This document shows, piece after piece, positions 1 through 64,000 of a stretch of DNA of 64,000 nucleotides. Under the pieces are notes generated by a model that ran no database searches, had not been told where the DNA came from, and was given only the letters and a program-made list of their open reading frames with translations. Source of the stretch: Saccharomonospora viridis DSM 43017 (GTDB taxonomy: Bacteria; Actinomycetota; Actinomycetes; Mycobacteriales; Pseudonocardiaceae); the NCBI RefSeq assembly GCF_000023865.1, contig NC_013159.1, positions 496,001-560,000 on the forward strand, written 5' to 3'. Within the stretch, counting starts at the first letter, position 1; each line of letters begins with the position of its first letter. Made by a program: the position numbers and the translations under genes.

Positions 1-1886
1 AGTTGCCGCTGCGGAAGGTCACCGGTCTGCGGTGGGGGAACCAGGGAGCCCTGGGGTCGGGTCGTGTCGTGCTCCGACGTGAGCAGCAGTTTGCCGAGCA
101 TGAACGCCGCCGCGTCCTCCACGTCCCCGAACACGGCGGGACTGGTCAGCTGTTTGTCGTCGTAACGGCCGACACGCCAGCCTTCCCCGACCTCCTCCAG
201 TGCCCAGCCCTGTTCCGCGGGCTCGCCGATGCGGTAGGACCACTCGGGTACGCCGAGTTCGTCCAGCCGATCCTGGAGGTCCTCCAGCACCGGTTCGTCG
301 TAGACGAGCGGTCCCGGGGAGTACTCGGTGGGCGGGCCGCCGTCGTCGTGGCCGTCGTCACGGCCGTCCTGGGCGCGTGCCGGCTCGGGCTGTTCGGCGG
401 GTTCGGGCCTCCTGTCCGGCGACTGTCCCCGGTCGGGCCCTTCCGGCGTGGGCGGGGCCGTGGCCGGCTGTGGCGGCGGGGTGATCGTGGTGGGCGGCCC
501 GTCGTGGAGCGCGGCGACGGGGGTGTAGGTCGTCGCGGCGTCGGCGGGGTGTTCGGAGTGCGGGGGACCGTCCGAGCGGTCGTCCTCGTATCCGCGTTCC
601 TCGTACTCCCGGTGCTCGTACGCCTCGTCCCGGTACGGCCGGTGCTCGTAGCCCTCCTGGTCCTGCCGTTCGTAGCGGTCGCCCTCGTACCGCTCGTCGC
701 GGTAGTCCTCCTCGTACGGTTCCTCGGCGTACTCCTGCTCGTCGTAACGAGCGTCCTCGGCGTGCCTTTCGTCCTCGGCGAACTGTGGCGGAGCGGCTAT
801 CCGGGTCCGCTCCGCGTCGCTCTCCCCGAAGTGCTGGGCGTCGTGGGGCTCGCCACGCCGTTCGGGCTCGTAGTCCTGTGGCGGAGCCGACACCGGAGCC
901 GCGAGTCGAGTGCGCTCCGCGTCGCTTTCCGGTGGTTCCTCCTCGTACGGTCGCTGCGGCTCCTGTGCGTGCTCCACGGGAGCGGGCGGGGTGGGTTCGG
1001 GTTGCTCGGGGGCCCGTTCCTGGCCGGGGGCCGGGGGTACGGGTCGCTGTGGCAGGGGCGGTGGCGGTCCGCCCCGCGAGACATGTGCCGCCGCGGCCTG
1101 CCTGACGGCGTCGGGCACGTCGGGGATGGTGAACCCGTTCGCGCGGATGTGTTGCACCAACTCGGGCTCGGGTGCGACCCCGTACTTGCGTAGGTAGTAG
1201 TTGACGGCTGCGGGCCAGATCCACGTGCCGTCGCTGTGGAAGGCGATGGGAACGGCGCTTTCGGGGGGATTGGCCAACCGGTCGAGATCGAGGCCGCGTC
1301 CGGGCACCACCACGGGAGCCCCGTCGAGGTAGTCGAGCAGTTTGTCCTGTTCCTCGACGTCCAGCTCCGGCCTGTTCACCACGGGATGTCCGCCGGCGCC
1401 CACACCGTCGAAGACGCGGGCCATGCGGAAGCGTGGACCGGGGCGTTCCGGTCCAAGACCCGCCATACGGCGCATGAGCCAGTCGGGCACGTTCTCCTCG
1501 GTGCGCGGGAACATGCGCAGTTCGTCGGCGTACGCCTGGGGTGGCGGGGCGAGATCCCAGTTGGGCTCCTCCCGGTCGTACTCGAGGTTGTAGCTCGACG
1601 GGTGGTCGAGCTGGTAGCGGGCGTTGAACCACGTCCCGCGCCCCTCGCGGTACATGCCCGTGCGCAACCGGCCGAACAGGCTGGCGATGTCATGGGTAGC
1701 GGTCCACTCTTGGGTGGTTCCGTCGGCGAGGGCGACTTCACCGGTCAGTTCGTGGTACTTCCCTACGGCGCGATATTCGACGGTCACCCGGCGCCAATCG
1801 CGCGGGGCCGCTCGCAGCAAGGAGAGCCCGATCTGCTTGACCAGAGTGTCCTGCTCGGTTGCGTTCAGCTGGGTCGGTTGAGCCAC
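1..1886 (-). CDS. Large actinobacterial TNT-type protein, C-terminus cut by window edge
   Basis: I read an open frame from a GTG at 1886 down to the window edge with no stop, about 628 residues. Residues 1-250 form a compact domain that reads like the N-terminal part of actinobacterial proteins annotated as TNT (NAD+ glycohydrolase toxin)-related; I recall stretches such as GTWFNARYQLDHPSSYN and IAFHSDGTWIWPAAVNYY from that group. Residues 270-515 are low-complexity, rich in Pro, Glu, Asp, Tyr and Arg, with an internal duplication (SDAERTRLAAP and SDAERTRIAAP). A second folded segment starts near 520 (VLEDLQDRLDELGVPEWSYRIG). Any toxin domain would lie beyond the window, so the toxin role is inference. 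The gene is divergent from the DMT permease. No better in-frame start exists upstream of the GTG. Confidence 0.7.
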   Translation of the reverse strand, partial: MAQPTQLNATEQDTLVKQIGLSLLRAAPRDWRRVTVEYRAVGKYHELTGEVALADGTTQEWTATHDIASLFGRLRTGMYREGRGTWFNARYQLDHPSSYNLEYDREEPNWDLAPPPQAYADELRMFPRTEENVPDWLMRRMAGLGPERPGPRFRMARVFDGVGAGGHPVVNRPELDVEEQDKLLDYLDGAPVVVPGRGLDLDRLANPPESAVPIAFHSDGTWIWPAAVNYYLRKYGVAPEPELVQHIRANGFTIPDVPDAVRQAAAAHVSRGGPPPPLPQRPVPPAPGQERAPEQPEPTPPAPVEHAQEPQRPYEEEPPESDAERTRLAAPVSAPPQDYEPERRGEPHDAQHFGESDAERTRIAAPPQFAEDERHAEDARYDEQEYAEEPYEEDYRDERYEGDRYERQDQEGYEHRPYRDEAYEHREYEERGYEDDRSDGPPHSEHPADAATTYTPVAALHDGPPTTITPPPQPATAPPTPEGPDRGQSPDRRPEPAEQPEPARAQDGRDDGHDDGGPPTEYSPGPLVYDEPVLEDLQDRLDELGVPEWSYRIGEPAEQGWALEEVGEGWRVGRYDDKQLTSPAVFGDVEDAAAFMLGKLLLTSEHDTTRPQGSLVPPPQTGDLPQRQ

Positions 1887-2052
1887 GCCAACATCTTGAC
1901 CAATGAACGCCGTTGATGCACGGCACATGTGCAGATCGTCGCGATCCTTTGAGCAACTTACGGGTCCGGAGGGCGTGATCCGAGTGCGGAGCGCCACATT
2001 TCACCGGATCGAAGCAACCTTGGAATGGGAAAGCGACAAGCATCGGCCCGTG

Positions 2053-3087
2053 ATGGCTACTGAACGTACTCAGCCGACTCCCTCTGATCCCTCGAACGCC
2101 GTTTTCCGGCGGGGGACCGTCGTCAAAGAAGTGGCAGGGCTCGTCATCGCCGTGATCGCGGGTCTGGGCATGGCGATCCAGAGTCGGGTCAACGGTGAAC
2201 TGAGCACGCGCTTGGGTGACGTCGTACTCGCCGCCGTGATCTCGTTCGGCACCGGTTTGCTGCTGTTGCTGCTGCTGTTGGCGTGCTCGTCGCGGATGCG
2301 GTCCGGGCTCAGTCATGTGGTACCGGCTCTGCGGGCCGGACTCCTGCGACCGTGGCACTTCCTCGGGGGCCTCGCGGGCGCGACGTACGTCCTGGGGCAG
2401 GCGGGGACGGTGGCGCTGATCGGGGTGGCCCTGTTCACCGTCGGGGTCGTGGCGGGCCAGACGGTGAGCGGTCTGGCCGTGGACAAGTTCGGACTCGGAC
2501 CGGCGGGCCGCCGTGCCGTGACGTGGCCCCGCACCCTCGGGGCGGTGCTCATGGTGGGGGCCGTCGGCGTCGCGGTGGGTGGCGATCTCGTCGACGCGGA
2601 ACTCGGACGGGTGTGGGTACTGGTGCTCCCGGTTCTCGCGGGCATGGGCATGGCGGTGCAGCAGGCGTTCAACGGGCGGATCGGCGCGGTGGTGGACAGT
2701 CCGCTCACCGCCGCGTTGGTGAACTTCACGGCGGGTACCACGGCGCTGGTCGTCGCGTGGCTCGTGTCGCTGGTGGCGTTCGGCGCCACCGCACCGACCG
2801 CGTTGCCCGAGGATCCGGTGCTGTACCTCGGCGGAGTCATCGGGATCGTGTTCATCACGGTGGCGGCGGTGCTCGTGTCGTGGACGGGGGTCCTGCTGTT
2901 CGGCCTGGCCTCCGTGGCGGGGCAACTACTCGGTTCGGTGGTCGTCGATCACGTCGTGCCCGCCACCGAAGAAGGCGTGGGCACGTCGACGCTGCTCGGC
3001 TGTGCGGTCGCTCTGGTGGCCGTGGTGGTCGCGGCGATGGGCGGACGACGAGGAGGCGGTCGCGCTTTGGAAGAATCACCGTCGTGA
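2053..3087 (+). CDS. DMT-superfamily permease (YdcZ/DUF606-like)
   Basis: A 344-residue hydrophobic protein with about ten membrane segments arranged as two similar halves. Each half opens with a related motif ([15 protein letters not shown] near residue 36 and [15 protein letters not shown] near 198), the duplicated layout of the YdcZ/DUF606 branch of the drug/metabolite transporter superfamily. The substrate cannot be read from sequence. The start is the ATG at 2053; the GTG at 2050 is an alternative. The stop overlaps the GTG of folD, so the two are probably co-transcribed. Confidence 0.8.
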
Positions 3088-3938
3088 CGGCAACGATTCT
3101 CGACGGCAGGGCGACCAAGGACGCGATCTTCGCCGAGCTGACACCACGGGTGTCGGCTCTGACCGAGCAGGGACGTACGCCTGGTCTGGCGACGGTGCTC
3201 GTCGGGGACGATCCCGGCTCGCACGCGTACGTGAAGATGAAGCACGCCGACTGCGCCAAGGTGGGGATCAACTCGATCCGCAGAGACCTCCCCAGCGACA
3301 TCTCCCAGGAGGAACTGTTCGCCGTCGTCGATGAGCTGAACGCCGACCCCGCCTGCTCCGGTTACATCGTGCAGTTGCCGTTGCCGAAACACCTCGACGA
3401 GAACGCGGTGTTGCAGCGGATCGACCCGGCCAAGGACGTCGACGGGCTCGCCCCGTTGAGTCTGGGCAACCTGGTGTTGAACGAACCGGGGTTCCGGCCC
3501 TGCACACCCGCGGGGATCATCGAATTGCTGCGCCGGTACGAGGTGCCGCTAAACGGCGCGCAGGTGACGGTCGTGGGCCGGGGCCTCACCGTGGGGCGCA
3601 CGCTCGGACTGTTGCTGACCCGCCGGGACGTCAACGCCACTGTGACGCTGTGCCACACGGGTACCCGCGACCTCGCGGCGGAGGTCCGCAGGGCTGACGT
3701 GGTCATCGCGGCGGCCGGATCGCCGGGGCTCATCACGCCTGACATGGTGCGTCCGGGTGCGGCCGTGCTCGACGTCGGTGTCTCCCGCGTCGACGGCAAA
3801 CTCACCGGTGACGTCGCACCCGAGGTGGCCGAGGTGGCCGGTTTCCTCGCCCCCAACCCGGGTGGGGTGGGGCCGATGACCAGAGCGATGTTGGTGTCCA
3901 ACGTCGTCGAGGCCGCCGAACGGACCGTCCGGCGGTGA
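3084..3938 (+). CDS. folD: Bifunctional methylene-tetrahydrofolate dehydrogenase/cyclohydrolase
   Basis: A 284-residue protein of normal FolD length. It interconverts 5,10-methylene-THF and 10-formyl-THF in the cytoplasm, supplying one-carbon units for purine synthesis. Visible signatures are the catalytic YVKMK around residue 52, VQLPLPKH, the Rossmann-type nucleotide loop [11 protein letters not shown] near 166, and the C-terminal [10 protein letters not shown]. The start is the GTG at 3084, overlapping the upstream permease stop by 4 nt. The stop overlaps the GTG of the DUF3017 gene in the same way, so the genes are translationally coupled. Confidence 0.97.
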
Positions 3939-4255
3939 GCGGCGCCGTGACCACGCAGGATCCGCGCAAGCCCGGGCGCCACCGCGATTCGGTGCTGGTG
4001 CACCTGCCGTTCGCCGCGGTGTTGGCGCTGGTCGCGTTCGGCATGCTGCGCATCGCGATGTACCACTGGCGGGAAGGCGCGGTGCTGATCGGTGGTGCGC
4101 TACTGGTGGCGGCCGTGCTGCGGGCGGCGTTGTCGCACGAGCGGACGGGCCTGCTGGCCATTCGCACGAGAACCGTGGACGTACTCAGCTACGCCGGACT
4201 GGGATTGCTGATCCTGTTCACCGCGCTGACGATCACCGGGGGACCGCTGCGCTGA
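3935..4255 (+). CDS. DUF3017 small membrane protein
   Basis: A 106-residue protein with a short polar N-terminus and three hydrophobic helices (about residues 18-36, 46-63 and 82-102). Length, topology and position directly after folD match the actinobacterial DUF3017 family, whose function is unknown. The GTG start overlaps the folD stop by 4 nt. Confidence 0.85.
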
Positions 4256-4277
4256 CGGTGTGCCGAGAGGAGCCGTG

Positions 4278-4793
4278 ATGAGTGTGCTGGCCGCCGTCGC
4301 CGCTCGGCTGCCCGGTGTGTCGCGCGTGCTGACCGGAAAGAACCACGAGCTGCTGAAGTTCGCCACGGTGGGTGCGATCACTTTCGTGATCGACAACGCC
4401 GTGTGGTACCTGCTGAAACTGACGGTGTTGGAGGACCATCCGACCACGGCGAAGGGTGTCGGCATCCTCGTGGCGACCATCGCCTCGTACGTGTTGAACC
4501 GGGAGTGGTCCTTCCGGACGCGAGGCGGTCGGGAACGGCCGCACGAGGCCGCGCTGTTCTTCCTGGTCAGTGCGGCCGCGCTGGTCGTCAACGTGACACC
4601 GCTGTACGTCTCCCGATACGTCCTCGGCCTGCATCGACCGCACGTGGACCTGTTCACCCAGGAGGTCGCCGACTTCTTCAGCGGCTCGGTGCTCGGGGTG
4701 GGGTTGGCCATGGTGTGGCGGTTCTGGGCGTTCCGACGTTGGGTCTTCCCCGAGGACGTCTCCGAATCGCCGACAGGGGTGCCTCGGCCATGA
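4278..4793 (+). CDS. GtrA family membrane protein
   Basis: A 171-residue protein with four predicted membrane helices and the GtrA opening pattern (LLKFATVGAITFVIDNAVWYLL near residue 25, then NREWSFRTRGG after helix 2). GtrA proteins are thought to help move lipid-linked sugars or other cell-envelope precursors across the membrane; the substrate here is unknown. I chose the ATG at 4278 because a GAGAGGAG ribosome-binding site ends about 6 nt upstream, rather than the GTG at 4260. The stop codon lies inside the left arm of a strong inverted repeat. Confidence 0.88.
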   Translation: MSVLAAVAARLPGVSRVLTGKNHELLKFATVGAITFVIDNAVWYLLKLTVLEDHPTTAKGVGILVATIASYVLNREWSFRTRGGRERPHEAALFFLVSAAALVVNVTPLYVSRYVLGLHRPHVDLFTQEVADFFSGSVLGVGLAMVWRFWAFRRWVFPEDVSESPTGVPRP

Positions 4794-4817
4794 CGGGGGA
4801 ATGGCCGAGGCACCCCT
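4775..4817. terminator. Bidirectional terminator between gtrA and the MFS gene
   Basis: A perfect 17-bp inverted repeat (4775-4791 and 4801-4817, core GTGCCTCGGCCAT) with a 9-nt loop between convergent genes. The left arm contains the T of the gtrA stop codon. Confidence 0.85.
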
Positions 4818-4839
4818 TGCCGGGTGTGCGGCGACGAGG

Positions 4840-6132
4840 TCACGCCGCGACGGGTTCGGGTCGGGATTCCAGCCGCGGCTCGATGCCGGGCTGTTCGAGC
4901 GGGGAGTCGTCCTGGACGGCGTCGTCGACCCGGGGGTTGTCGACGTCATCGACGCCGTCGGGGCTGTCGACGCTTGCGACCCGAGCCGCCCGCCGCCGGT
5001 CGAAGACGGCGGACGACACGGTCAGCGTGAGCCCGACCAGGGCGAGCATGGCACCCACCACGTTGGGGGACACGAGGCCGAAGCCACCGGCGATGGCGAG
5101 GCCTCCGAGGTAGGCACCGATCGAGTTGGCGATGTTGAACGCCGACTGCACGGCGGCGGACACCATCGACTGCGCGCCGCCGGCCTTCTCCATGATCCGG
5201 GACTGCATCATCGGGCCGACCATGAACGAGGTCATACCCACGAGGAACAGCATGACGGCGGCGCCGATCTTGCTGTTCGCCGTGACGGTGAACAGCAGCA
5301 GCACGACCGCCAGGGCGGTCAGCGCGCCGTACAGGCCGGTCAGCGGGAAGCGGTCGGCGAGTCGGCCGCCGATCACGTTGCCGAAGGTCATGCCCAGCCC
5401 CGCCAGCGACAGCAGGAGCGTGACGCTGGTGCCGTCGAAACCGGCGACGTCGGTGAGCACCGGTGCGACGTAGCTGAGGCTGGCGAACCCTCCGCCGAGG
5501 CCGAACGTGACGATGGCGAGGGCGAACCACACCTCGGGCTTGCGGAACGCGCCGAGCTCACCGCGCAGCGAGACGTTTGAGGTCGGCCGCTGGTGGGGAA
5601 TCAATTTGGCGATGGAGACCAAAGCCACGACGCCGATCAGCGCGACCACGCCGAAGGTGGCCCTCCACCCCACCTGCTGGCTGAGGAAGGTTCCCGCAGG
5701 TACACCGATGACGTTGGCGAGGGTCAGGCCGAGGAACATCATGGACACGGCCTTAGCGCGACGCTGTGCTCCGACGAGGGTGGCGGCCACCACTGCCCCG
5801 GCTCCGAAGAACGCGCCGTGGGGGAGTCCGGCGGCGAACCGGAACAGCATGCCGACCTCGGGGGTGGGGGCGAAGGCGAACAGGGCGTTGCTGGCGATGA
5901 ACACGCCCATCATGGACAACAACATGGTCTTACGGGCCAGGCGTACCGCGACGGCGGTCAGCAACGGGGCTCCCACCACGACGCCGAGGGCGTAGGCGGT
6001 GATGAAGTTGCCGGCCTCGGAAATGGAGATGCCGAGGTCATGGGCGATCTCCGGCAGTACGCCCATCAGGACGAATTCGGTCGTGCCGATGCCGAAGGCA
6101 CCGATCGCGAGTGCGAGCAGTGCGATGGGCAC
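4840..6132 (-). CDS. MFS exporter, DHA1 (AraJ/Cml-like) family
   Basis: A 430-residue protein with twelve hydrophobic segments. It begins MPIALLALAIGAFGIGTTEFVLMGVLPEIA, the hallmark start of the AraJ/chloramphenicol-efflux branch of DHA1 antiporters, and has a typical loop 2-3 region (RLARKTM). Such proteins use the proton gradient to export drugs or sugars; the substrate is not predictable. The C-terminal 50 residues are acidic, polar and probably cytoplasmic. It is transcribed alone and converges on gtrA across a shared terminator. Confidence 0.88.
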   Translation of the reverse strand: MPIALLALAIGAFGIGTTEFVLMGVLPEIAHDLGISISEAGNFITAYALGVVVGAPLLTAVAVRLARKTMLLSMMGVFIASNALFAFAPTPEVGMLFRFAAGLPHGAFFGAGAVVAATLVGAQRRAKAVSMMFLGLTLANVIGVPAGTFLSQQVGWRATFGVVALIGVVALVSIAKLIPHQRPTSNVSLRGELGAFRKPEVWFALAIVTFGLGGGFASLSYVAPVLTDVAGFDGTSVTLLLSLAGLGMTFGNVIGGRLADRFPLTGLYGALTALAVVLLLFTVTANSKIGAAVMLFLVGMTSFMVGPMMQSRIMEKAGGAQSMVSAAVQSAFNIANSIGAYLGGLAIAGGFGLVSPNVVGAMLALVGLTLTVSSAVFDRRRAARVASVDSPDGVDDVDNPRVDDAVQDDSPLEQPGIEPRLESRPEPVAA

Positions 6133-6154
6133 AAGGCTCCCTCCGGGACGAGGA

Positions 6155-6177
6155 CGTACAAGGACTTAGGTCGTACG
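6155..6177. promoter_or_regulatory. Possible operator upstream of the MFS gene
   Basis: An interrupted inverted repeat (CGTAC at 6155-6159, GTACG at 6173-6177) 22-45 bp upstream of the MFS start. The position suits a repressor site; no regulator gene is adjacent. The rest of 6180-6410 holds nothing I recognise. Confidence 0.3.
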
Positions 6178-6410
6178 AATGCTTGGGGGCGTTCGACTGG
6201 ATCTGACTGGATCGATCAAGAGCCGCGCCAAAAAAGAACGATAGACCCAGCAGGATTGATTCCAACTTCCGTGACCACGTCGTCGCTGGATCTATCTGCC
6301 GTCTAGTTCAACCGAAAAACGCCGACCTGTCATCCCGATTAGATGTGGCGCTCGTCACTATCCGGTTTGAGTTGGACGGGAAGCGGTTTCTGCAGGTCGT
6401 GTGCAGAAGA

Positions 6411-6445
6411 ACGGGCCCCGGTGCGAGGAGTGCGCCGGGGCCCGT
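6411..6445. terminator. Terminator downstream of the DUF1918 gene
   Basis: A perfect 11-bp inverted repeat (ACGGGCCCCGG at 6411-6421 and its complement at 6435-6445) with a 13-nt loop. It lies about 50 bp past the DUF1918 stop on the minus strand. Confidence 0.65.
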
Positions 6446-6494
6446 CAAGGTGTCCGGGGAGTCTCGTCGAATGCGCCGTCGAATCACCGACGTG

Positions 6495-6692
6495 TCATTT
6501 GGTGTGTTCCTTGGCCGGCAGGATCTCAGCGTCGGGTCCTGGGAACATGAGGGTCTCGCGTCCGTCGGAGAACCGCACGAGGTATGGCGGCTCGCCGTGT
6601 TCTCCACGCACCTCGATGATTTCGCCTTCTTGTCCGTCCACGCCCACGGTGTGTCCGTGTACGCGGATGGTGTCTCCCACGGCTGCTCGCAT
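6495..6692 (-). CDS. DUF1918 domain protein
   Basis: A 65-residue protein beginning MRAAVGDTIRVHGHTVG and continuing GEIIEVRGEHGEPPYLVRFSDGRETLMFPGPDAEI, which matches the small SH3-like DUF1918 family common in actinobacteria; its function is unknown. The ATG at 6692 has a GGAGG ribosome-binding site about 10 nt upstream, so the longer frame from 6755 is not the likely start. Confidence 0.88.
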   Translation of the reverse strand: MRAAVGDTIRVHGHTVGVDGQEGEIIEVRGEHGEPPYLVRFSDGRETLMFPGPDAEILPAKEHTK

Positions 6693-6884
6693 CGTGCACC
6701 ACCTCCGCATAGTCGAGTGTAGGAGCGGGCGGGGTGTCCGGCGAGTTCTCGACACGGTGGTGGCGGTCCACGTTCGGGCTGGTTCGCAGGCGGGCGGGGG
6801 CGGGGTATTACTGCTGGGTAACCCTGGTGTGCGGTAGTGACCTACGCTCTACCAGTACGCTTGTACCGGTTAATTGCCGAGGAA

Positions 6885-6910
6885 CCGCGAAGACCCGCGA
6901 AGACCCGCGA
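6885..6910 (+). repeat. 10-bp tandem repeat in the icd leader
   Basis: CCGCGAAGAC occurs twice head-to-tail, followed by a partial third copy (CCGCGA), ending just before the icd ribosome-binding site. A short palindrome, GTACGCTTGTAC, lies further upstream near 6855. No function can be assigned. Confidence 0.6.
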
Positions 6911-6927
6911 GAGGAGCGTCCCTGCTC

Positions 6928-8151
6928 ATGGCCAAGATCAAGGTCGAGGGCACCGTCGTCGAACTCGACGGCGATGAGATGACCCGCATCATCTGGAAGT
7001 TCATCAAGGACAAGCTCATCCACCCATACCTCGACATCAACCTGGAGTACTACGACCTGGGCATCGAGGAGCGGGACCGCACCGACGACCAGATCACGGT
7101 CGACGCGGCGCACGCCATCGCCAAGCACGGCGTGGGTGTCAAGTGCGCCACCATCACCCCCGACGAGGCCCGTGTCGAGGAGTTCGGCCTCAAGAAGATG
7201 TGGCGCAGCCCCAACGGCACCATCCGCAACATCCTGGGCGGTGTCGTCTTCCGCGAGCCGATCATCATCTCCAACATCCCCCGGCTCGTGCCCGGTTGGA
7301 CGAAGCCGATCATCATCGGCCGGCACGCCCACGGTGACCAGTACAAGGCGTCGGACTTCAAGGTCCCCGGCCCCGGCACCGTGACCATCACCTACACGCC
7401 GGACGACGGCTCCGAGCCCATCGAGATGGAGGTCGCCAAGTTCCCCGAGGGCGGCGGCGTCGCCATGGGCATGTACAACTTCCGCAAGTCGATCGAGGAC
7501 TTCGCCCGCGCCTCGTTCAACTACGGCCTCGACCGTGGCTACCCGGTCTACATGTCCACCAAGAACACGATCCTCAAGGCCTACGACGGCATGTTCAAGG
7601 ACGTGTTCCAGGAGATCTACGACAACGAGTTCAAGGACAAGTTCGAGGCCCGGGGCCTGACCTACGAGCACCGGCTCATCGACGACATGGTGGCGGCCTC
7701 CCTCAAGTGGGAGGGCGGCTACGTGTGGGCCTGCAAGAACTACGACGGTGACGTGCAGTCCGACACTGTGGCCCAGGGCTTCGGCTCGCTCGGCCTGATG
7801 ACCTCGGTGCTGCGCACGCCGGACGGCCGCACGGTGGAGGCGGAGGCCGCGCACGGCACGGTGACCCGCCACTACCGCCAGCACCAGCAGGGCAAGCCGA
7901 CCTCGACCAACCCGATCGCGTCGATCTTCGCGTGGACGCGCGGTTTGGAGCACCGCGGCAAGCTCGACAACAACTCCGAGCTGATCGGCTTCGCCAACAC
8001 GCTGGAGAAGGTCGTCATCGAGACCGTCGAGAGCGGCAAGATGACCAAGGACCTCGCGCTGCTGGTCGGAGGCGACACGCCGTACCTGACCACCGAGGAG
8101 TTCCTCGCGACGCTGGACGCGAACCTCGCGGCCAAGATCGCTCAGAGCTGA
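6928..8151 (+). CDS. icd: NADP-dependent isocitrate dehydrogenase
   Basis: A 407-residue protein of the dimeric, eukaryote-like NADP-IDH class (about 400-410 residues, unlike the roughly 740-residue monomeric form). It oxidises isocitrate to 2-oxoglutarate with release of CO2 and NADPH in the TCA cycle. Visible features are the N-terminal [14 protein letters not shown], the substrate-loop region [22 protein letters not shown] in the metal-binding part, and [16 protein letters not shown] near the C-terminus. The start is the ATG at 6928 preceded by GAGAGGAG. It is a single transcription unit with a strong terminator. Confidence 0.97.
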
Positions 8152-8180
8152 CCGGACCCATGAGTCGCCCGTGAATCGCG

Positions 8181-8212
8181 GGGCCCCGATCGGTCACCGC
8201 CGGTCGGGGCCC
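8181..8212 (+). terminator. icd terminator
   Basis: A 13-bp GC-rich stem (GGGCCCCGATCGG with its complement, one G-T pair) and a 6-nt loop, 30 bp after the icd stop. Confidence 0.8.
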
Positions 8213-8458
8213 TGTCGTATTCGACGCCGTGTCCAAGGCGGTGACCGCCGTTCGGGTTGGAGGGACCCATGACGACACGGGTCGCGGCTCGCTCGGCTCG
8301 TGGTGGTCTCATGAGCGGACACACCGGCTTCCACGGGGGCGCCGGGCCGTGCTCCGATCGGATTTCGAGAGTGACTCGTCGACACCCGACGTATCGGACA
8401 TGGAACCCGATCGTTGTTCGGTCGAGGCCTCGTGCACGGAAAAAGGACTGGGGGAGCA

Positions 8459-8818
8459 GTGCGATACCGGCGAACGGTATCACCGTCGCGACGGGTCCAG
8501 GCGTTGTTCCGGGCGTTCTTCGCGGTGTCCGTGGTCGGTCGATCACACGGCGTTGCGGCTGACGGCCGTACCTTTTCTTCGCAAGAGCCTCCCCCTTGTC
8601 GGCATCGAGTCGGTGGAGTTGACGTGGACGAGGGTGTGGGAGGACTTCTCCGGCATCGGCTATCGGTTCCGCGGGGGTGGACTCGTCGGTTTCGGGTACC
8701 GATCCGGCCCGGCGGTAAAGTGTCCACTCAGGACGGACGTATCTATGTGATCGCCATGTCGGATGCCGACCGGCTCGCGGAAGTCCTGGGGGGGCGCTTC
8801 CCCCTCGACGGTGACTGA
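8459..8818 (+). pseudogene. Broken first copy of the membrane/PH-like paralogue family
   Basis: Compared with the intact copies downstream, this copy has lost parts. From the GTG at 8459 the frame gives VRYRRTVSPSRR...FRAFFAVSVV. It then jumps frame and continues DHTALRLTAVPFLRKSLPL...WEDFSGIGYRFRGGGLVGFGY, lacking about 35 residues that make up the membrane region in the third copy. Near 8717 it shifts frame again to finish GRIYVIAMSDADRLAEVL before the stop at 8818. Matching blocks in the third copy are VDDVALRLAVRPVFRKTIP, WKDFSGWGYRTRGKKLVGF and GRTYVITVPDVDRLVEVLR. At least two lesions are visible. 8213-8458 holds nothing else I recognise. Confidence 0.7.
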
Positions 8819-8930
8819 AGGAGGCACCGATGGTGTGTCGAAGACGGCGTGGCTTGGAAGAAGGCGGTTGTCAGCCGCCCGGCCGGAACAGGCGGGCGCG
8901 GTGTACGGCCAGCCGAGTGCGGGTGCGCTG

Positions 8931-9455
8931 ATGCCCATCGAGACGCATTACGAGGCATGGGTGAAGCCGCCGAAGTGGGACATTCCGGGGCAGACCCTCT
9001 CGCTTTTTGTGAGTTCGTTCCTCGCGACCCTCGTCTGGCTGATCTCCGACGACAGCGTCGGCATGCTCGTGGTCAACATCTTCTTCTGGGTCATGTGCCT
9101 GGCGTGCTGGGTGTTCTACCTGGCCCGCTGTCGGATCACGGTGGACGACGACACGCTGGTGCTGGAGGTCGTGCCGTGGTTCTTCCGCAGGCGGCTCCCG
9201 CTGACCGACATCCTCTCCGTCGAACTCACGCCCACGGACCCGAGGCAGGAGCTCGGGATGGCCGGATGCGGCTACACGCGAAAAGGGGAGGATCTCGTGG
9301 GTTACATCTTCACGGGGGGTCCGGCCGCCAGAGTGGCCACCCGTGACGGCTGCACCTACGTCATCTCGGCCCCGGACGCCGACCGACTCGTGGCCGTCCT
9401 GCGGGAACGCGCCCACCTCGACAGCGGTGGTGAGACCGCCGAGGACGCGGCGTAG
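8931..9455 (+). CDS. Membrane protein with PH-like C-terminal domain, copy 2
   Basis: A 174-residue protein with two membrane helices (about residues 24-41 and 45-66) followed by a beta-rich region (ITVDDDTLVLEVVPWFFRRRLPLTDILSVEL...YVISAPDADRLVAVLRE) that reads like a bacterial PH domain. Function unknown. It is a paralogue of the genes at 8459 and 9704. The ATG at 8931 is the conservative start; an in-frame GTG at 8901 is possible and neither has a strong ribosome-binding site. 9456-9703 is intergenic without recognisable signals. Confidence 0.7.
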   Translation: MPIETHYEAWVKPPKWDIPGQTLSLFVSSFLATLVWLISDDSVGMLVVNIFFWVMCLACWVFYLARCRITVDDDTLVLEVVPWFFRRRLPLTDILSVELTPTDPRQELGMAGCGYTRKGEDLVGYIFTGGPAARVATRDGCTYVISAPDADRLVAVLRERAHLDSGGETAEDAA

Positions 9456-9703
9456 CGGAGGCCGCCCTTCGTCCGAGGATGTTCCGCGCTCGTCCCGCAG
9501 GACCGACGGGGAGGCGTCGACGGCGGATGGCCGCACCACCTCGTCGGGGTTCGTGCCGGCGGTCCGAACCGAGGGCAGGTGTGTCCGATGAGGACTGAAT
9601 CACTGTGTGGTCACCGAACGGATGTCGGCTTGTCGGTGAGGGTATCGTGTAGTCCGACGGCACCCGGGCGTTCCGGCCGACGAATGATGAGGGCAGGTGA
9701 AAC

Positions 9704-10180
9704 GTGCATCGTTATCGGTGCGTCATGCGCCCTCCCAAGGCGATGAAAGTGCTGCTGTGGGTGCTCTTCGTCGAATCTCTCGTCGTCGCCGGTGTCGTCT
9801 GGCTGCTCGCGACGGGTCCGATGTGGATTCCCGCCTTGGTCACGTCGCTCCTGATGGGGTTGGCCGGTTCGATGCTGGCCTGTCGGGGCGTCATCACGGT
9901 GGACGACGTGGCGTTGCGGCTCGCGGTGAGGCCGGTGTTCCGCAAGACGATCCCCCGCGCGGACGTGGTCTCCGTCGAGCCGACCACGGTCGATCCGTGG
10001 AAGGACTTCTCCGGGTGGGGTTATCGGACGCGGGGCAAGAAGCTCGTCGGTTTCCTGTTCCACTCGGGGCCGGCCGTCAGGCTCACCGTCCGTTCCGGGC
10101 GTACGTATGTCATCACGGTCCCGGACGTCGACCGGTTGGTGGAGGTCTTGCGGCAGCCGACGAACGTCGGCGGTGCGTGA
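9704..10180 (+). CDS. Membrane protein with PH-like C-terminal domain, copy 3
   Basis: A 158-residue protein with two membrane helices (about residues 14-34 and 38-56) and the same PH-like C-terminal half as copy 2. Conserved blocks are VDDVALRL, WKDFSGWGYRTRGKKLVGF and GRTYVITVPDVDRLVEVLR. It starts at the GTG at 9704 with a purine-rich GAGGGCAGGTGAAA just upstream. As the best-preserved copy it is the reference for judging the broken copy at 8459. Function unknown. Confidence 0.72.
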   Translation: MHRYRCVMRPPKAMKVLLWVLFVESLVVAGVVWLLATGPMWIPALVTSLLMGLAGSMLACRGVITVDDVALRLAVRPVFRKTIPRADVVSVEPTTVDPWKDFSGWGYRTRGKKLVGFLFHSGPAVRLTVRSGRTYVITVPDVDRLVEVLRQPTNVGGA

Positions 10181-10345
10181 GGCGTCAGCGGGTGGGAGCT
10201 GACGGGGGCCGGCAGCGTCATTACGCACAGTGATCAACCCTGGCCGGACCGGTGAGGTCAGGTTCGTCCGCATGGGGCTGTCGCCGGAGGGGAAAACTCC
10301 CTACCCTGCACGCAGGTTGGGTTGTGGCGGGCAAGGAGCGTTGGC

Positions 10346-10678
10346 GTGCTGGGTAATGCGAAGCGAACGTTCGTCGTCGTCGGCGTCGTTCTGGGCCTGG
10401 CGATGATCTACTCGACCGGTTCCGAACAGCGTGCCTCGGAAGCCCAGGGTGGCGATGGCGGTGAGGTCAAGCAGGACACCGTCTGCGCGATGACCGTGAC
10501 CGCCGACCTGCTCAACGTGCGCTCCGGCCCGGGACCGAGCCACGAGATCGTCGGAAAGTTCCGCCAGGGTGCCGAGATCGACGCCACCACTCAGGTGCGT
10601 GACGGTTTCCGCAAGATCGACGATCACCACTGGGCGGCCGACGAGTATCTCGAGCCCGTCGACGACGACTGCGGATGA
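10346..10678 (+). CDS. Secreted or membrane-anchored bacterial SH3 (SH3b) protein
   Basis: A 110-residue protein with an N-terminal hydrophobic segment (FVVVGVVLGLAMIY, residues 8-21) acting as a signal or anchor, then one SH3b domain (TADLLNVRSGPGPSHEIVGKFRQGAEIDATTQVRDGFRKI). LNVRSGPG is the diagnostic SH3b motif, usually linked to cell-wall binding. The start is the GTG at 10346 with AAGGAGC about 9 nt upstream, preferred over the frame from 10322. Confidence 0.82.
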   Translation: MLGNAKRTFVVVGVVLGLAMIYSTGSEQRASEAQGGDGGEVKQDTVCAMTVTADLLNVRSGPGPSHEIVGKFRQGAEIDATTQVRDGFRKIDDHHWAADEYLEPVDDDCG

Positions 10679-10748
10679 CCCACGCCACGGATGCCGCGTG
10701 GTTCAGCCCAGGGGCATTTCCGCGGCGAGTGAAGGTAGCCTGCCAGAC

Positions 10749-11546
10749 GTGCTCACCGTGTCGACCGTCAACGTCAACGGCCTGAGGGCCGCCGCCAAGA
10801 AGGGGTTCAGCGAGTGGTTCGAGGCCACATCGGCTGACGTCGTCGCGTGCCAGGAAGTGCGGGCCGATCCCGGTGTTCTGCCCGACGCCTTGCGGGAACC
10901 GCCGGGTTGGCACACCGTTCATGCCGCGTGCGCCACCAAGGGGCGTAACGGCGTGTGCCTCTACAGCCGCATCGAACCCGAGTCAGTGCGGGTCGGTTTC
11001 GGTGAGGCCGAGTTCGAGGACAGTGGCCGTTACGTCGAGATGTGGCTGCCCAGGGTGGTCGTGGGCAGTCTTTATCTGCCCAGTGGCGAGGTCGGCACGC
11101 CCCGGCAGGAGGAGAAGGAACGGTTCATGGACACCTTCCTGCCGTATCTGGCGACTTTGCGGGACAAGGCGTCGTCGGAGGGCAAGGAGGTCCTTGTCGT
11201 CGGTGACTGGAACATCGCCCATGCCGAGGTCGACCTGAAGAACTGGAAGGCCAACCGCAAGAATTCCGGCTTCCTGCCCGAGGAGCGCGCGTGGCTTTCC
11301 CGCGTGTTCGACGAACTCGGCTACGTCGACGTGCAGCGTCACCTCGACCCCGAGGGGCCCGGTCCGTACACGTGGTGGTCGTACCGGGGCAGGGCCTTCG
11401 ACAACGACGCCGGATGGCGGATCGACTACCAGATCGCCACTCCCGGTTTGGCGCAGCGGTGCACGTCGATGGTGGTGGAACGGGCCGAAAGTTATGACAA
11501 GCGGTGGAGCGATCACGCGCCGGTGACGGCGACGTACGAGATCTGA
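10749..11546 (+). CDS. xth: Exodeoxyribonuclease III (AP endonuclease family)
   Basis: A 265-residue enzyme of the Xth/exonuclease-endonuclease-phosphatase fold acting on abasic sites and 3' blocks in base-excision repair. The catalytic motifs are all present: NVNGLRAA, CQEVR with the metal-binding Glu, GDWNIAH, DYQIATPGL and the terminal WSDHAPV with the catalytic Asp-His. The start is placed at the GTG at 10749; the GTG at 10758 is also possible. It is the last clearly housekeeping gene before the defence island. 11547-11882 (336 bp) holds only the short purine-rich leader of pglW; I see no other gene there. Confidence 0.93.
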   Translation: MLTVSTVNVNGLRAAAKKGFSEWFEATSADVVACQEVRADPGVLPDALREPPGWHTVHAACATKGRNGVCLYSRIEPESVRVGFGEAEFEDSGRYVEMWLPRVVVGSLYLPSGEVGTPRQEEKERFMDTFLPYLATLRDKASSEGKEVLVVGDWNIAHAEVDLKNWKANRKNSGFLPEERAWLSRVFDELGYVDVQRHLDPEGPGPYTWWSYRGRAFDNDAGWRIDYQIATPGLAQRCTSMVVERAESYDKRWSDHAPVTATYEI

Positions 11547-11882
11547 TCGGTCTCGGGGCGAGGGGACGTCGAGACGGGGGTGGGCGTGTCCTCGACGTCC
11601 GGCCTCCGTCGGCTGGTCCTCACGGTCTCGGTTTCGTGTCCGTGGTGTTGCCGGGGAGGTTGTCCTAGACGTGGTGGTGCGTCGAGGACGAAGTCATTGG
11701 ACGAGGCGTTGAACCAGCTGTTCGAACCGGCTGCGAATTCGTCGCTGGAACGCCGGTTCCTGTGGTTGATCGGGGTGCCGAGGCGGCAGGAGTCGGTGGG
11801 GCGATGAAGCACCGACGGTGTGGCCCCGGCGGTAGGATCATGAACCGTCGCGCTGTGACTCAGGTCAAAGAAAGGTGGCGGG

Positions 11883-14800
11883 ATGTCCCACGGCCGGAGA
11901 CCGATACCGAAGCCTGCACCGCCGCCCGCCCAGAAGCGGTGGTTCCAGGAGCGGCCGTCCCCGTATCCGTGGGAGCAGGATGGGCTAGACCACATCAAAC
12001 GGTTGATGCCGCAGGCGGAACCGTACCGAGCCTGGGCCACGTTCTCTTTCACCGCGGCCTCCGGTCGGATCAATGAGTGCGATCTGCTGATCGCGGTTCC
12101 CGGTGGGCTCTATCTGGTGGAGCTCAAAGGCCATACCGGGCGTGTGGTGAACAGCGGTGAGACGTGGAGTTTCTTCAGGGAGGGGGAAAAGCGGCCACGG
12201 AGGTTTCGCAATCCGCTGCATCTCACCGACCTGAAGTGCAAGGAACTCAAGCAGCGTTTGGAGTGGGCTGCCAAGCAGATCGGGTACAGCGGGCGGATAC
12301 CGTGGATCGAGCCGGCGATTTTCCTTTCCGCGCCCGGGTTGGTGTCGGAGCTCGACGAGGTGCAGCGCACCCGCGTGTACGGCCGTGACGAACAGGTCGA
12401 GGGGCTGGATTGGATTTGGCGTGACCTGTTGTCGCGTCCACCGCAGCGGGAGCAGCAGCGGGTCAGCCCGAAGTTCTCACAGCGGTTGCCGGAGCTGTTG
12501 AAGAAGATCGGCATTCGGGCTTCGACGGCGCACCTGCATTTCGGTGATGACTGGGTGCTCTCCGACGAGGTGCTGGACGCGGGGCCGACGTGGGAGGACC
12601 GTCTCGCCAAGCACGCGGGGCCGGTGCGCGATGAGGGTCGGGTCCGCATCTACCTCACCGAGCAGCAGGCCGTCGAGGAGCGGCGGCAGTCGGTGGAGCG
12701 GGCCGCGCGGCGTGAGTATCAGGTGTTGCAGGGCATCATTCACCGTGGCATCGCGCAGGCCATGCAGTTCCGGGAGCATCAAAGCGGTCCCGCGATCCTC
12801 TTCCGACACAATTCGTCGGATCTGCGGTTGGACTCCTATCTGGAAATCCATGGTGAACGGCTCAGCATCGAGACTCGGCTTGACTTGGTGCGACAGCTCG
12901 CCGAGGCCGTGCAGTACGCCCACCATCGCTCGCTCTACCACCGTGCCCTGTCGGCACGTTCGGTGTGGGTTGCGGCCAAAGAGGATGGCTCCGATCCGGT
13001 GTTGCGGATCACCGACTGGCAGGCCGCTGCCCGTGACTTCGATTCGACGTCGACGGCGACGGTGGGTAAGACGTCGTTGACCGGGGAACATTTGGCCAGT
13101 TCGGCGGAGGTGTACCTGGCACCGGAGTTCGCCCCACACGCCGATCCGGTGGACCTCGACGTCTTCGGCCTGGGCGCGGTGTCGTTCCTGATCCTGACCG
13201 GGCAGCCACCTGCCACACAGCGCAGCGGCCTCATCGAACGGTTGGCCGAAAGCCAGGGGCTGCATCCGTACGCGGTGTCGGACGGTATTTCCGATGCGCT
13301 CGACGCGTTGGTGTTCGACGCGACCCGTACGGATCTGTCACAGCGGTTGGAGTCGGCGGATGCCTTCCTCAAGCGCTTGGACGCGGCGGAGTGGGAGTCG
13401 CTGCCCGAGTCCTCGGTGCCGGTGGTCGATCCGCTCACCGTGTCGGCCGGGCAGATGGTGGATGAGCAGTGGCGTGTTGAGCGGGTGCTCGGCACCGGTG
13501 CCACGGCGCGGGCTTTGCTGGTCCGCAGGGTGGACACCGACGACGAACAGCCTGAGCGTCGGGTCCTCAAGGTCGCGCTCGACGAGGACAAGGCACAGCA
13601 CCTGCACGCGGAGGCCCGAGCCTTGGCGTTGGCGGGTGGCGGTGTGGTGGTGAAGCTGCTCGACGGTCCTCGTGAGCTCGGTGGTCGCACCGTGCTCGAC
13701 TTGGAGTACGCGGGTGGTCAGGACCCCCAGGGCTACACGTTGGGCGAGTTGTTGCGCGCTGAGGGCAAGCTCAGCTACCACAACTTGGAGCGTTATGGCC
13801 GCGACTTGTTCACCGCGTTGGATCAGCTCGCGGGCAAGGGCGTGCGTCATCGGGATCTGAAGCCGGACAACTTCGGCGTCTACCGCAGGGCTGATCGGTC
13901 GACGCAGTTGATGTTGTTCGACTTCTCGCTGGCCGAGGCGTCGGAGCGCGATGTCACGGCAGGCACACGCGGATATCTGGATCCCTTCCTGGGCACCAAT
14001 CGCCGTCCCGCCTACGACGATCACGCCGAGCGCTATGCGGCGGCGGTGACATTGCATGAGATGGCATCCGGTCAGCGACCGGTGTGGGGTGACGGGGTCA
14101 GTGATCCTCGCACGACCGGTGATGAGCTGCCCGTGCTCGCGGTCGAGCTGTTCGAGCCGGCGTTGCGTGACGGATTGACGGAGTTCTTCCAGCGTGCGCT
14201 GCATCGGGATGTCAATCGCCGGTTCGACACGTTGCGGCAGATGGAGGACGCCTGGCGCGAGGTGTTCACCGCGGCGGATACCGCCCAGCCACTCACCACT
14301 CCGGACACGGTGGGCATCGAAGGTAAGACGCTGGAGGAAGCCCGCGACTTCTACGCCGAGAAGGCGACCTTGGACACGCAGCTCGACGTGGCCGGGCTGA
14401 GCCCGCGCGCGGTGTCGTTGGCGCAGTCGCTTGGTGCTACGACGGTGCGGGAATTGTTGGAGCAGGTGCGGCCGTATGAGATCAGTCGAGCGCGCGGTGC
14501 GGGCAAGGTGGTGCGCAACGAGCTGAACCGCCGGTACAAGCAGTGGACGCGGGCGCTGTCGCTGCAGGACGAGCCTGACCGGCCGGCCCCGGAGGCCACG
14601 CCCGGTTTGTCCACTGTGGATGATTTTGTTGCGTGGTTGGTGCCGCAGAAGGCGCGGAGGGGTTCGCGCAAGGCCGATGTCGTGCGGTTGACGCTCGGGT
14701 TGCCGGAGGGGGACGACGATGAGCTACTGCGGTGGCCGACGCAGACCGAGGTCGCCCGGCGGCTGGAGATCACGCAGGGCACGGTGTCGCAGCATTACCG

Positions 14801-16229
14801 CGCGGCAGTGAAGGCGTGGGCGGCCGAGCCGTGGCTGTCGAGGGTGCGCGACGAGTTGGTGGAGCTGGTCGCCGAGGCGGGCCGGGTGATGACGGCGCAC
14901 GAGCTGGCGGCCGCGGTGAGAGCCAAGTACGGAGTCGCGGAGCCGGAGGCTCGAGAACGTGCCTTGGCGAGGTCGTTGGCGGTGGTGCGTGCGGCGGTGG
15001 ACACCGAGGCGTGGGAGCGGCAACAGGATGAGGACGAGGACGAGGAAGGCCCACGGTTCTCGGCGTTGCGGCGTGGCGATCACGTGTTGATTGCGTTGGA
15101 GTCTTTGCCGGGCACCGACGCACCGAGCGCTCCGGAGTTGGCTGACTACGCCGTGGCGTTGGGGGCGCGGGCCGATGAGCTGGTGGCCATGGACCCGCTT
15201 CCCGGCCGAGGCGTGGTGGTGCGGGAGTTGCGGGCGGTGCCGGCTCCGGAGGGGCTGCCCTCGCAGGCGGATACGCGTCTTGTGGAGTTGGCCGCGGTGA
15301 TGTCGCAGCGGGCGGCGGCGTCGGCGCGCGCGGAGCTGTATCCCCGGGAGTTGGATATGGTGCGCGCGCTGCGCATGTCGCAGGCCGCGGTGGGGGTGCG
15401 TCGTGAAACGGGGATCACGCGCGAAGCCCTGTTGGCGAAGGTGCGTGCGCGGTTCCCGGCCGTGGTGGTGGATGACCAGACCTCGGAAGTGCAGCTGGAG
15501 GAGGCGCTGCGCGCGGCGGGGACCCCGTTGGAATGGGATACGGAGACGAAGCGGTTCCGGCCGCCGGAACCGAAGTTCTCCCGTTCGGCCGTGTCGTCCA
15601 GTACGAGCCGAAGTGGTCACGGTCCGCTGTTCTCCGGTGGTGTGGACCCACGGGAGGTGTTGGGCGGGAAACTCGTCAGGGCGGGGGAGCACGGCGGGTT
15701 CTTGGCGTTGACGCTGCGGGGGGTGTATCTGCCGGGAGTCGCCGAGGCGTTGGCGTCGCGGTATGCGGTGCACCCGGTGCACGTGGACAGCGAGTTTGTG
15801 GCGACATTCCGTGAGTTGATCGCCGAGCGCGGCCAGGACTGGGAGCTGGTGCGCAGGTTGGACGCCGGCTTCGGGCGGACGGGGCTACCGAAGCCGGGTT
15901 TCCGCGAGTATGTGCGGAAGGTGTGGGAGCGGCTGCGGGACCGGTTGGTGGCGGTCGGGGGTGAACGCACGGTGCTGTTGCTGCACCATGCGGGTTTGGT
16001 GGGCCGCTATGCCGACCTGGGTGGGCGCGAGTTCTTGACAAGTTTGCAGCAGGCGGCCCGTTCAGCGAGCGCGAAGCCGCATGGTTTGTGGGTGTTGTGT
16101 CCGGGCGAGTCGGCGCGGGAAGCACCTCAGCTCGACGGTCTGCGTGTCGAAGCGTTGACGGAGTCGGAGCGGGTGGTGTTGGACAAGGATTTCCTGCGTG
16201 ATTTGCAGGTGGTTGATCAGGCGAGCTGA
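11883..16229 (+). CDS. pglW: BREX type 2 kinase PglW (NERD plus two kinase-like domains)
   Basis: A 1448-residue protein. Residues 35-150 form a NERD nuclease-related domain with D67, E80 and K82 in the expected pattern (ECDLL...VELKG). Residues about 270-500 look like a degenerate kinase: YHRALSARSVWV replaces the HRD loop and ITDWQ the DFG. Residues about 529-790 are a fuller Ser/Thr kinase with HRDLKPDN near 656 and DFS instead of DFG near 679. Around 950 there is a helix-turn-helix-like stretch (TQTEVARRLEITQGTVSQHY). PglW is the kinase of the phage-growth-limitation/BREX type 2 system. The start ATG has GGTGGCGGG upstream. Part of its last 70 bp is duplicated at 17568. It is separated from pglX by a cassette array. 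Confidence 0.92.
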   Translation: MSHGRRPIPKPAPPPAQKRWFQERPSPYPWEQDGLDHIKRLMPQAEPYRAWATFSFTAASGRINECDLLIAVPGGLYLVELKGHTGRVVNSGETWSFFREGEKRPRRFRNPLHLTDLKCKELKQRLEWAAKQIGYSGRIPWIEPAIFLSAPGLVSELDEVQRTRVYGRDEQVEGLDWIWRDLLSRPPQREQQRVSPKFSQRLPELLKKIGIRASTAHLHFGDDWVLSDEVLDAGPTWEDRLAKHAGPVRDEGRVRIYLTEQQAVEERRQSVERAARREYQVLQGIIHRGIAQAMQFREHQSGPAILFRHNSSDLRLDSYLEIHGERLSIETRLDLVRQLAEAVQYAHHRSLYHRALSARSVWVAAKEDGSDPVLRITDWQAAARDFDSTSTATVGKTSLTGEHLASSAEVYLAPEFAPHADPVDLDVFGLGAVSFLILTGQPPATQRSGLIERLAESQGLHPYAVSDGISDALDALVFDATRTDLSQRLESADAFLKRLDAAEWESLPESSVPVVDPLTVSAGQMVDEQWRVERVLGTGATARALLVRRVDTDDEQPERRVLKVALDEDKAQHLHAEARALALAGGGVVVKLLDGPRELGGRTVLDLEYAGGQDPQGYTLGELLRAEGKLSYHNLERYGRDLFTALDQLAGKGVRHRDLKPDNFGVYRRADRSTQLMLFDFSLAEASERDVTAGTRGYLDPFLGTNRRPAYDDHAERYAAAVTLHEMASGQRPVWGDGVSDPRTTGDELPVLAVELFEPALRDGLTEFFQRALHRDVNRRFDTLRQMEDAWREVFTAADTAQPLTTPDTVGIEGKTLEEARDFYAEKATLDTQLDVAGLSPRAVSLAQSLGATTVRELLEQVRPYEISRARGAGKVVRNELNRRYKQWTRALSLQDEPDRPAPEATPGLSTVDDFVAWLVPQKARRGSRKADVVRLTLGLPEGDDDELLRWPTQTEVARRLEITQGTVSQHYRAAVKAWAAEPWLSRVRDELVELVAEAGRVMTAHELAAAVRAKYGVAEPEARERALARSLAVVRAAVDTEAWERQQDEDEDEEGPRFSALRRGDHVLIALESLPGTDAPSAPELADYAVALGARADELVAMDPLPGRGVVVRELRAVPAPEGLPSQADTRLVELAAVMSQRAAASARAELYPRELDMVRALRMSQAAVGVRRETGITREALLAKVRARFPAVVVDDQTSEVQLEEALRAAGTPLEWDTETKRFRPPEPKFSRSAVSSSTSRSGHGPLFSGGVDPREVLGGKLVRAGEHGGFLALTLRGVYLPGVAEALASRYAVHPVHVDSEFVATFRELIAERGQDWELVRRLDAGFGRTGLPKPGFREYVRKVWERLRDRLVAVGGERTVLLLHHAGLVGRYADLGGREFLTSLQQAARSASAKPHGLWVLCPGESAREAPQLDGLRVEALTESERVVLDKDFLRDLQVVDQAS

Positions 16230-16540
16230 GTCGTTGTCACCGGTGTAATGCTGTGGGTGGTGTTTGGCTCTTCTCGCCCCGATGTGCCTGGTCCGCCCGA
16301 TGTGTCCTGAAGTCGAACGGTTCCACGACGTCGGCTTTGGGGGTAGTTGTGGCTGAGACCAGGGGCGGTGCTGGTGCGGCTCAGGGCGGCGGATTCTGGG
16401 AGGCGATCACGCCTCTGGGCTTCACGATGAATTCCCAGACGATGGATGAGGTGACTCGGTCGGCGGATCGGATGATCTCGTCGGCCAAGTCCGGCGGCTT
16501 CACGGTCACAAAAGAAGCCGCCGACCCGATCATCAAAGTG
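16161..16540 (+). repeat. Tandem duplication, upstream copy (pglW tail to cassette gene 1)
   Basis: This 380-bp stretch, beginning inside the last codons of pglW and ending inside the first small helical gene, is nearly repeated about 1407 bp downstream (17568-17947). Similarity stops abruptly after CATCAAAGTG in both copies. Confidence 0.85.
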
Positions 16541-16807
16541 CTAGAAGACTTCATCACGCGGATTCAGGAGATGAAAAACGAGCTGAACGTATTTAATCAA
16601 ATCCCTCCGCTCGGGGATCATGATTATGGAAAAAGAGTCGCACATTATATGGCTGATGCGGCAAATGATGATAGATCTGCGCGTGCCGCTATTGATTCTC
16701 TTGAGATAGTGTTAGAGAAAAGTCGAGAAGCCCTTCTCAGGGCATCGAACCAGTATCAAGAGAACGAAGAATCCACGAAGGATGTATTCAAGAGTTTGGG
16801 CGGCTGA
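16349..16807 (+). CDS. Small helical protein with YxxxE tail, cassette copy 1
   Basis: A 152-residue, mainly helical protein without a signal peptide. Residues 1-64 (FWEAITPLGFTMNSQTMDEV...KEAADPIIKVLE) are nearly identical to copy 2, while the rest has diverged. Near the C-terminus YQENE fits the general YxxxD/E type VII (ESX) secretion signal, so this may be a T7SS substrate; that is inference. I chose the GTG at 16349 because copy 2 has an ATG at the equivalent place. The lipoprotein gene follows after 6 bp. Not a family I can name. Confidence 0.65.
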   Translation: MAETRGGAGAAQGGGFWEAITPLGFTMNSQTMDEVTRSADRMISSAKSGGFTVTKEAADPIIKVLEDFITRIQEMKNELNVFNQIPPLGDHDYGKRVAHYMADAANDDRSARAAIDSLEIVLEKSREALLRASNQYQENEESTKDVFKSLGG

Positions 16808-16813
16808 TATTCT

Positions 16814-17392
16814 ATGGGGTTCAAAGTTGGTGCGCGGCTAGATGTGGCTGTCGCAGCGATGCTCATTGTTCTTGTTTCCGCATGCTCTGCGGAGCAATCT
16901 GGACATGCGGAGGCAACCTCTCAAGCAGTTCCAAGTGATTCCTCCAGCAGTATTCCGGCCACGGATGCGAGCCCATCCAGTCGGGTTAGTTTGTCGATTG
17001 ACCCTTGTGAGTTGCTTTCCGAAGAGGATCTTGCTGAAGTGGGAAAATTCGATACAAAATACCGGGAAGGCGGCGGGGCTCGTTCATGCTACTGGCGGCA
17101 TAGCTTCGAAAATGGAGGCGATGGGTTCACTTTTGTTGTCAGTGTGCGAGATGCGCAAAGTATTGAAACAGTGGTTGATGGTGGCGGGGGAGTTCATCGG
17201 GATGAAGTAAACCAGCGTCCGTCGGCGTGGACAGTGGATCCGAAATTTGATGACTGCACTTTCGCAATGAAAATCGATGAGATGTCGCGGGTCGATGTTA
17301 GTGTTGCTGGGGATAGCGACTCGAACGATTCATGCGAGGTCGCTAAGGTGATTGCAGGTATGATTGAACCTAACCTTCCTGAAATCCCTTAA
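16814..17392 (+). CDS. DUF3558-like lipoprotein, cassette copy 1
   Basis: A 192-residue lipoprotein. The signal peptide ends in the lipobox LVSAC (Cys near residue 24), followed by a Ser/Pro-rich linker and a compact domain from about residue 60 (IDPCELLSEEDLAEVGKF...ARSCYW...GFTFVVSVRDAQSIETV). The PCELLSxxDL opening and conserved Cys pattern match actinobacterial DUF3558 lipoproteins, whose role at the outer membrane face is unknown. Base composition is clearly AT-richer than the flanking BREX genes (for example GAAAATTCGATACAAAAT). It follows the helical gene with 6-bp spacing. Confidence 0.8.
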   Translation: MGFKVGARLDVAVAAMLIVLVSACSAEQSGHAEATSQAVPSDSSSSIPATDASPSSRVSLSIDPCELLSEEDLAEVGKFDTKYREGGGARSCYWRHSFENGGDGFTFVVSVRDAQSIETVVDGGGGVHRDEVNQRPSAWTVDPKFDDCTFAMKIDEMSRVDVSVAGDSDSNDSCEVAKVIAGMIEPNLPEIP

Positions 17393-17398
17393 TAGTGG

Positions 17399-17452
17399 AT
17401 ATCCGAGATAATCACGGGTATGGTCGAATCTCGTTTGCCCGAGGTTCCGTGG
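17399..17452 (+). pseudogene. Fragment of a further lipoprotein 3' end
   Basis: The frame reads IITGMVESRLPEVPW, matching the lipoprotein C-terminus VIAGMIEPNLPEIP that ends only a few bp upstream. It is a remnant of an additional cassette copy. Confidence 0.6.
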
Positions 17453-17465
17453 TTTTCCATCTCTC

Positions 17466-17545
17466 TCAGCTTTCTGTCTGTCCTCTGTATCCCGGCAAGC
17501 CGTATGTCCGTGCTACGGCGGTTTCGATGCCGTAGCAGTTCGTGT
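17466..17545 (-). pseudogene. Remnant of the convergent small gene, copy 1
   Basis: The minus-strand frame reads YGIETAVARTYGLPGY and stops at 17466. It matches HDIETAVALVYDLPGY of the intact gene at 19582-20043. Only the C-terminal coding part survives. Confidence 0.65.
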
Positions 17546-17567
17546 CGTCGTGTTTGGCGGTGGTGCG

Positions 17568-17947
17568 GAGTCGGAGCGGGTGGTGTTGGACAGTGGTTTC
17601 CTGCGTGATTTGCAGGTGGTTGATCGGGTGAGCTGAGTCGTTGTTGCCGGTGTAGTGCTGGGGGTGGTGTTTGGCTCTTCTCGCCCCGATGTGCCTGGCC
17701 CGCCGATACACTCCGGAGCCGAACGGTTCCACGACGTCGGCTTTGGGGGTCAATCATGGATGGGGCCAGGGACGGTGCTGGTGCGGCTCAGAGCGGCGGG
17801 TTGTGGGAGGCGATCACGTCTCTGGGCTTCACGATGAATTCCCAGACGATGGATGAGGTGACTCGGTCGGCGGATCGGATGATCTCGTCGGCCAAGTCCG
17901 GCGGCTTCACGGTCACAAAAGAAGCCGCCGACCCGATCATCAAAGTG
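17568..17947 (+). repeat. Tandem duplication, downstream copy
   Basis: The near-identical second copy of 16161-16540. It begins with a duplicated piece of the pglW 3' end (codons for ESERVVLD, then DLQVVD and a stop at the same place), runs through the spacer, and includes the start of helical gene 2. The rest of 17393-17755 holds the two remnants listed above. Confidence 0.85.
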
Positions 17948-18223
17948 TTGGAGCACTTTATCGACGAGATCAAAATCATGGACAGGAAGCTCGTCGCATT
18001 CGAACAGGCCCCGCCTCTTGGTGGCCACGATTATGGGCTGTTGGTTGCTGAGCATATGCAGGAAGCAGCAAATGATGATCGGTCGCCTCGGGCAGCATTA
18101 CAGCAGTTACAGATAGTGTTGGAGAGAAGTCGCGACGCCTTGCGTGTGGCGTCGGGCCAGTACCAAGAACAGGAAGAATCGGTGCGGGATTCGCTCCGTG
18201 GTATGGGATCTGAGGAAGTATGA
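17756..18223 (+). CDS. Small helical protein with YxxxE tail, cassette copy 2
   Basis: A 155-residue paralogue of the gene at 16349. The first 64 residues are almost the same (LWEAITSLGFTMNSQTMDEV...KEAADPIIKVLE); the middle differs (HFIDEIKIMDRKLVAFEQAPPLGGHDYGLLVAEHMQEA in two blocks), and similarity returns at the end (NDDRSPRA...ASGQYQEQEES). YQEQE again fits the YxxxD/E type VII signal. It starts at the ATG at 17756 and its stop overlaps the ATG of the next lipoprotein by 4 nt, so the pair is translationally coupled. Confidence 0.68.
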   Translation: MDGARDGAGAAQSGGLWEAITSLGFTMNSQTMDEVTRSADRMISSAKSGGFTVTKEAADPIIKVLEHFIDEIKIMDRKLVAFEQAPPLGGHDYGLLVAEHMQEAANDDRSPRAALQQLQIVLERSRDALRVASGQYQEQEESVRDSLRGMGSEEV

Positions 18224-18789
18224 TCGCGGAAAAGAAAATCCTAGTGGTCCTCGGCTCGGTTCTGTTAATTGGGGTTGCTAGTTGCTCCAGTGAAGAGTCA
18301 GGAGTTGCCGAACTTCAACACTCGGAGCTCCCAATGGCAAGCGAATCCGGTTCATCGAACGAGACTTCAGCTGCTCCCGTGAGTCAGTCAATCGAGCCTT
18401 GTGAACTGCTCTCAGTCAATGACCTGGTTGGGTATGGCGACTTCAATGAAGGTGAATATGAGGAGGTTGGGGAAGCGCGGACTTGCTATTGGCAACTCAG
18501 TAGTAAGGGCGGCGTAGAGGGGTTCATCGTCTCGTTGAATGTTAGAGATTCTCAGAGTGTTGATTCGGTGAATGATGTCGGCGGCGGGATTGACGAATAT
18601 GAAGTCGATGGCCGGGCAGCAGCGCGAGTGGCGAATCCTCGGTTTGGTGATTGTACAATCGCTCTTGCGGTTGATTCTCAATCTCGTGTTGATGTTGTCG
18701 TCAACGGGTTGTCAAGTGTGGACGAATCGTGTCCGATTGCTGAGGACGTTGCCGGTTTGGTTGAGCCTCACTTACCTGAGATTCCGTGA
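18220..18789 (+). CDS. DUF3558-like lipoprotein, cassette copy 2
   Basis: A 189-residue lipoprotein with a basic N-terminus (MIAEKKILVVLGSVLLIG), lipobox VASC, an acidic/Ser linker and the DUF3558-like domain (IEPCELLSVNDLVGYGDF...ARTCYWQ...CTIALAVDSQSRVDV). It is more diverged from copies 1 and 3 than those are from each other. AT-rich composition and AAA/AAT codons contrast with neighbouring pgl genes. The ATGA overlap couples it to the helical protein upstream. Confidence 0.8.
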   Translation: MIAEKKILVVLGSVLLIGVASCSSEESGVAELQHSELPMASESGSSNETSAAPVSQSIEPCELLSVNDLVGYGDFNEGEYEEVGEARTCYWQLSSKGGVEGFIVSLNVRDSQSVDSVNDVGGGIDEYEVDGRAAARVANPRFGDCTIALAVDSQSRVDVVVNGLSSVDESCPIAEDVAGLVEPHLPEIP

Positions 18790-18923
18790 TCTTTCTGCTG
18801 CTGCATTGCCTCGCTGTAGCCCGGTAAGTCGGACGCCCTTGCTGCTGTGGTCTCGATGCCATGGGTGTGCAGGCCTGCGTGTTCGGCGATGGTGAAGCCG
18901 AGTTCGAGTAGTCGAATCGCTCC
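18768..18923 (-). pseudogene. Remnant of the convergent small gene, copy 2
   Basis: The minus-strand frame reads AIRLLELGFTIAEHAGLHTH then GIETTAARASDLPGYSE...KDHGISGK with its stop at 18768. It closely matches the C-terminal third of the intact gene at 19582-20043. The 5' two-thirds are missing, and the break joins directly to a fragment of a helical gene. Confidence 0.75.
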
Positions 18924-19028
18924 AGATAGTGCTCAGGAAAAGTCGAGAAGCCCTGTTGGGAGGCATCGAATCAGTATCAAGAGCAGGAAGAGTCGGTGCA
19001 GGATGTCTTCCGAGGTATGGATGATTGA
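18922..19028 (+). pseudogene. 3' fragment of a third helical cassette gene, frameshifted
   Basis: It reads IVLRKSREALL, then after a one-base insertion ASNQYQEQEESVQDVFRGM with a stop at 19026-19028, matching the C-terminus of copies 1 and 2. The N-terminal 110 or so residues are gone, so lipoprotein 3 has lost its partner. Confidence 0.75.
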
Positions 19029-19033
19029 TATTC

Positions 19034-19603
19034 ATGAAAGCCAAAATTAATGCGCGAGCAGGTGTGGCAGCAAGTGCTTTGATTTTGCTTGTAACGTCTG
19101 GCTGTTCAGGTAAAGAGCAGGGATACGCGCAACCTCAAGGCTCGTCGAATGGCTCTTCGATTGATATCCAAACGACAGTTCCTGCCCCCTCGAATCCAAT
19201 TAGCTCCTCGCTTGAGCCGTGTGACCTGCTTTCGGCGAAGGACCTAGCCGAGGCTGGAAAGTTTAAAACGAAATACAAAGAGCAAGGTGGAGCTCGTTCG
19301 TGTTACTGGCAGAGTGACTTCGAGCAAGGTGGGGACGGGTTCACCTTTGCTGTGAGTTTGCGGGACGCGCAAAGTGTGGACACACTGAACGACCTCGGTG
19401 CCGGCGTTCAGCGAACTGAGGTGAACCAGCGTCCGGCGGCGGTGTCGAAGAACGCGGAGTTCCGCAGTTGCACGGTCGCGATGAAGCTTGACGACGTGTC
19501 ACGTGTTGATGTGTCAGTCCCACGTACTGAGGAGGACGACGCTTGCGAGATCGCGGAGGTGATCGCTGGTTTGGTCGAGCCTCACTTGCCTGAGATTCCG
19601 TGA
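19034..19603 (+). CDS. DUF3558-like lipoprotein, cassette copy 3
   Basis: A 189-residue lipoprotein closest to copy 1 (LEPCDLLSAKDLAEAGKFKT and ARSCYWQSDFEQGGDGF). Signal peptide ASALILLVTSGC ends in the lipobox. The ATG at 19034 is preferred over the TTG at 19025. Its 3' end overlaps the convergent gene by 22 bp. GC content rises toward the 3' end, back to the genomic norm. Confidence 0.8.
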   Translation: MKAKINARAGVAASALILLVTSGCSGKEQGYAQPQGSSNGSSIDIQTTVPAPSNPISSSLEPCDLLSAKDLAEAGKFKTKYKEQGGARSCYWQSDFEQGGDGFTFAVSLRDAQSVDTLNDLGAGVQRTEVNQRPAAVSKNAEFRSCTVAMKLDDVSRVDVSVPRTEEDDACEIAEVIAGLVEPHLPEIP

Positions 19604-20043
19604 TCTTTCCGGTGCTGCGGTGCCTCGTCACCGTAACCCGGCAGGTCGTATACCAGCGCTACTGCGGTTTCGATGTCGTGAATGTGCAGGCCTGCGTGTT
19701 CGGCGATGGTGAAGCCGAGTTCGAGTAGGCGGAAGGCGATGGCGCGCAGTGCTGGGGTGGCGTTGGGGTGTCCGGCGTCCTGGTGGTGGTAGAGCCCTTC
19801 CGTTTCGGTGTCGATGGCTCTGGTGATGCGCAGTAGTGCGGCCGGGAGGTCATGGTGGGCTGGGGGTCGCTGGGCGCGGATCGTCGCGGCCTCGGCTGCG
19901 TGGAGGCGGGGGATCTTGACGCTGGGGCAGGTGGCCGCTGCTAGGAGGATGGCCGCTCGCTCGATGTCGCGTTCGTGGACCAGGACCCGCCTGATGGTGT
20001 CGACCTGCTCTCGGGTCGGCGGGACGTAGGTTGCGGTGTTCAT
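19582..20043 (-). CDS. Conserved small helical protein, intact third cassette element
   Basis: A 153-residue soluble, alpha-helical protein (MNTATYVPPTREQVDTIRRV...AIAFRLLELGFTIAEHAGLH...LVYDLPGYGDE). Two shorter remnants of its 3' end occur after lipoproteins 1 and 2, so it was once part of the repeated unit. The start is the ATG at 20043; the longer frame from 20070 lacks support. I do not recognise the family. It converges with, and overlaps, lipoprotein 3. Confidence 0.65.
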   Translation of the reverse strand: MNTATYVPPTREQVDTIRRVLVHERDIERAAILLAAATCPSVKIPRLHAAEAATIRAQRPPAHHDLPAALLRITRAIDTETEGLYHHQDAGHPNATPALRAIAFRLLELGFTIAEHAGLHIHDIETAVALVYDLPGYGDEAPQHRKDHGISGK

Positions 20044-20087
20044 GGCGTCGGTCCTTCTCGCAGGGGCCAAGGATAGCGCGGTTCCGG

Positions 20088-20556
20088 CTATGGCACGGGG
20101 TTCGGGGAGTGCGCCGGCTGTGGCGCGCGAGGTCGGCCACGGCCTCCCCGGCGGCCCTCACAGCGCGCGTGTCGTCGGGGGCGGCGTCGGCGAGGTGGGC
20201 GAGCGCGCCGATGGTCTGCTGGATACGCCGTCGCAGCGAGTCGCCTTCGGGCAGGGCGATGCCGGGGTGGCCTGCGGGGCGGCACGTTTCGAGGATGCCT
20301 CGCCCCGGTCGTGCAGATCCTTCAGCGCGCCGCTCGTGCGCTCGCACATCTCCGCGAGCACCTCTTCCAACGCCTCCCACTGCCAGTGCGGCAATGCCGT
20401 GGGATTGCGGCAGCACGTGCTGAGCGCGGCATCGTCGATCTCGGCCGCACGGATGTGCAGGTCCGCCGCGAGACCGGCGAGACGGTCGGCCAGCGCGCAC
20501 AACCCTTCGGCGGGCAACTCCCCGCCGTCCTGGCGGTGCAACAACTCGACCACCAC
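20088..20556 (-). pseudogene. Probably frameshifted helical protein gene
   Basis: From a GTG at 20556 the frame is plausible for about 85 residues (MVVELLHRQDGGELPAEG...HWQWEALEEVLAEMCERTSG...DLHDRGE) and then becomes low-complexity. The adjacent frame takes over with credible coding sequence (GILETCRPAGHPGIALPEGD, SLRRRIQQTIGALAHLADAA). A single-base indel near 20300 would join them. Without a homologue I cannot be sure where it ended; 20088 is the first stop in the third frame. It may once have been co-transcribed with the gene at 19582. Confidence 0.45.
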
Positions 20557-20721
20557 CGCGCCGAGATAACGGTTGAACCGTCCTAAGCGGACGAATAGTT
20601 CCCGGTCACCGTTCGATCATCGTTGACTCCCCTCGGCCCGTGGCAAGCAAGTGCTTCCGCGCTACTCCATTCGGCCCAACCGATCGGCCAGGTGGCCTGA
20701 CGCTAACCGGAAAAGGCTTCC

Positions 20722-20856
20722 GTGTACCGCGTGTCGGATGCGGTTGATATCGATGCGGCGGATGCGACGGTTGAGTCCGCGTTCGTCACGGAGGACGGCT
20801 CGTTCACGGTGATGAGGAATCCGGTCGCAGTGCTTGCCTGGGGGCCGGACTGCTGA
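20722..20856 (+). CDS. Possible 44-residue small ORF upstream of pglX
   Basis: From the GTG at 20722 the frame reads VYRVSDAVDIDAADATVESA...FVTEDGSFTVMRNPVAVLAW...PDC and stops at 20854-20856. Composition looks coding-like, but there is no clear ribosome-binding site or recognised family. The rest of 20557-21173 holds no gene I can support; the pglX promoter presumably lies there. Confidence 0.25.
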   Translation: MYRVSDAVDIDAADATVESAFVTEDGSFTVMRNPVAVLAWGPDC

Positions 20857-21173
20857 CACGCGCGGTCGGCCATGCTCGATGCCATCCACCTACCTGACGG
20901 TATTCGGGGCGGAAACGGGGGCCCTCTGCAGCTACGTGCCGAGACGTCTCGATACGGGTTGAGTGGAGTCGAGTCGGTGCAGCGACAAGTGAATGCGGCG
21001 AACATGCGCCTCAGCGCCCGCCAGTAGCATCACACTCAGTAATCGCGATCTTACGTTGCAAGGTTTGGGTAGCGACTGCGTTGCGATGTGGTCGTTGGTT
21101 GCCGTGGCCACACATCTCGCTACTAGCATCGCCGGGGTGTCGGTTGGCCGGGTGAGTGAGGGGAGCGGCGTCG

Positions 21174-24100
21174 GTGGCAGTGCGTGGGGCTGACCTGGGT
21201 GAGCTGGTGAAGGACCTGCGCAGGCAGGTCACCGTGCTCGAAGACGATCTGCGGGCGCGGGCCCAGGAGGTGCCGGAGTTCCACACCCCGCTGCGCGCCG
21301 AGTACGACGAGGCGTACAAGCGGGAGCGCACGGCGGCGACGTGGGAGTCGTGGCTTGATCAGCGGGTGACGCAGGTGGCTGCGGCGTGGGTGTTGGGCAC
21401 GGTGTTCGTGCGGTTCTGTGAGGACAACGGGCTGATCCAGTGGCCGTTCATCGCGGGGCCGGGGGAGCGGTTGGTTGACGCGGAGGAGCGGCACGAGGCG
21501 TATTTCCGCGAGCACCCGCAGGACAACGACCGTGATTGGATCGTCGCGGCCTTCAATCACCTGTCGGAGGCGCACCCGACGGCGGCGGGGCTGTTCGACG
21601 CGCGGTTCAACCCGCTGTGGGAGATCACGCCGTCGTTCGAGGCGGCCACCGAGCTGTTGCAGTTCTGGCGGCGGCGCGGCGACGACGGTGAGATCCGCTA
21701 CGACTTCACCGACCCCGAATGGGACACACGCTTCCTCGGTGACCTGTATCAGGATTTGTCCGAACACGCACGCAAGACGTATGCGCTGCTGCAGACGCCG
21801 GAGTTCGTGGAGGAGTTCATCCTCGACCTCACCCTCGAACCGGCCGTCGAGGAGTTCGGCCTGGCAGACCTGCGCACGATCGACCCGGCGTGCGGGTCGG
21901 GGCACTTCCTGCTTGGCCTTTTCCGCCGGATTCTGACCAAGTGGCGGGAGGTCGAGCCGGGCACGGATCAGTGGGAGCTGATCCAGCGCACACTCGCCTC
22001 GGTGCACGGCTGCGACAAGAACCCGTTCGCTGTTTCCATCGCCCGGTTCCGGATGCTCGTGGCGGTGCTGCGCGAGGCGAACGCGATGCGGCTGGACCAG
22101 GCCCCGCAGTTCCCGATCAACATCGCGGTGGGCGACTCGCTCATGCACGGCCGTGGCGCGCCCGGCATCCAGGGCGAGCTGTTCGCGCTGGACGAGCCGC
22201 ACACCTACACCACCGAGGACGTCAACGAGTACGTGCGCTCCTGCGACCTGCTTGGTAAGGGCTCGTACCACGTGGTGGTGGGCAACCCGCCGTACATCAC
22301 GGTCAAGGACAAGCAGGAGAACAAGAACTACCGCGACCGGTATGACGCGTGTTCGGGAACGTATGCGTTGTCGGTGCCGTTCGCGCAGCGGCTGTTCCAG
22401 CTCGCGATTCGTAGGGACGGATCTGAGCGCGACGCGGGGTACGTCGGCCAGATCACCGCGAACTCGTTCATGAAGCGTGAGTTCGGGAAGAAACTGATTG
22501 AGCAATTCTTCAAAACGGTCAACCTGACACACGTCATCGACACGTCGGGTGCGTACATCCCAGGGCACGGCACGCCGACGGTGATTCTGGTGGGGCGGAA
22601 CCACAGCTACCGGCAGGATGAGCCGGTCCGGGCTGTGTTGGGTGTGCGTGGGGAGCCGAGCCAACCTGAAGATCCGTCGAAGGGGCTGGTGTGGTCGGCC
22701 ATCGTCGAGCAACTGTGCGAACCTGGCAGTGAATCAGAGTGGGTTGCTGTTGATGATCTCGAAAGAGCTCGATTTTCTGTCTTCCCGTGGTCGTTAAGCG
22801 GCGGGGGTGCTGCTCCGCTTTTCGAGGACATTGATCAGCATCCGGTTAAACTCGGTGACCGAGTGAAAAGTATAGGTCGCACTACGGCTACCGGGGCAGA
22901 CGATGTTTTTCTGTTACCCGAGCGAAAAGTGGCGGAGAGGCTGGGGTTCTCTGAAAGTGTGCGAACACTAATTGTTGGTGATTCTGTTCGTGACTTTCGC
23001 GTCTCAGGGGCTGTGTACGTTTACAGTCCTTATAGCGATTTTTCTAATGAGTCCGTTGTTGATGCGGACAGCTCGTTGGTTACGCATCTCCTTTGGCCGT
23101 TCCGGCATGTACTGAGTCGGCGCGTAATTTTTGGTAAAGGCCTCCAGGAGTCAGGGAGTCCCTGGTATGTTCACTTGGAGAACTACCCAAGTAAGTTGAA
23201 GGTGCGTTGCGGAATCGGGTTCGCCTTTGTTGCGACACATAATCATTTTGTTCTGGATCGCCAAGGTTTTCTATTTAATCGTACTGCGCCGGTGATCAAG
23301 TTGCCGGAGGAGGCTGGTGAGGACGAGCATCTGGAGTTGCTTGGGGTGCTCAACTCGTCCACGGCCTGCTTCTGGCTCAAGCAGGTGTGCCACAACAAGG
23401 GCAATGGTGCGGACAGCAAGGGGGCGCGTACGACGGCTGTACCGTGGGAGGACTTCTACGAGTTCACCGGCACCAAGCTTCAGGAGTTCCCCCTGCCTGC
23501 CGTACTGCCGTTGGACCTCGGCCGGGCACTGGATTCGCTGGCCCAGGACCTCGCCGCGCACGAGCCGTCGGCCGTCGCCGAGGCAAGCACGCCGACTCGC
23601 GCGCGGCTTGACGCCGCTCGCGCTGAGCACACGCGGATTCGGGGGCGGATGATCGCGCTTCAGGAGGAACTCGACTGGACCGTCTACCACTCCTACGGCC
23701 TGCTCGACGACGCCGAACGTGCCCGGCTCACCGCGCCCGACCTCGACACCGTGCCGGAAATCCGGCTCGGCGAGCGGGCGTTCGAGATCGTGCTCGCCCG
23801 CAAGATGGCCGCCGGAGAAGCGGAGACGGCGTGGTTCGAGCGGCACGGGTCCACGCCCGTCACCGAGATCCCCGCGCACTGGCCCGACTGGTACCGGCAA
23901 ATCGTCCAAGCGCGCATCGACGTCATCGAAAAGCGCCGCGACATCGGCCTCATCGAGCGGCCCGAGTGCAAGCGGCGGTGGGCCTCCGAGACGTGGGAGC
24001 GCAAGGAAGCCGACGCGCTGCGCACGTGGCTGCTCGACCGGTGTGAGCGGCGAGACCTCTGGTTCGGGCTGCGTGACGGGTTCTCCCAGCCCCGCACGCT

Positions 24101-24809
24101 CACCGTCAACCAGCTCGCCGATCAGTTCCGTGACGACGCCGACATGCACGCCGTCGCCGCCCTCTACGCCAGCGACCACCTCGGCAAACCCGACCTGCCG
24201 CTCGCGCGCGTACTCGAAACGATCATCGCCGACCAGCACGTCCCCTACCTCGCCGCCCTGCGCTACAAGGACAGCGGCCTGCGCAAACGCGCCCAGTGGG
24301 AGCAGGTGTGGGAGAAGCAGCGGGAAGAAGACCGCACGGGCCAGCGGCTCGACATCCCCGTGCCTCCGAAATACACGTCCGCCGACTTCCGCAAAACCAG
24401 CTACTGGACCCACCGCGGCAAACTCGACGTCCCCAAGGAGAGGTTCATCTCCTACCCCGACGCCTCACCCGACGCCGACCCCAGCCTGCTGCTCGGCTGG
24501 GCCGGCTGGGACCACAAAGACCAAGCCCAAGCCCTGGTCAACCTCATCAACGACCGCACCGCCGACGCCGGGTGGGAAACCGAACGGCTCACCCCGCTCC
24601 TCGCCGGCCTGGCCGAAGTGATGCCCTGGGTGCGGCAATGGCACGGCGAATACGACGAGGAATGGGAAGGCGTCCCCGCCGACGAATACCAAGCCTTCCT
24701 CGACGAACAACGCACCAAACACCAGCTCACCGAAGACGACCTCAAAAACTGGCGACCCGCCCCCACCCGTCGGGGCCGCCGCGGCACAGCGAAGGAAACC
24801 CAGCAGTGA
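21174..24809 (+). CDS. pglX: BREX type 2 adenine-specific DNA methyltransferase PglX
   Basis: A 1211-residue methyltransferase. SAM-binding motif I is [14 protein letters not shown] at about residue 239; catalytic motif IV is NPPY near 371 ([13 protein letters not shown]). Residues about 520-705 form the expected target recognition domain, and the C-terminal 500 residues are helical. In BREX, PglX methylates the host recognition site and is needed for phage exclusion. I chose the GTG at 21174, which has GAGGGGAG 6-8 nt upstream; the GTG at 21156 is in frame. DNA over the recognition domain is AT-richer than both flanks. Its stop overlaps the pglY GTG. Confidence 0.93.
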
Positions 24810-27800
24810 GCACGAACGAGGTGTACCTGCGCGACGTCCTCGACATCCCCGAATCCGTCCACGCCGGGGACTTCAAAGTCGAACTCACCGGAGGCTTCAC
24901 CCAAGTCGAAGCCCGCGTCGCCGAATACGTCGTCACCGACCAACTCCGGCAAGCCTTCGACAAAGCCCTGTCCATCGTGCGCGCCGCCGTGCGCGACGGC
25001 ACCTCGCACGCCGCCTACCTGCACGGCTCGTTCGGCTCCGGTAAAAGCCACTTCCTCACCGTGCTGCACGCCGTGCTCAACAACCACCCCGCGGCACGGG
25101 CCAAACCCGGCCTGCAACCCGTCATCGCCGACCACGACGACTGGCTGCGCGGCAAGAAATTCCTCATGGTGCCCTACCACCTCGTAGGCGCCACCGACCT
25201 CGACTCCGCCATCCTCGGCGGCTACGTCAACACCGTCCGCTCACTGCACCCCGACCAGCCCACCCCGCCCGTCTACCGGGCGGACGCCATGCTCGACGAC
25301 GCCCGCCGCTACCGTGAAGCCAGAGGCGATGACGCATTCGTCGACTGGCTCAGCATCGGCGCCACCACGCCCGTCCCAGGCACACCCGACGAGGACGACG
25401 ACCTCGACCTCGACATACCCGACGACACCGGCATCAACGACACCGGATGGACCAGCGAACAACTCGACCGGGCATTCACCGCACCCGCCGGCGACCCGGT
25501 TCGCGACCGGCTCGTCCAAGCCCTGCTGTCCGGTCCCATGTCCTCCTACATCCGCGGGGCCAGCGGCGACGCCGAAGCGTTCCTCCCCCTGGAGAACGGG
25601 CTGTCGATCATCACCAAACACGCCCGGGACCTCGGCTACGACGGGCTGATCCTCTTCCTCGACGAACTGATCCTGTGGTTGCAGGCCCACATGAGCGACC
25701 GCCAGTTCGTCAACAACCAGGTCAGCAAACTCGTCAAACTCATCGAATCCGGCGACGCCGGCCGAGTGCTGCCCATCATCTCGTTCATCTCCCGGCAGCG
25801 CGATCTGTCCAAACTCGTCGGTGAGGACGTCACCGGCGCCGAGGTCAAAGAGCTCGAACGGCAGGTCGAATACCTCGCCGGGCGGTTCGACACCGTGCCC
25901 TTAGAAGACAGCAACCTGCCCGCCATCATCAAAGAACGCGTCCTCAAACCCAAACCCGGCGGCCGGGAGATCCTCGACGCCGCGTTCGCCGGCATCGAAT
26001 CGGCCAAACAAGCCGTCCGCGACGTGCTGCTCGACGCGGACGGAGCCACCGGCGCCGACTGGCAGGACTTCCGCGACGTCTACCCGCTCTCACCCGCCCT
26101 GCTCAACGTGCTCATGGCGTTGTCCGGTGCACTACAACGTGAACGCACCGGGCTGAAACTGCTGCAGGAGATGCTGCGCCGCCGCCGCGACGACATGAAA
26201 GTCGGCGAACTCATCCCCCTCGGCGACCTGTGGGACGTGCTCGCCGACGGCATCGGCGAAGCCTTCACCGACCGGCTACGCCGTGAGGCCGAAGCCGCCC
26301 AACGCTTCTACACCAAAGCCCGCGCCTGGCTGGTCGAACGCCACGGTGGTGAGCACACCCAACAGTTCCGCGCCACCGACCGACTCGTCAAAACGCTGAT
26401 CCTCGCCGCGCTCGCGCCGCAGGTGTCCGCACTCACCCGGCTCACCGGCAGCCGACTCGCCGCACTCAACCACGGGTCGCTACGCGCCCGCACCGTTTCG
26501 GCCGGCTCGCTCGCCGTCACCAGGCTGCGCGAACTCCAGGCCGAATTCGGCGAACTACGCCACGAAGGCGACGAGGACCCCGTCTTCCGGCTGCAACTGT
26601 CCGACCTGGACGTCGAACCGTACCTCGACGCGGTCGGCGAACAGGACACCCCCGGCGCGCGCCGCATCTGGATCAGAAAACAGCTGTGGAGCCAGTTGGG
26701 GGTCAACGACACCGACGACTTCGTGTCGGAAAAAGAGATCGTCTGGAAGGGCACCCGGCGCACCGCCGAATTCGTGTTCGCCAACGTGCGCGACGAACGT
26801 GAACTGCCCGACGTGCAGTTCATGCCCAGCACCCCCGGCCGTATCCGGTTCATCCTCGACTACCCGTTCGACGGCTCCGGCGACTACACACCCCGGCACG
26901 ATGCCGAACGCATCCACCGGATGCGCCGCGACGACATCACCGCGGCCACCATCGTGTGGTTGCCGCACTTCTTCTCCGCGCAGAAATCCGCCCAGCTCGG
27001 ACGCCTTCTGAAGATCAAATACCTGCTGGAGCGCGACCGGCTCGACGACTACGTCAGAAACCGCTCCGCCGACGAACGGGTCAAGATCCGCCACCAGCTC
27101 GAAGCGCAATGCGACACCCTGGAAAACCAGCTCGCCGCCGCGCTGCGTCAGCTCTACGGCATCGCCGGCGGCGACGACACCACCGTCGGCGCGCCCGTCG
27201 GCGAAGACGGACACGTGATGTCGCTGTACCCCGACCACAAGCCCAGACTGGCCGGTGGTGCGGGATTCGAATACAACGCGTTGACCCTGGCCGACGGGTT
27301 GTTCGACAAGCTCTACCCGAAGCATCCGAACTTCGACCCCACCGGCAACCGCAAGGCCATCACCCTCGGCGAACTGCGCACGGTCCTCGACTGGATCACC
27401 AAGGCCATGGAGGACGGCAGCCGACGAGTGGTGGTGGACCGCAACCACCTCGCCCTCGTGCGCAAGATCGTCCACCCGTTGGAGCTCGGTGAGGTCAGCG
27501 ACGGACCGCTCAACGTCTCCGCCGAATGGCGACGCCGCATCGAACAAGCCGCCACCCAACACGGGGTGACCGGCGACCTGCGTGTGGAAGACATCCGCTC
27601 GTGGATCGCCGACCTCGGCTACACCGGGCTCGACAAACCCGTGGTCAACCTCATCATCGCCACCTACGCGATGCTGGCCGACCGCACCTGGACCCTGCAC
27701 GGCAGCGTGCTGCGGCAACCACCCGAACTCGACAAGATCGGACCGGGTCACGCCCTGCGGGCCCAGCAACTGCCCGACGCCGCCGAGTTCGCCACCGCCC

Positions 27801-28663
27801 GAGACCGAGCCGCCGTGCTGTTCGGAATCGTCGTGCCCGACACCCTGTTCGCCCGCAACGTCAGCCGGCTCGCCGAAGGTGTGCGCGCCAAGGTCGCGGA
27901 ACTGGAGACACCGGTCAACGGGGTGCGACGGATGTTGGAACGGCACGCCGACACACTCGGTCTCACCCACCGGCCCGACGCGCCGAGAGTGGTCGCCACT
28001 CGGGACGCGGCCGACCTGCTCGCCCGGCTGTCCGGTGCCGCCGAGGACACCGATCTGGTGAACCGGCTCGCGAAAGCCACCTACGGTACCAACGACACCG
28101 TGCTCGCCGCCACCATGGCGGCCGCTCCCCGGTTGCTCGAGTCGTTACGCGACGTCGAATGGTCGCTGGTGTCGTCCGTGCAAGGCTTCGCAGGCAGGGG
28201 CGACCTCATCGGCAACCGCGCCGACGCGCTGCTCGACGAAGTCGGACACGCCGCCGCCGAGGACGAGTTCGCCGTCTCGCTCGCGCCCGTGCTCGAACAA
28301 CTCCAATCCAAAGCCGTGGCCTTGGTCAGCGATGCGGCCCGACTCACCGCCGTGGCCACTCCTGGCCCCGTCAGTCCCGTCCGCACGGACACGGAGAACA
28401 CATCGAGCGGACAGGCCGCCGGAGCCGACACGGTGAGTCTCACCGACACCGGGCAGCCCGGTATCAGCCGCCACGAACCTGAACCCTCGGCCACCCCGTC
28501 CCATCGCGCACCGCGCCGCCTGCGGGCCAGTGCCGCGGAACGCGACCTCGCCGCGCTGCTCGAGGGCGTGCGTGACGAGATCCGCGACTACGCCCGTGAA
28601 CACCCCGGAGCGGAGATCGAGATCCTGTGGCGGACGGTCGGGGGAGAGGACAACGCGGAATGA
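24806..28663 (+). CDS. pglY: BREX type 2 ATPase PglY
   Basis: A 1285-residue P-loop protein, the type 2 counterpart of BrxC. Walker A is [11 protein letters not shown] near residue 73-83 and Walker B is [12 protein letters not shown] near 282-293. Length and position between pglX and pglZ agree with PglY. The C-terminal 80 residues form a Ser/Thr/Pro-rich linker followed by a short basic-acidic helix. The GTG start overlaps the pglX stop by 4 nt, and the stop overlaps the pglZ ATG by 4 nt. Confidence 0.93.
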
Positions 28664-31365
28664 ACACCGCACCCGAAGTCGACCGGCGCATGTTGGAAGC
28701 GCTCGTCGAACACTGGCTGCCCCAGGCGAAAGGACGGCGGCTGCTGCTCGTCCACGGCCGCTATGTCGACGGTGACCGGGAGTTCGGTGTCACGACGAAG
28801 GAACACCGCTGCCGTGTCCGCGTCGCCGACCAGCGCTCGTTGCTCGGAGTCCTGGAAGCCTGGCAGGACCACCAGCGGGAGTACGGTGCCGACGCTGACA
28901 CGCTGCTGGTCGTCACCACCGACGTGCCCGACGAACAATTCGGCTGGGACCTGCTCGCCTACGCCGTACGGGGACGAGTGCTCTCGGTCGACCGGGTGCA
29001 GATCATCGCGGGACGATTCGGAGCCCGGGACATCGACCCCCGAATCCGTCAGGAACCATGGCTCATCGACGCCCTACTGGACGCCGAACCCGCCGAAGGC
29101 TGGCCTCGCACCGGATCGGTCCTGACCCGTGATCGAGCGATCCAGGCCCTGATCAGGGTGCGGCTCGGGCACGCCGCGCTCGGCGAGGACGCCATGGACA
29201 TCGGCACCTTGCTCGACTTCTCCCTCGATACCGCGGCCACCACCCGGTTCGCTGCGTTGCCCGCGGCCGAACGGGACGGACTGGCCGAGTGGCTCACCCA
29301 CGCCGTCGGCGACGCCGCTGGACTACTGCTGCGCTTGGCCGCCGAGGGGCGCGCGGCCGATGCCATGCCGCTCGGCCTGGTCGGCACCGCCGCCGTCGGT
29401 GCGAACGCGTCCACCGCGGCGGCTCTGGCCTTTGGTGGACTTCTGGGCGGGGTGCGTCCGGAACAGCTCGGTGCCTTCACCGAAGCGGTGGAGGGGGCGC
29501 TGGAACGCTGGATCAGCCAGGCCGAATCCGGAAGCAGACACAGCGACAGTGCGCGGGAGAAAGTACTCGCGGTCACACGCCGGGCGGAGGAACTGGCCAC
29601 TCAGGCTGGGCTCACCACCTACCTGGCCGACAACCGGTTCCTGCCCTCGGCGTTCACCGCACGGCTGCACACGGTCGCCACCGCACTCATCGCCGCCCTC
29701 GACGGATCCGGGGAACTGAGCGCGGCCGAGGACGCACTCAGCGCGGTGCGCGCCCACCACCTCGCCCGGCTGCAGAGCGACCGGGTGCGAGCGGTGGACA
29801 TGGCCATGCGACTGACCCGGTGGCTCACCCTTCCGGTGCCCGAGCCCACCTCGGTGGCCGAGGCGATCCAACGGCACAACACCGAATGGGCCTGGGTGGA
29901 TCGCGCGCTGACCACGCTATGGGCGGGAGACCCCGCCGGTGACCCGGTGCTGGGCCAGGCGTACCAAGTGGTGTGTCGGGCAGTGCGTGAGCGGCGCACC
30001 ATCCTCGACGAGGCGTTCGCGAAACACCTGGTGAATTGGACCAAACACGCCAGCATCGACGACCCCGGCGGGTGTTTGCTCATCGAGCAGGTCCTCGACC
30101 GCGTGGCGGCCCCCCTCGTCAAGCAAAAGGTGCCGTTGATCGTGGTGCTGGACGGCATGAGCGGAGCCGTCGCCGTCGAGCTCGCCGAGCAACTCACCGA
30201 ACGTGCGTGGTGGGAAGCGGCACCGGAGGAGAACCGGATCGCCGCGGTGTCCGCCATCCCCTCGGTCACCCGGGCCAGCCGGCCCAGCCTACTCACCGGC
30301 ACCCTCACCACCGGCGATCAGACGGTCGAAAAGGACGGTTTCGCCGCGTATTGGAAACGGCACAGCAACGGCCGACATTCGGGTCGACTGTTCCACAAAG
30401 CCGACATCGGCGGGGACGCCGGACACCGGCTGTCCGACCAGTTGCTGGAGGCGATGGCCGATGAGTCGGTCGTGGTCGCGGTGGTGCTGAACACCATCGA
30501 CGCCGCACTCGACCACGGCCGGGAAGGCGACCGCACCGGCTGGCAGCCTCGCGACATCACCTACCTGCCCGAACTGTTGGACGCCGCCCGCAACTACGGC
30601 CGCCCCGTCATCCTCGTCTCCGACCACGGTCACGTGCTCGACCGAGCGGACGGCACACCGGTCCCCGCGGAAGGCGTCGAGTCGGCCCGCTGGCGTCTCG
30701 GGGAGCCGGGAACAGGTGAGCTCATGCTGAGCGGTCCACGCGTGCTGTTCGGCGAAGGCAGCGTGGTCGTCCCGTGGCGGGAGGACATCCGCTACACCTC
30801 CCGCAAAGCCGGCTACCACGGCGGTGCGGCGTTGTCGGAAATGGCGGTGCCGGTGCTGGTGCTACTGCCCTCACCGAAAATCCTGCCCTCGGGTTGGGAG
30901 CTGCTCGGTGACCGCGTGGCACCGGCGTGGTGGCATCAACGTGCCGAACAGCCGACGCCTCCGGCTCCGGCCGAACGAAAGCCGAAAGCCAATCGCCGGG
31001 CGGCCAAGGAACGATCCGACGAGATGCCGCTGTTCACCATGGACGATTCGGCGGAGCGGCCGTCGCTGGGGCAACGTGTTGTGGCAGGGGAAGTGTATGC
31101 AGGACAGCGGGTCTTCATCCCCAAAGCGCCCGACAAGAAGGTGGTCGCCGCGGTCATCGACGCACTCGTCGATTCCGGTAACCGGCTGCCGCTGAACACC
31201 GTGGCGGGCATCGCGGGCCGTGCTCGCAGACCGGAGTTCTTCGCCACGACCCTGCAACGACTGCTCAACGTCGACGGCTACCCGGTGCTGTCCGTGGACG
31301 GCGGCCGATGGCTGACCCTCGACGTGGACACCCTGTGTCTGCAGTTCGGAGTCACGCGTGACTGA
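28660..31365 (+). CDS. pglZ: BREX type 2 alkaline-phosphatase-fold protein PglZ
   Basis: A 901-residue protein. The PglZ domain is marked by [17 protein letters not shown] near residue 492 (metal-binding Asp) and [11 protein letters not shown] near 655 (second metal-binding Asp-His pair). PglZ is the signature protein of all BREX systems and carries a phosphatase-like fold. The N-terminal half is alanine-rich and helical. A basic linker near 770 ([15 protein letters not shown]) precedes a C-terminal winged-helix-like segment. It overlaps pglY by 4 nt. Confidence 0.93.
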
Positions 31366-31393
31366 AGTTGGTAACTCTTCTGGAGGTGGTGGG

Positions 31394-32716
31394 GTGACCG
31401 GCGCTGTGAGCCAGGCGCGCAGGCGTGATGTGATCAACGCTTTGCGTCGAGGCACCGTGCCCCAAACCGGCCTGGACCTGCTCGCGGTGGGCCTCGACCG
31501 ATTCACCACCGCCATGGACGACGACCTCGACACCGTCGCCCGAGGAGGCGCGGCCTTCCACGCCGTGCGCGGCGAATACGGCTCGGGCAAAACGTTCTTC
31601 GCACGCTGGCTCGCCGAACGAGCCAAACGCCGAGGACTGGCGACCTCCGAGATCCAGATCTCCGAAACCGAAACCCCATTACACCGACTGGAGACGGTCT
31701 ACCGGCGACTCACCGAACGACTCACCACCGCCACCCACCAACCCAGCGCTCTTCGCGCCGTCGTCGACTCCTGGCTCTACACCCTCGAAGAACACGTACT
31801 GGACGCCGGGGAGGCTACGGAGGACGACGAGGAGGCCTTCACCGCCGCAGTCGACAAACTCGCCGAACAGCGGCTCGCCGACGTGGCACGCACGACCCCC
31901 GCATTCGCCGCGGCCCTACGCGGCTACCGGCAAGCCCTCGCCGACGACGACGCCACCACCGCCGAAGCCCTCATCGCCTGGCTCGGGGGACAGAAATCCG
32001 TGGCGGCCTCCGCCCGCCGGACCGCCGGAGTACGTGGGGACCTCGACCACTTCGGAGCCCTCGGCTTCCTCCAGGGCCTACTCACGGTCCTACGTGACTG
32101 CGGACATCCGGGCCTGTTACTCATCCTCGACGAAACCGAAACGCTGCAACGAGTCCGCGGCGATGTCCGCGAAAAAGGCCTCAACGCGCTACGTCAGCTC
32201 ATTGACGAAATCGACGCCGGCCGCTTCCCCGGACTGTTCCTCGTGCTCACCGGGACACCCGCGTTCTTCGACGGACAACAGGGTGTGCAACGCCTCCCAC
32301 CACTGGCACAACGTCTCGCCACCGATTTCTCCACCGACCCGCGCTTCGACTCACCCCGCGCGGTGCAGCTTCGGCTCCCCGGTTTCGACCTCGACCGGCT
32401 CAGTGAGCTCGGCCGGACCGTGCGCGAGCTCTACGCAGGAGTGGCGCGCAACCCGGAGCGGGTGCGGGAGGTGGTGGACGACGCCTACATCGCCATCCTC
32501 GCGAAAGCACTCACCGGCGAACTCGGTGGGAAGGTCGGCGTGGCACCCAGGCTGTTCCTGCGCAAACTCGTGGCCGACGTGCTCGACCGGGTAGACGACT
32601 TCGCCGACTTCGACCCACGCCGGGACTACCCGATCACCGTCACCGACACCGAACTCACCGACGTCGAGCGCAACGCCGTCGCCAGCGCCGACGACATCGA
32701 CCTGGAGCTACCGTGA
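31394..32716 (+). CDS. brxD: BREX type 2 ATPase BrxD (DUF2791)
   Basis: A 440-residue ATPase beginning VTGAVSQARRRDVINALRRG and continuing TVPQTGLDLLAVGLDRF, the usual BrxD opening. Walker A is GEYGSGKTFF at residues 60-69 and Walker B is LLLILDETETL near 240. I chose the GTG at 31394 because GGAGGT lies 6 nt upstream; the GTG at 31358, which overlaps the pglZ stop, would add twelve Gly/Ser-rich residues. The stop overlaps the brxHI GTG. Confidence 0.9.
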   Translation: MTGAVSQARRRDVINALRRGTVPQTGLDLLAVGLDRFTTAMDDDLDTVARGGAAFHAVRGEYGSGKTFFARWLAERAKRRGLATSEIQISETETPLHRLETVYRRLTERLTTATHQPSALRAVVDSWLYTLEEHVLDAGEATEDDEEAFTAAVDKLAEQRLADVARTTPAFAAALRGYRQALADDDATTAEALIAWLGGQKSVAASARRTAGVRGDLDHFGALGFLQGLLTVLRDCGHPGLLLILDETETLQRVRGDVREKGLNALRQLIDEIDAGRFPGLFLVLTGTPAFFDGQQGVQRLPPLAQRLATDFSTDPRFDSPRAVQLRLPGFDLDRLSELGRTVRELYAGVARNPERVREVVDDAYIAILAKALTGELGGKVGVAPRLFLRKLVADVLDRVDDFADFDPRRDYPITVTDTELTDVERNAVASADDIDLELP

Positions 32717-34821
32717 GTCAGGCCCTCGAGCGCCTGCATTCCGCGGTGGTGCACCACCTGGTCAACACACTGGGCTGGCGGTCATTGCGGCCCCTGCAAC
32801 AACAGGCCGTCGCCCCTGTGTTGGACGGACACGACGCGCTGCTGCTTGCCCCCACCGCGGGCGGCAAAACCGAAGCCGCCTGTTTCCCCGTCCTCACAGC
32901 GATGGAGCAACAGCGCTGGACCGGGCTGTCCGTGTTGTACGTCTGCCCGTTGAAGGCGTTGCTCAACAACCTCCTGCCCCGCCTGCGGGATTACGCCGCT
33001 TGGTTGGGGCGCCGGGTGGAACTCTGGCACGGCGACGTCCCGGCAACAGCTCGGCGACACATCCTCCGTGACCCACCGGACATACTGCTGACCACGCCAG
33101 AGTCGGTAGAAGCGATGCTGGTCAGCGCCAATGTCGAACACCAGCGGCTGTTCGGAAATCTACGCGCGATCGTCGTGGACGAGGTGCACGCATTCGCCGG
33201 CGACGACCGTGGCTGGCACCTACTGGCCGTGCTCGAACGGCTCACCGTGCTCGCCCAGCGACCCATCCAACGCATCGGCCTTTCCGCCACGGTCGGCAAC
33301 CCCGAACAGCTGTTGCATTGGTTGCAGGGCTCAGGACGGGGGCATCGGCCCGCCACCGTTGTCGCGCCCGGCGTGCACGCACCGAGCGCGACACCACAGG
33401 GCGACATCGAACTCGACTACGTCGGTTCTGTCGACAACGCGGCCACGGTGATCTCAGCGTTACACCGAGGCGAGAAACGGCTCGTGTTCTGCGATTCGCG
33501 TCAGCTCGTCGAACAGCTCGGCGCCGCGTTACGCATGCGCGGAGTCACCACTTTCCTGTCGCATGCCTCGCTGTCGGTGGACGAGCGCCGTCGCGCCGAG
33601 GCGGCCTTTGCCGAAGCCCGTGACTGCGTCATCGTGTCCACATCCACGTTGGAACTGGGCATCGACGTCGGCGACCTCGACCGTGTCATTCAGCTCGACT
33701 CGCCCACCACGGTGGCGTCGTTCCTGCAACGGCTCGGTCGCACTGGACGGCGTGCGGGCAGCACACGCAACTGTCTGTTCCTCGCTCTCAGTCAGGAGTC
33801 GTTGCTGTGGGCGGCAGCGCTATTGGAACTGTGGGGTCGCGGCTATGTGGAACCCGTCAAAGCCCCGTTAGAACCGAGACACATCGTCGCCCAGCAAGTG
33901 CTGGCTCTATGCCTGCAGGAACATGCCGTGGGCGGCCGATTGTGGACTGAAGCGTGGAACGGTCTCGCACCGTTCGACCGTAGCGCGGAACCCATTGTGC
34001 GCCATCTCGTCGAACAGGGTTACTTGGACCGGGACGGCGAACTGCTCTTTATCGGCCCCGAAGCCGAACGCCGATTCGGCCACCGGAACTTTATGGACAT
34101 GACGGCCGTGTTCACCGCGCCACCACAGTTCACCGTGCTGGCTGGACGCCAGGAGATCGGGCTCATCGATCCGACACTGTTGACGGAGCGATCGGAAGGT
34201 CCTCGAGTATTGCTGCTCGGTGGTCGCAGTTGGAAAGTGACGTGGGTCGACTGGAAACGTCGACGGTGCTTCGTAGAGGAAACCAAGCTTAAAGGAAAGG
34301 CACGCTGGCACACACCCGGCGCAACAGGTCGCAGTGCGGCTCTCGCCCGTGCAGCACGTGATGTGTTGCTCGGTGCCACCCCACCGGTGAAACTCACACA
34401 ACGTGCCGTCCAAACATTGACGACACTGCGTGAGAAGCGAATTCCCACTGTTGCTTCCGAGGGGCTGGTGATCACTCGCGAGGGGAGCACGGAGGCAGAC
34501 GTACGTTGGTGGACCTGGGCGGGCCGCAAAGCCAACGCCACACTCGCCGCTTCTTTGCCAGAGGTGGTCGACGGTCGTTTCGACGATGTGTCAGTGCGAT
34601 TGCGTCCCGACCTCACCCCACAATTGTGGAGAACCGCCACAACCGATGCTGCGCAGAAGCTGTGTTTGCCGGAGATCGACGATCGTGCACTCGCCGGGCT
34701 GAAATTCAGTGTCGCCCTTCCACCTCAATTGGCGGTCGACACCCTGGCCTCACGCATGGCTGATCTCGACACGGCGGCCACTGTCCTGAATGAGCCCGTT
34801 CGGTTCACAATTCTTGGCTAA
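32713..34821 (+). CDS. brxHI: BREX type 2 helicase BrxHI (Lhr-like)
   Basis: A 702-residue SF2 helicase. Visible motifs are APTAGGKTEAA (I), VCPLKALLNN (Ia), TTPES, the DEVH box near residue 156, LSATVG (III), STSTLELGIDVGDLDRVIQ (V) and QRLGRTGRRAG (VI). BrxHI is the Lhr-like helicase specific to type 2 BREX. It overlaps brxD by 4 nt and closes the operon. The last third becomes less GC-rich, and the 140 bp after the stop are AT-rich, which may mark the right edge of the island. Confidence 0.9.
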   Translation: MSQALERLHSAVVHHLVNTLGWRSLRPLQQQAVAPVLDGHDALLLAPTAGGKTEAACFPVLTAMEQQRWTGLSVLYVCPLKALLNNLLPRLRDYAAWLGRRVELWHGDVPATARRHILRDPPDILLTTPESVEAMLVSANVEHQRLFGNLRAIVVDEVHAFAGDDRGWHLLAVLERLTVLAQRPIQRIGLSATVGNPEQLLHWLQGSGRGHRPATVVAPGVHAPSATPQGDIELDYVGSVDNAATVISALHRGEKRLVFCDSRQLVEQLGAALRMRGVTTFLSHASLSVDERRRAEAAFAEARDCVIVSTSTLELGIDVGDLDRVIQLDSPTTVASFLQRLGRTGRRAGSTRNCLFLALSQESLLWAAALLELWGRGYVEPVKAPLEPRHIVAQQVLALCLQEHAVGGRLWTEAWNGLAPFDRSAEPIVRHLVEQGYLDRDGELLFIGPEAERRFGHRNFMDMTAVFTAPPQFTVLAGRQEIGLIDPTLLTERSEGPRVLLLGGRSWKVTWVDWKRRRCFVEETKLKGKARWHTPGATGRSAALARAARDVLLGATPPVKLTQRAVQTLTTLREKRIPTVASEGLVITREGSTEADVRWWTWAGRKANATLAASLPEVVDGRFDDVSVRLRPDLTPQLWRTATTDAAQKLCLPEIDDRALAGLKFSVALPPQLAVDTLASRMADLDTAATVLNEPVRFTILG

Positions 34822-34960
34822 TTGTTTTAGGCATGGTCGGAGGTCGTTTCTAAGCTGAATCTACGGCTTGTGCTGAGGTCGGAACCAGTGGGTCGTAGGC
34901 GTTGTCCGCGCTGTCCGCGCTTCATTCGTCGGCGTGAGCACATTGGAGGAGGCGACAACG

Positions 34961-35491
34961 ATGTCCGGAGGGCACTCGGTCATCGTCGTCCCGGTACCTG
35001 AACTCGAGGACTACATAACGAGTCGGACAGCGCACTACGACGCGTCGTTCCTCTCCACCGACCCCGCCTTCGTGCACGCTCACATCACGCTGCTGGGACC
35101 TTGGTTGGCGGAGCCGTCGCAAGCCGACCTCGACGCGGTCGCGGCGATCATGGCGGCGGCGGAACCGTTCGAGACCACTCTCTCCAGAATCGAGACCTTC
35201 CCCGACGGGCTGATCTACCTACGCCCGGAACCGGACGAACCGTTCCGGGCGTTGACAGCCGCCTTGATGAACGCATTCCCACACTGCCCGCCGTATGAAG
35301 GGCGGTTTCCGAACCCGGTGCCGCACCTGACCCTGGACCGGCGAGCCGAGACGATCACCCCGGAGAGCGTCGAGGCCGACCTGCGTCACCTGCTCCCGGT
35401 CCGACTCCGCGTAGACCGGGTCGACCTCCAGTGGTGGGCCAACCACGACTGCCACGTGCGCGAGTCCTGGAAACTCGGCAAGCGTCGATAG
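34961..35491 (+). CDS. 2H phosphoesterase (2'-5' RNA ligase superfamily)
   Basis: A 176-residue protein with two HxT motifs, HAHITLLGP (about residue 38) and VPHLTLD (about 117), the catalytic pair of the 2H superfamily. Members cleave 2',3'-cyclic phosphates or act on 2'-5' linked nucleotides; the exact substrate is unknown. The ATG at 34961 has GGAGGAGG 9-16 nt upstream, preferred over the GTG at 34934. It sits beside the BREX operon but is not coupled to it. Confidence 0.85.
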   Translation: MSGGHSVIVVPVPELEDYITSRTAHYDASFLSTDPAFVHAHITLLGPWLAEPSQADLDAVAAIMAAAEPFETTLSRIETFPDGLIYLRPEPDEPFRALTAALMNAFPHCPPYEGRFPNPVPHLTLDRRAETITPESVEADLRHLLPVRLRVDRVDLQWWANHDCHVRESWKLGKRR

Positions 35492-35766
35492 CGGGCAGTG
35501 AGAGCGCATCAAGCGGTACCCCGTCCCTGGGTGTCATGTCGGGAGAGGTTCGTCCCACCGTTTCCGGTCGCTTTCGACTTCGTCGCGTGAGGGTGTTGTC
35601 TCTCCGTGACCGACCCCGATGTCAAGAGCCCATTGGCGGAACGCTAGTCTCACCCGCGCCTGTGGGCGTCGAGCTTGACACGCTCGGTAACGTCCACTTG
35701 GTGACGCTCACCCTGCAGGGTGAGCGCCTGCGCCGAACAGCCGAATGGACAGGTGGGAGGCACCCG

Positions 35767-36108
35767 GTGCGCAACCCGGACAGGGCAGCGAGTCGCCCGG
35801 TCACGCGGATGTTCCGCCGCCCTGCGGTGGTGGCGGCTATGACCGTCGTCACCCTGTTGTCAGGGGCGGGTACCGCCTCGGCCGTACAGGCCGAGCCCAA
35901 CGCGATGACGTTCGGATTGCTGGGGCCCGTGGGGCTCGTCGCCGTCGTACTAGGTGTGCTCGGCATGGCCGCCGGCGTGATCCGGCAGCGCAAGAAGAAC
36001 CGCACCCAGACCGCAACGTCTACTGTGGAGACCGGAGCCCCTGTCGGGACCATCACCGTCCCCGACACCGAGGCCGGAGTCGCGGTCTCCTCTCGCGCGG
36101 CCGACTGA
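35767..36108 (+). CDS. Small secreted or membrane protein, unknown function
   Basis: A 113-residue protein with an arginine-rich N-terminus, a signal-like hydrophobic stretch (AAMTVVTLLSGAGTASAVQA) with a plausible cleavage after ASA, then one membrane helix (LLGPVGLVAVVLGVLGMAAG), a basic stop-transfer (RQRKKNR) and a polar cytoplasmic tail. The GTG at 35767 has GGGAGG upstream; the ATG at 35809 is an alternative. 36109-36454 (346 bp) contains nothing I recognise. Confidence 0.6.
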   Translation: MRNPDRAASRPVTRMFRRPAVVAAMTVVTLLSGAGTASAVQAEPNAMTFGLLGPVGLVAVVLGVLGMAAGVIRQRKKNRTQTATSTVETGAPVGTITVPDTEAGVAVSSRAAD

Positions 36109-36454
36109 ACCCGATCACGTCCCGTCCTGCCCCACGCGCGACGAAACGCCCGCGGCCCCTATGGCGCTGACATCCGTTCCCGCTCGTCGAACCGACTGAG
36201 GACTCCGTCATTGAGGACGGCCTTTCGAACGTCCTGCGAGACGCCAGGTGTCGACGGTGCCGACGAACGGCCAGGTGAAGCGTCGGCTGAGAGCTCGGCC
36301 CGACCATCGTGAATCGGACGTCGCACGGTGACGTCGTTCGCGCCCGGCCCCCTCGGCGAGGTCGCGTCGTCACCGGTCGAAGTGTGCGGTATCCCTGACT
36401 GAAACCCGATTCCTGGAAGTCCGGCTCGGTTGCCGTCGTCCCTGGAGAAGCGTC

Positions 36455-36787
36455 GTGCTCGTCCTTCGTTCGATCGTGCTGTTCGTACTGGCCGCCCTCG
36501 CGGAGATCGGTGGCGCCTGGTTGGTGTGGCAGGGCATCCGAGAACACCGGGGATGGATCTGGATCGGGGCCGGGGTGATCGCTCTCGGGCTGTACGGATT
36601 CGTGGCGACCCTGCAGCCCGACGCGCATTTCGGTCGCATCCTCGCGGCCTACGGCGGGGTTTTCGTCGCCGGTTCGCTGGTGTGGGGCATGGTCGTCGAC
36701 GGTTACCGGCCCGACCGGTTCGACGTGATCGGCGCTCTGATCTGCCTGCTCGGAGTAGCGGTGATCATGTACGCCCCACGTGGCTGA
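36455..36787 (+). CDS. YnfA family (UPF0060) small membrane protein
   Basis: A 110-residue protein with four membrane helices. Family marks are [17 protein letters not shown] near residue 14, [26 protein letters not shown], and an ending [18 protein letters not shown]. YnfA proteins are SMR-like in topology; transport function is uncertain. It starts at the GTG at 36455 after GGAGAAG. Confidence 0.92.
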
Positions 36788-36819
36788 AGCGACCTTCACC
36801 GGCGAAATCCGGTTCGGAG

Positions 36820-36900
36820 CTTGCAAGAACGAATTGCGTTTCCACAGGTCACAGCGTAGTGCAAGATGGATTTCTGCAATTTTCTGCAAGATTCTTGACA
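36820..36900 (+). promoter_or_regulatory. Candidate maltose-type operators and -35 box before the amylase gene
   Basis: A perfect palindrome CTTGCAAG at 36820-36827, TGCAAG at 36860, a 10-bp direct repeat (TTTCTGCAAT at 36871, TTTCTGCAAG at 36881) and a consensus -35 TTGACA at 36895-36900. No good -10 follows at 17 bp. TGCAAG/CTTGCA half-sites resemble those I associate with actinobacterial LacI-type maltose regulators, so MalR-like control is inferred. Confidence 0.5.
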
Positions 36901-36973
36901 GTGCTGGCTCGCTTCCGCTCTCCTGTGTGAGCTCCCGGTGGCCGTCACATCACCCGAACACGGAGGTTCGACG

Positions 36974-38413
36974 ATGTTCCAACGTGTCTTCGCCGTGGTC
37001 CTTTTGGTGTCCGCCTTGCTCACCCTGCCGGTCCGGACGACACCACCGGCCGATGCGGCACCACCCGGCGAACGCGACGTCATCGCCACGCTGTTCCAGT
37101 GGAATTGGAACAGCGTCGCCCGCGCCTGCCACGAGCAACTGGGGCCCAACGGCTACGGCGCGGTCCAGGTGTCCCCGCCCACGGAACACGTCGTCCTCGG
37201 CGACGACGGCTACCCGTGGTGGCAGGACTATCAGCCGGTCTCCTACAAACTGGAAAGCCGACGCGGCACCCGCGCCGAATTCGCGAACATGGTCAACGCC
37301 TGCCACGACGCCGGCGTGAAGGTGTACGTCGACGTGGTCGTCAACCACATGAGCGGCCAGGACGAATGCGGCACGGGCAGCGCGGGATCGGAGTACTGCC
37401 ACTACGAGTACCCCGAAGCGGGATACGGCTACGACGATTTCCACCACTGCGGTCGTAACGGCGACGACAACATCGTCGACTACCACGACCGGTACGAAGT
37501 GCAGAACTGCGAACTCGTCAACCTCGCCGACCTCGCCACCGAATCCGAAACCGTACGAGACCGGATCGGCGCCTACTTGAACGACCTACTCGACCTCGGA
37601 GTGGACGGATTCCGCGTCGACGCGGTCAAGCACATCCCCGCCGAGGACGTCGCGGCCATCCTGAGCCGCCTGCGCTCGCCCGCCTACATCTACCAGGAGA
37701 CGCTCTACGGGGAAGGCGAACCGATCACCCCGGACGAGTACCTCGACAACGGTGACGTGTACGACGGTCGGTACGCCCGCGACATCGCGCGCATCTTCAA
37801 CTCCGAGAAACTGGCGTACCTGCGGGACTTCGGCACCGCCGTGCCCTCGGACCGGATCGTGGTGTTCATCGACAACCACGACAGCCAACGCGGCGGCGAG
37901 ACCCTGACCTATGCCGACGGGGCCCGGTACTCGCTGGCCAACGCGTTCATGCTGGCCTGGCCGGTGGGCACACCCAAGGTGAACAGCAGCTTCACGTTCG
38001 ACGACTACGACGCCGGCCCACCGAGCGATGCGGCCGGCAACACCACCGACGCCACCTGTGACTCGGGGGCGTGGCAGTGCGAACACGACTGGCAGCCGAT
38101 CCGCAACATGGTCGGGTTCCACAACGAGGTGCGCGGCGAGCCGGTGGTGCACTGGTGGGACAACGGCAACGACACCATCGCTTTCGGACGCGGCACCAAG
38201 GGTTACGTGGTGCTCAACGACGAGTCCGAGCCGGTGACCGGACGCTCCTTCCACACCGGGCTGCCCGAGGGCACCTACTGCGACGTGTTGCACGGTGATG
38301 TCGTCAACGGTGCCTGCACCGGACCCACCTACACGGTGGACGCAGCCGGCTGGTTCCGCGCCGACATCGGCGCCCACGACGGTGTCGCATTACACGTCGG
38401 CGCTCGCGTATGA
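36974..38413 (+). CDS. Secreted alpha-amylase (GH13)
   Basis: A 479-residue extracellular endo-acting starch hydrolase. The signal peptide is residues 1-28 or so (FAVVLLVSALLTLPV...ADAA). The four GH13 regions are visible: DVVVNHMS, GFRVDAVKH with the nucleophile Asp, IYQETLYGEG with the acid/base Glu, and VFIDNHDSQRG with the third carboxylate. The layout resembles Streptomyces/animal-type alpha-amylases of about 460-480 residues without a separate starch-binding domain. The ATG at 36974 has GGAGG 7 nt upstream. A phased 21-bp repeat array begins 10 bp after the stop. Confidence 0.93.
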   Translation: MFQRVFAVVLLVSALLTLPVRTTPPADAAPPGERDVIATLFQWNWNSVARACHEQLGPNGYGAVQVSPPTEHVVLGDDGYPWWQDYQPVSYKLESRRGTRAEFANMVNACHDAGVKVYVDVVVNHMSGQDECGTGSAGSEYCHYEYPEAGYGYDDFHHCGRNGDDNIVDYHDRYEVQNCELVNLADLATESETVRDRIGAYLNDLLDLGVDGFRVDAVKHIPAEDVAAILSRLRSPAYIYQETLYGEGEPITPDEYLDNGDVYDGRYARDIARIFNSEKLAYLRDFGTAVPSDRIVVFIDNHDSQRGGETLTYADGARYSLANAFMLAWPVGTPKVNSSFTFDDYDAGPPSDAAGNTTDATCDSGAWQCEHDWQPIRNMVGFHNEVRGEPVVHWWDNGNDTIAFGRGTKGYVVLNDESEPVTGRSFHTGLPEGTYCDVLHGDVVNGACTGPTYTVDAAGWFRADIGAHDGVALHVGARV

Positions 38414-38423
38414 GCGACATGTG

Positions 38424-38591
38424 GCCGTGTCCGCAGGTTGGGTAGTCGTGTCCGCAGGTTGGGGCGTGGTGTTGGCAGTTCTCGTCGCCGTGTCCGCGCC
38501 TCAGGCTGCGGACACGGCATCGCAGGCTGCGGACACGGCATCGCAGGCTGCGGACACGGCATCGCAGGCTGCGGACACGGTGTGGGGTCGC
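38424..38591. repeat. Phased 21-bp repeat array, four forward then four inverted units
   Basis: Eight units of exactly 21 bp with no slippage. Forward units at 38424, 38445, 38466 (degenerate) and 38487 share the core GCCGTGTCCGCAG. Units at 38508, 38529, 38550 and 38571 carry the inverse core GCGGACACGGC. At the centre, GCCGTGTCCGC and GCGGACACGGC form a perfect 11-bp stem. The same family recurs at 61728-61811. Confidence 0.9.
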
Positions 38592-38627
38592 GTTGCGGCG
38601 GTATCGGGGGCTGGTTAGCGTCCTTGC

Positions 38628-39728
38628 GTGGGTCAGGTGAAGGCGGACGAGGGCAAGGGCACCAAGGGGGCGAAGGGCTCCGAAGACTCCCCTGGCGTCG
38701 CAGGTGTCAAGGACGCCAAGAGCGGTAAGGACGAGGACAAGCTGCTGCCCCGGCTGCGGAGGAAACATCCGTGGCTGGACCACGTGATCAGAGCCAACGA
38801 GGCGTTCACCGAGCGGTTCGGCAACCACTACGCCGCTGCCATCACGTACTTCTCCGTCCTCTCGTTGGTCCCCCTGTTGATGGTGGGTTTCTCCGTGGCC
38901 GGCTTCGTGTTGGCGGGCAACGACGTGGCGATGCGGCAGCTGCGCGAGGGCATCGTCAACTCCGCCCCCGAGGGCTTGGGCGGTCTTTTCACCTCCATCG
39001 TCCAGGCGGCACTCGATTCCCGTGCCGGTGCCGGAATACTCGGTCTGCTGCTCGCCCTGTACTCCGGTCTCGGGTGGATGGGCAACCTGCGTGACGCTCT
39101 GACCGTGCAGTGGGGGCAGGAGAAGCCGAAACTGCCCTTTCTGTCCACCAAGGTGAAGGACCTGGGGGCGCTCGCCGGGCTCGGTGTGGCGTTGGCGGTG
39201 TCGTTCGGCCTCACCGCCGTCGGCAGTGGGCTGGGTGAGTTCCTGCTCGAACTCATGGGTCTGGAGGACGCGGCTTGGGCGCGGTTCCTGCTCCGGCTCG
39301 GCACCATCGTGTTGGCCTTGGCGGCCAACGTGCTGGTGTTCTTGTGGGTGCTGGCCTGGTTACCTCGGAAGAAGGTCGCGGTCCGCAACGCCGTGAGAGG
39401 GGCGGTCCTCGCCGCCGTCGGTTTCGAGGTGCTCAAGCAGGTCGGTGGTGTCTACCTGTCCAGCGTGCTGAGTTCGCCCAGTGGCGCGCTGTTCGGTTCC
39501 GTGATCGGTCTGCTCGTGTTCGCCAACCTCGTCGCCCGGTTCCTGCTGTTCGCCACCGCGTGGGCGGCCACCGCGGAGGGGAACCTCGTCACGCGCACCG
39601 TGGAGCCACCCGCACCCGCCGTGGTCAGGCCGACGGTGGAGGTGCGGCGTGGCGGTGGTCCGGGTCTGGCCGTAGGGGCGTTCGGGGCCGGGGCCCTGTT
39701 GGCCTGGCTCGCCAAACGGCGCTCGTGA
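38628..39728 (+). CDS. YihY/UPF0761 (BrkB-like) integral membrane protein
   Basis: A 366-residue protein with a charged 50-residue N-terminal extension followed by the YihY core: RFGNHYAAAITYFSVLSLVPLLM near residue 65, six membrane helices, and the conserved SSPSGALFGSVIGLLVFANLV near 285. Function is unproven; the old name ribonuclease BN is a misannotation. It starts at a GTG with no obvious ribosome-binding site, just after the 21-bp repeat array. Confidence 0.88.
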   Translation: MGQVKADEGKGTKGAKGSEDSPGVAGVKDAKSGKDEDKLLPRLRRKHPWLDHVIRANEAFTERFGNHYAAAITYFSVLSLVPLLMVGFSVAGFVLAGNDVAMRQLREGIVNSAPEGLGGLFTSIVQAALDSRAGAGILGLLLALYSGLGWMGNLRDALTVQWGQEKPKLPFLSTKVKDLGALAGLGVALAVSFGLTAVGSGLGEFLLELMGLEDAAWARFLLRLGTIVLALAANVLVFLWVLAWLPRKKVAVRNAVRGAVLAAVGFEVLKQVGGVYLSSVLSSPSGALFGSVIGLLVFANLVARFLLFATAWAATAEGNLVTRTVEPPAPAVVRPTVEVRRGGGPGLAVGAFGAGALLAWLAKRRS

Positions 39729-39771
39729 CGGTTTTCTGACCTATGCTCGCCCTCGGATCGAAAGGGTGAGT

Positions 39772-40974
39772 GTGAGCACGATGACCTCGACGCCGCGTGA
39801 TGCGGCGCTTCCCCGCGAGATCTGGGTTCTTCTCGCCGCCAGCTTTCTCATCGCGATCGGCTACGGCATCGTCGCGCCGGCGCTGCCGAACTTCGCCACC
39901 AGTTTCGACGTCGGTGTGACGGCGGCGTCGGTGGTGGTCAGCGCCTTCGCGTTCGTGCGCCTGTTGTTCGCCCCGATGAGTGGGCGGTTGGTGACGCGGT
40001 TCGGGGAGCGGCCCATCTACCTGTGGGGTGTGTCGATCGTGGCGGTCGGCACATTGTTGTGTGGGGTGGCGGCGGACTACTGGCAGCTGCTGTTGTTCCG
40101 GTCGGCCAGCGGTGTGGGCTCCACGATGTTCACGGTGTCGGCCATCGGGTTGCTGATCCGGATCTCGCCGCCGGAACTGCGAGGTCGTGCCTCGGGCCTG
40201 TGGGGGTCGAGTTTCCTGTTGGGCGGCATCGTGGGCCCGGTGGTGGGCAGCGGGCTGGTGACGGTGTCGCTGCGTGCGCCGTTCTTCGTCTACGGTGGCG
40301 CGCTGGTCCTGACCACCCTGCTCGTGTGGTGGCAGCTGCGGGACTCGGAACTGGTGGCACGGCCGGCGGAGGAGTCCGGACAGAGGATGACGTTCCCGCA
40401 GGCGCTGCGGCATTCGTCGTATCGTGCCGCACTGGCGTCGAACCTGGCCAACGGTTGGGTCGTGTTCGGCGTGCGCATGTCACTGTTGCCGTTGTTCGTG
40501 ACCGCCGTGCTGAATCAGGACGAGGCGTTCACCGGGATCGCGCTCGCCGTGTTCGCCGCCATGAACGCCGCGGCTCTGTTGTACGTCGGCAGGGTCAGTG
40601 ACAAGCGAGGACGCAAACCGCCCGCACTGCTGGGATTGGCGTTGCTGGCGGCCGGTGCGCTGGGGATCGGGTTGGCGAGCGATCCGTGGGTGTTCCTCGG
40701 TGCCGTGGTGGTCACCGGTCTGGGCGCGGGCGCATTGAACCCCGCGCAGAACGCCACGGTCGCCGACGTCCTCGGGTCCAAGGCCCGAGGCGGCTCGGTG
40801 TTGGCCGGGTTCCAGATGGCGGCCGACGTCGGCGCCGTGGCGGGGCCGCTCATCGCGGGTGCCGTGGCCGAACAGTGGTCGTACTCGGCGGCGTTCGGCC
40901 TGACCGCCGCGGTGGCGGTGGTGGCGTTGTTGCTGTGGTGCGGTGCGAAGGAGACGCTGCCCGCGAAGAACTGA
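39772..40974 (+). CDS. MFS permease, DHA1-type
   Basis: A 400-residue protein with twelve hydrophobic segments, the loop 2-3 motif GRLVTRFGERP, the motif C region (SSFLLGGIVGPVVGSGL), and a repeat of the loop motif in the second half (GRVSDKRGRKP). It is most likely a proton-coupled exporter of unknown substrate. The GTG at 39772 is placed 5 nt after AAAGGG; the GTG at 39766 and ATG at 39781 are alternatives. It converges on the carboxypeptidase gene with only 4 bp between stops. Confidence 0.85.
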   Translation: MSTMTSTPRDAALPREIWVLLAASFLIAIGYGIVAPALPNFATSFDVGVTAASVVVSAFAFVRLLFAPMSGRLVTRFGERPIYLWGVSIVAVGTLLCGVAADYWQLLLFRSASGVGSTMFTVSAIGLLIRISPPELRGRASGLWGSSFLLGGIVGPVVGSGLVTVSLRAPFFVYGGALVLTTLLVWWQLRDSELVARPAEESGQRMTFPQALRHSSYRAALASNLANGWVVFGVRMSLLPLFVTAVLNQDEAFTGIALAVFAAMNAAALLYVGRVSDKRGRKPPALLGLALLAAGALGIGLASDPWVFLGAVVVTGLGAGALNPAQNATVADVLGSKARGGSVLAGFQMAADVGAVAGPLIAGAVAEQWSYSAAFGLTAAVAVVALLLWCGAKETLPAKN

Positions 40975-40978
40975 CGGG

Positions 40979-42211
40979 TCAGTCGGGGCGGCGCAGCAGG
41001 CCCTTGCGGTGCCCCACCAGCAGACCCGTGAGCACGAGGACCGTGACGATCAGGGTGACGATCCAACCGGTGGTGCCGAACGGGTCGCTCGGGGAGGTGG
41101 TCGCGACATCGATCACGTCGGTGCCCTCCCCGTCCTCGTCGACCGAGGAGAACGGGGGCGCGGTGGTCACGGTGCCCACGGGCTCCTTGCCCGCGGCGGC
41201 GAGACCGAATCCGTAGTCCAGGAGCCGCTGCGCCTGTTCCGCGACGCGGATGGGCTGCTGCTCCGCCTGGAGCAGCACTACCGCGATCCGCCTGCCGTCG
41301 CGTTCGGCGGCACCGACGTAGGTGTGACGGGCGTCGTCGGTGAAACCGGTCTTGCCGCCGAGGAAACCCTCGTACGAAGCCCACAGCGGGTTGTCGTTGT
41401 AGACGGGGAAGTCCGGTTCGCCGGGGCCGCCGGGGAAGTCGATGTGCTTGGTGCCCACGGCTTCGGCGTACGCGGGCTGCTGCATGGCGTAGCGGAATAT
41501 CAGGCTCATGTCGTACGCCGACGTCATCATGCCCGGACCGTCGAGGCCTGAGGGAGTGGCGGCGCGGGTGTCGGCCGCCCCCAACCACTCGGCGAGTGCG
41601 TTCATCTTCTCCACGGCGGCGTCCACGCCACCCAACGCGGTGGCCAGGGCGTGGGCGACGTCGTTGCCCGAGTGCATGAGCAACGCGTGTATGAGTTGGT
41701 CGACGGTGTACTCACCGCCTTCGACAAGACCCACACACGTGCATTCCTGGTTGGCGTCCTCCTTCGTGGCCACCACGACGTGGTCGGGTGGTAGCTCCTC
41801 CAGGACCACCAGTGCCAGCAGTGTTTTGATCAGCGACGCGGGGCGGTACCGCCCGTGCGGGTTTTTCGCGGCGAGGACGTACCCGGTGTCGAGGTCCTGT
41901 ACGAGCCAGGCCGCGGCGGTGATGTCCTCCGGCGGTTCGGGACTGTCCGCGGGGCGGACGATCCCGCATTCGGCCATGCGTTCGCCTCCCGCCGGGGTCT
42001 CGGGAACCGGCAACGGGGTGGGCGATTGCTCACCGGGCGGCGGTTCCTCGGACTTGTCCACCGGCGGGGGAGGCAGGGTCCGGTTGGGGCACTCGGTGGG
42101 GGATTCGGTGGCCGCCTCGGCCGGTGGGGTGGCCACCAGCACCGACGTGCCCGCGAGCAGAGCTGTCACGAACAGGGCGAACAGAGTCCGAATCGGCGTG
42201 GCGATGCGCAC
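40979..42211 (-). CDS. D-alanyl-D-alanine carboxypeptidase (PBP5-type, S11)
   Basis: A 410-residue exported penicillin-binding protein that trims the terminal D-Ala from peptidoglycan stem peptides. Signal peptide is residues 1-34. After a Pro/Glu-rich linker the three active-site motifs are intact: S126-L-I-K129, S181-G-N and K287-T-G. A C-terminal membrane helix (WIVTLIVTVLVLTGLLVG) and basic tail anchor it. It is divergent from the SCO4848-like gene, a pairing known from Streptomyces coelicolor (SCO4847/SCO4848). Confidence 0.93.
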   Translation of the reverse strand: MRIATPIRTLFALFVTALLAGTSVLVATPPAEAATESPTECPNRTLPPPPVDKSEEPPPGEQSPTPLPVPETPAGGERMAECGIVRPADSPEPPEDITAAAWLVQDLDTGYVLAAKNPHGRYRPASLIKTLLALVVLEELPPDHVVVATKEDANQECTCVGLVEGGEYTVDQLIHALLMHSGNDVAHALATALGGVDAAVEKMNALAEWLGAADTRAATPSGLDGPGMMTSAYDMSLIFRYAMQQPAYAEAVGTKHIDFPGGPGEPDFPVYNDNPLWASYEGFLGGKTGFTDDARHTYVGAAERDGRRIAVVLLQAEQQPIRVAEQAQRLLDYGFGLAAAGKEPVGTVTTAPPFSSVDEDGEGTDVIDVATTSPSDPFGTTGWIVTLIVTVLVLTGLLVGHRKGLLRRPD

Positions 42212-42253
42212 CCATGCAGGCTAACGGGAGCGCGCAAGGGGATACTGCGGGGC

Positions 42254-42526
42254 ATGCGGATGTCTCGCGGTACGTCGCTGTTTCTGACCGCGTTCGGCGT
42301 GTGGTCCTGGATCATCTGGATCACGTTCGCCCGGAACCTTTGGAACAGTGACAACTCCTGGAACTCCGACGGCTCTCCGACTTCGTTCTTCGTGGTGCAC
42401 CTGCTGCTCGCGGTGACGTCGTTCGTGCTGGGCACGATCATCGGCGTCATCGGTTGGCGTGGACTGCGGGCGTCGCGAAACCGTGGGGAGGCCGAGGGAG
42501 CCGCCGAGAGGACCACCAAGTCCTAG
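42254..42526 (+). CDS. SCO4848 family small membrane protein
   Basis: A 90-residue protein with two membrane helices (SLFLTAFGVWSWIIWITF, residues 7-24, and FFVVHLLLAVTSFVLGTIIG, about 47-66) and a charged cytoplasmic tail. The sequence and the neighbouring D,D-carboxypeptidase fit the SCO4848 family, function unknown. The ATG at 42254 is used; the ATG at 42260 is possible. Confidence 0.85.
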   Translation: MRMSRGTSLFLTAFGVWSWIIWITFARNLWNSDNSWNSDGSPTSFFVVHLLLAVTSFVLGTIIGVIGWRGLRASRNRGEAEGAAERTTKS

Positions 42527-42550
42527 CGCCAACGGCGGAACCAACTGGTT

Positions 42551-42568
42551 CCGAAAGTTTCGAAACTT
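42551..42568. promoter_or_regulatory. Xylanase operator-like palindrome, distal
   Basis: CCGAAAGTTTCGAAACTT contains CGAAA-G-TTTCG and the overlapping perfect palindrome GTTTCGAAAC. It resembles the GAAA-N-TTTC boxes found upstream of actinomycete xylanase genes, so a LacI-type xylan regulator is inferred. Confidence 0.6.
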
Positions 42569-42657
42569 CTGCTGAAACTCCGGTTTTTTCACGGTCATTC
42601 CAGCCCGAAATCGGCGGTTTTCGCAGGTGACACTGCCTTTCTGCGCTTGACCAGTAT

Positions 42658-42670
42658 CGAAAACTTTCGG
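42658..42670. promoter_or_regulatory. Xylanase operator-like palindrome, proximal
   Basis: CGAAAACTTTCGG is the inverse of the distal box with one extra A, and it ends 10 bp before the -35 hexamer, where a bound repressor would block RNA polymerase. Confidence 0.6.
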
Positions 42671-42680
42671 AAAATGGGTG

Positions 42681-42709
42681 TTGACCAGTGATGTGACCAT
42701 TGCCATACT
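42681..42709 (+). promoter_or_regulatory. Sigma-70-type promoter of the xylanase gene
   Basis: TTGACC (42681-42686), a 17-bp spacer and CATACT (42704-42709). TTGACCAGT also occurs at 42647, suggesting a second start or a bound repeat. The leader to the ATG is about 100 nt. Confidence 0.65.
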
Positions 42710-42817
42710 TCCGAGCTGTCGTTGCTGGGCGCGCTGCCTTGATCGCGGAGAGTCACATTCGCGGCGGGGTGGGTGCCTTCGTGACGTCGCCATGTCCTCG
42801 ACGAAAGGACTCGGAAG

Positions 42818-44191
42818 ATGAGCACGGCACATCAAAGGCGATCCGGGCTCCGACGGGCCGGGACCCGGATCAGGAAAGTCGTCGCTGCGGTCGCGGTCGG
42901 TGCGGTGACCGCGGGTGGGCTCGTCGCCGCCGCCGGCACGGCGAGTGCACAGACCACTCTCGGTGACGCCGCCGCAGCACAGGGCCGTTACTTCGGCACC
43001 GCGGTCGCGGTCGACAGACTCGGCGAACCCGACTACACGGCCACGCTCAACCGGGAGTTCAACAGCATCACCGCCGAGAACTCATGGAAGTGGGAGAGCC
43101 TCCAACCCTCACCCGGATACTTCGACTTCAGCACCGCCGACCGCATCGCCGAACACGCGCGCCAGCAAGGCATGGAACTGCGCGGACACACCCTGGTCTG
43201 GCATTCACAGTTGCCCAGCTGGGTTGAGAACATCGGGTCCGCCGACGAACTCCGGGCGGTGATGCGCAATCACATCACCACCGTGATGGAGCACTACAAG
43301 GGACAGGTCCGCTCCTGGGACGTGGTGAACGAGGCGTTCGAGGACGGCAACAGCGGCGCCCGTCGCAACTCGGTGTTCCAGCGTGTCCTCGGTGACAGCT
43401 GGATCGAGGAGGCGTTCTGGATCGCCCGCGAGGCCGACCCGAACGCCACGCTCTGCTACAACGACTACAACACCGACGCCTGGAACACGGCGAAGACGCA
43501 GGCCGTGTACAACATGGTGGCCGACTTCGTCAGCCGTGGCGTGCCGATCGACTGTGTCGGTTTCCAGGCTCACTTCAACAGCGGCAACCCGGTGCCGGAG
43601 AACTACCACATCACCCTGCAGAACTTCGCCGACCTCGGGGTGGAGGTCCAGCTCACCGAGCTGGACATCGCGGGATCGGGCGCGTCCCAGGCGGAACAGT
43701 ACGCCGGCGTCACCCTGGCCTGCCTGGCCGTGCCCCAGTGCACCGGCATCACGGTCTGGGGGGTGACCGACAAGTACTCCTGGCGCGCGGAGGACACGCC
43801 GTTGCTGTTCGACGGCAACTACAACCCCAAGCAGGCCTACTACGCCGTGCTGGAAACCCTCGGCGGTTCCGGCGGCGGAGGCGGTGGTGACGGCGCCTGC
43901 ACCGTGACCTACGAGGAGACCGAGCGGTGGGGCGACCGGTTCAACGGCCGGGTCACCGTCCGCGCGGGCGATGAGGCGATCAGCTCGTGGAGCACCACCG
44001 TCACCGTGCACCCGCCGCAGCGGATCTCGGCGACCTGGAACGGCGATCCGAGTTGGGATGCCAGCGGCAACGTCATGACGATGCGGTCGAACAGTGGTCT
44101 ACCCGCGGGTGGACAGACGAGCTTCGGTTTCACCGTCATGGCGAACGGTAACTGGACGGCACCGATCCTGGGTTCCTGTGTCGCCTCCTGA
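42818..44191 (+). CDS. Secreted endo-1,4-beta-xylanase (GH10 with CBM2)
   Basis: A 457-residue extracellular xylanase. A long twin-Arg-containing signal peptide (SGLRRAGTRIRKVVAAVAVG, cleavage near ASA-Q at residue 45) is followed by the GH10 catalytic barrel (about 50-345) with the acid/base Glu in WDVVNEAF (E172) and the nucleophile Glu in VQLTELDIAG (E281). A Gly/Ser linker (GGSGGGGGGDGAC) leads to a family 2 carbohydrate-binding module with its Cys pair and exposed Trp residues (WNGDPSW, NGNWTAPIL). It sits behind a readable promoter with two operator-like boxes. Confidence 0.95.
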   Translation: MSTAHQRRSGLRRAGTRIRKVVAAVAVGAVTAGGLVAAAGTASAQTTLGDAAAAQGRYFGTAVAVDRLGEPDYTATLNREFNSITAENSWKWESLQPSPGYFDFSTADRIAEHARQQGMELRGHTLVWHSQLPSWVENIGSADELRAVMRNHITTVMEHYKGQVRSWDVVNEAFEDGNSGARRNSVFQRVLGDSWIEEAFWIAREADPNATLCYNDYNTDAWNTAKTQAVYNMVADFVSRGVPIDCVGFQAHFNSGNPVPENYHITLQNFADLGVEVQLTELDIAGSGASQAEQYAGVTLACLAVPQCTGITVWGVTDKYSWRAEDTPLLFDGNYNPKQAYYAVLETLGGSGGGGGGDGACTVTYEETERWGDRFNGRVTVRAGDEAISSWSTTVTVHPPQRISATWNGDPSWDASGNVMTMRSNSGLPAGGQTSFGFTVMANGNWTAPILGSCVAS

Positions 44192-44241
44192 GGACCGTCC
44201 TAACCCCTGACCCGTGCCGGAGGGGAGGGGGCGGGACGAAA

Positions 44242-44280
44242 AGGGGGCCGGTCCGGTCATGACGACCGAACCGGCCCCCT
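44242..44280. terminator. Bidirectional terminator between xylanase and sdhB
   Basis: A perfect 11-bp inverted repeat (AGGGGGCCGGT and its complement) with a 17-nt loop that can pair further. It lies between convergent genes. Confidence 0.82.
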
Positions 44281-44295
44281 CGTTTCGAGCCTGGG

Positions 44296-45084
44296 TCACG
44301 TGCGCCGGAACAGCAGCGCGCGCTTGACCTCCTGAATCGCCTTGGTCACCTGAATGCCCCGCGGGCAGGCGTCGGTGCAGTTGAACGTGGTGCGGCAGCG
44401 CCACACCCCCTCGGCGTCGTTGAGGATGTCCAACCGCTCTTCGGCGCCTTCGTCCCGCGAGTCGAAGATGAACCGGTGCGCGTTGACGATGGCGGCCGGA
44501 CCGAAGTACGAGCCGTCAGCCCAGTACACCGGGCACGACGACGTGCACGCCGCGCACAGGATGCACTTGGTGGTGTCGTCGAACCGCTCCCGGTCGGCGG
44601 GCGACTGGAGGCGTTCGCGCGTCGGTTCGTTGCCGTAGGCGATGAGGTACGGCTTCACCGCCCGGTAGGCCTCGAAGAAGGGCTCCATGTCGACGTAGAG
44701 GTCCTTCAACGTCGGCAGCCCCTTGATGGGGGCCACCGTCACCACCGGCGGCTTGCCGTCCTTGCTCTTCTTGCCGATCAGGTCCTTCACGAGGACCTTG
44801 CACGCCAATCGGTTGATGCCGTTGATCTGCATGGCGTCGGAGCCGCAGATGCCGTGCGCGCAGGACCGCCGGAACGCCAGCGTGCCGTCCACGTAGTTCT
44901 TGATGTTGAACAGCAGGTTCAGCACGCGGTCGGTGGGCAGGGCCGGAACGTCGTAGGACTCCCAGTGCGGTTCGGTGTCCGTTTCGGGGTTGAACCGCAG
45001 GATCTTCACCGTGATGGTGACAGAACCTTCCGGCGCGGGGATCTGCGAGGTGTCGTGGACGCCCTCGGAAACCGTGGCAGTCAT
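44296..45084 (-). CDS. sdhB: Succinate dehydrogenase iron-sulfur subunit
   Basis: A 262-residue subunit carrying the three Fe-S clusters that pass electrons from FAD to quinone. The [2Fe-2S] region is CAHGICGSDAM (Asp in place of one Cys, as in many bacteria), then CILCAACTSSCP for the 4Fe-4S cluster and CRTTFNCTDACPRGI for the 3Fe-4S cluster. It is the last gene of the minus-strand sdhCDAB operon, starting one base after the sdhA stop. Confidence 0.97.
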   Translation of the reverse strand: MTATVSEGVHDTSQIPAPEGSVTITVKILRFNPETDTEPHWESYDVPALPTDRVLNLLFNIKNYVDGTLAFRRSCAHGICGSDAMQINGINRLACKVLVKDLIGKKSKDGKPPVVTVAPIKGLPTLKDLYVDMEPFFEAYRAVKPYLIAYGNEPTRERLQSPADRERFDDTTKCILCAACTSSCPVYWADGSYFGPAAIVNAHRFIFDSRDEGAEERLDILNDAEGVWRCRTTFNCTDACPRGIQVTKAIQEVKRALLFRRT

Positions 45085-45085
45085 G

Positions 45086-46873
<1,788 letters not shown>

Positions 46874-46899
46874 ATCTCGTCACTTTCGGTGTGGTGGCG

Positions 46900-47316
46900 T
46901 CAGTCAGCCGGGATGTTCGGGTCGAAGGTGAAGATCACCAGTGTGCCGAGCAGCAGGATCACCACCGTGGCCACGTACAGCACCATCTTCAGCCAGAAGC
47001 GGGTGCTTTCCTTACGTGCGTAGTCCTCGATGACCGTGCGCAGCCCGTTACCGCCGTGGATCATCGCCAGCCAGAGCATCGTCAGGTCCCAGAACTGCCA
47101 GAACGGAGAGGACCAGCGGCCGGCGACGAACGCGAAGTTGATCCGGTGCACACCGCCGTCGAGGATGTTCATGATGAACAGGTGGCCGAGCACCAGCACT
47201 ACGAGCAGCAGGCCGGAGATGCGCATGAACAACCAGCTGTAGAGCTCGAAGTTGCTGCGCCGAGCCGCGGGCCTGCGAGGAGAGCGCGGCTTGTCGAGAG
47301 TCAGTGCCTCAGCCAT
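46900..47316 (-). CDS. sdhD: Succinate dehydrogenase hydrophobic membrane anchor
   Basis: A 138-residue protein with three membrane helices and the heme/quinone-region residues RISGLLLVVLVLGHLFIMN. Its terminal codons overlap sdhC. The N-terminal 25 residues are polar and basic. Confidence 0.92.
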   Translation of the reverse strand: MAEALTLDKPRSPRRPAARRSNFELYSWLFMRISGLLLVVLVLGHLFIMNILDGGVHRINFAFVAGRWSSPFWQFWDLTMLWLAMIHGGNGLRTVIEDYARKESTRFWLKMVLYVATVVILLLGTLVIFTFDPNIPAD

Positions 47317-47762
47317 CAGTTGCCGCCTCCGAACAGGTCACTCACGGTGCGTTCGAGCATGAAGTACGTGCCGGGGATCATCACCAGGACCCAGACGCCG
47401 ATGAGCGACCACAGCATCACGTGCTGGTACTTGGCGCCCTTGGACCAGAAGTCCACCAGGATCACTCTGATGCCGTTCAGCGCGTGATAGAGGACAGCGC
47501 CGACGAGGCCGACCTCCATGAGATTGACGATCGGGTTCTTGTAAGTCTCGATGATCGCGTCGTAGGTGTTCGGGGAGACCCGGACGAGCGCGGTGTCGAG
47601 TACGTGGACGAACAGGAAGAAGAAGGTGAGCACGCCGGTGATGCGGTGCAGCACCCAGGACCACATACCTGGGTCGCCTCGATAGAACGTACCGCTCCGC
47701 CGTGAGGCGCCTGCCCGATCACTCGCAGCCGCCTTGGCGGCGGTGCTCGCAGTGGTGGACAT
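47316..47762 (-). CDS. sdhC: Succinate dehydrogenase cytochrome b556 subunit
   Basis: A 148-residue protein with a Thr/Ala-rich N-terminus and three membrane helices. WSWVLHRITGVLTFFFLFVHVLDT carries the SdhC HRxTG signature with the heme-ligand His region. The ATG at 47762 fits known SdhC lengths; the longer frame to 47957 would add unrelated sequence. First gene of the operon. Confidence 0.94.
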   Translation of the reverse strand: MSTTASTAAKAAASDRAGASRRSGTFYRGDPGMWSWVLHRITGVLTFFFLFVHVLDTALVRVSPNTYDAIIETYKNPIVNLMEVGLVGAVLYHALNGIRVILVDFWSKGAKYQHVMLWSLIGVWVLVMIPGTYFMLERTVSDLFGGGN

Positions 47763-48002
47763 CGGTGTACGGCCTCCAACGTCACTGATGGACTGTGCCC
47801 GGCGCACCTGCGGCTGCGCAGGTCCACAAGCCGTCGGGCGTGGATATGTCAGGATGCTAGACCTGCTTTGGCTCGTCAGCTGAACCTCGGGTTGGTCGCT
47901 GTGATGGACCAGACACGGATTTGACGCGCTCGTGTGCCCTAAGTCTCTTTGTGTCACGCGTTCAGCACTTGACGCCCTTGATTGGTCACCCTCTGTATTG
48001 GT

Positions 48003-48022
48003 TTGATCGCTTAGGTGATCAA
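48003..48022. promoter_or_regulatory. Palindromic operator candidate upstream of the nucleoside-transport operon
   Basis: TTGATC, an 8-nt spacer and GATCAA form a perfect interrupted palindrome about 150 bp before the lipoprotein start. TTGACG at 47969 could be a -35 box. The 408-bp region 47763-48170 holds the divergent promoters of sdhC and the transporter; I see no gene. Confidence 0.45.
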
Positions 48023-48170
48023 GTCGTGAACATTTGGATTACGCGGTGACGGCCGCTATGTGCCCACGCCGTCCGCGGGCGGTACCGTTCGCCAGTCGCC
48101 CGGAAGTGTGAAGCCGGGCGCTTCCTTGAGGTGCGTTCCGCTGTCACAGCAGCGGGAAGGGAGACACACC

Positions 48171-49316
48171 GTGCGTCGAAAGCGTGGTGAAGCGCTGGCG
48201 GCTATCGCCATGGCCGGCGTACTGACGTTGGCAGCCTGTGCCAAAGACTCGGGTAACGACAACGCCGCGAGCGGCGGAGGTGAATCGAGTGGCGAATGTG
48301 TGACGGCCGCCGCGCCGCCTCGGCCCGAGGCCGGCGAGGGGAAGCGTGAGAAGGAGGCGGAGGACGTCGACGCCAGCGACCTCAAGGTCGGGCTCGCGTT
48401 CGACGTGGGCGGCCGTGGGGACGCGTCGTTCAACGACGCCGCGGCGGCCGGTGTCGACAAGGCCGTCGAAGAGCTGGGCGTGAGCGACACGACCGAGAGC
48501 ACGGCCACGGGCACCGAGTCGGAGGACGCCAAGCAGCAGCGCCTGACCCAGATGGCCCAACAGGGCTACAACCCGATCATCGCCGTCGGGTTCGCCTACT
48601 CCGACGCGATAGATGCCGTGGCACCGAAGTTCCCCGACACCCAGTTCGCCATCGTGGACGACGACTCGGTGGACCAGCCGAACGTCACCCCGCTGGTGTT
48701 CACCGAGGAGCAGGGCTCGTTCCTCGTCGGCGTCGCGGCCGTCTACAAGAGCGAGAACTGCCACGTGGGCTTCGTCGGTGGGGTGAACACGCCGCTGATC
48801 CAGAAGTTCGAGGCGGGTTTCGTGCAGGGCGCGAAGGCGGTCTCCGACAAGGTCAAGATCGAGATCGACTACCTGACGCCTGCGGGCGACATCTCCGGCT
48901 TCAACGACCCGGGCAAGGGCAACGTCGTGGCCGAGGCGCAGATCGACAAGGGCGCCGACGTGCTGTACCACGCGGCGGGCGCCTCCGGTAAGGGCGTGTT
49001 CGAGGCCGCCAAGGCGAACGACGCGCTGGCCATCGGTGTCGACTCCGACCAGTACGAGCAGAAGACGGTCGCCGACGTCAAGGACGTCATCATGACCTCG
49101 ATGCTCAAGCGCGTGGACGTGGCCGTCTACGACTTCATCCGAGCGGTGGCCGAGGACGACCTCGACTCGTTGCCCGAGCGGTTCGACCTCGCCGCGGACG
49201 CCGTGGGTTACTCGACCTCCGGCGGCATGGTCGACGACATCGTCGATGTCCTCGAGGGGTACAAGCAGCAGATCGTGGACGGCGAGATCGAGGTCTCGGC
49301 GACCCCGTCGAACTGA
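48171..49316 (+). CDS. BmpA/PnrA-type nucleoside-binding lipoprotein
   Basis: A 381-residue lipoprotein. The signal peptide ends with lipobox LAAC (Cys 21), followed by a Gly/Ser/Glu linker and a periplasmic-binding fold: KVGLAFDVGGRGDASFNDAAAAG is the BMP family N-terminal motif, followed by NPIIAVGFAYSDAI, GSFLVGVAAVYKS and GVDSDQYEQ. BmpA proteins bind nucleosides and feed an ABC importer, which the next three genes encode. The GTG at 48171 has GAAGGGAG upstream. Confidence 0.93.
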   Translation: MRRKRGEALAAIAMAGVLTLAACAKDSGNDNAASGGGESSGECVTAAAPPRPEAGEGKREKEAEDVDASDLKVGLAFDVGGRGDASFNDAAAAGVDKAVEELGVSDTTESTATGTESEDAKQQRLTQMAQQGYNPIIAVGFAYSDAIDAVAPKFPDTQFAIVDDDSVDQPNVTPLVFTEEQGSFLVGVAAVYKSENCHVGFVGGVNTPLIQKFEAGFVQGAKAVSDKVKIEIDYLTPAGDISGFNDPGKGNVVAEAQIDKGADVLYHAAGASGKGVFEAAKANDALAIGVDSDQYEQKTVADVKDVIMTSMLKRVDVAVYDFIRAVAEDDLDSLPERFDLAADAVGYSTSGGMVDDIVDVLEGYKQQIVDGEIEVSATPSN

Positions 49317-49453
49317 TCCCTCCCGATTCACACGACGCACCGTCCGGTGTCGGGGTGGGTGGAGGTGATCCTTTCCGCCCACCCCGACGCCCTGCAGATG
49401 GCAGGCCGTCGCGGCGATGAGGCCGTCCGACGGTCATGGGGAGTTTTCACGAC

Positions 49454-51003
<1,550 letters not shown>

Positions 51004-51007
<4 letters not shown>

Positions 51008-52098
51008 TCTCCTGGCGTACCGCCCTGCTTCCCCCCGCGCTGGCGATCGCGTTCGCCATGGCGTTGTCGTCCGTCGCGTTGCTCGTCTCCGGGGCGAACC
51101 CGATGGAGGCGTTCGCCGCCATGGGCGCGCAATTGTTCAAGGGCACCACGGCCGTCGACACGGTGAACCTCGCGACCGTCTACTACTTCGCGGGGTTGGC
51201 CGTGGCCATCGGGTTCCAGATGAACCTGTTCAACATCGGTGTCGAGGGGCAGTACCGGTTCGCGGCCGTGATCGCCGCCATCGTGGGGGCGGCCATGGAG
51301 CTGCCACCGGTGTTGCACGTGCTGGCCATCCTCGCGGTGGCCATGCTCTCCGGCGCCGCCTACGCGTTGCTGCCGGCGATCCTCAAGGTCACCCGTGGTG
51401 TCTCCGAGGTCATCACCACGATCATGCTGAACTCGATCGTGTTCGGCATCGTCGCCTACCTCATCAGCGCCGATCAGTTCGGCGTCCAGCGCGGGAACAA
51501 CATCAGCACCGCCCAGATCCCGGAGACCGGCTGGATCCCCGGTATTCCGCTCGGGGAGGCCGGGACGATGTTCGGTGCGGTGTTCCTCGCCATCGCGATG
51601 GGGGTGGGCTACTGGTTCCTGCTCAACCGCACCCGGTTCGGCTTCGAACTCCAGGCCAGCGGTGAATCGCCCACGGCCGCCACGGCGGGTGGGGTGAGCG
51701 CCAAGCGCATGACGATGATCGCGATGCTGCTGTCCGGTGCGGTCGCCGGGCTCATCGCGATGCCGGAACTGCTCGGCCGCGACCACGTGTACGCGATGAC
51801 CGCCACCCAGGGCTACGGCTTCACGGGTATCGCGGTGGCGCTGCTGGGCCGCAACCACCCGGCCGGGGTGGCCTTCGGTGCGTTGTTGTGGGCGTTCCTC
51901 GACAAGTCGGCCGTGTCGTTGGAGTCCATCGGCATCCCGAGGGAGATAGCCACGATCATCCAGGGCACGATCGTGCTGTCGGTCGTGGTCGCTTACGAAA
52001 TCGTCAAACGAGCGGAGCTCGCCGCTGAGCAGCGTCGGGTCGGTAGGCAGACCCGCAACGGCATGCCCGCGAGCGTGAGCCAGGGAGGTGCGGTGTGA
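51004..52098 (+). CDS. Nucleoside ABC importer permease 1
   Basis: A 364-residue membrane protein of the BPD_transp_2 family with about ten helices. NMNLFNIGVEGQYRFAAV near residue 73 and GYGFTGIAVALLGRNHPAG near 272 are the conserved features seen in YufP/NupB-type permeases. It pairs with permease 2; both ends overlap neighbours by 4 nt (ATGA and GTGA). Confidence 0.93.
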
Positions 52099-53375
52099 GC
52101 ACCACGGCCGTAGTCGAATCTCCGGACCAGACGGGCGGGACCGGCCGGGCACGGCCACCGCGGCGGAGCATGCCGGGCTGGTTGCGAGGTGTGCTGTGGG
52201 CCGTGGTGGCGATCTCGGTGCTGTCCACCACGGCCTATCTGACCGGATTGGACTCGCTCACGTCGAGCAACACCTCGCAGACCGCGTTGCGCCTGGCGCT
52301 GCCGATCCTGTTCGCCGCGCTCGGCGGGCTGTGGGCGGAACGCGCGGGTGTCATCAACATCGGGCTCGAGGGCATGATGATCCTCGGCACGTGGGGTGCG
52401 GCCTGGGGCGCCTACTACGGGGGCGTCTGGGCGGGTCTGCTCGCTGCCATCCTGTTCGGTGCGCTCGGTGGGCTGCTCCACGCGGTGGCGACGGTGACGT
52501 TCGGCGTCAACCACATCGTGTCCGGTGTGGCCATCAACCTGCTCGGACTCGGGGTGACGAAGTACCTCGCCAACATCGTGTTCGAGCCGTTGTCGGGTAA
52601 CCCGAGGCAGTCGCCGCCCGTGCCGAAGTTCGAGACGTACTCGGCGACGTTCCTCTCGGATTGGCTCGCCGAACTGGAACAGGCCCAACGGGTCGGGATC
52701 TCCGACGCGGCGGGACTGTTGCACGGTCTGGTCACGCAGGTCTCACCACTGGCCATGATCGCGCTGTTGTTGGTCCCACTCAGCTACCTCGTGCTGTGGC
52801 GCACTCGGTTCGGGCTGCGGTTGCGGTCGTGCGGGGAGAACCCGGTGGCGGCCGAATCGCTCGGGGTCAACGTGTACGTGCACAAGTACCTGGCCCTGCT
52901 GATCTCCGGGGGACTCGCGGGAATGGGCGGTGCGTCCCTGGTGCTGCTGGCCGGCGGGGCCGACTACCTGGAGAACCAGACCAACGGCCGCGGTTACATC
53001 GGACTCGCGGCGATGATCTTCGGTAACTGGCGGCCCGGCGGCCTGCTGGGTGGTGCGGCGCTTTTCGGTTACTCCGACGGTCTCCAGCTGTCGGCGGGCG
53101 GGGAGGCCGTGCTCGCGCTCTGCTACGGCGCGGTGCTGCTGCTCGCCGTGATCGCGGTGGTGCAACTGGTGCGGCGCCGGTGGCTGGCCGCCGCGTTGTC
53201 CGCTGTGGCCGCCGGGGTCCTGTATTACGTTTACTGGGCCAACGACGAGTTGCCGCGCGAGCTGATCCCCTACACGCCGCACTTCGTGACGATCATCATC
53301 TTGGCCGTGGCCGCACAGAAGCTGCGTCCGCCGAAGGCGATCGGCAAGCGGTACCGGCGTGGGGAGGATGACTGA
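52095..53375 (+). CDS. Nucleoside ABC importer permease 2
   Basis: A 426-residue membrane protein of the same family as its neighbour, in the YufQ/NupC-type group. It has a polar 35-residue N-terminal extension, AERAGVINIGLEGMMILGTWGA near residue 80 and GRGYIGLAAMIFGNWRPGG near 300. Two extra C-terminal helices precede a basic tail. It is followed after 2 bp by cytidine deaminase. Confidence 0.93.
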   Translation: MSTTAVVESPDQTGGTGRARPPRRSMPGWLRGVLWAVVAISVLSTTAYLTGLDSLTSSNTSQTALRLALPILFAALGGLWAERAGVINIGLEGMMILGTWGAAWGAYYGGVWAGLLAAILFGALGGLLHAVATVTFGVNHIVSGVAINLLGLGVTKYLANIVFEPLSGNPRQSPPVPKFETYSATFLSDWLAELEQAQRVGISDAAGLLHGLVTQVSPLAMIALLLVPLSYLVLWRTRFGLRLRSCGENPVAAESLGVNVYVHKYLALLISGGLAGMGGASLVLLAGGADYLENQTNGRGYIGLAAMIFGNWRPGGLLGGAALFGYSDGLQLSAGGEAVLALCYGAVLLLAVIAVVQLVRRRWLAAALSAVAAGVLYYVYWANDELPRELIPYTPHFVTIIILAVAAQKLRPPKAIGKRYRRGEDD

Positions 53376-53377
53376 GG

Positions 53378-53782
53378 ATGAGTGCGGAGGTGACGGCGGA
53401 CGACTGGGAGCGGCTGCGTTCCGAGGCGGTGGCGGCGGCACGGAAGGCGTACGCGCCGTACTCCGGTTTGCAGGTCGGTTCCGCCGCTTTGACCGACGAC
53501 GGGCGGATCGTCACCGGATGCAATGTGGAGAACGCCTCCTATCCGGTGGGACTGTGCGCCGAGGCCACGATGAGCGGGCAGTTGCGGTTGTCCGGTGGTG
53601 GCCGGTTCGTCGCGGTGACCTGCCGTTCCGGCGAGGGGGAGCCGTTGATGCCCTGTGGTCGTTGCCGGCAGCTGTTGTTCGAGTTCGGCGGGCCCGGATG
53701 TCTGGTCGACACCCCGCGCGGGGTGCAGCCGATGTCCGAGGTACTGCCCCAGGCGTTCGGCCCTGAGGACCTGCCGTCATGA
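53378..53782 (+). CDS. cdd: Cytidine deaminase
   Basis: A 134-residue zinc enzyme converting cytidine or deoxycytidine to uridine or deoxyuridine. CAEATMS carries the first zinc Cys and the proton-shuttle Glu (NASYPVGLCAEA), and PCGRCRQ carries the other two zinc Cys. Length suits the homotetrameric class. It overlaps deoA by 4 nt, so deamination and phosphorolysis are co-expressed with uptake. Confidence 0.96.
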   Translation: MSAEVTADDWERLRSEAVAAARKAYAPYSGLQVGSAALTDDGRIVTGCNVENASYPVGLCAEATMSGQLRLSGGGRFVAVTCRSGEGEPLMPCGRCRQLLFEFGGPGCLVDTPRGVQPMSEVLPQAFGPEDLPS

Positions 53783-55095
53783 CGGGCGAACCATTCGCCG
53801 CGGTCGATGTCATCAGGACCAAACGCGACGGTGCGGCGTTGAGCGACGAACAGATCCGTTGGGTCGTCGACGCCTACACGCGTGGCGTGGTCGCCGATGA
53901 GCAGATGGCGGCGTTGGCCATGGCGATCCTGCTGCGCGGGATGGACCGGGCCGAGATCGCGTGCTGGACCGGCGCCATGATCGACTCGGGGGAGCGGCTG
54001 TCGCTGCGTTGTTCCCGACCGCTCGTGGACAAGCATTCGACCGGCGGCGTCGGCGACAAGATCACGTTGCCGTTGGCGCCGCTCGTGGCGACGTGTGGGG
54101 CCGCCGTGCCGCAGCTGTCCGGACGCGGACTCGGCCACACCGGCGGCACGTTGGACAAACTGGAGGCCATCCCGGGATGGCGGGCCGAATTGTCGGCCGA
54201 CGAGATCAGCCGTCAGCTGGAGGACGTGGGTGCCGTCGTCTGTGCCACGACCCCGACGTTGGCGCCCGCCGACCGCAAGCTGTACGCGTTGCGCGACGTC
54301 ACCGCCACCGTCGACTCGGTACCGCTGATCGCGAGCTCGATCATGAGCAAGAAGATCGCCGAGGGTGTGGATCGGCTGGTGCTCGACGTCAAAACCGGCT
54401 CCGGGGCGTTCATGAAGACCCGTGAGCAGGCCCGGGAACTGGCCACGACCCTGGTCGAGATCGGCGCCGCTCACGGGGTGGCCACCACGGCCGTGCTGAC
54501 CGCCATGGACACCCCCTTGGGGTCCGCCGTCGGCAACGCCGTCGAGGTGGCCGAGGCCGTGGACGTCCTTCGGGGAGGCGGTCCCGCGGACGTCGTCGAA
54601 CTCACCGTGGCCCTGGCCCGCGAGATGTTGGCGCTCGCGGGATTGTCCGATGTCGACCCGGCACGTGTACTCGCCTCGGGTCAGGCGTACGAGACCTGGT
54701 GCCGCATGATCCGCGCACAGGGCGGTGATCCCGAGGCGGCACTGCCCGAACCCGCTCACGTGCACGTCGTGGAGGCCTCCGAGGCGGGCACCATGACGCG
54801 GCTGGACGCCTACGGCGTGGGTGTGGTCGCGTGGCGGTTGGGAGCGGGCAGGGCCCGCAAGGACGACCCCGTGCAGCCGGCCGCGGGCGTGCGGTGTCTG
54901 GTCAAGCCGGGGCAGCGGGTCGAAGTCGGCCAGCCGCTGTTCGAACTGCACACCGACACTCCCGAGGCCGTGGCGGCGGTTCTGCCGACGTTGCGGGCCG
55001 CGTACGACATCGACGGACACGAAACAGCCCCCGCCGCCTTGCAGGCGCGCGGGGGCGTCGTACTGGAGCGGGTGGTGAGCGGCGCGTCGGGGTGA
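53779..55095 (+). CDS. deoA: Thymidine/pyrimidine-nucleoside phosphorylase
   Basis: A 438-residue phosphorylase. KHSTGGVGDKITLPLAPLVA holds the phosphate-binding signature and SGRGLGHTGGTLDKLE the family motif. The C-terminal domain (GVGVVAWRLGAGRARKDD...GQPLFELHTD) resembles a biotinyl/lipoyl-like fold typical of these enzymes. It cleaves thymidine, deoxyuridine or uridine to free base and pentose-1-phosphate, completing pyrimidine-nucleoside catabolism begun by the transporter and cdd. Confidence 0.95.
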   Translation: MTGEPFAAVDVIRTKRDGAALSDEQIRWVVDAYTRGVVADEQMAALAMAILLRGMDRAEIACWTGAMIDSGERLSLRCSRPLVDKHSTGGVGDKITLPLAPLVATCGAAVPQLSGRGLGHTGGTLDKLEAIPGWRAELSADEISRQLEDVGAVVCATTPTLAPADRKLYALRDVTATVDSVPLIASSIMSKKIAEGVDRLVLDVKTGSGAFMKTREQARELATTLVEIGAAHGVATTAVLTAMDTPLGSAVGNAVEVAEAVDVLRGGGPADVVELTVALAREMLALAGLSDVDPARVLASGQAYETWCRMIRAQGGDPEAALPEPAHVHVVEASEAGTMTRLDAYGVGVVAWRLGAGRARKDDPVQPAAGVRCLVKPGQRVEVGQPLFELHTDTPEAVAAVLPTLRAAYDIDGHETAPAALQARGGVVLERVVSGASG

Positions 55096-55136
55096 GCCGC
55101 CCGGCCGCCCCACCACCCGGGTGTCTCAAGTGGTGC

Positions 55137-56186
55137 TCAGTCGTCGGAGTCGACGTCCGCCCCGGACTTCGACTTCGCGTCCGAGCCCTTGGCGGACCTG
55201 CCGTTGCGGCGCCGAGGCTGTCGCGGCGTGGGCGGGGCCGAGATCGCGGGCTGCGGCGCCGGGCCACCACCCAGCATCAGCTCCGCGAACGTGGCCATCG
55301 CCTCGTCGAGCTGGCCGCCGATGCGCCGCTCGGATTCCTCGTTGCTCCTGCGCACCACAGCCGCGAAGTGCTCGTTGTCCGGCTGCTGCGCCAACGTGTC
55401 CTCGACCTTCGACAGTCCCGACTTGATCGAGCCGTCGAGGTCGCCCAGCTGGGCGCCGACGTTCTCCTCGACCTTGTCGAGACGGGCCGACAGCGCGTCG
55501 AGCCTGTCGCCCAACTGTTCCAGCCGCTCGTTCAGCGTGTCGAGTCGAGCGGACGGGTCGAACGTCTCGGCGGTGTCGGTCATCGCCGAGCGCAGCGTGT
55601 CGGTGCTCGCGGTGATCCGCTCCTTGGAGTCGGAGTCGAGGCGTTCGACCCGCTCCTTGAGCGTCGTCTCCAACGTGTCGATGCGTTCGCGCAGCGGACC
55701 CTGTACCGCCGCCGGAACCGCGTCGAGCTTGGTGTCCTGCTTGTCGAGGTGGTTGCCCAACTCGTCCAGCCTGCGGTGGATGTTGGCGAGTTTGTCCTCG
55801 AGGCCGTCCATCCGGCCGGCGACACCCTCGAAGCGGGCCGCGACCCCATCGAGTCGGCCGTCCAGTTGCCCGAACGGTTTGGCGAGCTTGTCGACGATCG
55901 CCTCCACCGACCGCGCGAGGTCGGCCAGCGCGTTGTCCTGTGCCTCCAAGCGGGTCATGGCCTCGTCGAGGCGTTCCGCGAGGACACTCATCTCGGTCCG
56001 GTCGGGCAGCTCGGAGAGCCGCTTACGGACGGCGCCGAGCGAGTCCACCGGCGCGAGCCGCGCGTAGATGTCGTCCAGCGCGTCGAAGATCTGCTGCTGT
56101 TCGCTTTCTCGGACCTCGGCCGCGCGCACCAACATGTTGCGCATCCGGTCGAAGGACGGGGCTGCGAGGTGATTGTCAGTCGTCAC
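55137..56186 (-). CDS. Long coiled-coil protein, unknown function
   Basis: A 349-residue acidic protein dominated by heptad repeats from about residue 60 to 260 (LDGRLDGVAARFEGVAGRMD, LEDKLANIHRRLDELGNHLD), ending in a basic, Pro- and Ser-rich tail (TPRQPRRRNGRSAKGSD). No membrane segment or signal. It resembles apolipoprotein-like coiled-coil proteins sometimes annotated near actinobacterial nucleoside-salvage genes; a structural or DNA-binding role would be guesswork. It lies between deoA and add, on the opposite strand to both. Confidence 0.75.
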   Translation of the reverse strand: MTTDNHLAAPSFDRMRNMLVRAAEVRESEQQQIFDALDDIYARLAPVDSLGAVRKRLSELPDRTEMSVLAERLDEAMTRLEAQDNALADLARSVEAIVDKLAKPFGQLDGRLDGVAARFEGVAGRMDGLEDKLANIHRRLDELGNHLDKQDTKLDAVPAAVQGPLRERIDTLETTLKERVERLDSDSKERITASTDTLRSAMTDTAETFDPSARLDTLNERLEQLGDRLDALSARLDKVEENVGAQLGDLDGSIKSGLSKVEDTLAQQPDNEHFAAVVRRSNEESERRIGGQLDEAMATFAELMLGGGPAPQPAISAPPTPRQPRRRNGRSAKGSDAKSKSGADVDSDD

Positions 56187-56430
56187 TGCGGTTGTCCTTC
56201 ATCGGCGGGAAAAGATGGGACGTGATCGGCAGCCTAGCGATTGGTCAACTGCGGAGGGTATCGACCCCATGGCGTAACCGTATGACGTGCAACTCCGATG
56301 GTTGGATAACAAAGTGGTCACTATGTCGAGGTTCGAGTACGGAATGAGACTTCGCCCCCGAAACGGGCGATGATCGGGCATCGTTCGGATGTCACGCCGA
56401 CCGTCCGAGGGGCACAGGTACCGTCGACGC

Positions 56431-57522
56431 ATGTCGACGCGAACCGTTCCGACTCTGCAAGAACTCCGTGACGCGCCGAAGGTGCTCCTCCACGACCACC
56501 TGGACGGCGGCCTTCGGCCGGGCACAGTCGTCGAACTGGCCGAGGAAACCGGCTACGACGGGCTGCCCACCACCGACGTCGGCGAACTGAGCCGATGGTT
56601 CAAAACGGCGGCCGACTCCGGCTCCCTGGAAAGCTATCTGGAGACCTTCGCGCACACCTGTGGCGTCATGCAGACCGAGGAGGCGCTGTCGCGGGTCGCC
56701 GCCGAATGTGTCGAGGACCTGGCCGACGACGGCGTCGTCTACGCCGAGGTGCGCTATGCGCCTGAGCTGTTCGTCGAACGTGGACTGTCGCTGGAAGCCG
56801 TGGTGGAGGCCGTACAGGACGGGTTCGACCGCGGTCGCAAGGCCGCGGCCGAACGTGGGCGGAACATCCGGGTCGGGCAGTTGCTGTGTGCCATGCGGCA
56901 GCACGCGCGGGCCCGGGAGGTCGCCGACCTGACCGTGCGTTACCGCGACCGCGGTGTCGTCGGATTCGACATCGCCGGCCCCGAGGCGGGCTACCCGCCC
57001 ACCCGGAACCTGGATGCCTTCGAGTTCCTGCGGGAGAACAACGCCCACTTCACGATCCACGCGGGTGAGGCGTTCGGGCTGGCCTCGATCTGGGAGGCCA
57101 TCCAGCACTGCGGCGCCGAACGTCTCGGACACGGTGTGCGCATCGTCGACGACATCACCACGAGCGAGGACGGCGAGGTCTCACTCGGCAGGCTCGCCGC
57201 CTACGTCCGCGATCGTCGGATCCCCCTGGAGGTGTGTCCGTCGTCGAACGTGCAGACCGGTGCGGCCCCCTCGATCGCCGAACATCCGATCGGGCTGCTG
57301 GCGAAACTGCGGTTCCGGGTCACGGTCAACACCGACAACAGGTTGATGAGTGACTGCACGGTGTCATCGGAGTTCGCCGCCTTGGTCGACGCGTTCGGTT
57401 TCGACTGGGCCGATGTGCAGTGGTGCACGATCAACGCGATGAAGTCGGCGTTCATCTCCTTCGACGAGCGGCTCGACATCATCAACAACATCATCAAGCC
57501 CTGGTACGCCGAACGCGTGTGA
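56431..57522 (+). CDS. add: Adenosine deaminase
   Basis: A 363-residue zinc enzyme converting adenosine or deoxyadenosine to inosine forms. Zinc ligands HDH at residues 21-23 (LLHDHLDGG), HAGE near 210 with the catalytic Glu, LGHGVRI with the catalytic His, and NTDNRLMS with the zinc Asp. It extends the nucleoside-salvage theme of the upstream operon but has its own start region. The ATG at 56431 is preferred; the frame from 56389 adds an Arg-rich stretch. Confidence 0.95.
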
Positions 57523-57675
57523 GGGCCGCGGACCGCCGCCGCCGGCGTGCGCGTGCCGTCGCCGGGGACGCGGTGCCGTAGTGGGCGCACGGGACGAGTG
57601 ATCGACTCGTGCTCCCCCCCGGCCCGCGATCCGCTGTGTCGGTGTCCGGGCTCGTCGCCGTCTTCCCGGTCGCTT

Positions 57676-57733
57676 GCGGTGTGGCTCCCCTCCGTCGCCG
57701 CTGCACAGCGAGCGGGGAAGGCGGCCACACCGC
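57676..57733. terminator. Bidirectional terminator between add and the acidic protein gene
   Basis: A perfect 10-bp inverted repeat (GCGGTGTGGC at 57676-57685, GCCACACCGC at 57724-57733) with an inner TCCCC/GGGGA stem, between convergent genes. The rest of 57523-57766 is featureless. Confidence 0.65.
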
Positions 57734-57766
57734 GTGTGCGACGCTCCGGCGGTGTCGATCGGGGTC

Positions 57767-59050
57767 TCAGTTGAGGTGTAGGCGGTTCTCGAACGAGTCG
57801 ACGAGGTTGCGCCACGCCTGCTGTTCGGCGTCGAACGGCGGACTCGGGGTGAGCCTGGTCGGATCGGGACGCAGCACGAACGACACCAGCCAGCCCAACC
57901 TCTCGGAGGTCGCGAGCGCCTTCGACACCTCGTCGTCACCGGCCCAGTCCGCGGCGTCCGTCAGCAGTTCCACGGCAAGTTCCAGCTGGGTGGGTTCGAT
58001 GGCGTCCACGCCCTCGGCGATGTCGTCGTCCAGGCCGGTCAGCACGTAGGTGTTGTCGGGGTCGACGTCGATCTCCAGCTCGCCCGCCGTGGCGGCGGCC
58101 AGCACCTCGTCCCACGTGGACACCTCCGCGAGGTCGGTGTGGGCGAGCTTCCCGCCGTCCGCCAGCGCCCGGGCCAGCGCCCGCTCCGACGGGTACACCT
58201 CGATGGTGCCGTTCGACCCCAGGAACACCGGGTCGTCGTCGAGGTAGCACCGAAGCGTGTAGTAGTCGCGCGAGGGCAGCACGATCTTGATGGGGTCGAT
58301 GCCGACCTCGGCCCAGAAGCCCAGCGGCTCGTCGTCGAAGTCGTCGTCCGTTACGTCGGTCTCGTCCTCGTCGTCGAAGTCGTCGCCGTCCACGGTGTCC
58401 AGGTCGTCGTCCTCGGCGTCCACCCCGGCCTCCGCCTCGGCCGACTCCTCGTGGAACGCCGCGAGCTCCTCGGTGGTCTCGTCGAGCGTCGCGGAGTCGA
58501 CCTCGGGGATCGTGACGAGTTCATCGATGGCGTCGAGGACGATGTCCCACTTCTCGGAGACGGTCACGGACAGGTCGTTCCACAGGCGGGCGCCCTCGCG
58601 CCCCGTGAACGGCAACTGTCCTTGGTTGAGCAGGGAGAACGCCTCGCAGCTGTCGAGGACCTCGTGCACCTCGTCCAGGTCGCACACGTCGGCGAGCGAA
58701 CGCACGATGTTGACGATCTCGGCGAGCTCGGCCAGCGTCCACGAGTCCGGGTCCTCGGCCACCAGCTCGGGGACGCCCACGAGGTCGTAGCAGTGGTCGT
58801 CGTCCGGGATGAGTTCCGGGACGTTGAGGGCGGGCACCGCTTCCCACGCGGGGTGGTCGATCAGGTCGTGCTGTTCGGCCGTACGCACGTACGCCGCGAG
58901 GTGGGCGGAGTCGGGGAAGGCGTAGAGATCCTCCTCGTCCCCGAGGAAGGCCTCCCACTCCTCACCGTCTTCCCGCCATCGTGGTGCCCACAGCGTTACC
59001 AGATCGCCTTGTGGCAGCCCGAGCTCGATCGGGATGATATCCTGTGCCAT
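57767..59050 (-). CDS. Acidic actinobacterial protein, sometimes labelled primosomal protein
   Basis: A 427-residue soluble protein with a very acidic middle (about residues 215-255, DAEDDDLDTVDGDDFDDEDE). The N-terminus reads MAQDIIPIELGLPQGDLVTLWAPRW; a similar segment recurs after the acidic stretch (WAEVGIDPIKIVLPSRDYYTL), suggesting two related domains. I recall similar proteins being annotated as primosomal protein in Pseudonocardiales, but I see no motif supporting that. The ATG at 59050 has GGAGG 6 nt upstream. It is divergent from the helicase gene. Confidence 0.75.
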   Translation of the reverse strand: MAQDIIPIELGLPQGDLVTLWAPRWREDGEEWEAFLGDEEDLYAFPDSAHLAAYVRTAEQHDLIDHPAWEAVPALNVPELIPDDDHCYDLVGVPELVAEDPDSWTLAELAEIVNIVRSLADVCDLDEVHEVLDSCEAFSLLNQGQLPFTGREGARLWNDLSVTVSEKWDIVLDAIDELVTIPEVDSATLDETTEELAAFHEESAEAEAGVDAEDDDLDTVDGDDFDDEDETDVTDDDFDDEPLGFWAEVGIDPIKIVLPSRDYYTLRCYLDDDPVFLGSNGTIEVYPSERALARALADGGKLAHTDLAEVSTWDEVLAAATAGELEIDVDPDNTYVLTGLDDDIAEGVDAIEPTQLELAVELLTDAADWAGDDEVSKALATSERLGWLVSFVLRPDPTRLTPSPPFDAEQQAWRNLVDSFENRLHLN

Positions 59051-59196
59051 TCCGCCCTCCGGAAACCACCTGTGCACGAGCCGGATCACTGTGGCGCTCG
59101 GAACCGGACGTGTTAGGCGAAGCCTACGGGTTCCGACTCCGAGCCGCGATCACCCCTCACGGGACCGACAACACCAGTGACACGATCTAAGGCACG

Positions 59197-61725
59197 ATGA
59201 CTGACTTTCTCACAGACCGCCTGCCCGGCGACACCGATCCGGACGCGCTCTTCGACGCTTTTTCCACATGGGTGAGTGAGCGCGGTCTCGAGTTGTACCC
59301 GGCGCAGGAGGAAGCGCTCATCGAGCTCGTCTCCGGCGCCAACGTCATCCTGTCCACGCCGACGGGTTCGGGCAAGAGTCTCGTGGCGGTCGGCGCGCAT
59401 TTCGCCGCGTTGGCCGAGGGCAGGCGCAGCTTCTACACCGCACCGATCAAGGCGTTGGTGTCGGAGAAGTTCTTCTCCCTCGTCGAGATCTTCGGGGCGG
59501 ACAACGTCGGCATGCTGACCGGTGACTCCAGCGTCAACCCCGACGCCCCGATCATCTGCTGCACCGCGGAGATCCTGGCCAACCTCGCGTTGCGGCTCGG
59601 TCCGGAGGCCGATGTCGACGAGGTGGGGCAGGTGGTGGCCGACGAGTTCCACTTCTACTCGGAGCCCGACCGGGGGTGGGCGTGGCAGGTACCGCTGTTG
59701 GAGCTGCCCAAGGCCCAGTTCCTGCTCATGTCGGCCACGCTCGGTGACGTCTCGTTCTTCGAACGGGATCTCACGCGCCGGACCGGACGACACACGGCCG
59801 TGGTGACGTCGGCGCAGCGGCCGGTTCCGTTGACGTTCCGGTACGCCCTGACGCCCATGCACGAGACCGTGTCGGAACTGCTGCACTCCGGCCAGGCGCC
59901 CATCTACATCGTGCATTTCTCCCAGGCCGCCGCGGTGGAACGTGCGCAGGCGTTGATGAGCATCAACGTGTGCACGCGGGCGGAGAAGGACGCCATCGCC
60001 GAGGCCATCGGCGACTTCCGTTTCTCCGCGGGGTTCGGCAAGACGCTGTCGCGGCTGGTGCGGCACGGCATCGGCGTGCACCACGCGGGCATGTTGCCGA
60101 AGTACCGGCGTCTGGTCGAGCAGCTGGCGCAGTCCGGTCTGCTCAAGCTGATCTGCGGTACCGACACGCTCGGCGTCGGCATCAACGTGCCCATCCGCAC
60201 CGTGGTGCTGTCGTCGTTGACGAAGTTCGACGGCACCCGACAGCGACACCTCAAGGCGCGGGAGTTCCACCAGATCGCCGGCCGCGCGGGCCGGGCCGGC
60301 TACGACACCGACGGCTACGTGGTCGTGCAGGCGCCCGATCACGTCATCGAGAACGCCAAGGCGCTGGAGAAGGCCGGGGACGACCCGAAGAAGAAACGCA
60401 AGATCGTGCGCAAGAAGGCGCCGGAGGGGTTCGTCAACTGGACCGAGAGCACCTTCGAACGTCTCGTCGCCGCCGAACCGGAGCCGCTGGTCTCCAGTTT
60501 CAAGGTGACGCACTCGATGCTGCTCAACGTCATCTCGCGACCCGGGGACGCCTTCGCGCACATGCGGCGTCTGTTGGAGGACAACCACGAGGACCGACCC
60601 TCCCAGCGCAAGCACATCCTCCGGGCCATCGCCATCTACCGCGCGCTCCGTGCCGCCGGTGTGGTCGAGGAGCTGGACGAGCCGGACGAGGAGGGCCGTC
60701 GTGTCCGGCTGACCATGGACCTCCAGCTCGACTTCGCGTTGAACCAACCTTTGTCGCCGTTCGCGTTGGCCGCGATAGAACTGCTCGACCCCGAGTCGCC
60801 GTCGTACGCGCTCGACGTGGTCTCCATCGTGGAGGCCACGGTGGAGGACCCGAAGCAGGTGCTGTCCCAACAGCAGTTCAAGGCGCGTAACGAGGCCCTC
60901 GCCGAGATGAAGGCGCAGGGCATCGACTACGAGCAGCGCATGGAACTGCTGGAGGACATCACCTACCCCAAGCCGCTGGAGGAGTTGCTGGAGGCGGCGT
61001 ACTCCCGCTACCGGCAGGGGCATCCGTGGGTGGCGGACTACGAGTTGTCGCCGAAGTCCGTCGTCCGCGACATGTACGAGCGGGCGATGAACTTCGTCGA
61101 GTACATCAACTTCTACGGCCTCGCGCGGTCGGAGGGTGTGCTGCTGCGCTACCTCGCCGACGCCTACGACGCGCTGCGGCGGACCGTGCCCGACGAGGCC
61201 AAGACGGAACCGCTGCAGGACCTCATCGAATGGTTGGGGGAGCTGGTGCGGCAGGTGGACTCCAGCCTGTTGGACGAGTGGGAGGCGTTGCGCCACCCCG
61301 ACGAGGTCGAGCTCGACGAGAGCGGCAGGCCGGAGTTGCCGGAGGGGCCGCCGCCGGTGACGTACAACGAACGTGCGTTCCGCGTCCTGGTGCGCAACGA
61401 GATGTTCCGTCGGGTGCAGCTCGCCGCGCGGGAGGACTACGAGACGCTCGGCCGGCTCGACGCCGATTCGGGGTGGGACGCCGAGGCGTGGGAGGACGCG
61501 CTCGCGGACTACTACGACACCTACGACGAGATCCTGACCGACGCCGACGCGCGTGGTCCCGGACTGTTGCTCATCGAGCAGGAGCGGGACGTCTGGCGGG
61601 TGCGACAGATCTTCCACGACCCCGAGGGCAACCACGACTGGGGCATCAGCGCGGAGGTGGACCTCGCCGCCTCCGACGAGGCCGGAACCCCCGTCATCCG
61701 CATCACGGACGTCAACGAACTCTGA
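59197..61725 (+). CDS. Ski2-like DEAD/DEAH-box helicase with DUF3516 domain
   Basis: An 842-residue SF2 helicase. Motifs are STPTGSGKSLVA (I), APIKALVSEKF (Ia), DEFHF (II, in place of DEAD/DEVH), LMSATLG (III), CGTDTLGVGINVPIRTV (V) and HQIAGRAGRAGYD (VI). The C-terminal half matches the actinobacterial DUF3516 helicases, related to Ski2/HelY and probably acting on RNA; the substrate is inferred. The ATG at 59197 lies 146 bp from the divergent gene. A 21-bp repeat array begins 2 bp after its stop. Confidence 0.92.
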   Translation: MTDFLTDRLPGDTDPDALFDAFSTWVSERGLELYPAQEEALIELVSGANVILSTPTGSGKSLVAVGAHFAALAEGRRSFYTAPIKALVSEKFFSLVEIFGADNVGMLTGDSSVNPDAPIICCTAEILANLALRLGPEADVDEVGQVVADEFHFYSEPDRGWAWQVPLLELPKAQFLLMSATLGDVSFFERDLTRRTGRHTAVVTSAQRPVPLTFRYALTPMHETVSELLHSGQAPIYIVHFSQAAAVERAQALMSINVCTRAEKDAIAEAIGDFRFSAGFGKTLSRLVRHGIGVHHAGMLPKYRRLVEQLAQSGLLKLICGTDTLGVGINVPIRTVVLSSLTKFDGTRQRHLKAREFHQIAGRAGRAGYDTDGYVVVQAPDHVIENAKALEKAGDDPKKKRKIVRKKAPEGFVNWTESTFERLVAAEPEPLVSSFKVTHSMLLNVISRPGDAFAHMRRLLEDNHEDRPSQRKHILRAIAIYRALRAAGVVEELDEPDEEGRRVRLTMDLQLDFALNQPLSPFALAAIELLDPESPSYALDVVSIVEATVEDPKQVLSQQQFKARNEALAEMKAQGIDYEQRMELLEDITYPKPLEELLEAAYSRYRQGHPWVADYELSPKSVVRDMYERAMNFVEYINFYGLARSEGVLLRYLADAYDALRRTVPDEAKTEPLQDLIEWLGELVRQVDSSLLDEWEALRHPDEVELDESGRPELPEGPPPVTYNERAFRVLVRNEMFRRVQLAAREDYETLGRLDADSGWDAEAWEDALADYYDTYDEILTDADARGPGLLLIEQERDVWRVRQIFHDPEGNHDWGISAEVDLAASDEAGTPVIRITDVNEL

Positions 61726-61727
61726 CG

Positions 61728-61811
61728 GCCGTGTCCGCAGCCTGTGCAGCCGTGTCCGCAGGTTACGTAGCCGTGTCCGCAGGCTACGTAGCTGTATCCG
61801 CACCCTGCGCA
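61728..61811. repeat. Phased 21-bp repeat array, four forward units
   Basis: Four head-to-tail units of exactly 21 bp at 61728, 61749, 61770 and 61791, with core GCCGTGTCCGCAG followed by variable CTGTGCA/TTACGTA/CTACGTA-type tails; the last is degenerate (GCTGTATCCGCA). Same family as 38424-38591. It lies between the helicase stop and the convergent aldehyde dehydrogenase gene. Confidence 0.9.
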
Positions 61812-61837
61812 GACATCGTCATAGTCCCCGTACAGCG

Positions 61838-62701
61838 TCAGACGCCCATGGGATGCCACACCGTCTTCGGCTCCAGGTACGTGCGCAGCCGCCCGAGGCC
61901 GGGACGTCGCGTCCAGTCCGGTTCCTCGTCGGGCACGTCGAGCATGCGCTTGACGGTCCCCGCGGCTTCCCGTGCGAGTTCGACGCGGTCCGCCGAGTCC
62001 GCGCCGGTCGGGTCGATGGCGTTGACGTCCTCGTGGGAGGCGAGCCACGACCCCAGTTCCGAGGCCCGCCCGGTCAGCACGTTCACCGCGCCGCCGGGCA
62101 TGTCCGACGTCGCGAGTACCTCGGACAGCGTGACCGCCGGCAGTGGACGCTCGGCGCTGCTCACCACCACGGCCGTGCACCCGGTGGCGAGCACCGGAGC
62201 GAGCACGCTCACCAGTCCCAACAGAGACGACCTCTGGGGGGCCAGCACACCCACCACACCGGTGGGTTCCGGAACGGTGAACGAGAAGTACGGTCCCGCC
62301 ACCGGGTTCGCCGATCCGAGCACGGCCGCGAGCTTGTCGGTCCAGCCCGCATACCACACCCAGCGGTCCACCGCGGCATCCACGATGGACTCGGCTTTGC
62401 GGGTGGGCAGTCCCTCGCAGGCGGCCACCTCGGCGACGAACTGGTCGTGCCGACCCTCCATCACCTCCGCGACCCGGTACAGCACCTGGCCACGGTTGTA
62501 CGCCGTCGCGCCCGACCAGCCGGCGAACGCCTTGCGCGCGGCCACCACCGCGTCCCGCAGGTCCTTGCGGGAGGCGTGCGCCACGTTGGCGAGGAACTTC
62601 CCCTTGGCGTCGCTCACGGGATAGGTCCGACCCGATTCGGAACGCGGGAACTTACCACCGATGTAGAGCTTGTAGGTCTTCGCCACCTCAACCCTGGACA
62701 T
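61838..62701 (-). CDS. Aldehyde-dehydrogenase-like protein lacking the catalytic domain
   Basis: A 287-residue protein covering only the N-terminal NAD-binding part of the ALDH fold (YKLYIGGKFPRSESGRTYPV, GVVGVLAPQRSSLLGLVSVL, PGGAVNVLTGRASELGSWLA). The catalytic Cys segment and the ELGGK-type motif are absent, and it ends naturally at 61838 without sign of frameshift. It overlaps the full-size ALDH upstream by 14 bp, so the two are probably translated together; a regulatory or heteromeric role is inference. Confidence 0.8.
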   Translation of the reverse strand: MSRVEVAKTYKLYIGGKFPRSESGRTYPVSDAKGKFLANVAHASRKDLRDAVVAARKAFAGWSGATAYNRGQVLYRVAEVMEGRHDQFVAEVAACEGLPTRKAESIVDAAVDRWVWYAGWTDKLAAVLGSANPVAGPYFSFTVPEPTGVVGVLAPQRSSLLGLVSVLAPVLATGCTAVVVSSAERPLPAVTLSEVLATSDMPGGAVNVLTGRASELGSWLASHEDVNAIDPTGADSADRVELAREAAGTVKRMLDVPDEEPDWTRRPGLGRLRTYLEPKTVWHPMGV

Positions 62702-64000
62702 GCAGGTACGCCTCCAGACCCGTCCGGCCGCCCTCGCGCCCGAATCCTGATTCCTTGTATCCGCCGAACGGCGCGGTGGGATCGAACCGGTTGAACGTGT
62801 TGGCCCACACCACGCCCGCGCGCAGTCGATTCGCCATCCAGAGGATGCGTGACCCCTTCTCGGTCCACACTCCCGCCGATAGGCCGTAGGGCGTGTTGTT
62901 CGCCTTGGCGACGGCTTCGTCCGGGGTGCGGAACGTCAGCACCGACAGCACGGGACCGAAGATCTCCTCGCGTGCGATGCGCATGGATTGCTCGACGTTC
63001 GAGAACACCGTTGGCGCGAAGAAGAACCCCTTGTCGGGCAGCGTGCACGGGCTGCTCCACCGTTGTGCACCATCGCGTTCCCCGGAGGCGACCAGGTCCT
63101 CGATCTTGGCGAGTTGTTCGGCGGAGTTGATGGCGCCGATGTCGGTGTTCTTGTCGAGCGGGTCGCCGAGTCGCAGTGTGGAGATCCGCGCGCGGAGTTT
63201 GTCCAGCAGTTCCTCGGCGATCGACTCCTGCACCAGCAGCCGGGAGCCCGCGCAGCACACGTGGCCCTGGTTGAAGAAGATCCCGTTGACGATCCCTTCC
63301 ACCGCCTGGTCGAGCGGGGCATCGTCGAAGACGATGTTCGCCGCCTTGCCGCCGAGTTCGAGCGTGAGGCGTTTGCGGGTCCCCGCGAGGGTGCGCTGAA
63401 TGTGCTTGCCGACCGCGGTGGAGCCGGTGAACGCGACTTTGTCGACGTCCGGGTGTTCGACCACCGCGGCTCCGATGTCGCCGGCTCCGGGCACGATGTT
63501 CACCACACCCGGGGGCAGGTCGGCCTGCTGGCAGATCTCGGCGAACACCAGCGCCGTCAACGGGGTCGTCTCGGCGGGTTTGAGCACCACCGTGTTGCCG
63601 GTGGCCAGGGCGGGAGCGACCTTCCAGGCCAGCATGAGCAGCGGGAAGTTCCACGGGATGACCTGGCCTGCCACGCCGAGTGGACGGGGCTGGGGCCCCA
63701 GGCCCGCGTACTCGAGTTTGTCGGCCCAGCCCGCGTGGTAGAAGAAGTGCGCCGCGGCGGTCGGGATGTCGGTGTCGCGCGATTCCTTGATCGGCTTACC
63801 GTTGTCCAACGTCTCCAGCACGGCGAGTTCTCGCGCTCGCTCTTGGATGAGGCGGGCGATACGGAAGATGTACTTGGCGCGTTCGGTGCCGGGCATCGGT
63901 CCCCACACGCGGTCGTAGGCCTTCCTCGCCGCTTTCACCGCGTTGTCCACATCGGACACACTGGCCGTTCCGACCTCGGCCAGCACTTCCTCGGTGGCCG
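62688..64000 (-). CDS. Aldehyde dehydrogenase, N-terminus beyond the window
   Basis: At least 437 residues of an NAD(P)-dependent aldehyde dehydrogenase. The frame stays open to the window edge, so the true start is outside. Visible are the IPWNFPLLMLAWKVAPALATG fold, GSTAVGKHIQRT, the catalytic-Glu motif TLELGGKAANIVF, the catalytic Cys in GHVCCAGSRLL, and EEIFGPVLSVLTF. C-terminal residues PFGGYKESGFGREGG match the oligomerisation end of the family. It pairs with the shorter ALDH-like gene downstream; the aldehyde substrate is not evident. Confidence 0.9.
   Translation of the reverse strand, partial: ATEEVLAEVGTASVSDVDNAVKAARKAYDRVWGPMPGTERAKYIFRIARLIQERARELAVLETLDNGKPIKESRDTDIPTAAAHFFYHAGWADKLEYAGLGPQPRPLGVAGQVIPWNFPLLMLAWKVAPALATGNTVVLKPAETTPLTALVFAEICQQADLPPGVVNIVPGAGDIGAAVVEHPDVDKVAFTGSTAVGKHIQRTLAGTRKRLTLELGGKAANIVFDDAPLDQAVEGIVNGIFFNQGHVCCAGSRLLVQESIAEELLDKLRARISTLRLGDPLDKNTDIGAINSAEQLAKIEDLVASGERDGAQRWSSPCTLPDKGFFFAPTVFSNVEQSMRIAREEIFGPVLSVLTFRTPDEAVAKANNTPYGLSAGVWTEKGSRILWMANRLRAGVVWANTFNRFDPTAPFGGYKESGFGREGGRTGLEAYLHVQG

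Follow-up and report, generated by a model that had tools for sequence, protein, structure and literature searches.

Small helical proteins with a C-terminal YxxxD/E link the gene array described here to the mycobacterial ESX PE/PPE operons with EspG (PMC5311947), and the likeness extends to EspG and PPE-like genes, here beside paralogous gene pairs, and to the ESX machinery, an EccB gene scoring above cut-off in 12/12 genomes of the genus. Compared with those operons, as the portion of the source used here portrays them, the helical protein of our array goes unrecognised as PE/EspC, a DUF3558 gene adjoins the helical gene at 30/30 genus places (L013-L042, out of 50 matches listed), and the pairs at the BREX site are without a PPE-like gene.

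The TslA-TlaA1-TlaA2-TilA cassettes of Staphylococcus aureus, whose island also carries restriction endonucleases, likewise encode, going by part of the source (PMC10730906), small helical partners of type VII secretion together with lipoproteins, in tandem copies of variable number. Our array departs from them in that no toxin gene was seen in it, its lipoproteins are DUF3558 rather than DUF576 and its host is of the ESX type. Compared with a TilA-like array, it does consist of variable, tandem, non-identical and recombining lipoprotein genes, but no toxin gene lies adjacent. Strings of esaG and tipC immunity genes, in the excerpted account (PMC9484751), are also non-identical tandem paralogues recombining through conserved blocks; the conserved block here instead joins the pglW tail to the front part of the helical gene, and in the window each lipoprotein gene has a helical gene or stub beside it. 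The host locus matches BREX type 2 (Pgl) in being complete (PglW, X, Y, Z, BrxD, BrxHI), and the main text of the paper on that system makes no mention of lipoprotein, DUF3558 or type VII (PMC12839542).

Host locus, cassettes and recombination block

The window, a 64,000-nucleotide stretch of Saccharomonospora viridis DSM 43017, holds a complete BREX type 2 locus around the array. The earlier note had placed the array inside such a locus, and this assignment is right, since PADLOC names all six genes, all on the + strand: pglW (11883..16229; PglW, 1755.7 bits), pglX (21156..24809), pglY/brxC (24464..28663; start uncertain, probably further in), pglZ (28627..31362), brxD (31358..32713) and brxHI (32713..34818). 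The site is flanked on the left by an exonuclease III-type gene (10734..11546, +) and on the right by an amylase-type gene (36938..38410, +), both named from the sequence without a family call.

Between pglW and pglX, a three-part cassette of helical gene, lipoprotein gene and convergent third gene occurs three times, nearly complete in two instances and degraded in the other, which confirms the arrangement first proposed. Unit 1 contains helical gene 1 (16349..16807, +; predicted start codon), ending in YQENE, lipoprotein gene 1 (16814..17392, +; DUF3558 E 2.7e-19, 70.2 bits), with the lipobox-like motif VSAC, and a third-gene remnant (about 17405..17565, -) with 67.9% DNA identity to 19556-19711. 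Unit 2 repeats this order with helical gene 2 (17756..18223, +; C-terminal YQEQE), lipoprotein gene 2 (18220..18789, +; DUF3558 E 2.6e-16, 60.5 bits) and a third-gene remnant (18771..18920, -; 51 residues, 75%). In unit 3, what is left of the helical gene is a frameshifted C-terminal stub (18914..19033, +), followed by lipoprotein gene 3 (19034..19603, +; DUF3558 E 8.4e-19, 68.6 bits) and an intact third gene (19582..20043, -; 153 aa), which has no family match above cut-off. An apparently frameshifted fourth gene (20158..20556, -) comes after the third gene and adjoins it in related species too. No PPE-like gene or toxin gene was seen between pglW and pglX of the window.

Comparison of the region with itself revealed a unit-1/unit-2 repeat (16159-16773 against 17566-18180; E 1.5e-163, far beyond chance), in which DNA identity is 84-96% up to about 16548 and 46-65% thereafter. 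By its identity profile, this repeat is a mosaic recombination block and not a clean duplication. Copy 1 of the block (16159..16555, +) spans the pglW 3' end, a spacer and the 5' part of helical gene 1, while copy 2 (17566..17962, +) runs through the corresponding spacer into the 5' part of helical gene 2; because the repeat starts inside the pglW 3' end, copy 2 opens with a dead pglW-tail copy at 17566-17704. We dropped simple tandem duplication of the whole unit, as lipoproteins 1 and 2 are 43% identical versus 84-96% for the 5' block. The repeated duplication and loss postulated in the earlier note is borne out by helical/lipoprotein gene counts in the pglW-pglX interval, which are 1/1 in G001, 1/2 in G002, 2/2 in G003, 1/2 in G011 (with one more pair upstream of pglW) and 2/3 in the window. 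Furthermore, each window lipoprotein groups with another species: 3 with G009 (99/98), 2 with G007 (94/85) and 1 with G001 (92/83).

Probable type VII link of the helical/DUF3558 pairs

The helical/DUF3558 pairs are likely linked to type VII (ESX) secretion, given EspG and PPE-like neighbours in the same genome and a YxxxE/D near the C-terminus in 22/24 aligned helical proteins (the two exceptions, L068 and L059, are frames cut by a stop). Paralogous pairs in this genome have EspG (E 8.1e-66) on their upstream side and PPE-like genes, encoded near 158 kb and 4.21 Mb, on their downstream side; EspG adjoins helical paralogues in L011 and L303 and a DUF3558 gene in control region L301 as well. 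The PPE-like operon partners score 18.3 and 22.8 bits against Pfam PPE, below the cut-off of 26, and a third partner, in L303, has no PPE match. Pfam assigns the helical protein to no family: EspC (PF10824) reaches 13.1 bits, below its cut-off of 23.5, and PE (PF00934) is unmatched, while an hhalign comparison of profiles against a genuine PE protein gave a probability of 0.9%. Its structure model consists of helices predicted at low confidence (mean pLDDT 60.5), which makes Foldseek with this model meaningless, and found no PDB match at E <= 0.001.

All three window lipoproteins exceed the Pfam DUF3558 (PF12079) cut-off of 34.1, and a lipobox-like pattern is present in 3/3. The lipoprotein model (mean pLDDT 73.5) likewise has no PDB match at E <= 0.001, with a weak PsbP-fold likeness (2xb3, probability 0.93, TM 0.33, E 0.022); PDB sequence searches with the helical and lipoprotein profiles returned weak matches at best (E 0.018 and 0.21). 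A limited full-text search of the literature for DUF3558 returned nothing beyond a mouse Polycomb study. The family gains a testable role from its tight linkage to YxxxE-helical genes and from the EspG/PPE-like genes beside some copies.

Pairs inside and outside BREX loci

The helical family occurs in 124/200 genomes and 32/46 genera of the Pseudonocardiaceae, and DUF3558 genes are frequent there too, with 3 found across control regions totalling 398 kb. Among the 52 helical copies listed for 11 genus genomes, 8 adjoin pglW, 3 occupy the same site without BREX and 41 lie elsewhere. From their gene content, G009 and G007 seem to retain the pairs after losing BREX: BREX is absent and the exonuclease III-type gene is the left neighbour of the pairs in both. 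G009 is the sister of BREX-bearing G001 (99/98); G007 has a pglW remnant at the site and is the sister of G000+G010 (80/88), a fairly supported placement in a species tree built from one gene. Residence of the pairs before BREX was also considered and dropped, because the order cannot be set when G004, G005, G006 and G008 have neither the exonuclease III-type gene nor the pair in 16-19 kb beside the amylase gene.

The earlier note proposed a search for the helical protein beside pglW in other BREX type 2 loci, where we did not find it. Across 84 regions around pglW outside the clade, a few of them being sections of the same locus, the helical profile had a single match (E 0.09), to a PE-type protein, and tblastn gave one weak fragment (35 bits, L221) that was absent from the profile search. 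A motif-based locus search with a PglW alignment picked kinase motifs and yielded mostly weak matches outside PglW. Enrichment of DUF3558 near pglW was not supported: at E <= 0.001, it was present in 2/33 pglW regions of the family outside the genus (618 kb) versus 3/20 control regions spaced evenly in five genomes that have pglW. One further pglW locus with DUF3558 comes from G004, which belongs to the genus but lies outside the clade, and the best matches in 47 order, class and other pglW regions had E 0.02 and 0.1. In the pglW-pglX gap alone (about 52.5 kb), control density predicts about 0.40 events, and the 2 observed (G118, G004) are suggestive at most (Poisson P about 0.06). Near pglW, type VII genes are also present in G118, G004 and G175, and below cut-off in G028. 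The gap exceeds 700 bp in 32/73 measured loci outside the clade; judged by such lengths, the pglW-pglX junction often takes up insertions, and does so in many lineages.

Since the pairs are widespread in related genomes and survive BREX loss, they are more likely a neighbour of BREX than a part of it. The accessory or decoy role suggested in the earlier note, with the cassette retained by selection for phage defence, would explain why, in 5/5 members of the genus that have a full pglW of this type, the pairs occupy the pglW-pglX interval, why their genes share the strand of pglW and why copy number varies. It is nevertheless very improbable: an accessory component should recur at the BREX type 2 loci of other lineages and be lost or kept together with BREX, and the pairs do neither, being missing from other such loci, present without BREX in G007 and G009 and, for 41 of the 52 genus copies, located elsewhere, which largely matches the outcome that the earlier note named as refuting its idea. 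Outside the genus, moreover, the gap stays within 700 bp at 21/30 measured loci of the family, and PADLOC matched none of the cassette proteins scanned (helical protein 2, lipoprotein 1, the third protein), nor the fourth protein.

Origin and possible functions of the array

We lean towards reading the array as a birth-and-death cluster of a common Pseudonocardiaceae pair, a PE/EspC-like YxxxE helical protein and a DUF3558 lipoprotein, with BREX as its neighbour and not its partner. The helical protein would be exported by an ESX system, with a PPE-like partner presumably encoded elsewhere, and the lipoprotein, on the outer membrane face, may bind the exported protein or its cargo. The array turns over by recombination within the block that includes the pglW 3' end, in a frequently used slot, and the BREX-less species would represent BREX losses. 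A place within a BREX locus does not by itself make a gene part of BREX, which matters for inferring defence function by neighbourhood. The diverged tandem lipoproteins may form a repertoire, perhaps like type VII lipoprotein immunity arrays, although an immunity array would here be without its toxin. A stronger proposal strikes us as fairly unlikely: that the pairs, as helical export partners with a diversifying set of DUF3558 lipoproteins, correspond in the actinobacterial ESX/T7SSa setting to polymorphic type VII immunity arrays and are carried and traded on defence islands (BREX, CRISPR, type IIG, RmrA); if true, inter-bacterial and phage immunity would share recombining slots.

Alternatively, the pairs may be defence-island genes independently of BREX, for instance as lipoproteins on the cell surface that impede the adsorption of phages or the entry of DNA. 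Four variable two-gene sites among those inspected all adjoin defence genes, namely BREX type 2, partial type I-E cas genes (L068), a DrmMI/type IIG-like gene (L069, E 1.7e-67) and RmrA (L067, E 1.8e-112), and at most a few of 104 proteins in 14 control regions match PADLOC at 1e-20 (RecD-type, PDC-S68 and PDC-M16A models). A looser link to defence islands is thus possible, but these sites were judged variable post hoc from a subset, L068 and L069 belong to one genome and are separated by 26 kb, and plastic regions carry many defence genes in any case. Pairs also occur without evident defence genes at the species-shared sites L070-L073 (the PADLOC scan of L070 covering two proteins only), L302, L304 and L059, L305 and L306, and others sit in EspG-PPE-like operons, so we consider independent defence genes quite improbable. 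Rather unlikely, too, is that the pairs are neutral passengers, the duplicated and decaying leftovers of a type VII substrate operon in an insertion slot. The missing PPE-like gene, the third-gene remnants, the helical stub of unit 3, a second lipoprotein without a lipobox in G002 and the array GC3 of 0.45-0.65 are consistent with decay. However, GC3 is low to middling at other pair sites as well (0.47-0.87), the array retains six complete reading frames, and interspecies dN/dS of the pair genes lies well below 1 where computable, at 0.07-0.34 (17 comparisons, with dS saturated in three, one more without a value and dS > 1 in several others). In the five computable comparisons involving a BREX-less species, dN/dS was 0.11-0.21.

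Architecture and turnover of the array

The source genome is a single contig of 4,308,349 bases in which an exoIII-type gene (10734–11546) and an amylase-type gene (36938–38410), both named from sequence, form the left and right edges of a complete BREX type 2 locus (pglW, pglX, pglY/brxC, pglZ, brxD, brxHI). The pglW–pglX interval, 4.9 kb long, houses three units. Units 1 and 2 each have a gene for a small helical protein, a DUF3558 lipoprotein gene and a minus-strand remnant of a third gene; unit 3 has a frameshifted helical stub, a lipoprotein gene and an intact third gene, and is followed by a fourth gene on the minus strand. The earlier note was right to place a real array in a BREX type 2 locus, and its description of three-part units between pglW and pglX holds on re-examination. 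Within the array (16349–19603), GC3 of the helical and the lipoprotein genes is 0.45–0.65, compared with 0.81–0.87 in pglW, pglX and the two flanking genes. The third and fourth genes (19582–20556) matched no family above the cut-off; they also occur together without helical–lipoprotein pairs at L097, L262 and L263, in compared genome G086 within the pglW–pglX gap and in genomes G005 and G006 where pgl genes are lacking.

Turnover of the array is confirmed, and copy-number variation between species supports the repeated duplication and loss first suggested from the sequence. Units 1 and 2 share 84–96% DNA identity from within the 3' end of pglW to about 16548 and 46–65% beyond it; lipoprotein 1 shares 43% of its residues with lipoprotein 2 and 54% with lipoprotein 3. 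In the lipoprotein tree, lipoprotein 3 grouped with the G009 lipoprotein (branch supports 99/98, the only one of the three groupings to reach the tree tool's strong-support mark), lipoprotein 2 with a G007 copy located elsewhere in that genome (94/85), and lipoprotein 1 with the G001 lipoprotein (92/83). The window's two helical genes cluster together (98/99), as expected if their front halves were copied. Taken with the lipoprotein partners in other species, this clustering indicates that the array changes by retention and loss of old lipoprotein lineages plus copying-over of a 5' block. In G003, a 253-bp stretch directly after pglW is duplicated at 93% identity with end points that differ from those of the window's block, so such copying seems to have occurred more than once. 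G002 (L055:9614–12500) and G003 (L056:11154–13941) are 96–99% identical from the last lipoprotein gene into pglX and 92% identical over the end of pglW and the helical gene, a pattern that suggests recent exchange between species.

The BREX site in related species

A PglW match was found in 8 of the 12 genus genomes searched, full-length and of the window's type in five, and all five carry helical–lipoprotein pairs between pglW and pglX. Copy number varies from one helical and one lipoprotein gene (G001), through one and two (G002, where the second lipoprotein lacks a lipobox, and G011) and two and two (G003), to two and three in the window. G011 has a further pair upstream of pglW (L057:13648–14683), which places pairs on both flanks of that gene. 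The pglW matches of G004 and G005 are broken or split and have no pairs of the window's type; in G010, pglW lies at a contig end, so the junction is out of view.

No PglW match was found at the search threshold in G007, nor in G009 in the genus genome search. At the same site, G007 has a remnant of the pglW 3' end and, after it, two helical–lipoprotein–third units, and G009 has the order exoIII, helical gene, lipoprotein, amylase. The tree built from the flanking amylase places G009 as the sister of G001 (99/98), which carries BREX, and G007 as the sister of G000 plus G010 (80/88). The simplest reading of these sequences is that BREX was lost twice and the pairs were retained. Five computable comparisons involving G007 or G009 gave dN/dS of 0.11–0.21; a sixth was saturated, as was one with another G007 copy. 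The accessory or decoy function for BREX raised in the earlier note is unsupported: pairs are kept without BREX in G007 and G009, and a helical profile run against 84 fetched pglW regions gave a single hit (E 0.09). In G369, a genome from the order-level sample, tblastn gave a weak helical fragment upstream of pglW (L221:1910–2095; 34%, 35 bits) that was absent from the profile search results.

The pglW–pglX junction beyond the genus

PglW was found in 39/200 family, 22/298 order and 26/345 class genomes, samples that overlap and for which PglW queries and thresholds differ; the comparison drew on regions around further out-of-genus hits (33 family, 13 order, 25 class). Spacing between pglW and pglX exceeded 700 bp at 32 of 73 measurable loci outside the clade (among which L138 duplicates L102, while genus member G005 contributes L064, with a second and different type of PglW) and at 9/30 family-only loci; the junction is therefore a frequent insertion slot. 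The longest spacing was 13.9 kb. A Pfam scan covered 150 of 178 gap ORFs, after removal of 28 pglW/pglX pieces and short frames; among the best 25 of 182 families, HTH_3, HTH_31, DUF5753, AAA_21/AbiEii-type and other AAA domains were commonest, with three each of GmrSD and AbiEi_4.

DUF3558 showed no excess near pglW, with hits in 2/33 family pglW regions versus 3/20 control regions. At a distant BREX type 2 locus in G118 (L119:8497–10773), PE (E 2e-11), DUF3558 and PPE genes lie between pglW and pglX, so that this slot holds a type VII module distinct from the window's. Directly upstream of pglX and on the opposite strand, G004 encodes a PE-type protein together with two DUF3558 genes, of which one is broken (L235:483–2370). 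The slot of G028 contains a WXG100-like gene that scores below cut-off. In G175, a DUF3558 gene, an EspG gene and a PPE-like gene whose match is below cut-off lie directly upstream of pglW on the same strand (L127:15304–18082).

Type VII associations and defence neighbourhoods

The array is best read as a type VII partner/lipoprotein repertoire. Members of the helical family were found in 124/200 family genomes and 32/46 genera, and a DUF3558 lipoprotein gene adjoins the helical gene at all 30 genus places with loci among the 50 matches listed; seven of these places also have a PPE-like gene downstream within the 1.5-kb flank. Pairs at 156–159 kb in the window's genome follow an EspG gene (E 8.1e-66) and have PPE-like neighbours whose matches fall below the Pfam cut-off, and EccB is present in 12/12 genus genomes. 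In ESX systems, YxxxD/E is the general signal for substrate export, and PE/PPE substrates are recognised by EspG chaperones (PMC5311947). Because Pfam accepts the helical protein as neither PE nor EspC, we infer from its neighbours, motif and helices, rather than from family membership, that it works like a PE partner. ESX would export it, probably together with a PPE-like partner whose gene lies elsewhere, and the DUF3558 lipoprotein would wait at the membrane's outer face.

This layout resembles that of a Staphylococcus system in which the lipoprotein TilA neutralises a type VII toxin whose export requires two small helical proteins, and TilA homologues form tandem arrays of variable copy number on an island also bearing restriction endonucleases (PMC10730906). 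It likewise resembles strings of non-identical immunity genes whose recombination is mediated by conserved blocks (PMC9484751). Unlike the TilA system, the array has no visible toxin gene, and an immunity role is therefore offered as a hypothesis, by analogy.

Alternatively, the pairs may have a defence-island role. Among the genus copies inspected for surroundings (L011, L012, L059, L061, L063, L065–L073, L302–L306 and the BREX site), three variable two-gene sites adjoin partial type I-E cas genes, a DrmMI/type IIG-like gene and RmrA, respectively, making 4/4 such sites when BREX is counted, although this tally comes from ten proteins scanned at the three non-BREX sites, which were judged post hoc and include two only 26 kb apart. 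Among 104 proteins from 14/20 control regions (six left out), PADLOC hits at 1e-20 were confined to RecD-type models (including one classed as CRISPR type IV), PDC-S68 and PDC-M16A, with a single protein for each model. Other pairs occupy species-shared sites beside an acyl-CoA dehydrogenase gene and a gltB-like gene, or beside MarR and permease genes; the gltB-like, MarR and permease names were read from sequence. A defence-island role is therefore retained as a live rival, but a BREX role is not.

Two of the G001 sites have further features. At 4.57 Mb (L068:3957–7831), partial Cas7e, Cas6e and Cas1e genes lie next to a pair whose helical frame is interrupted by a stop, and the Cas1e gene runs into a sub-cut-off phage-capsid match. 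The island at 4.59 Mb (L069) combines the DrmMI/type IIG-like gene, a pair and an AAA_11 helicase with an additional DUF3558 gene at 5601–6377.
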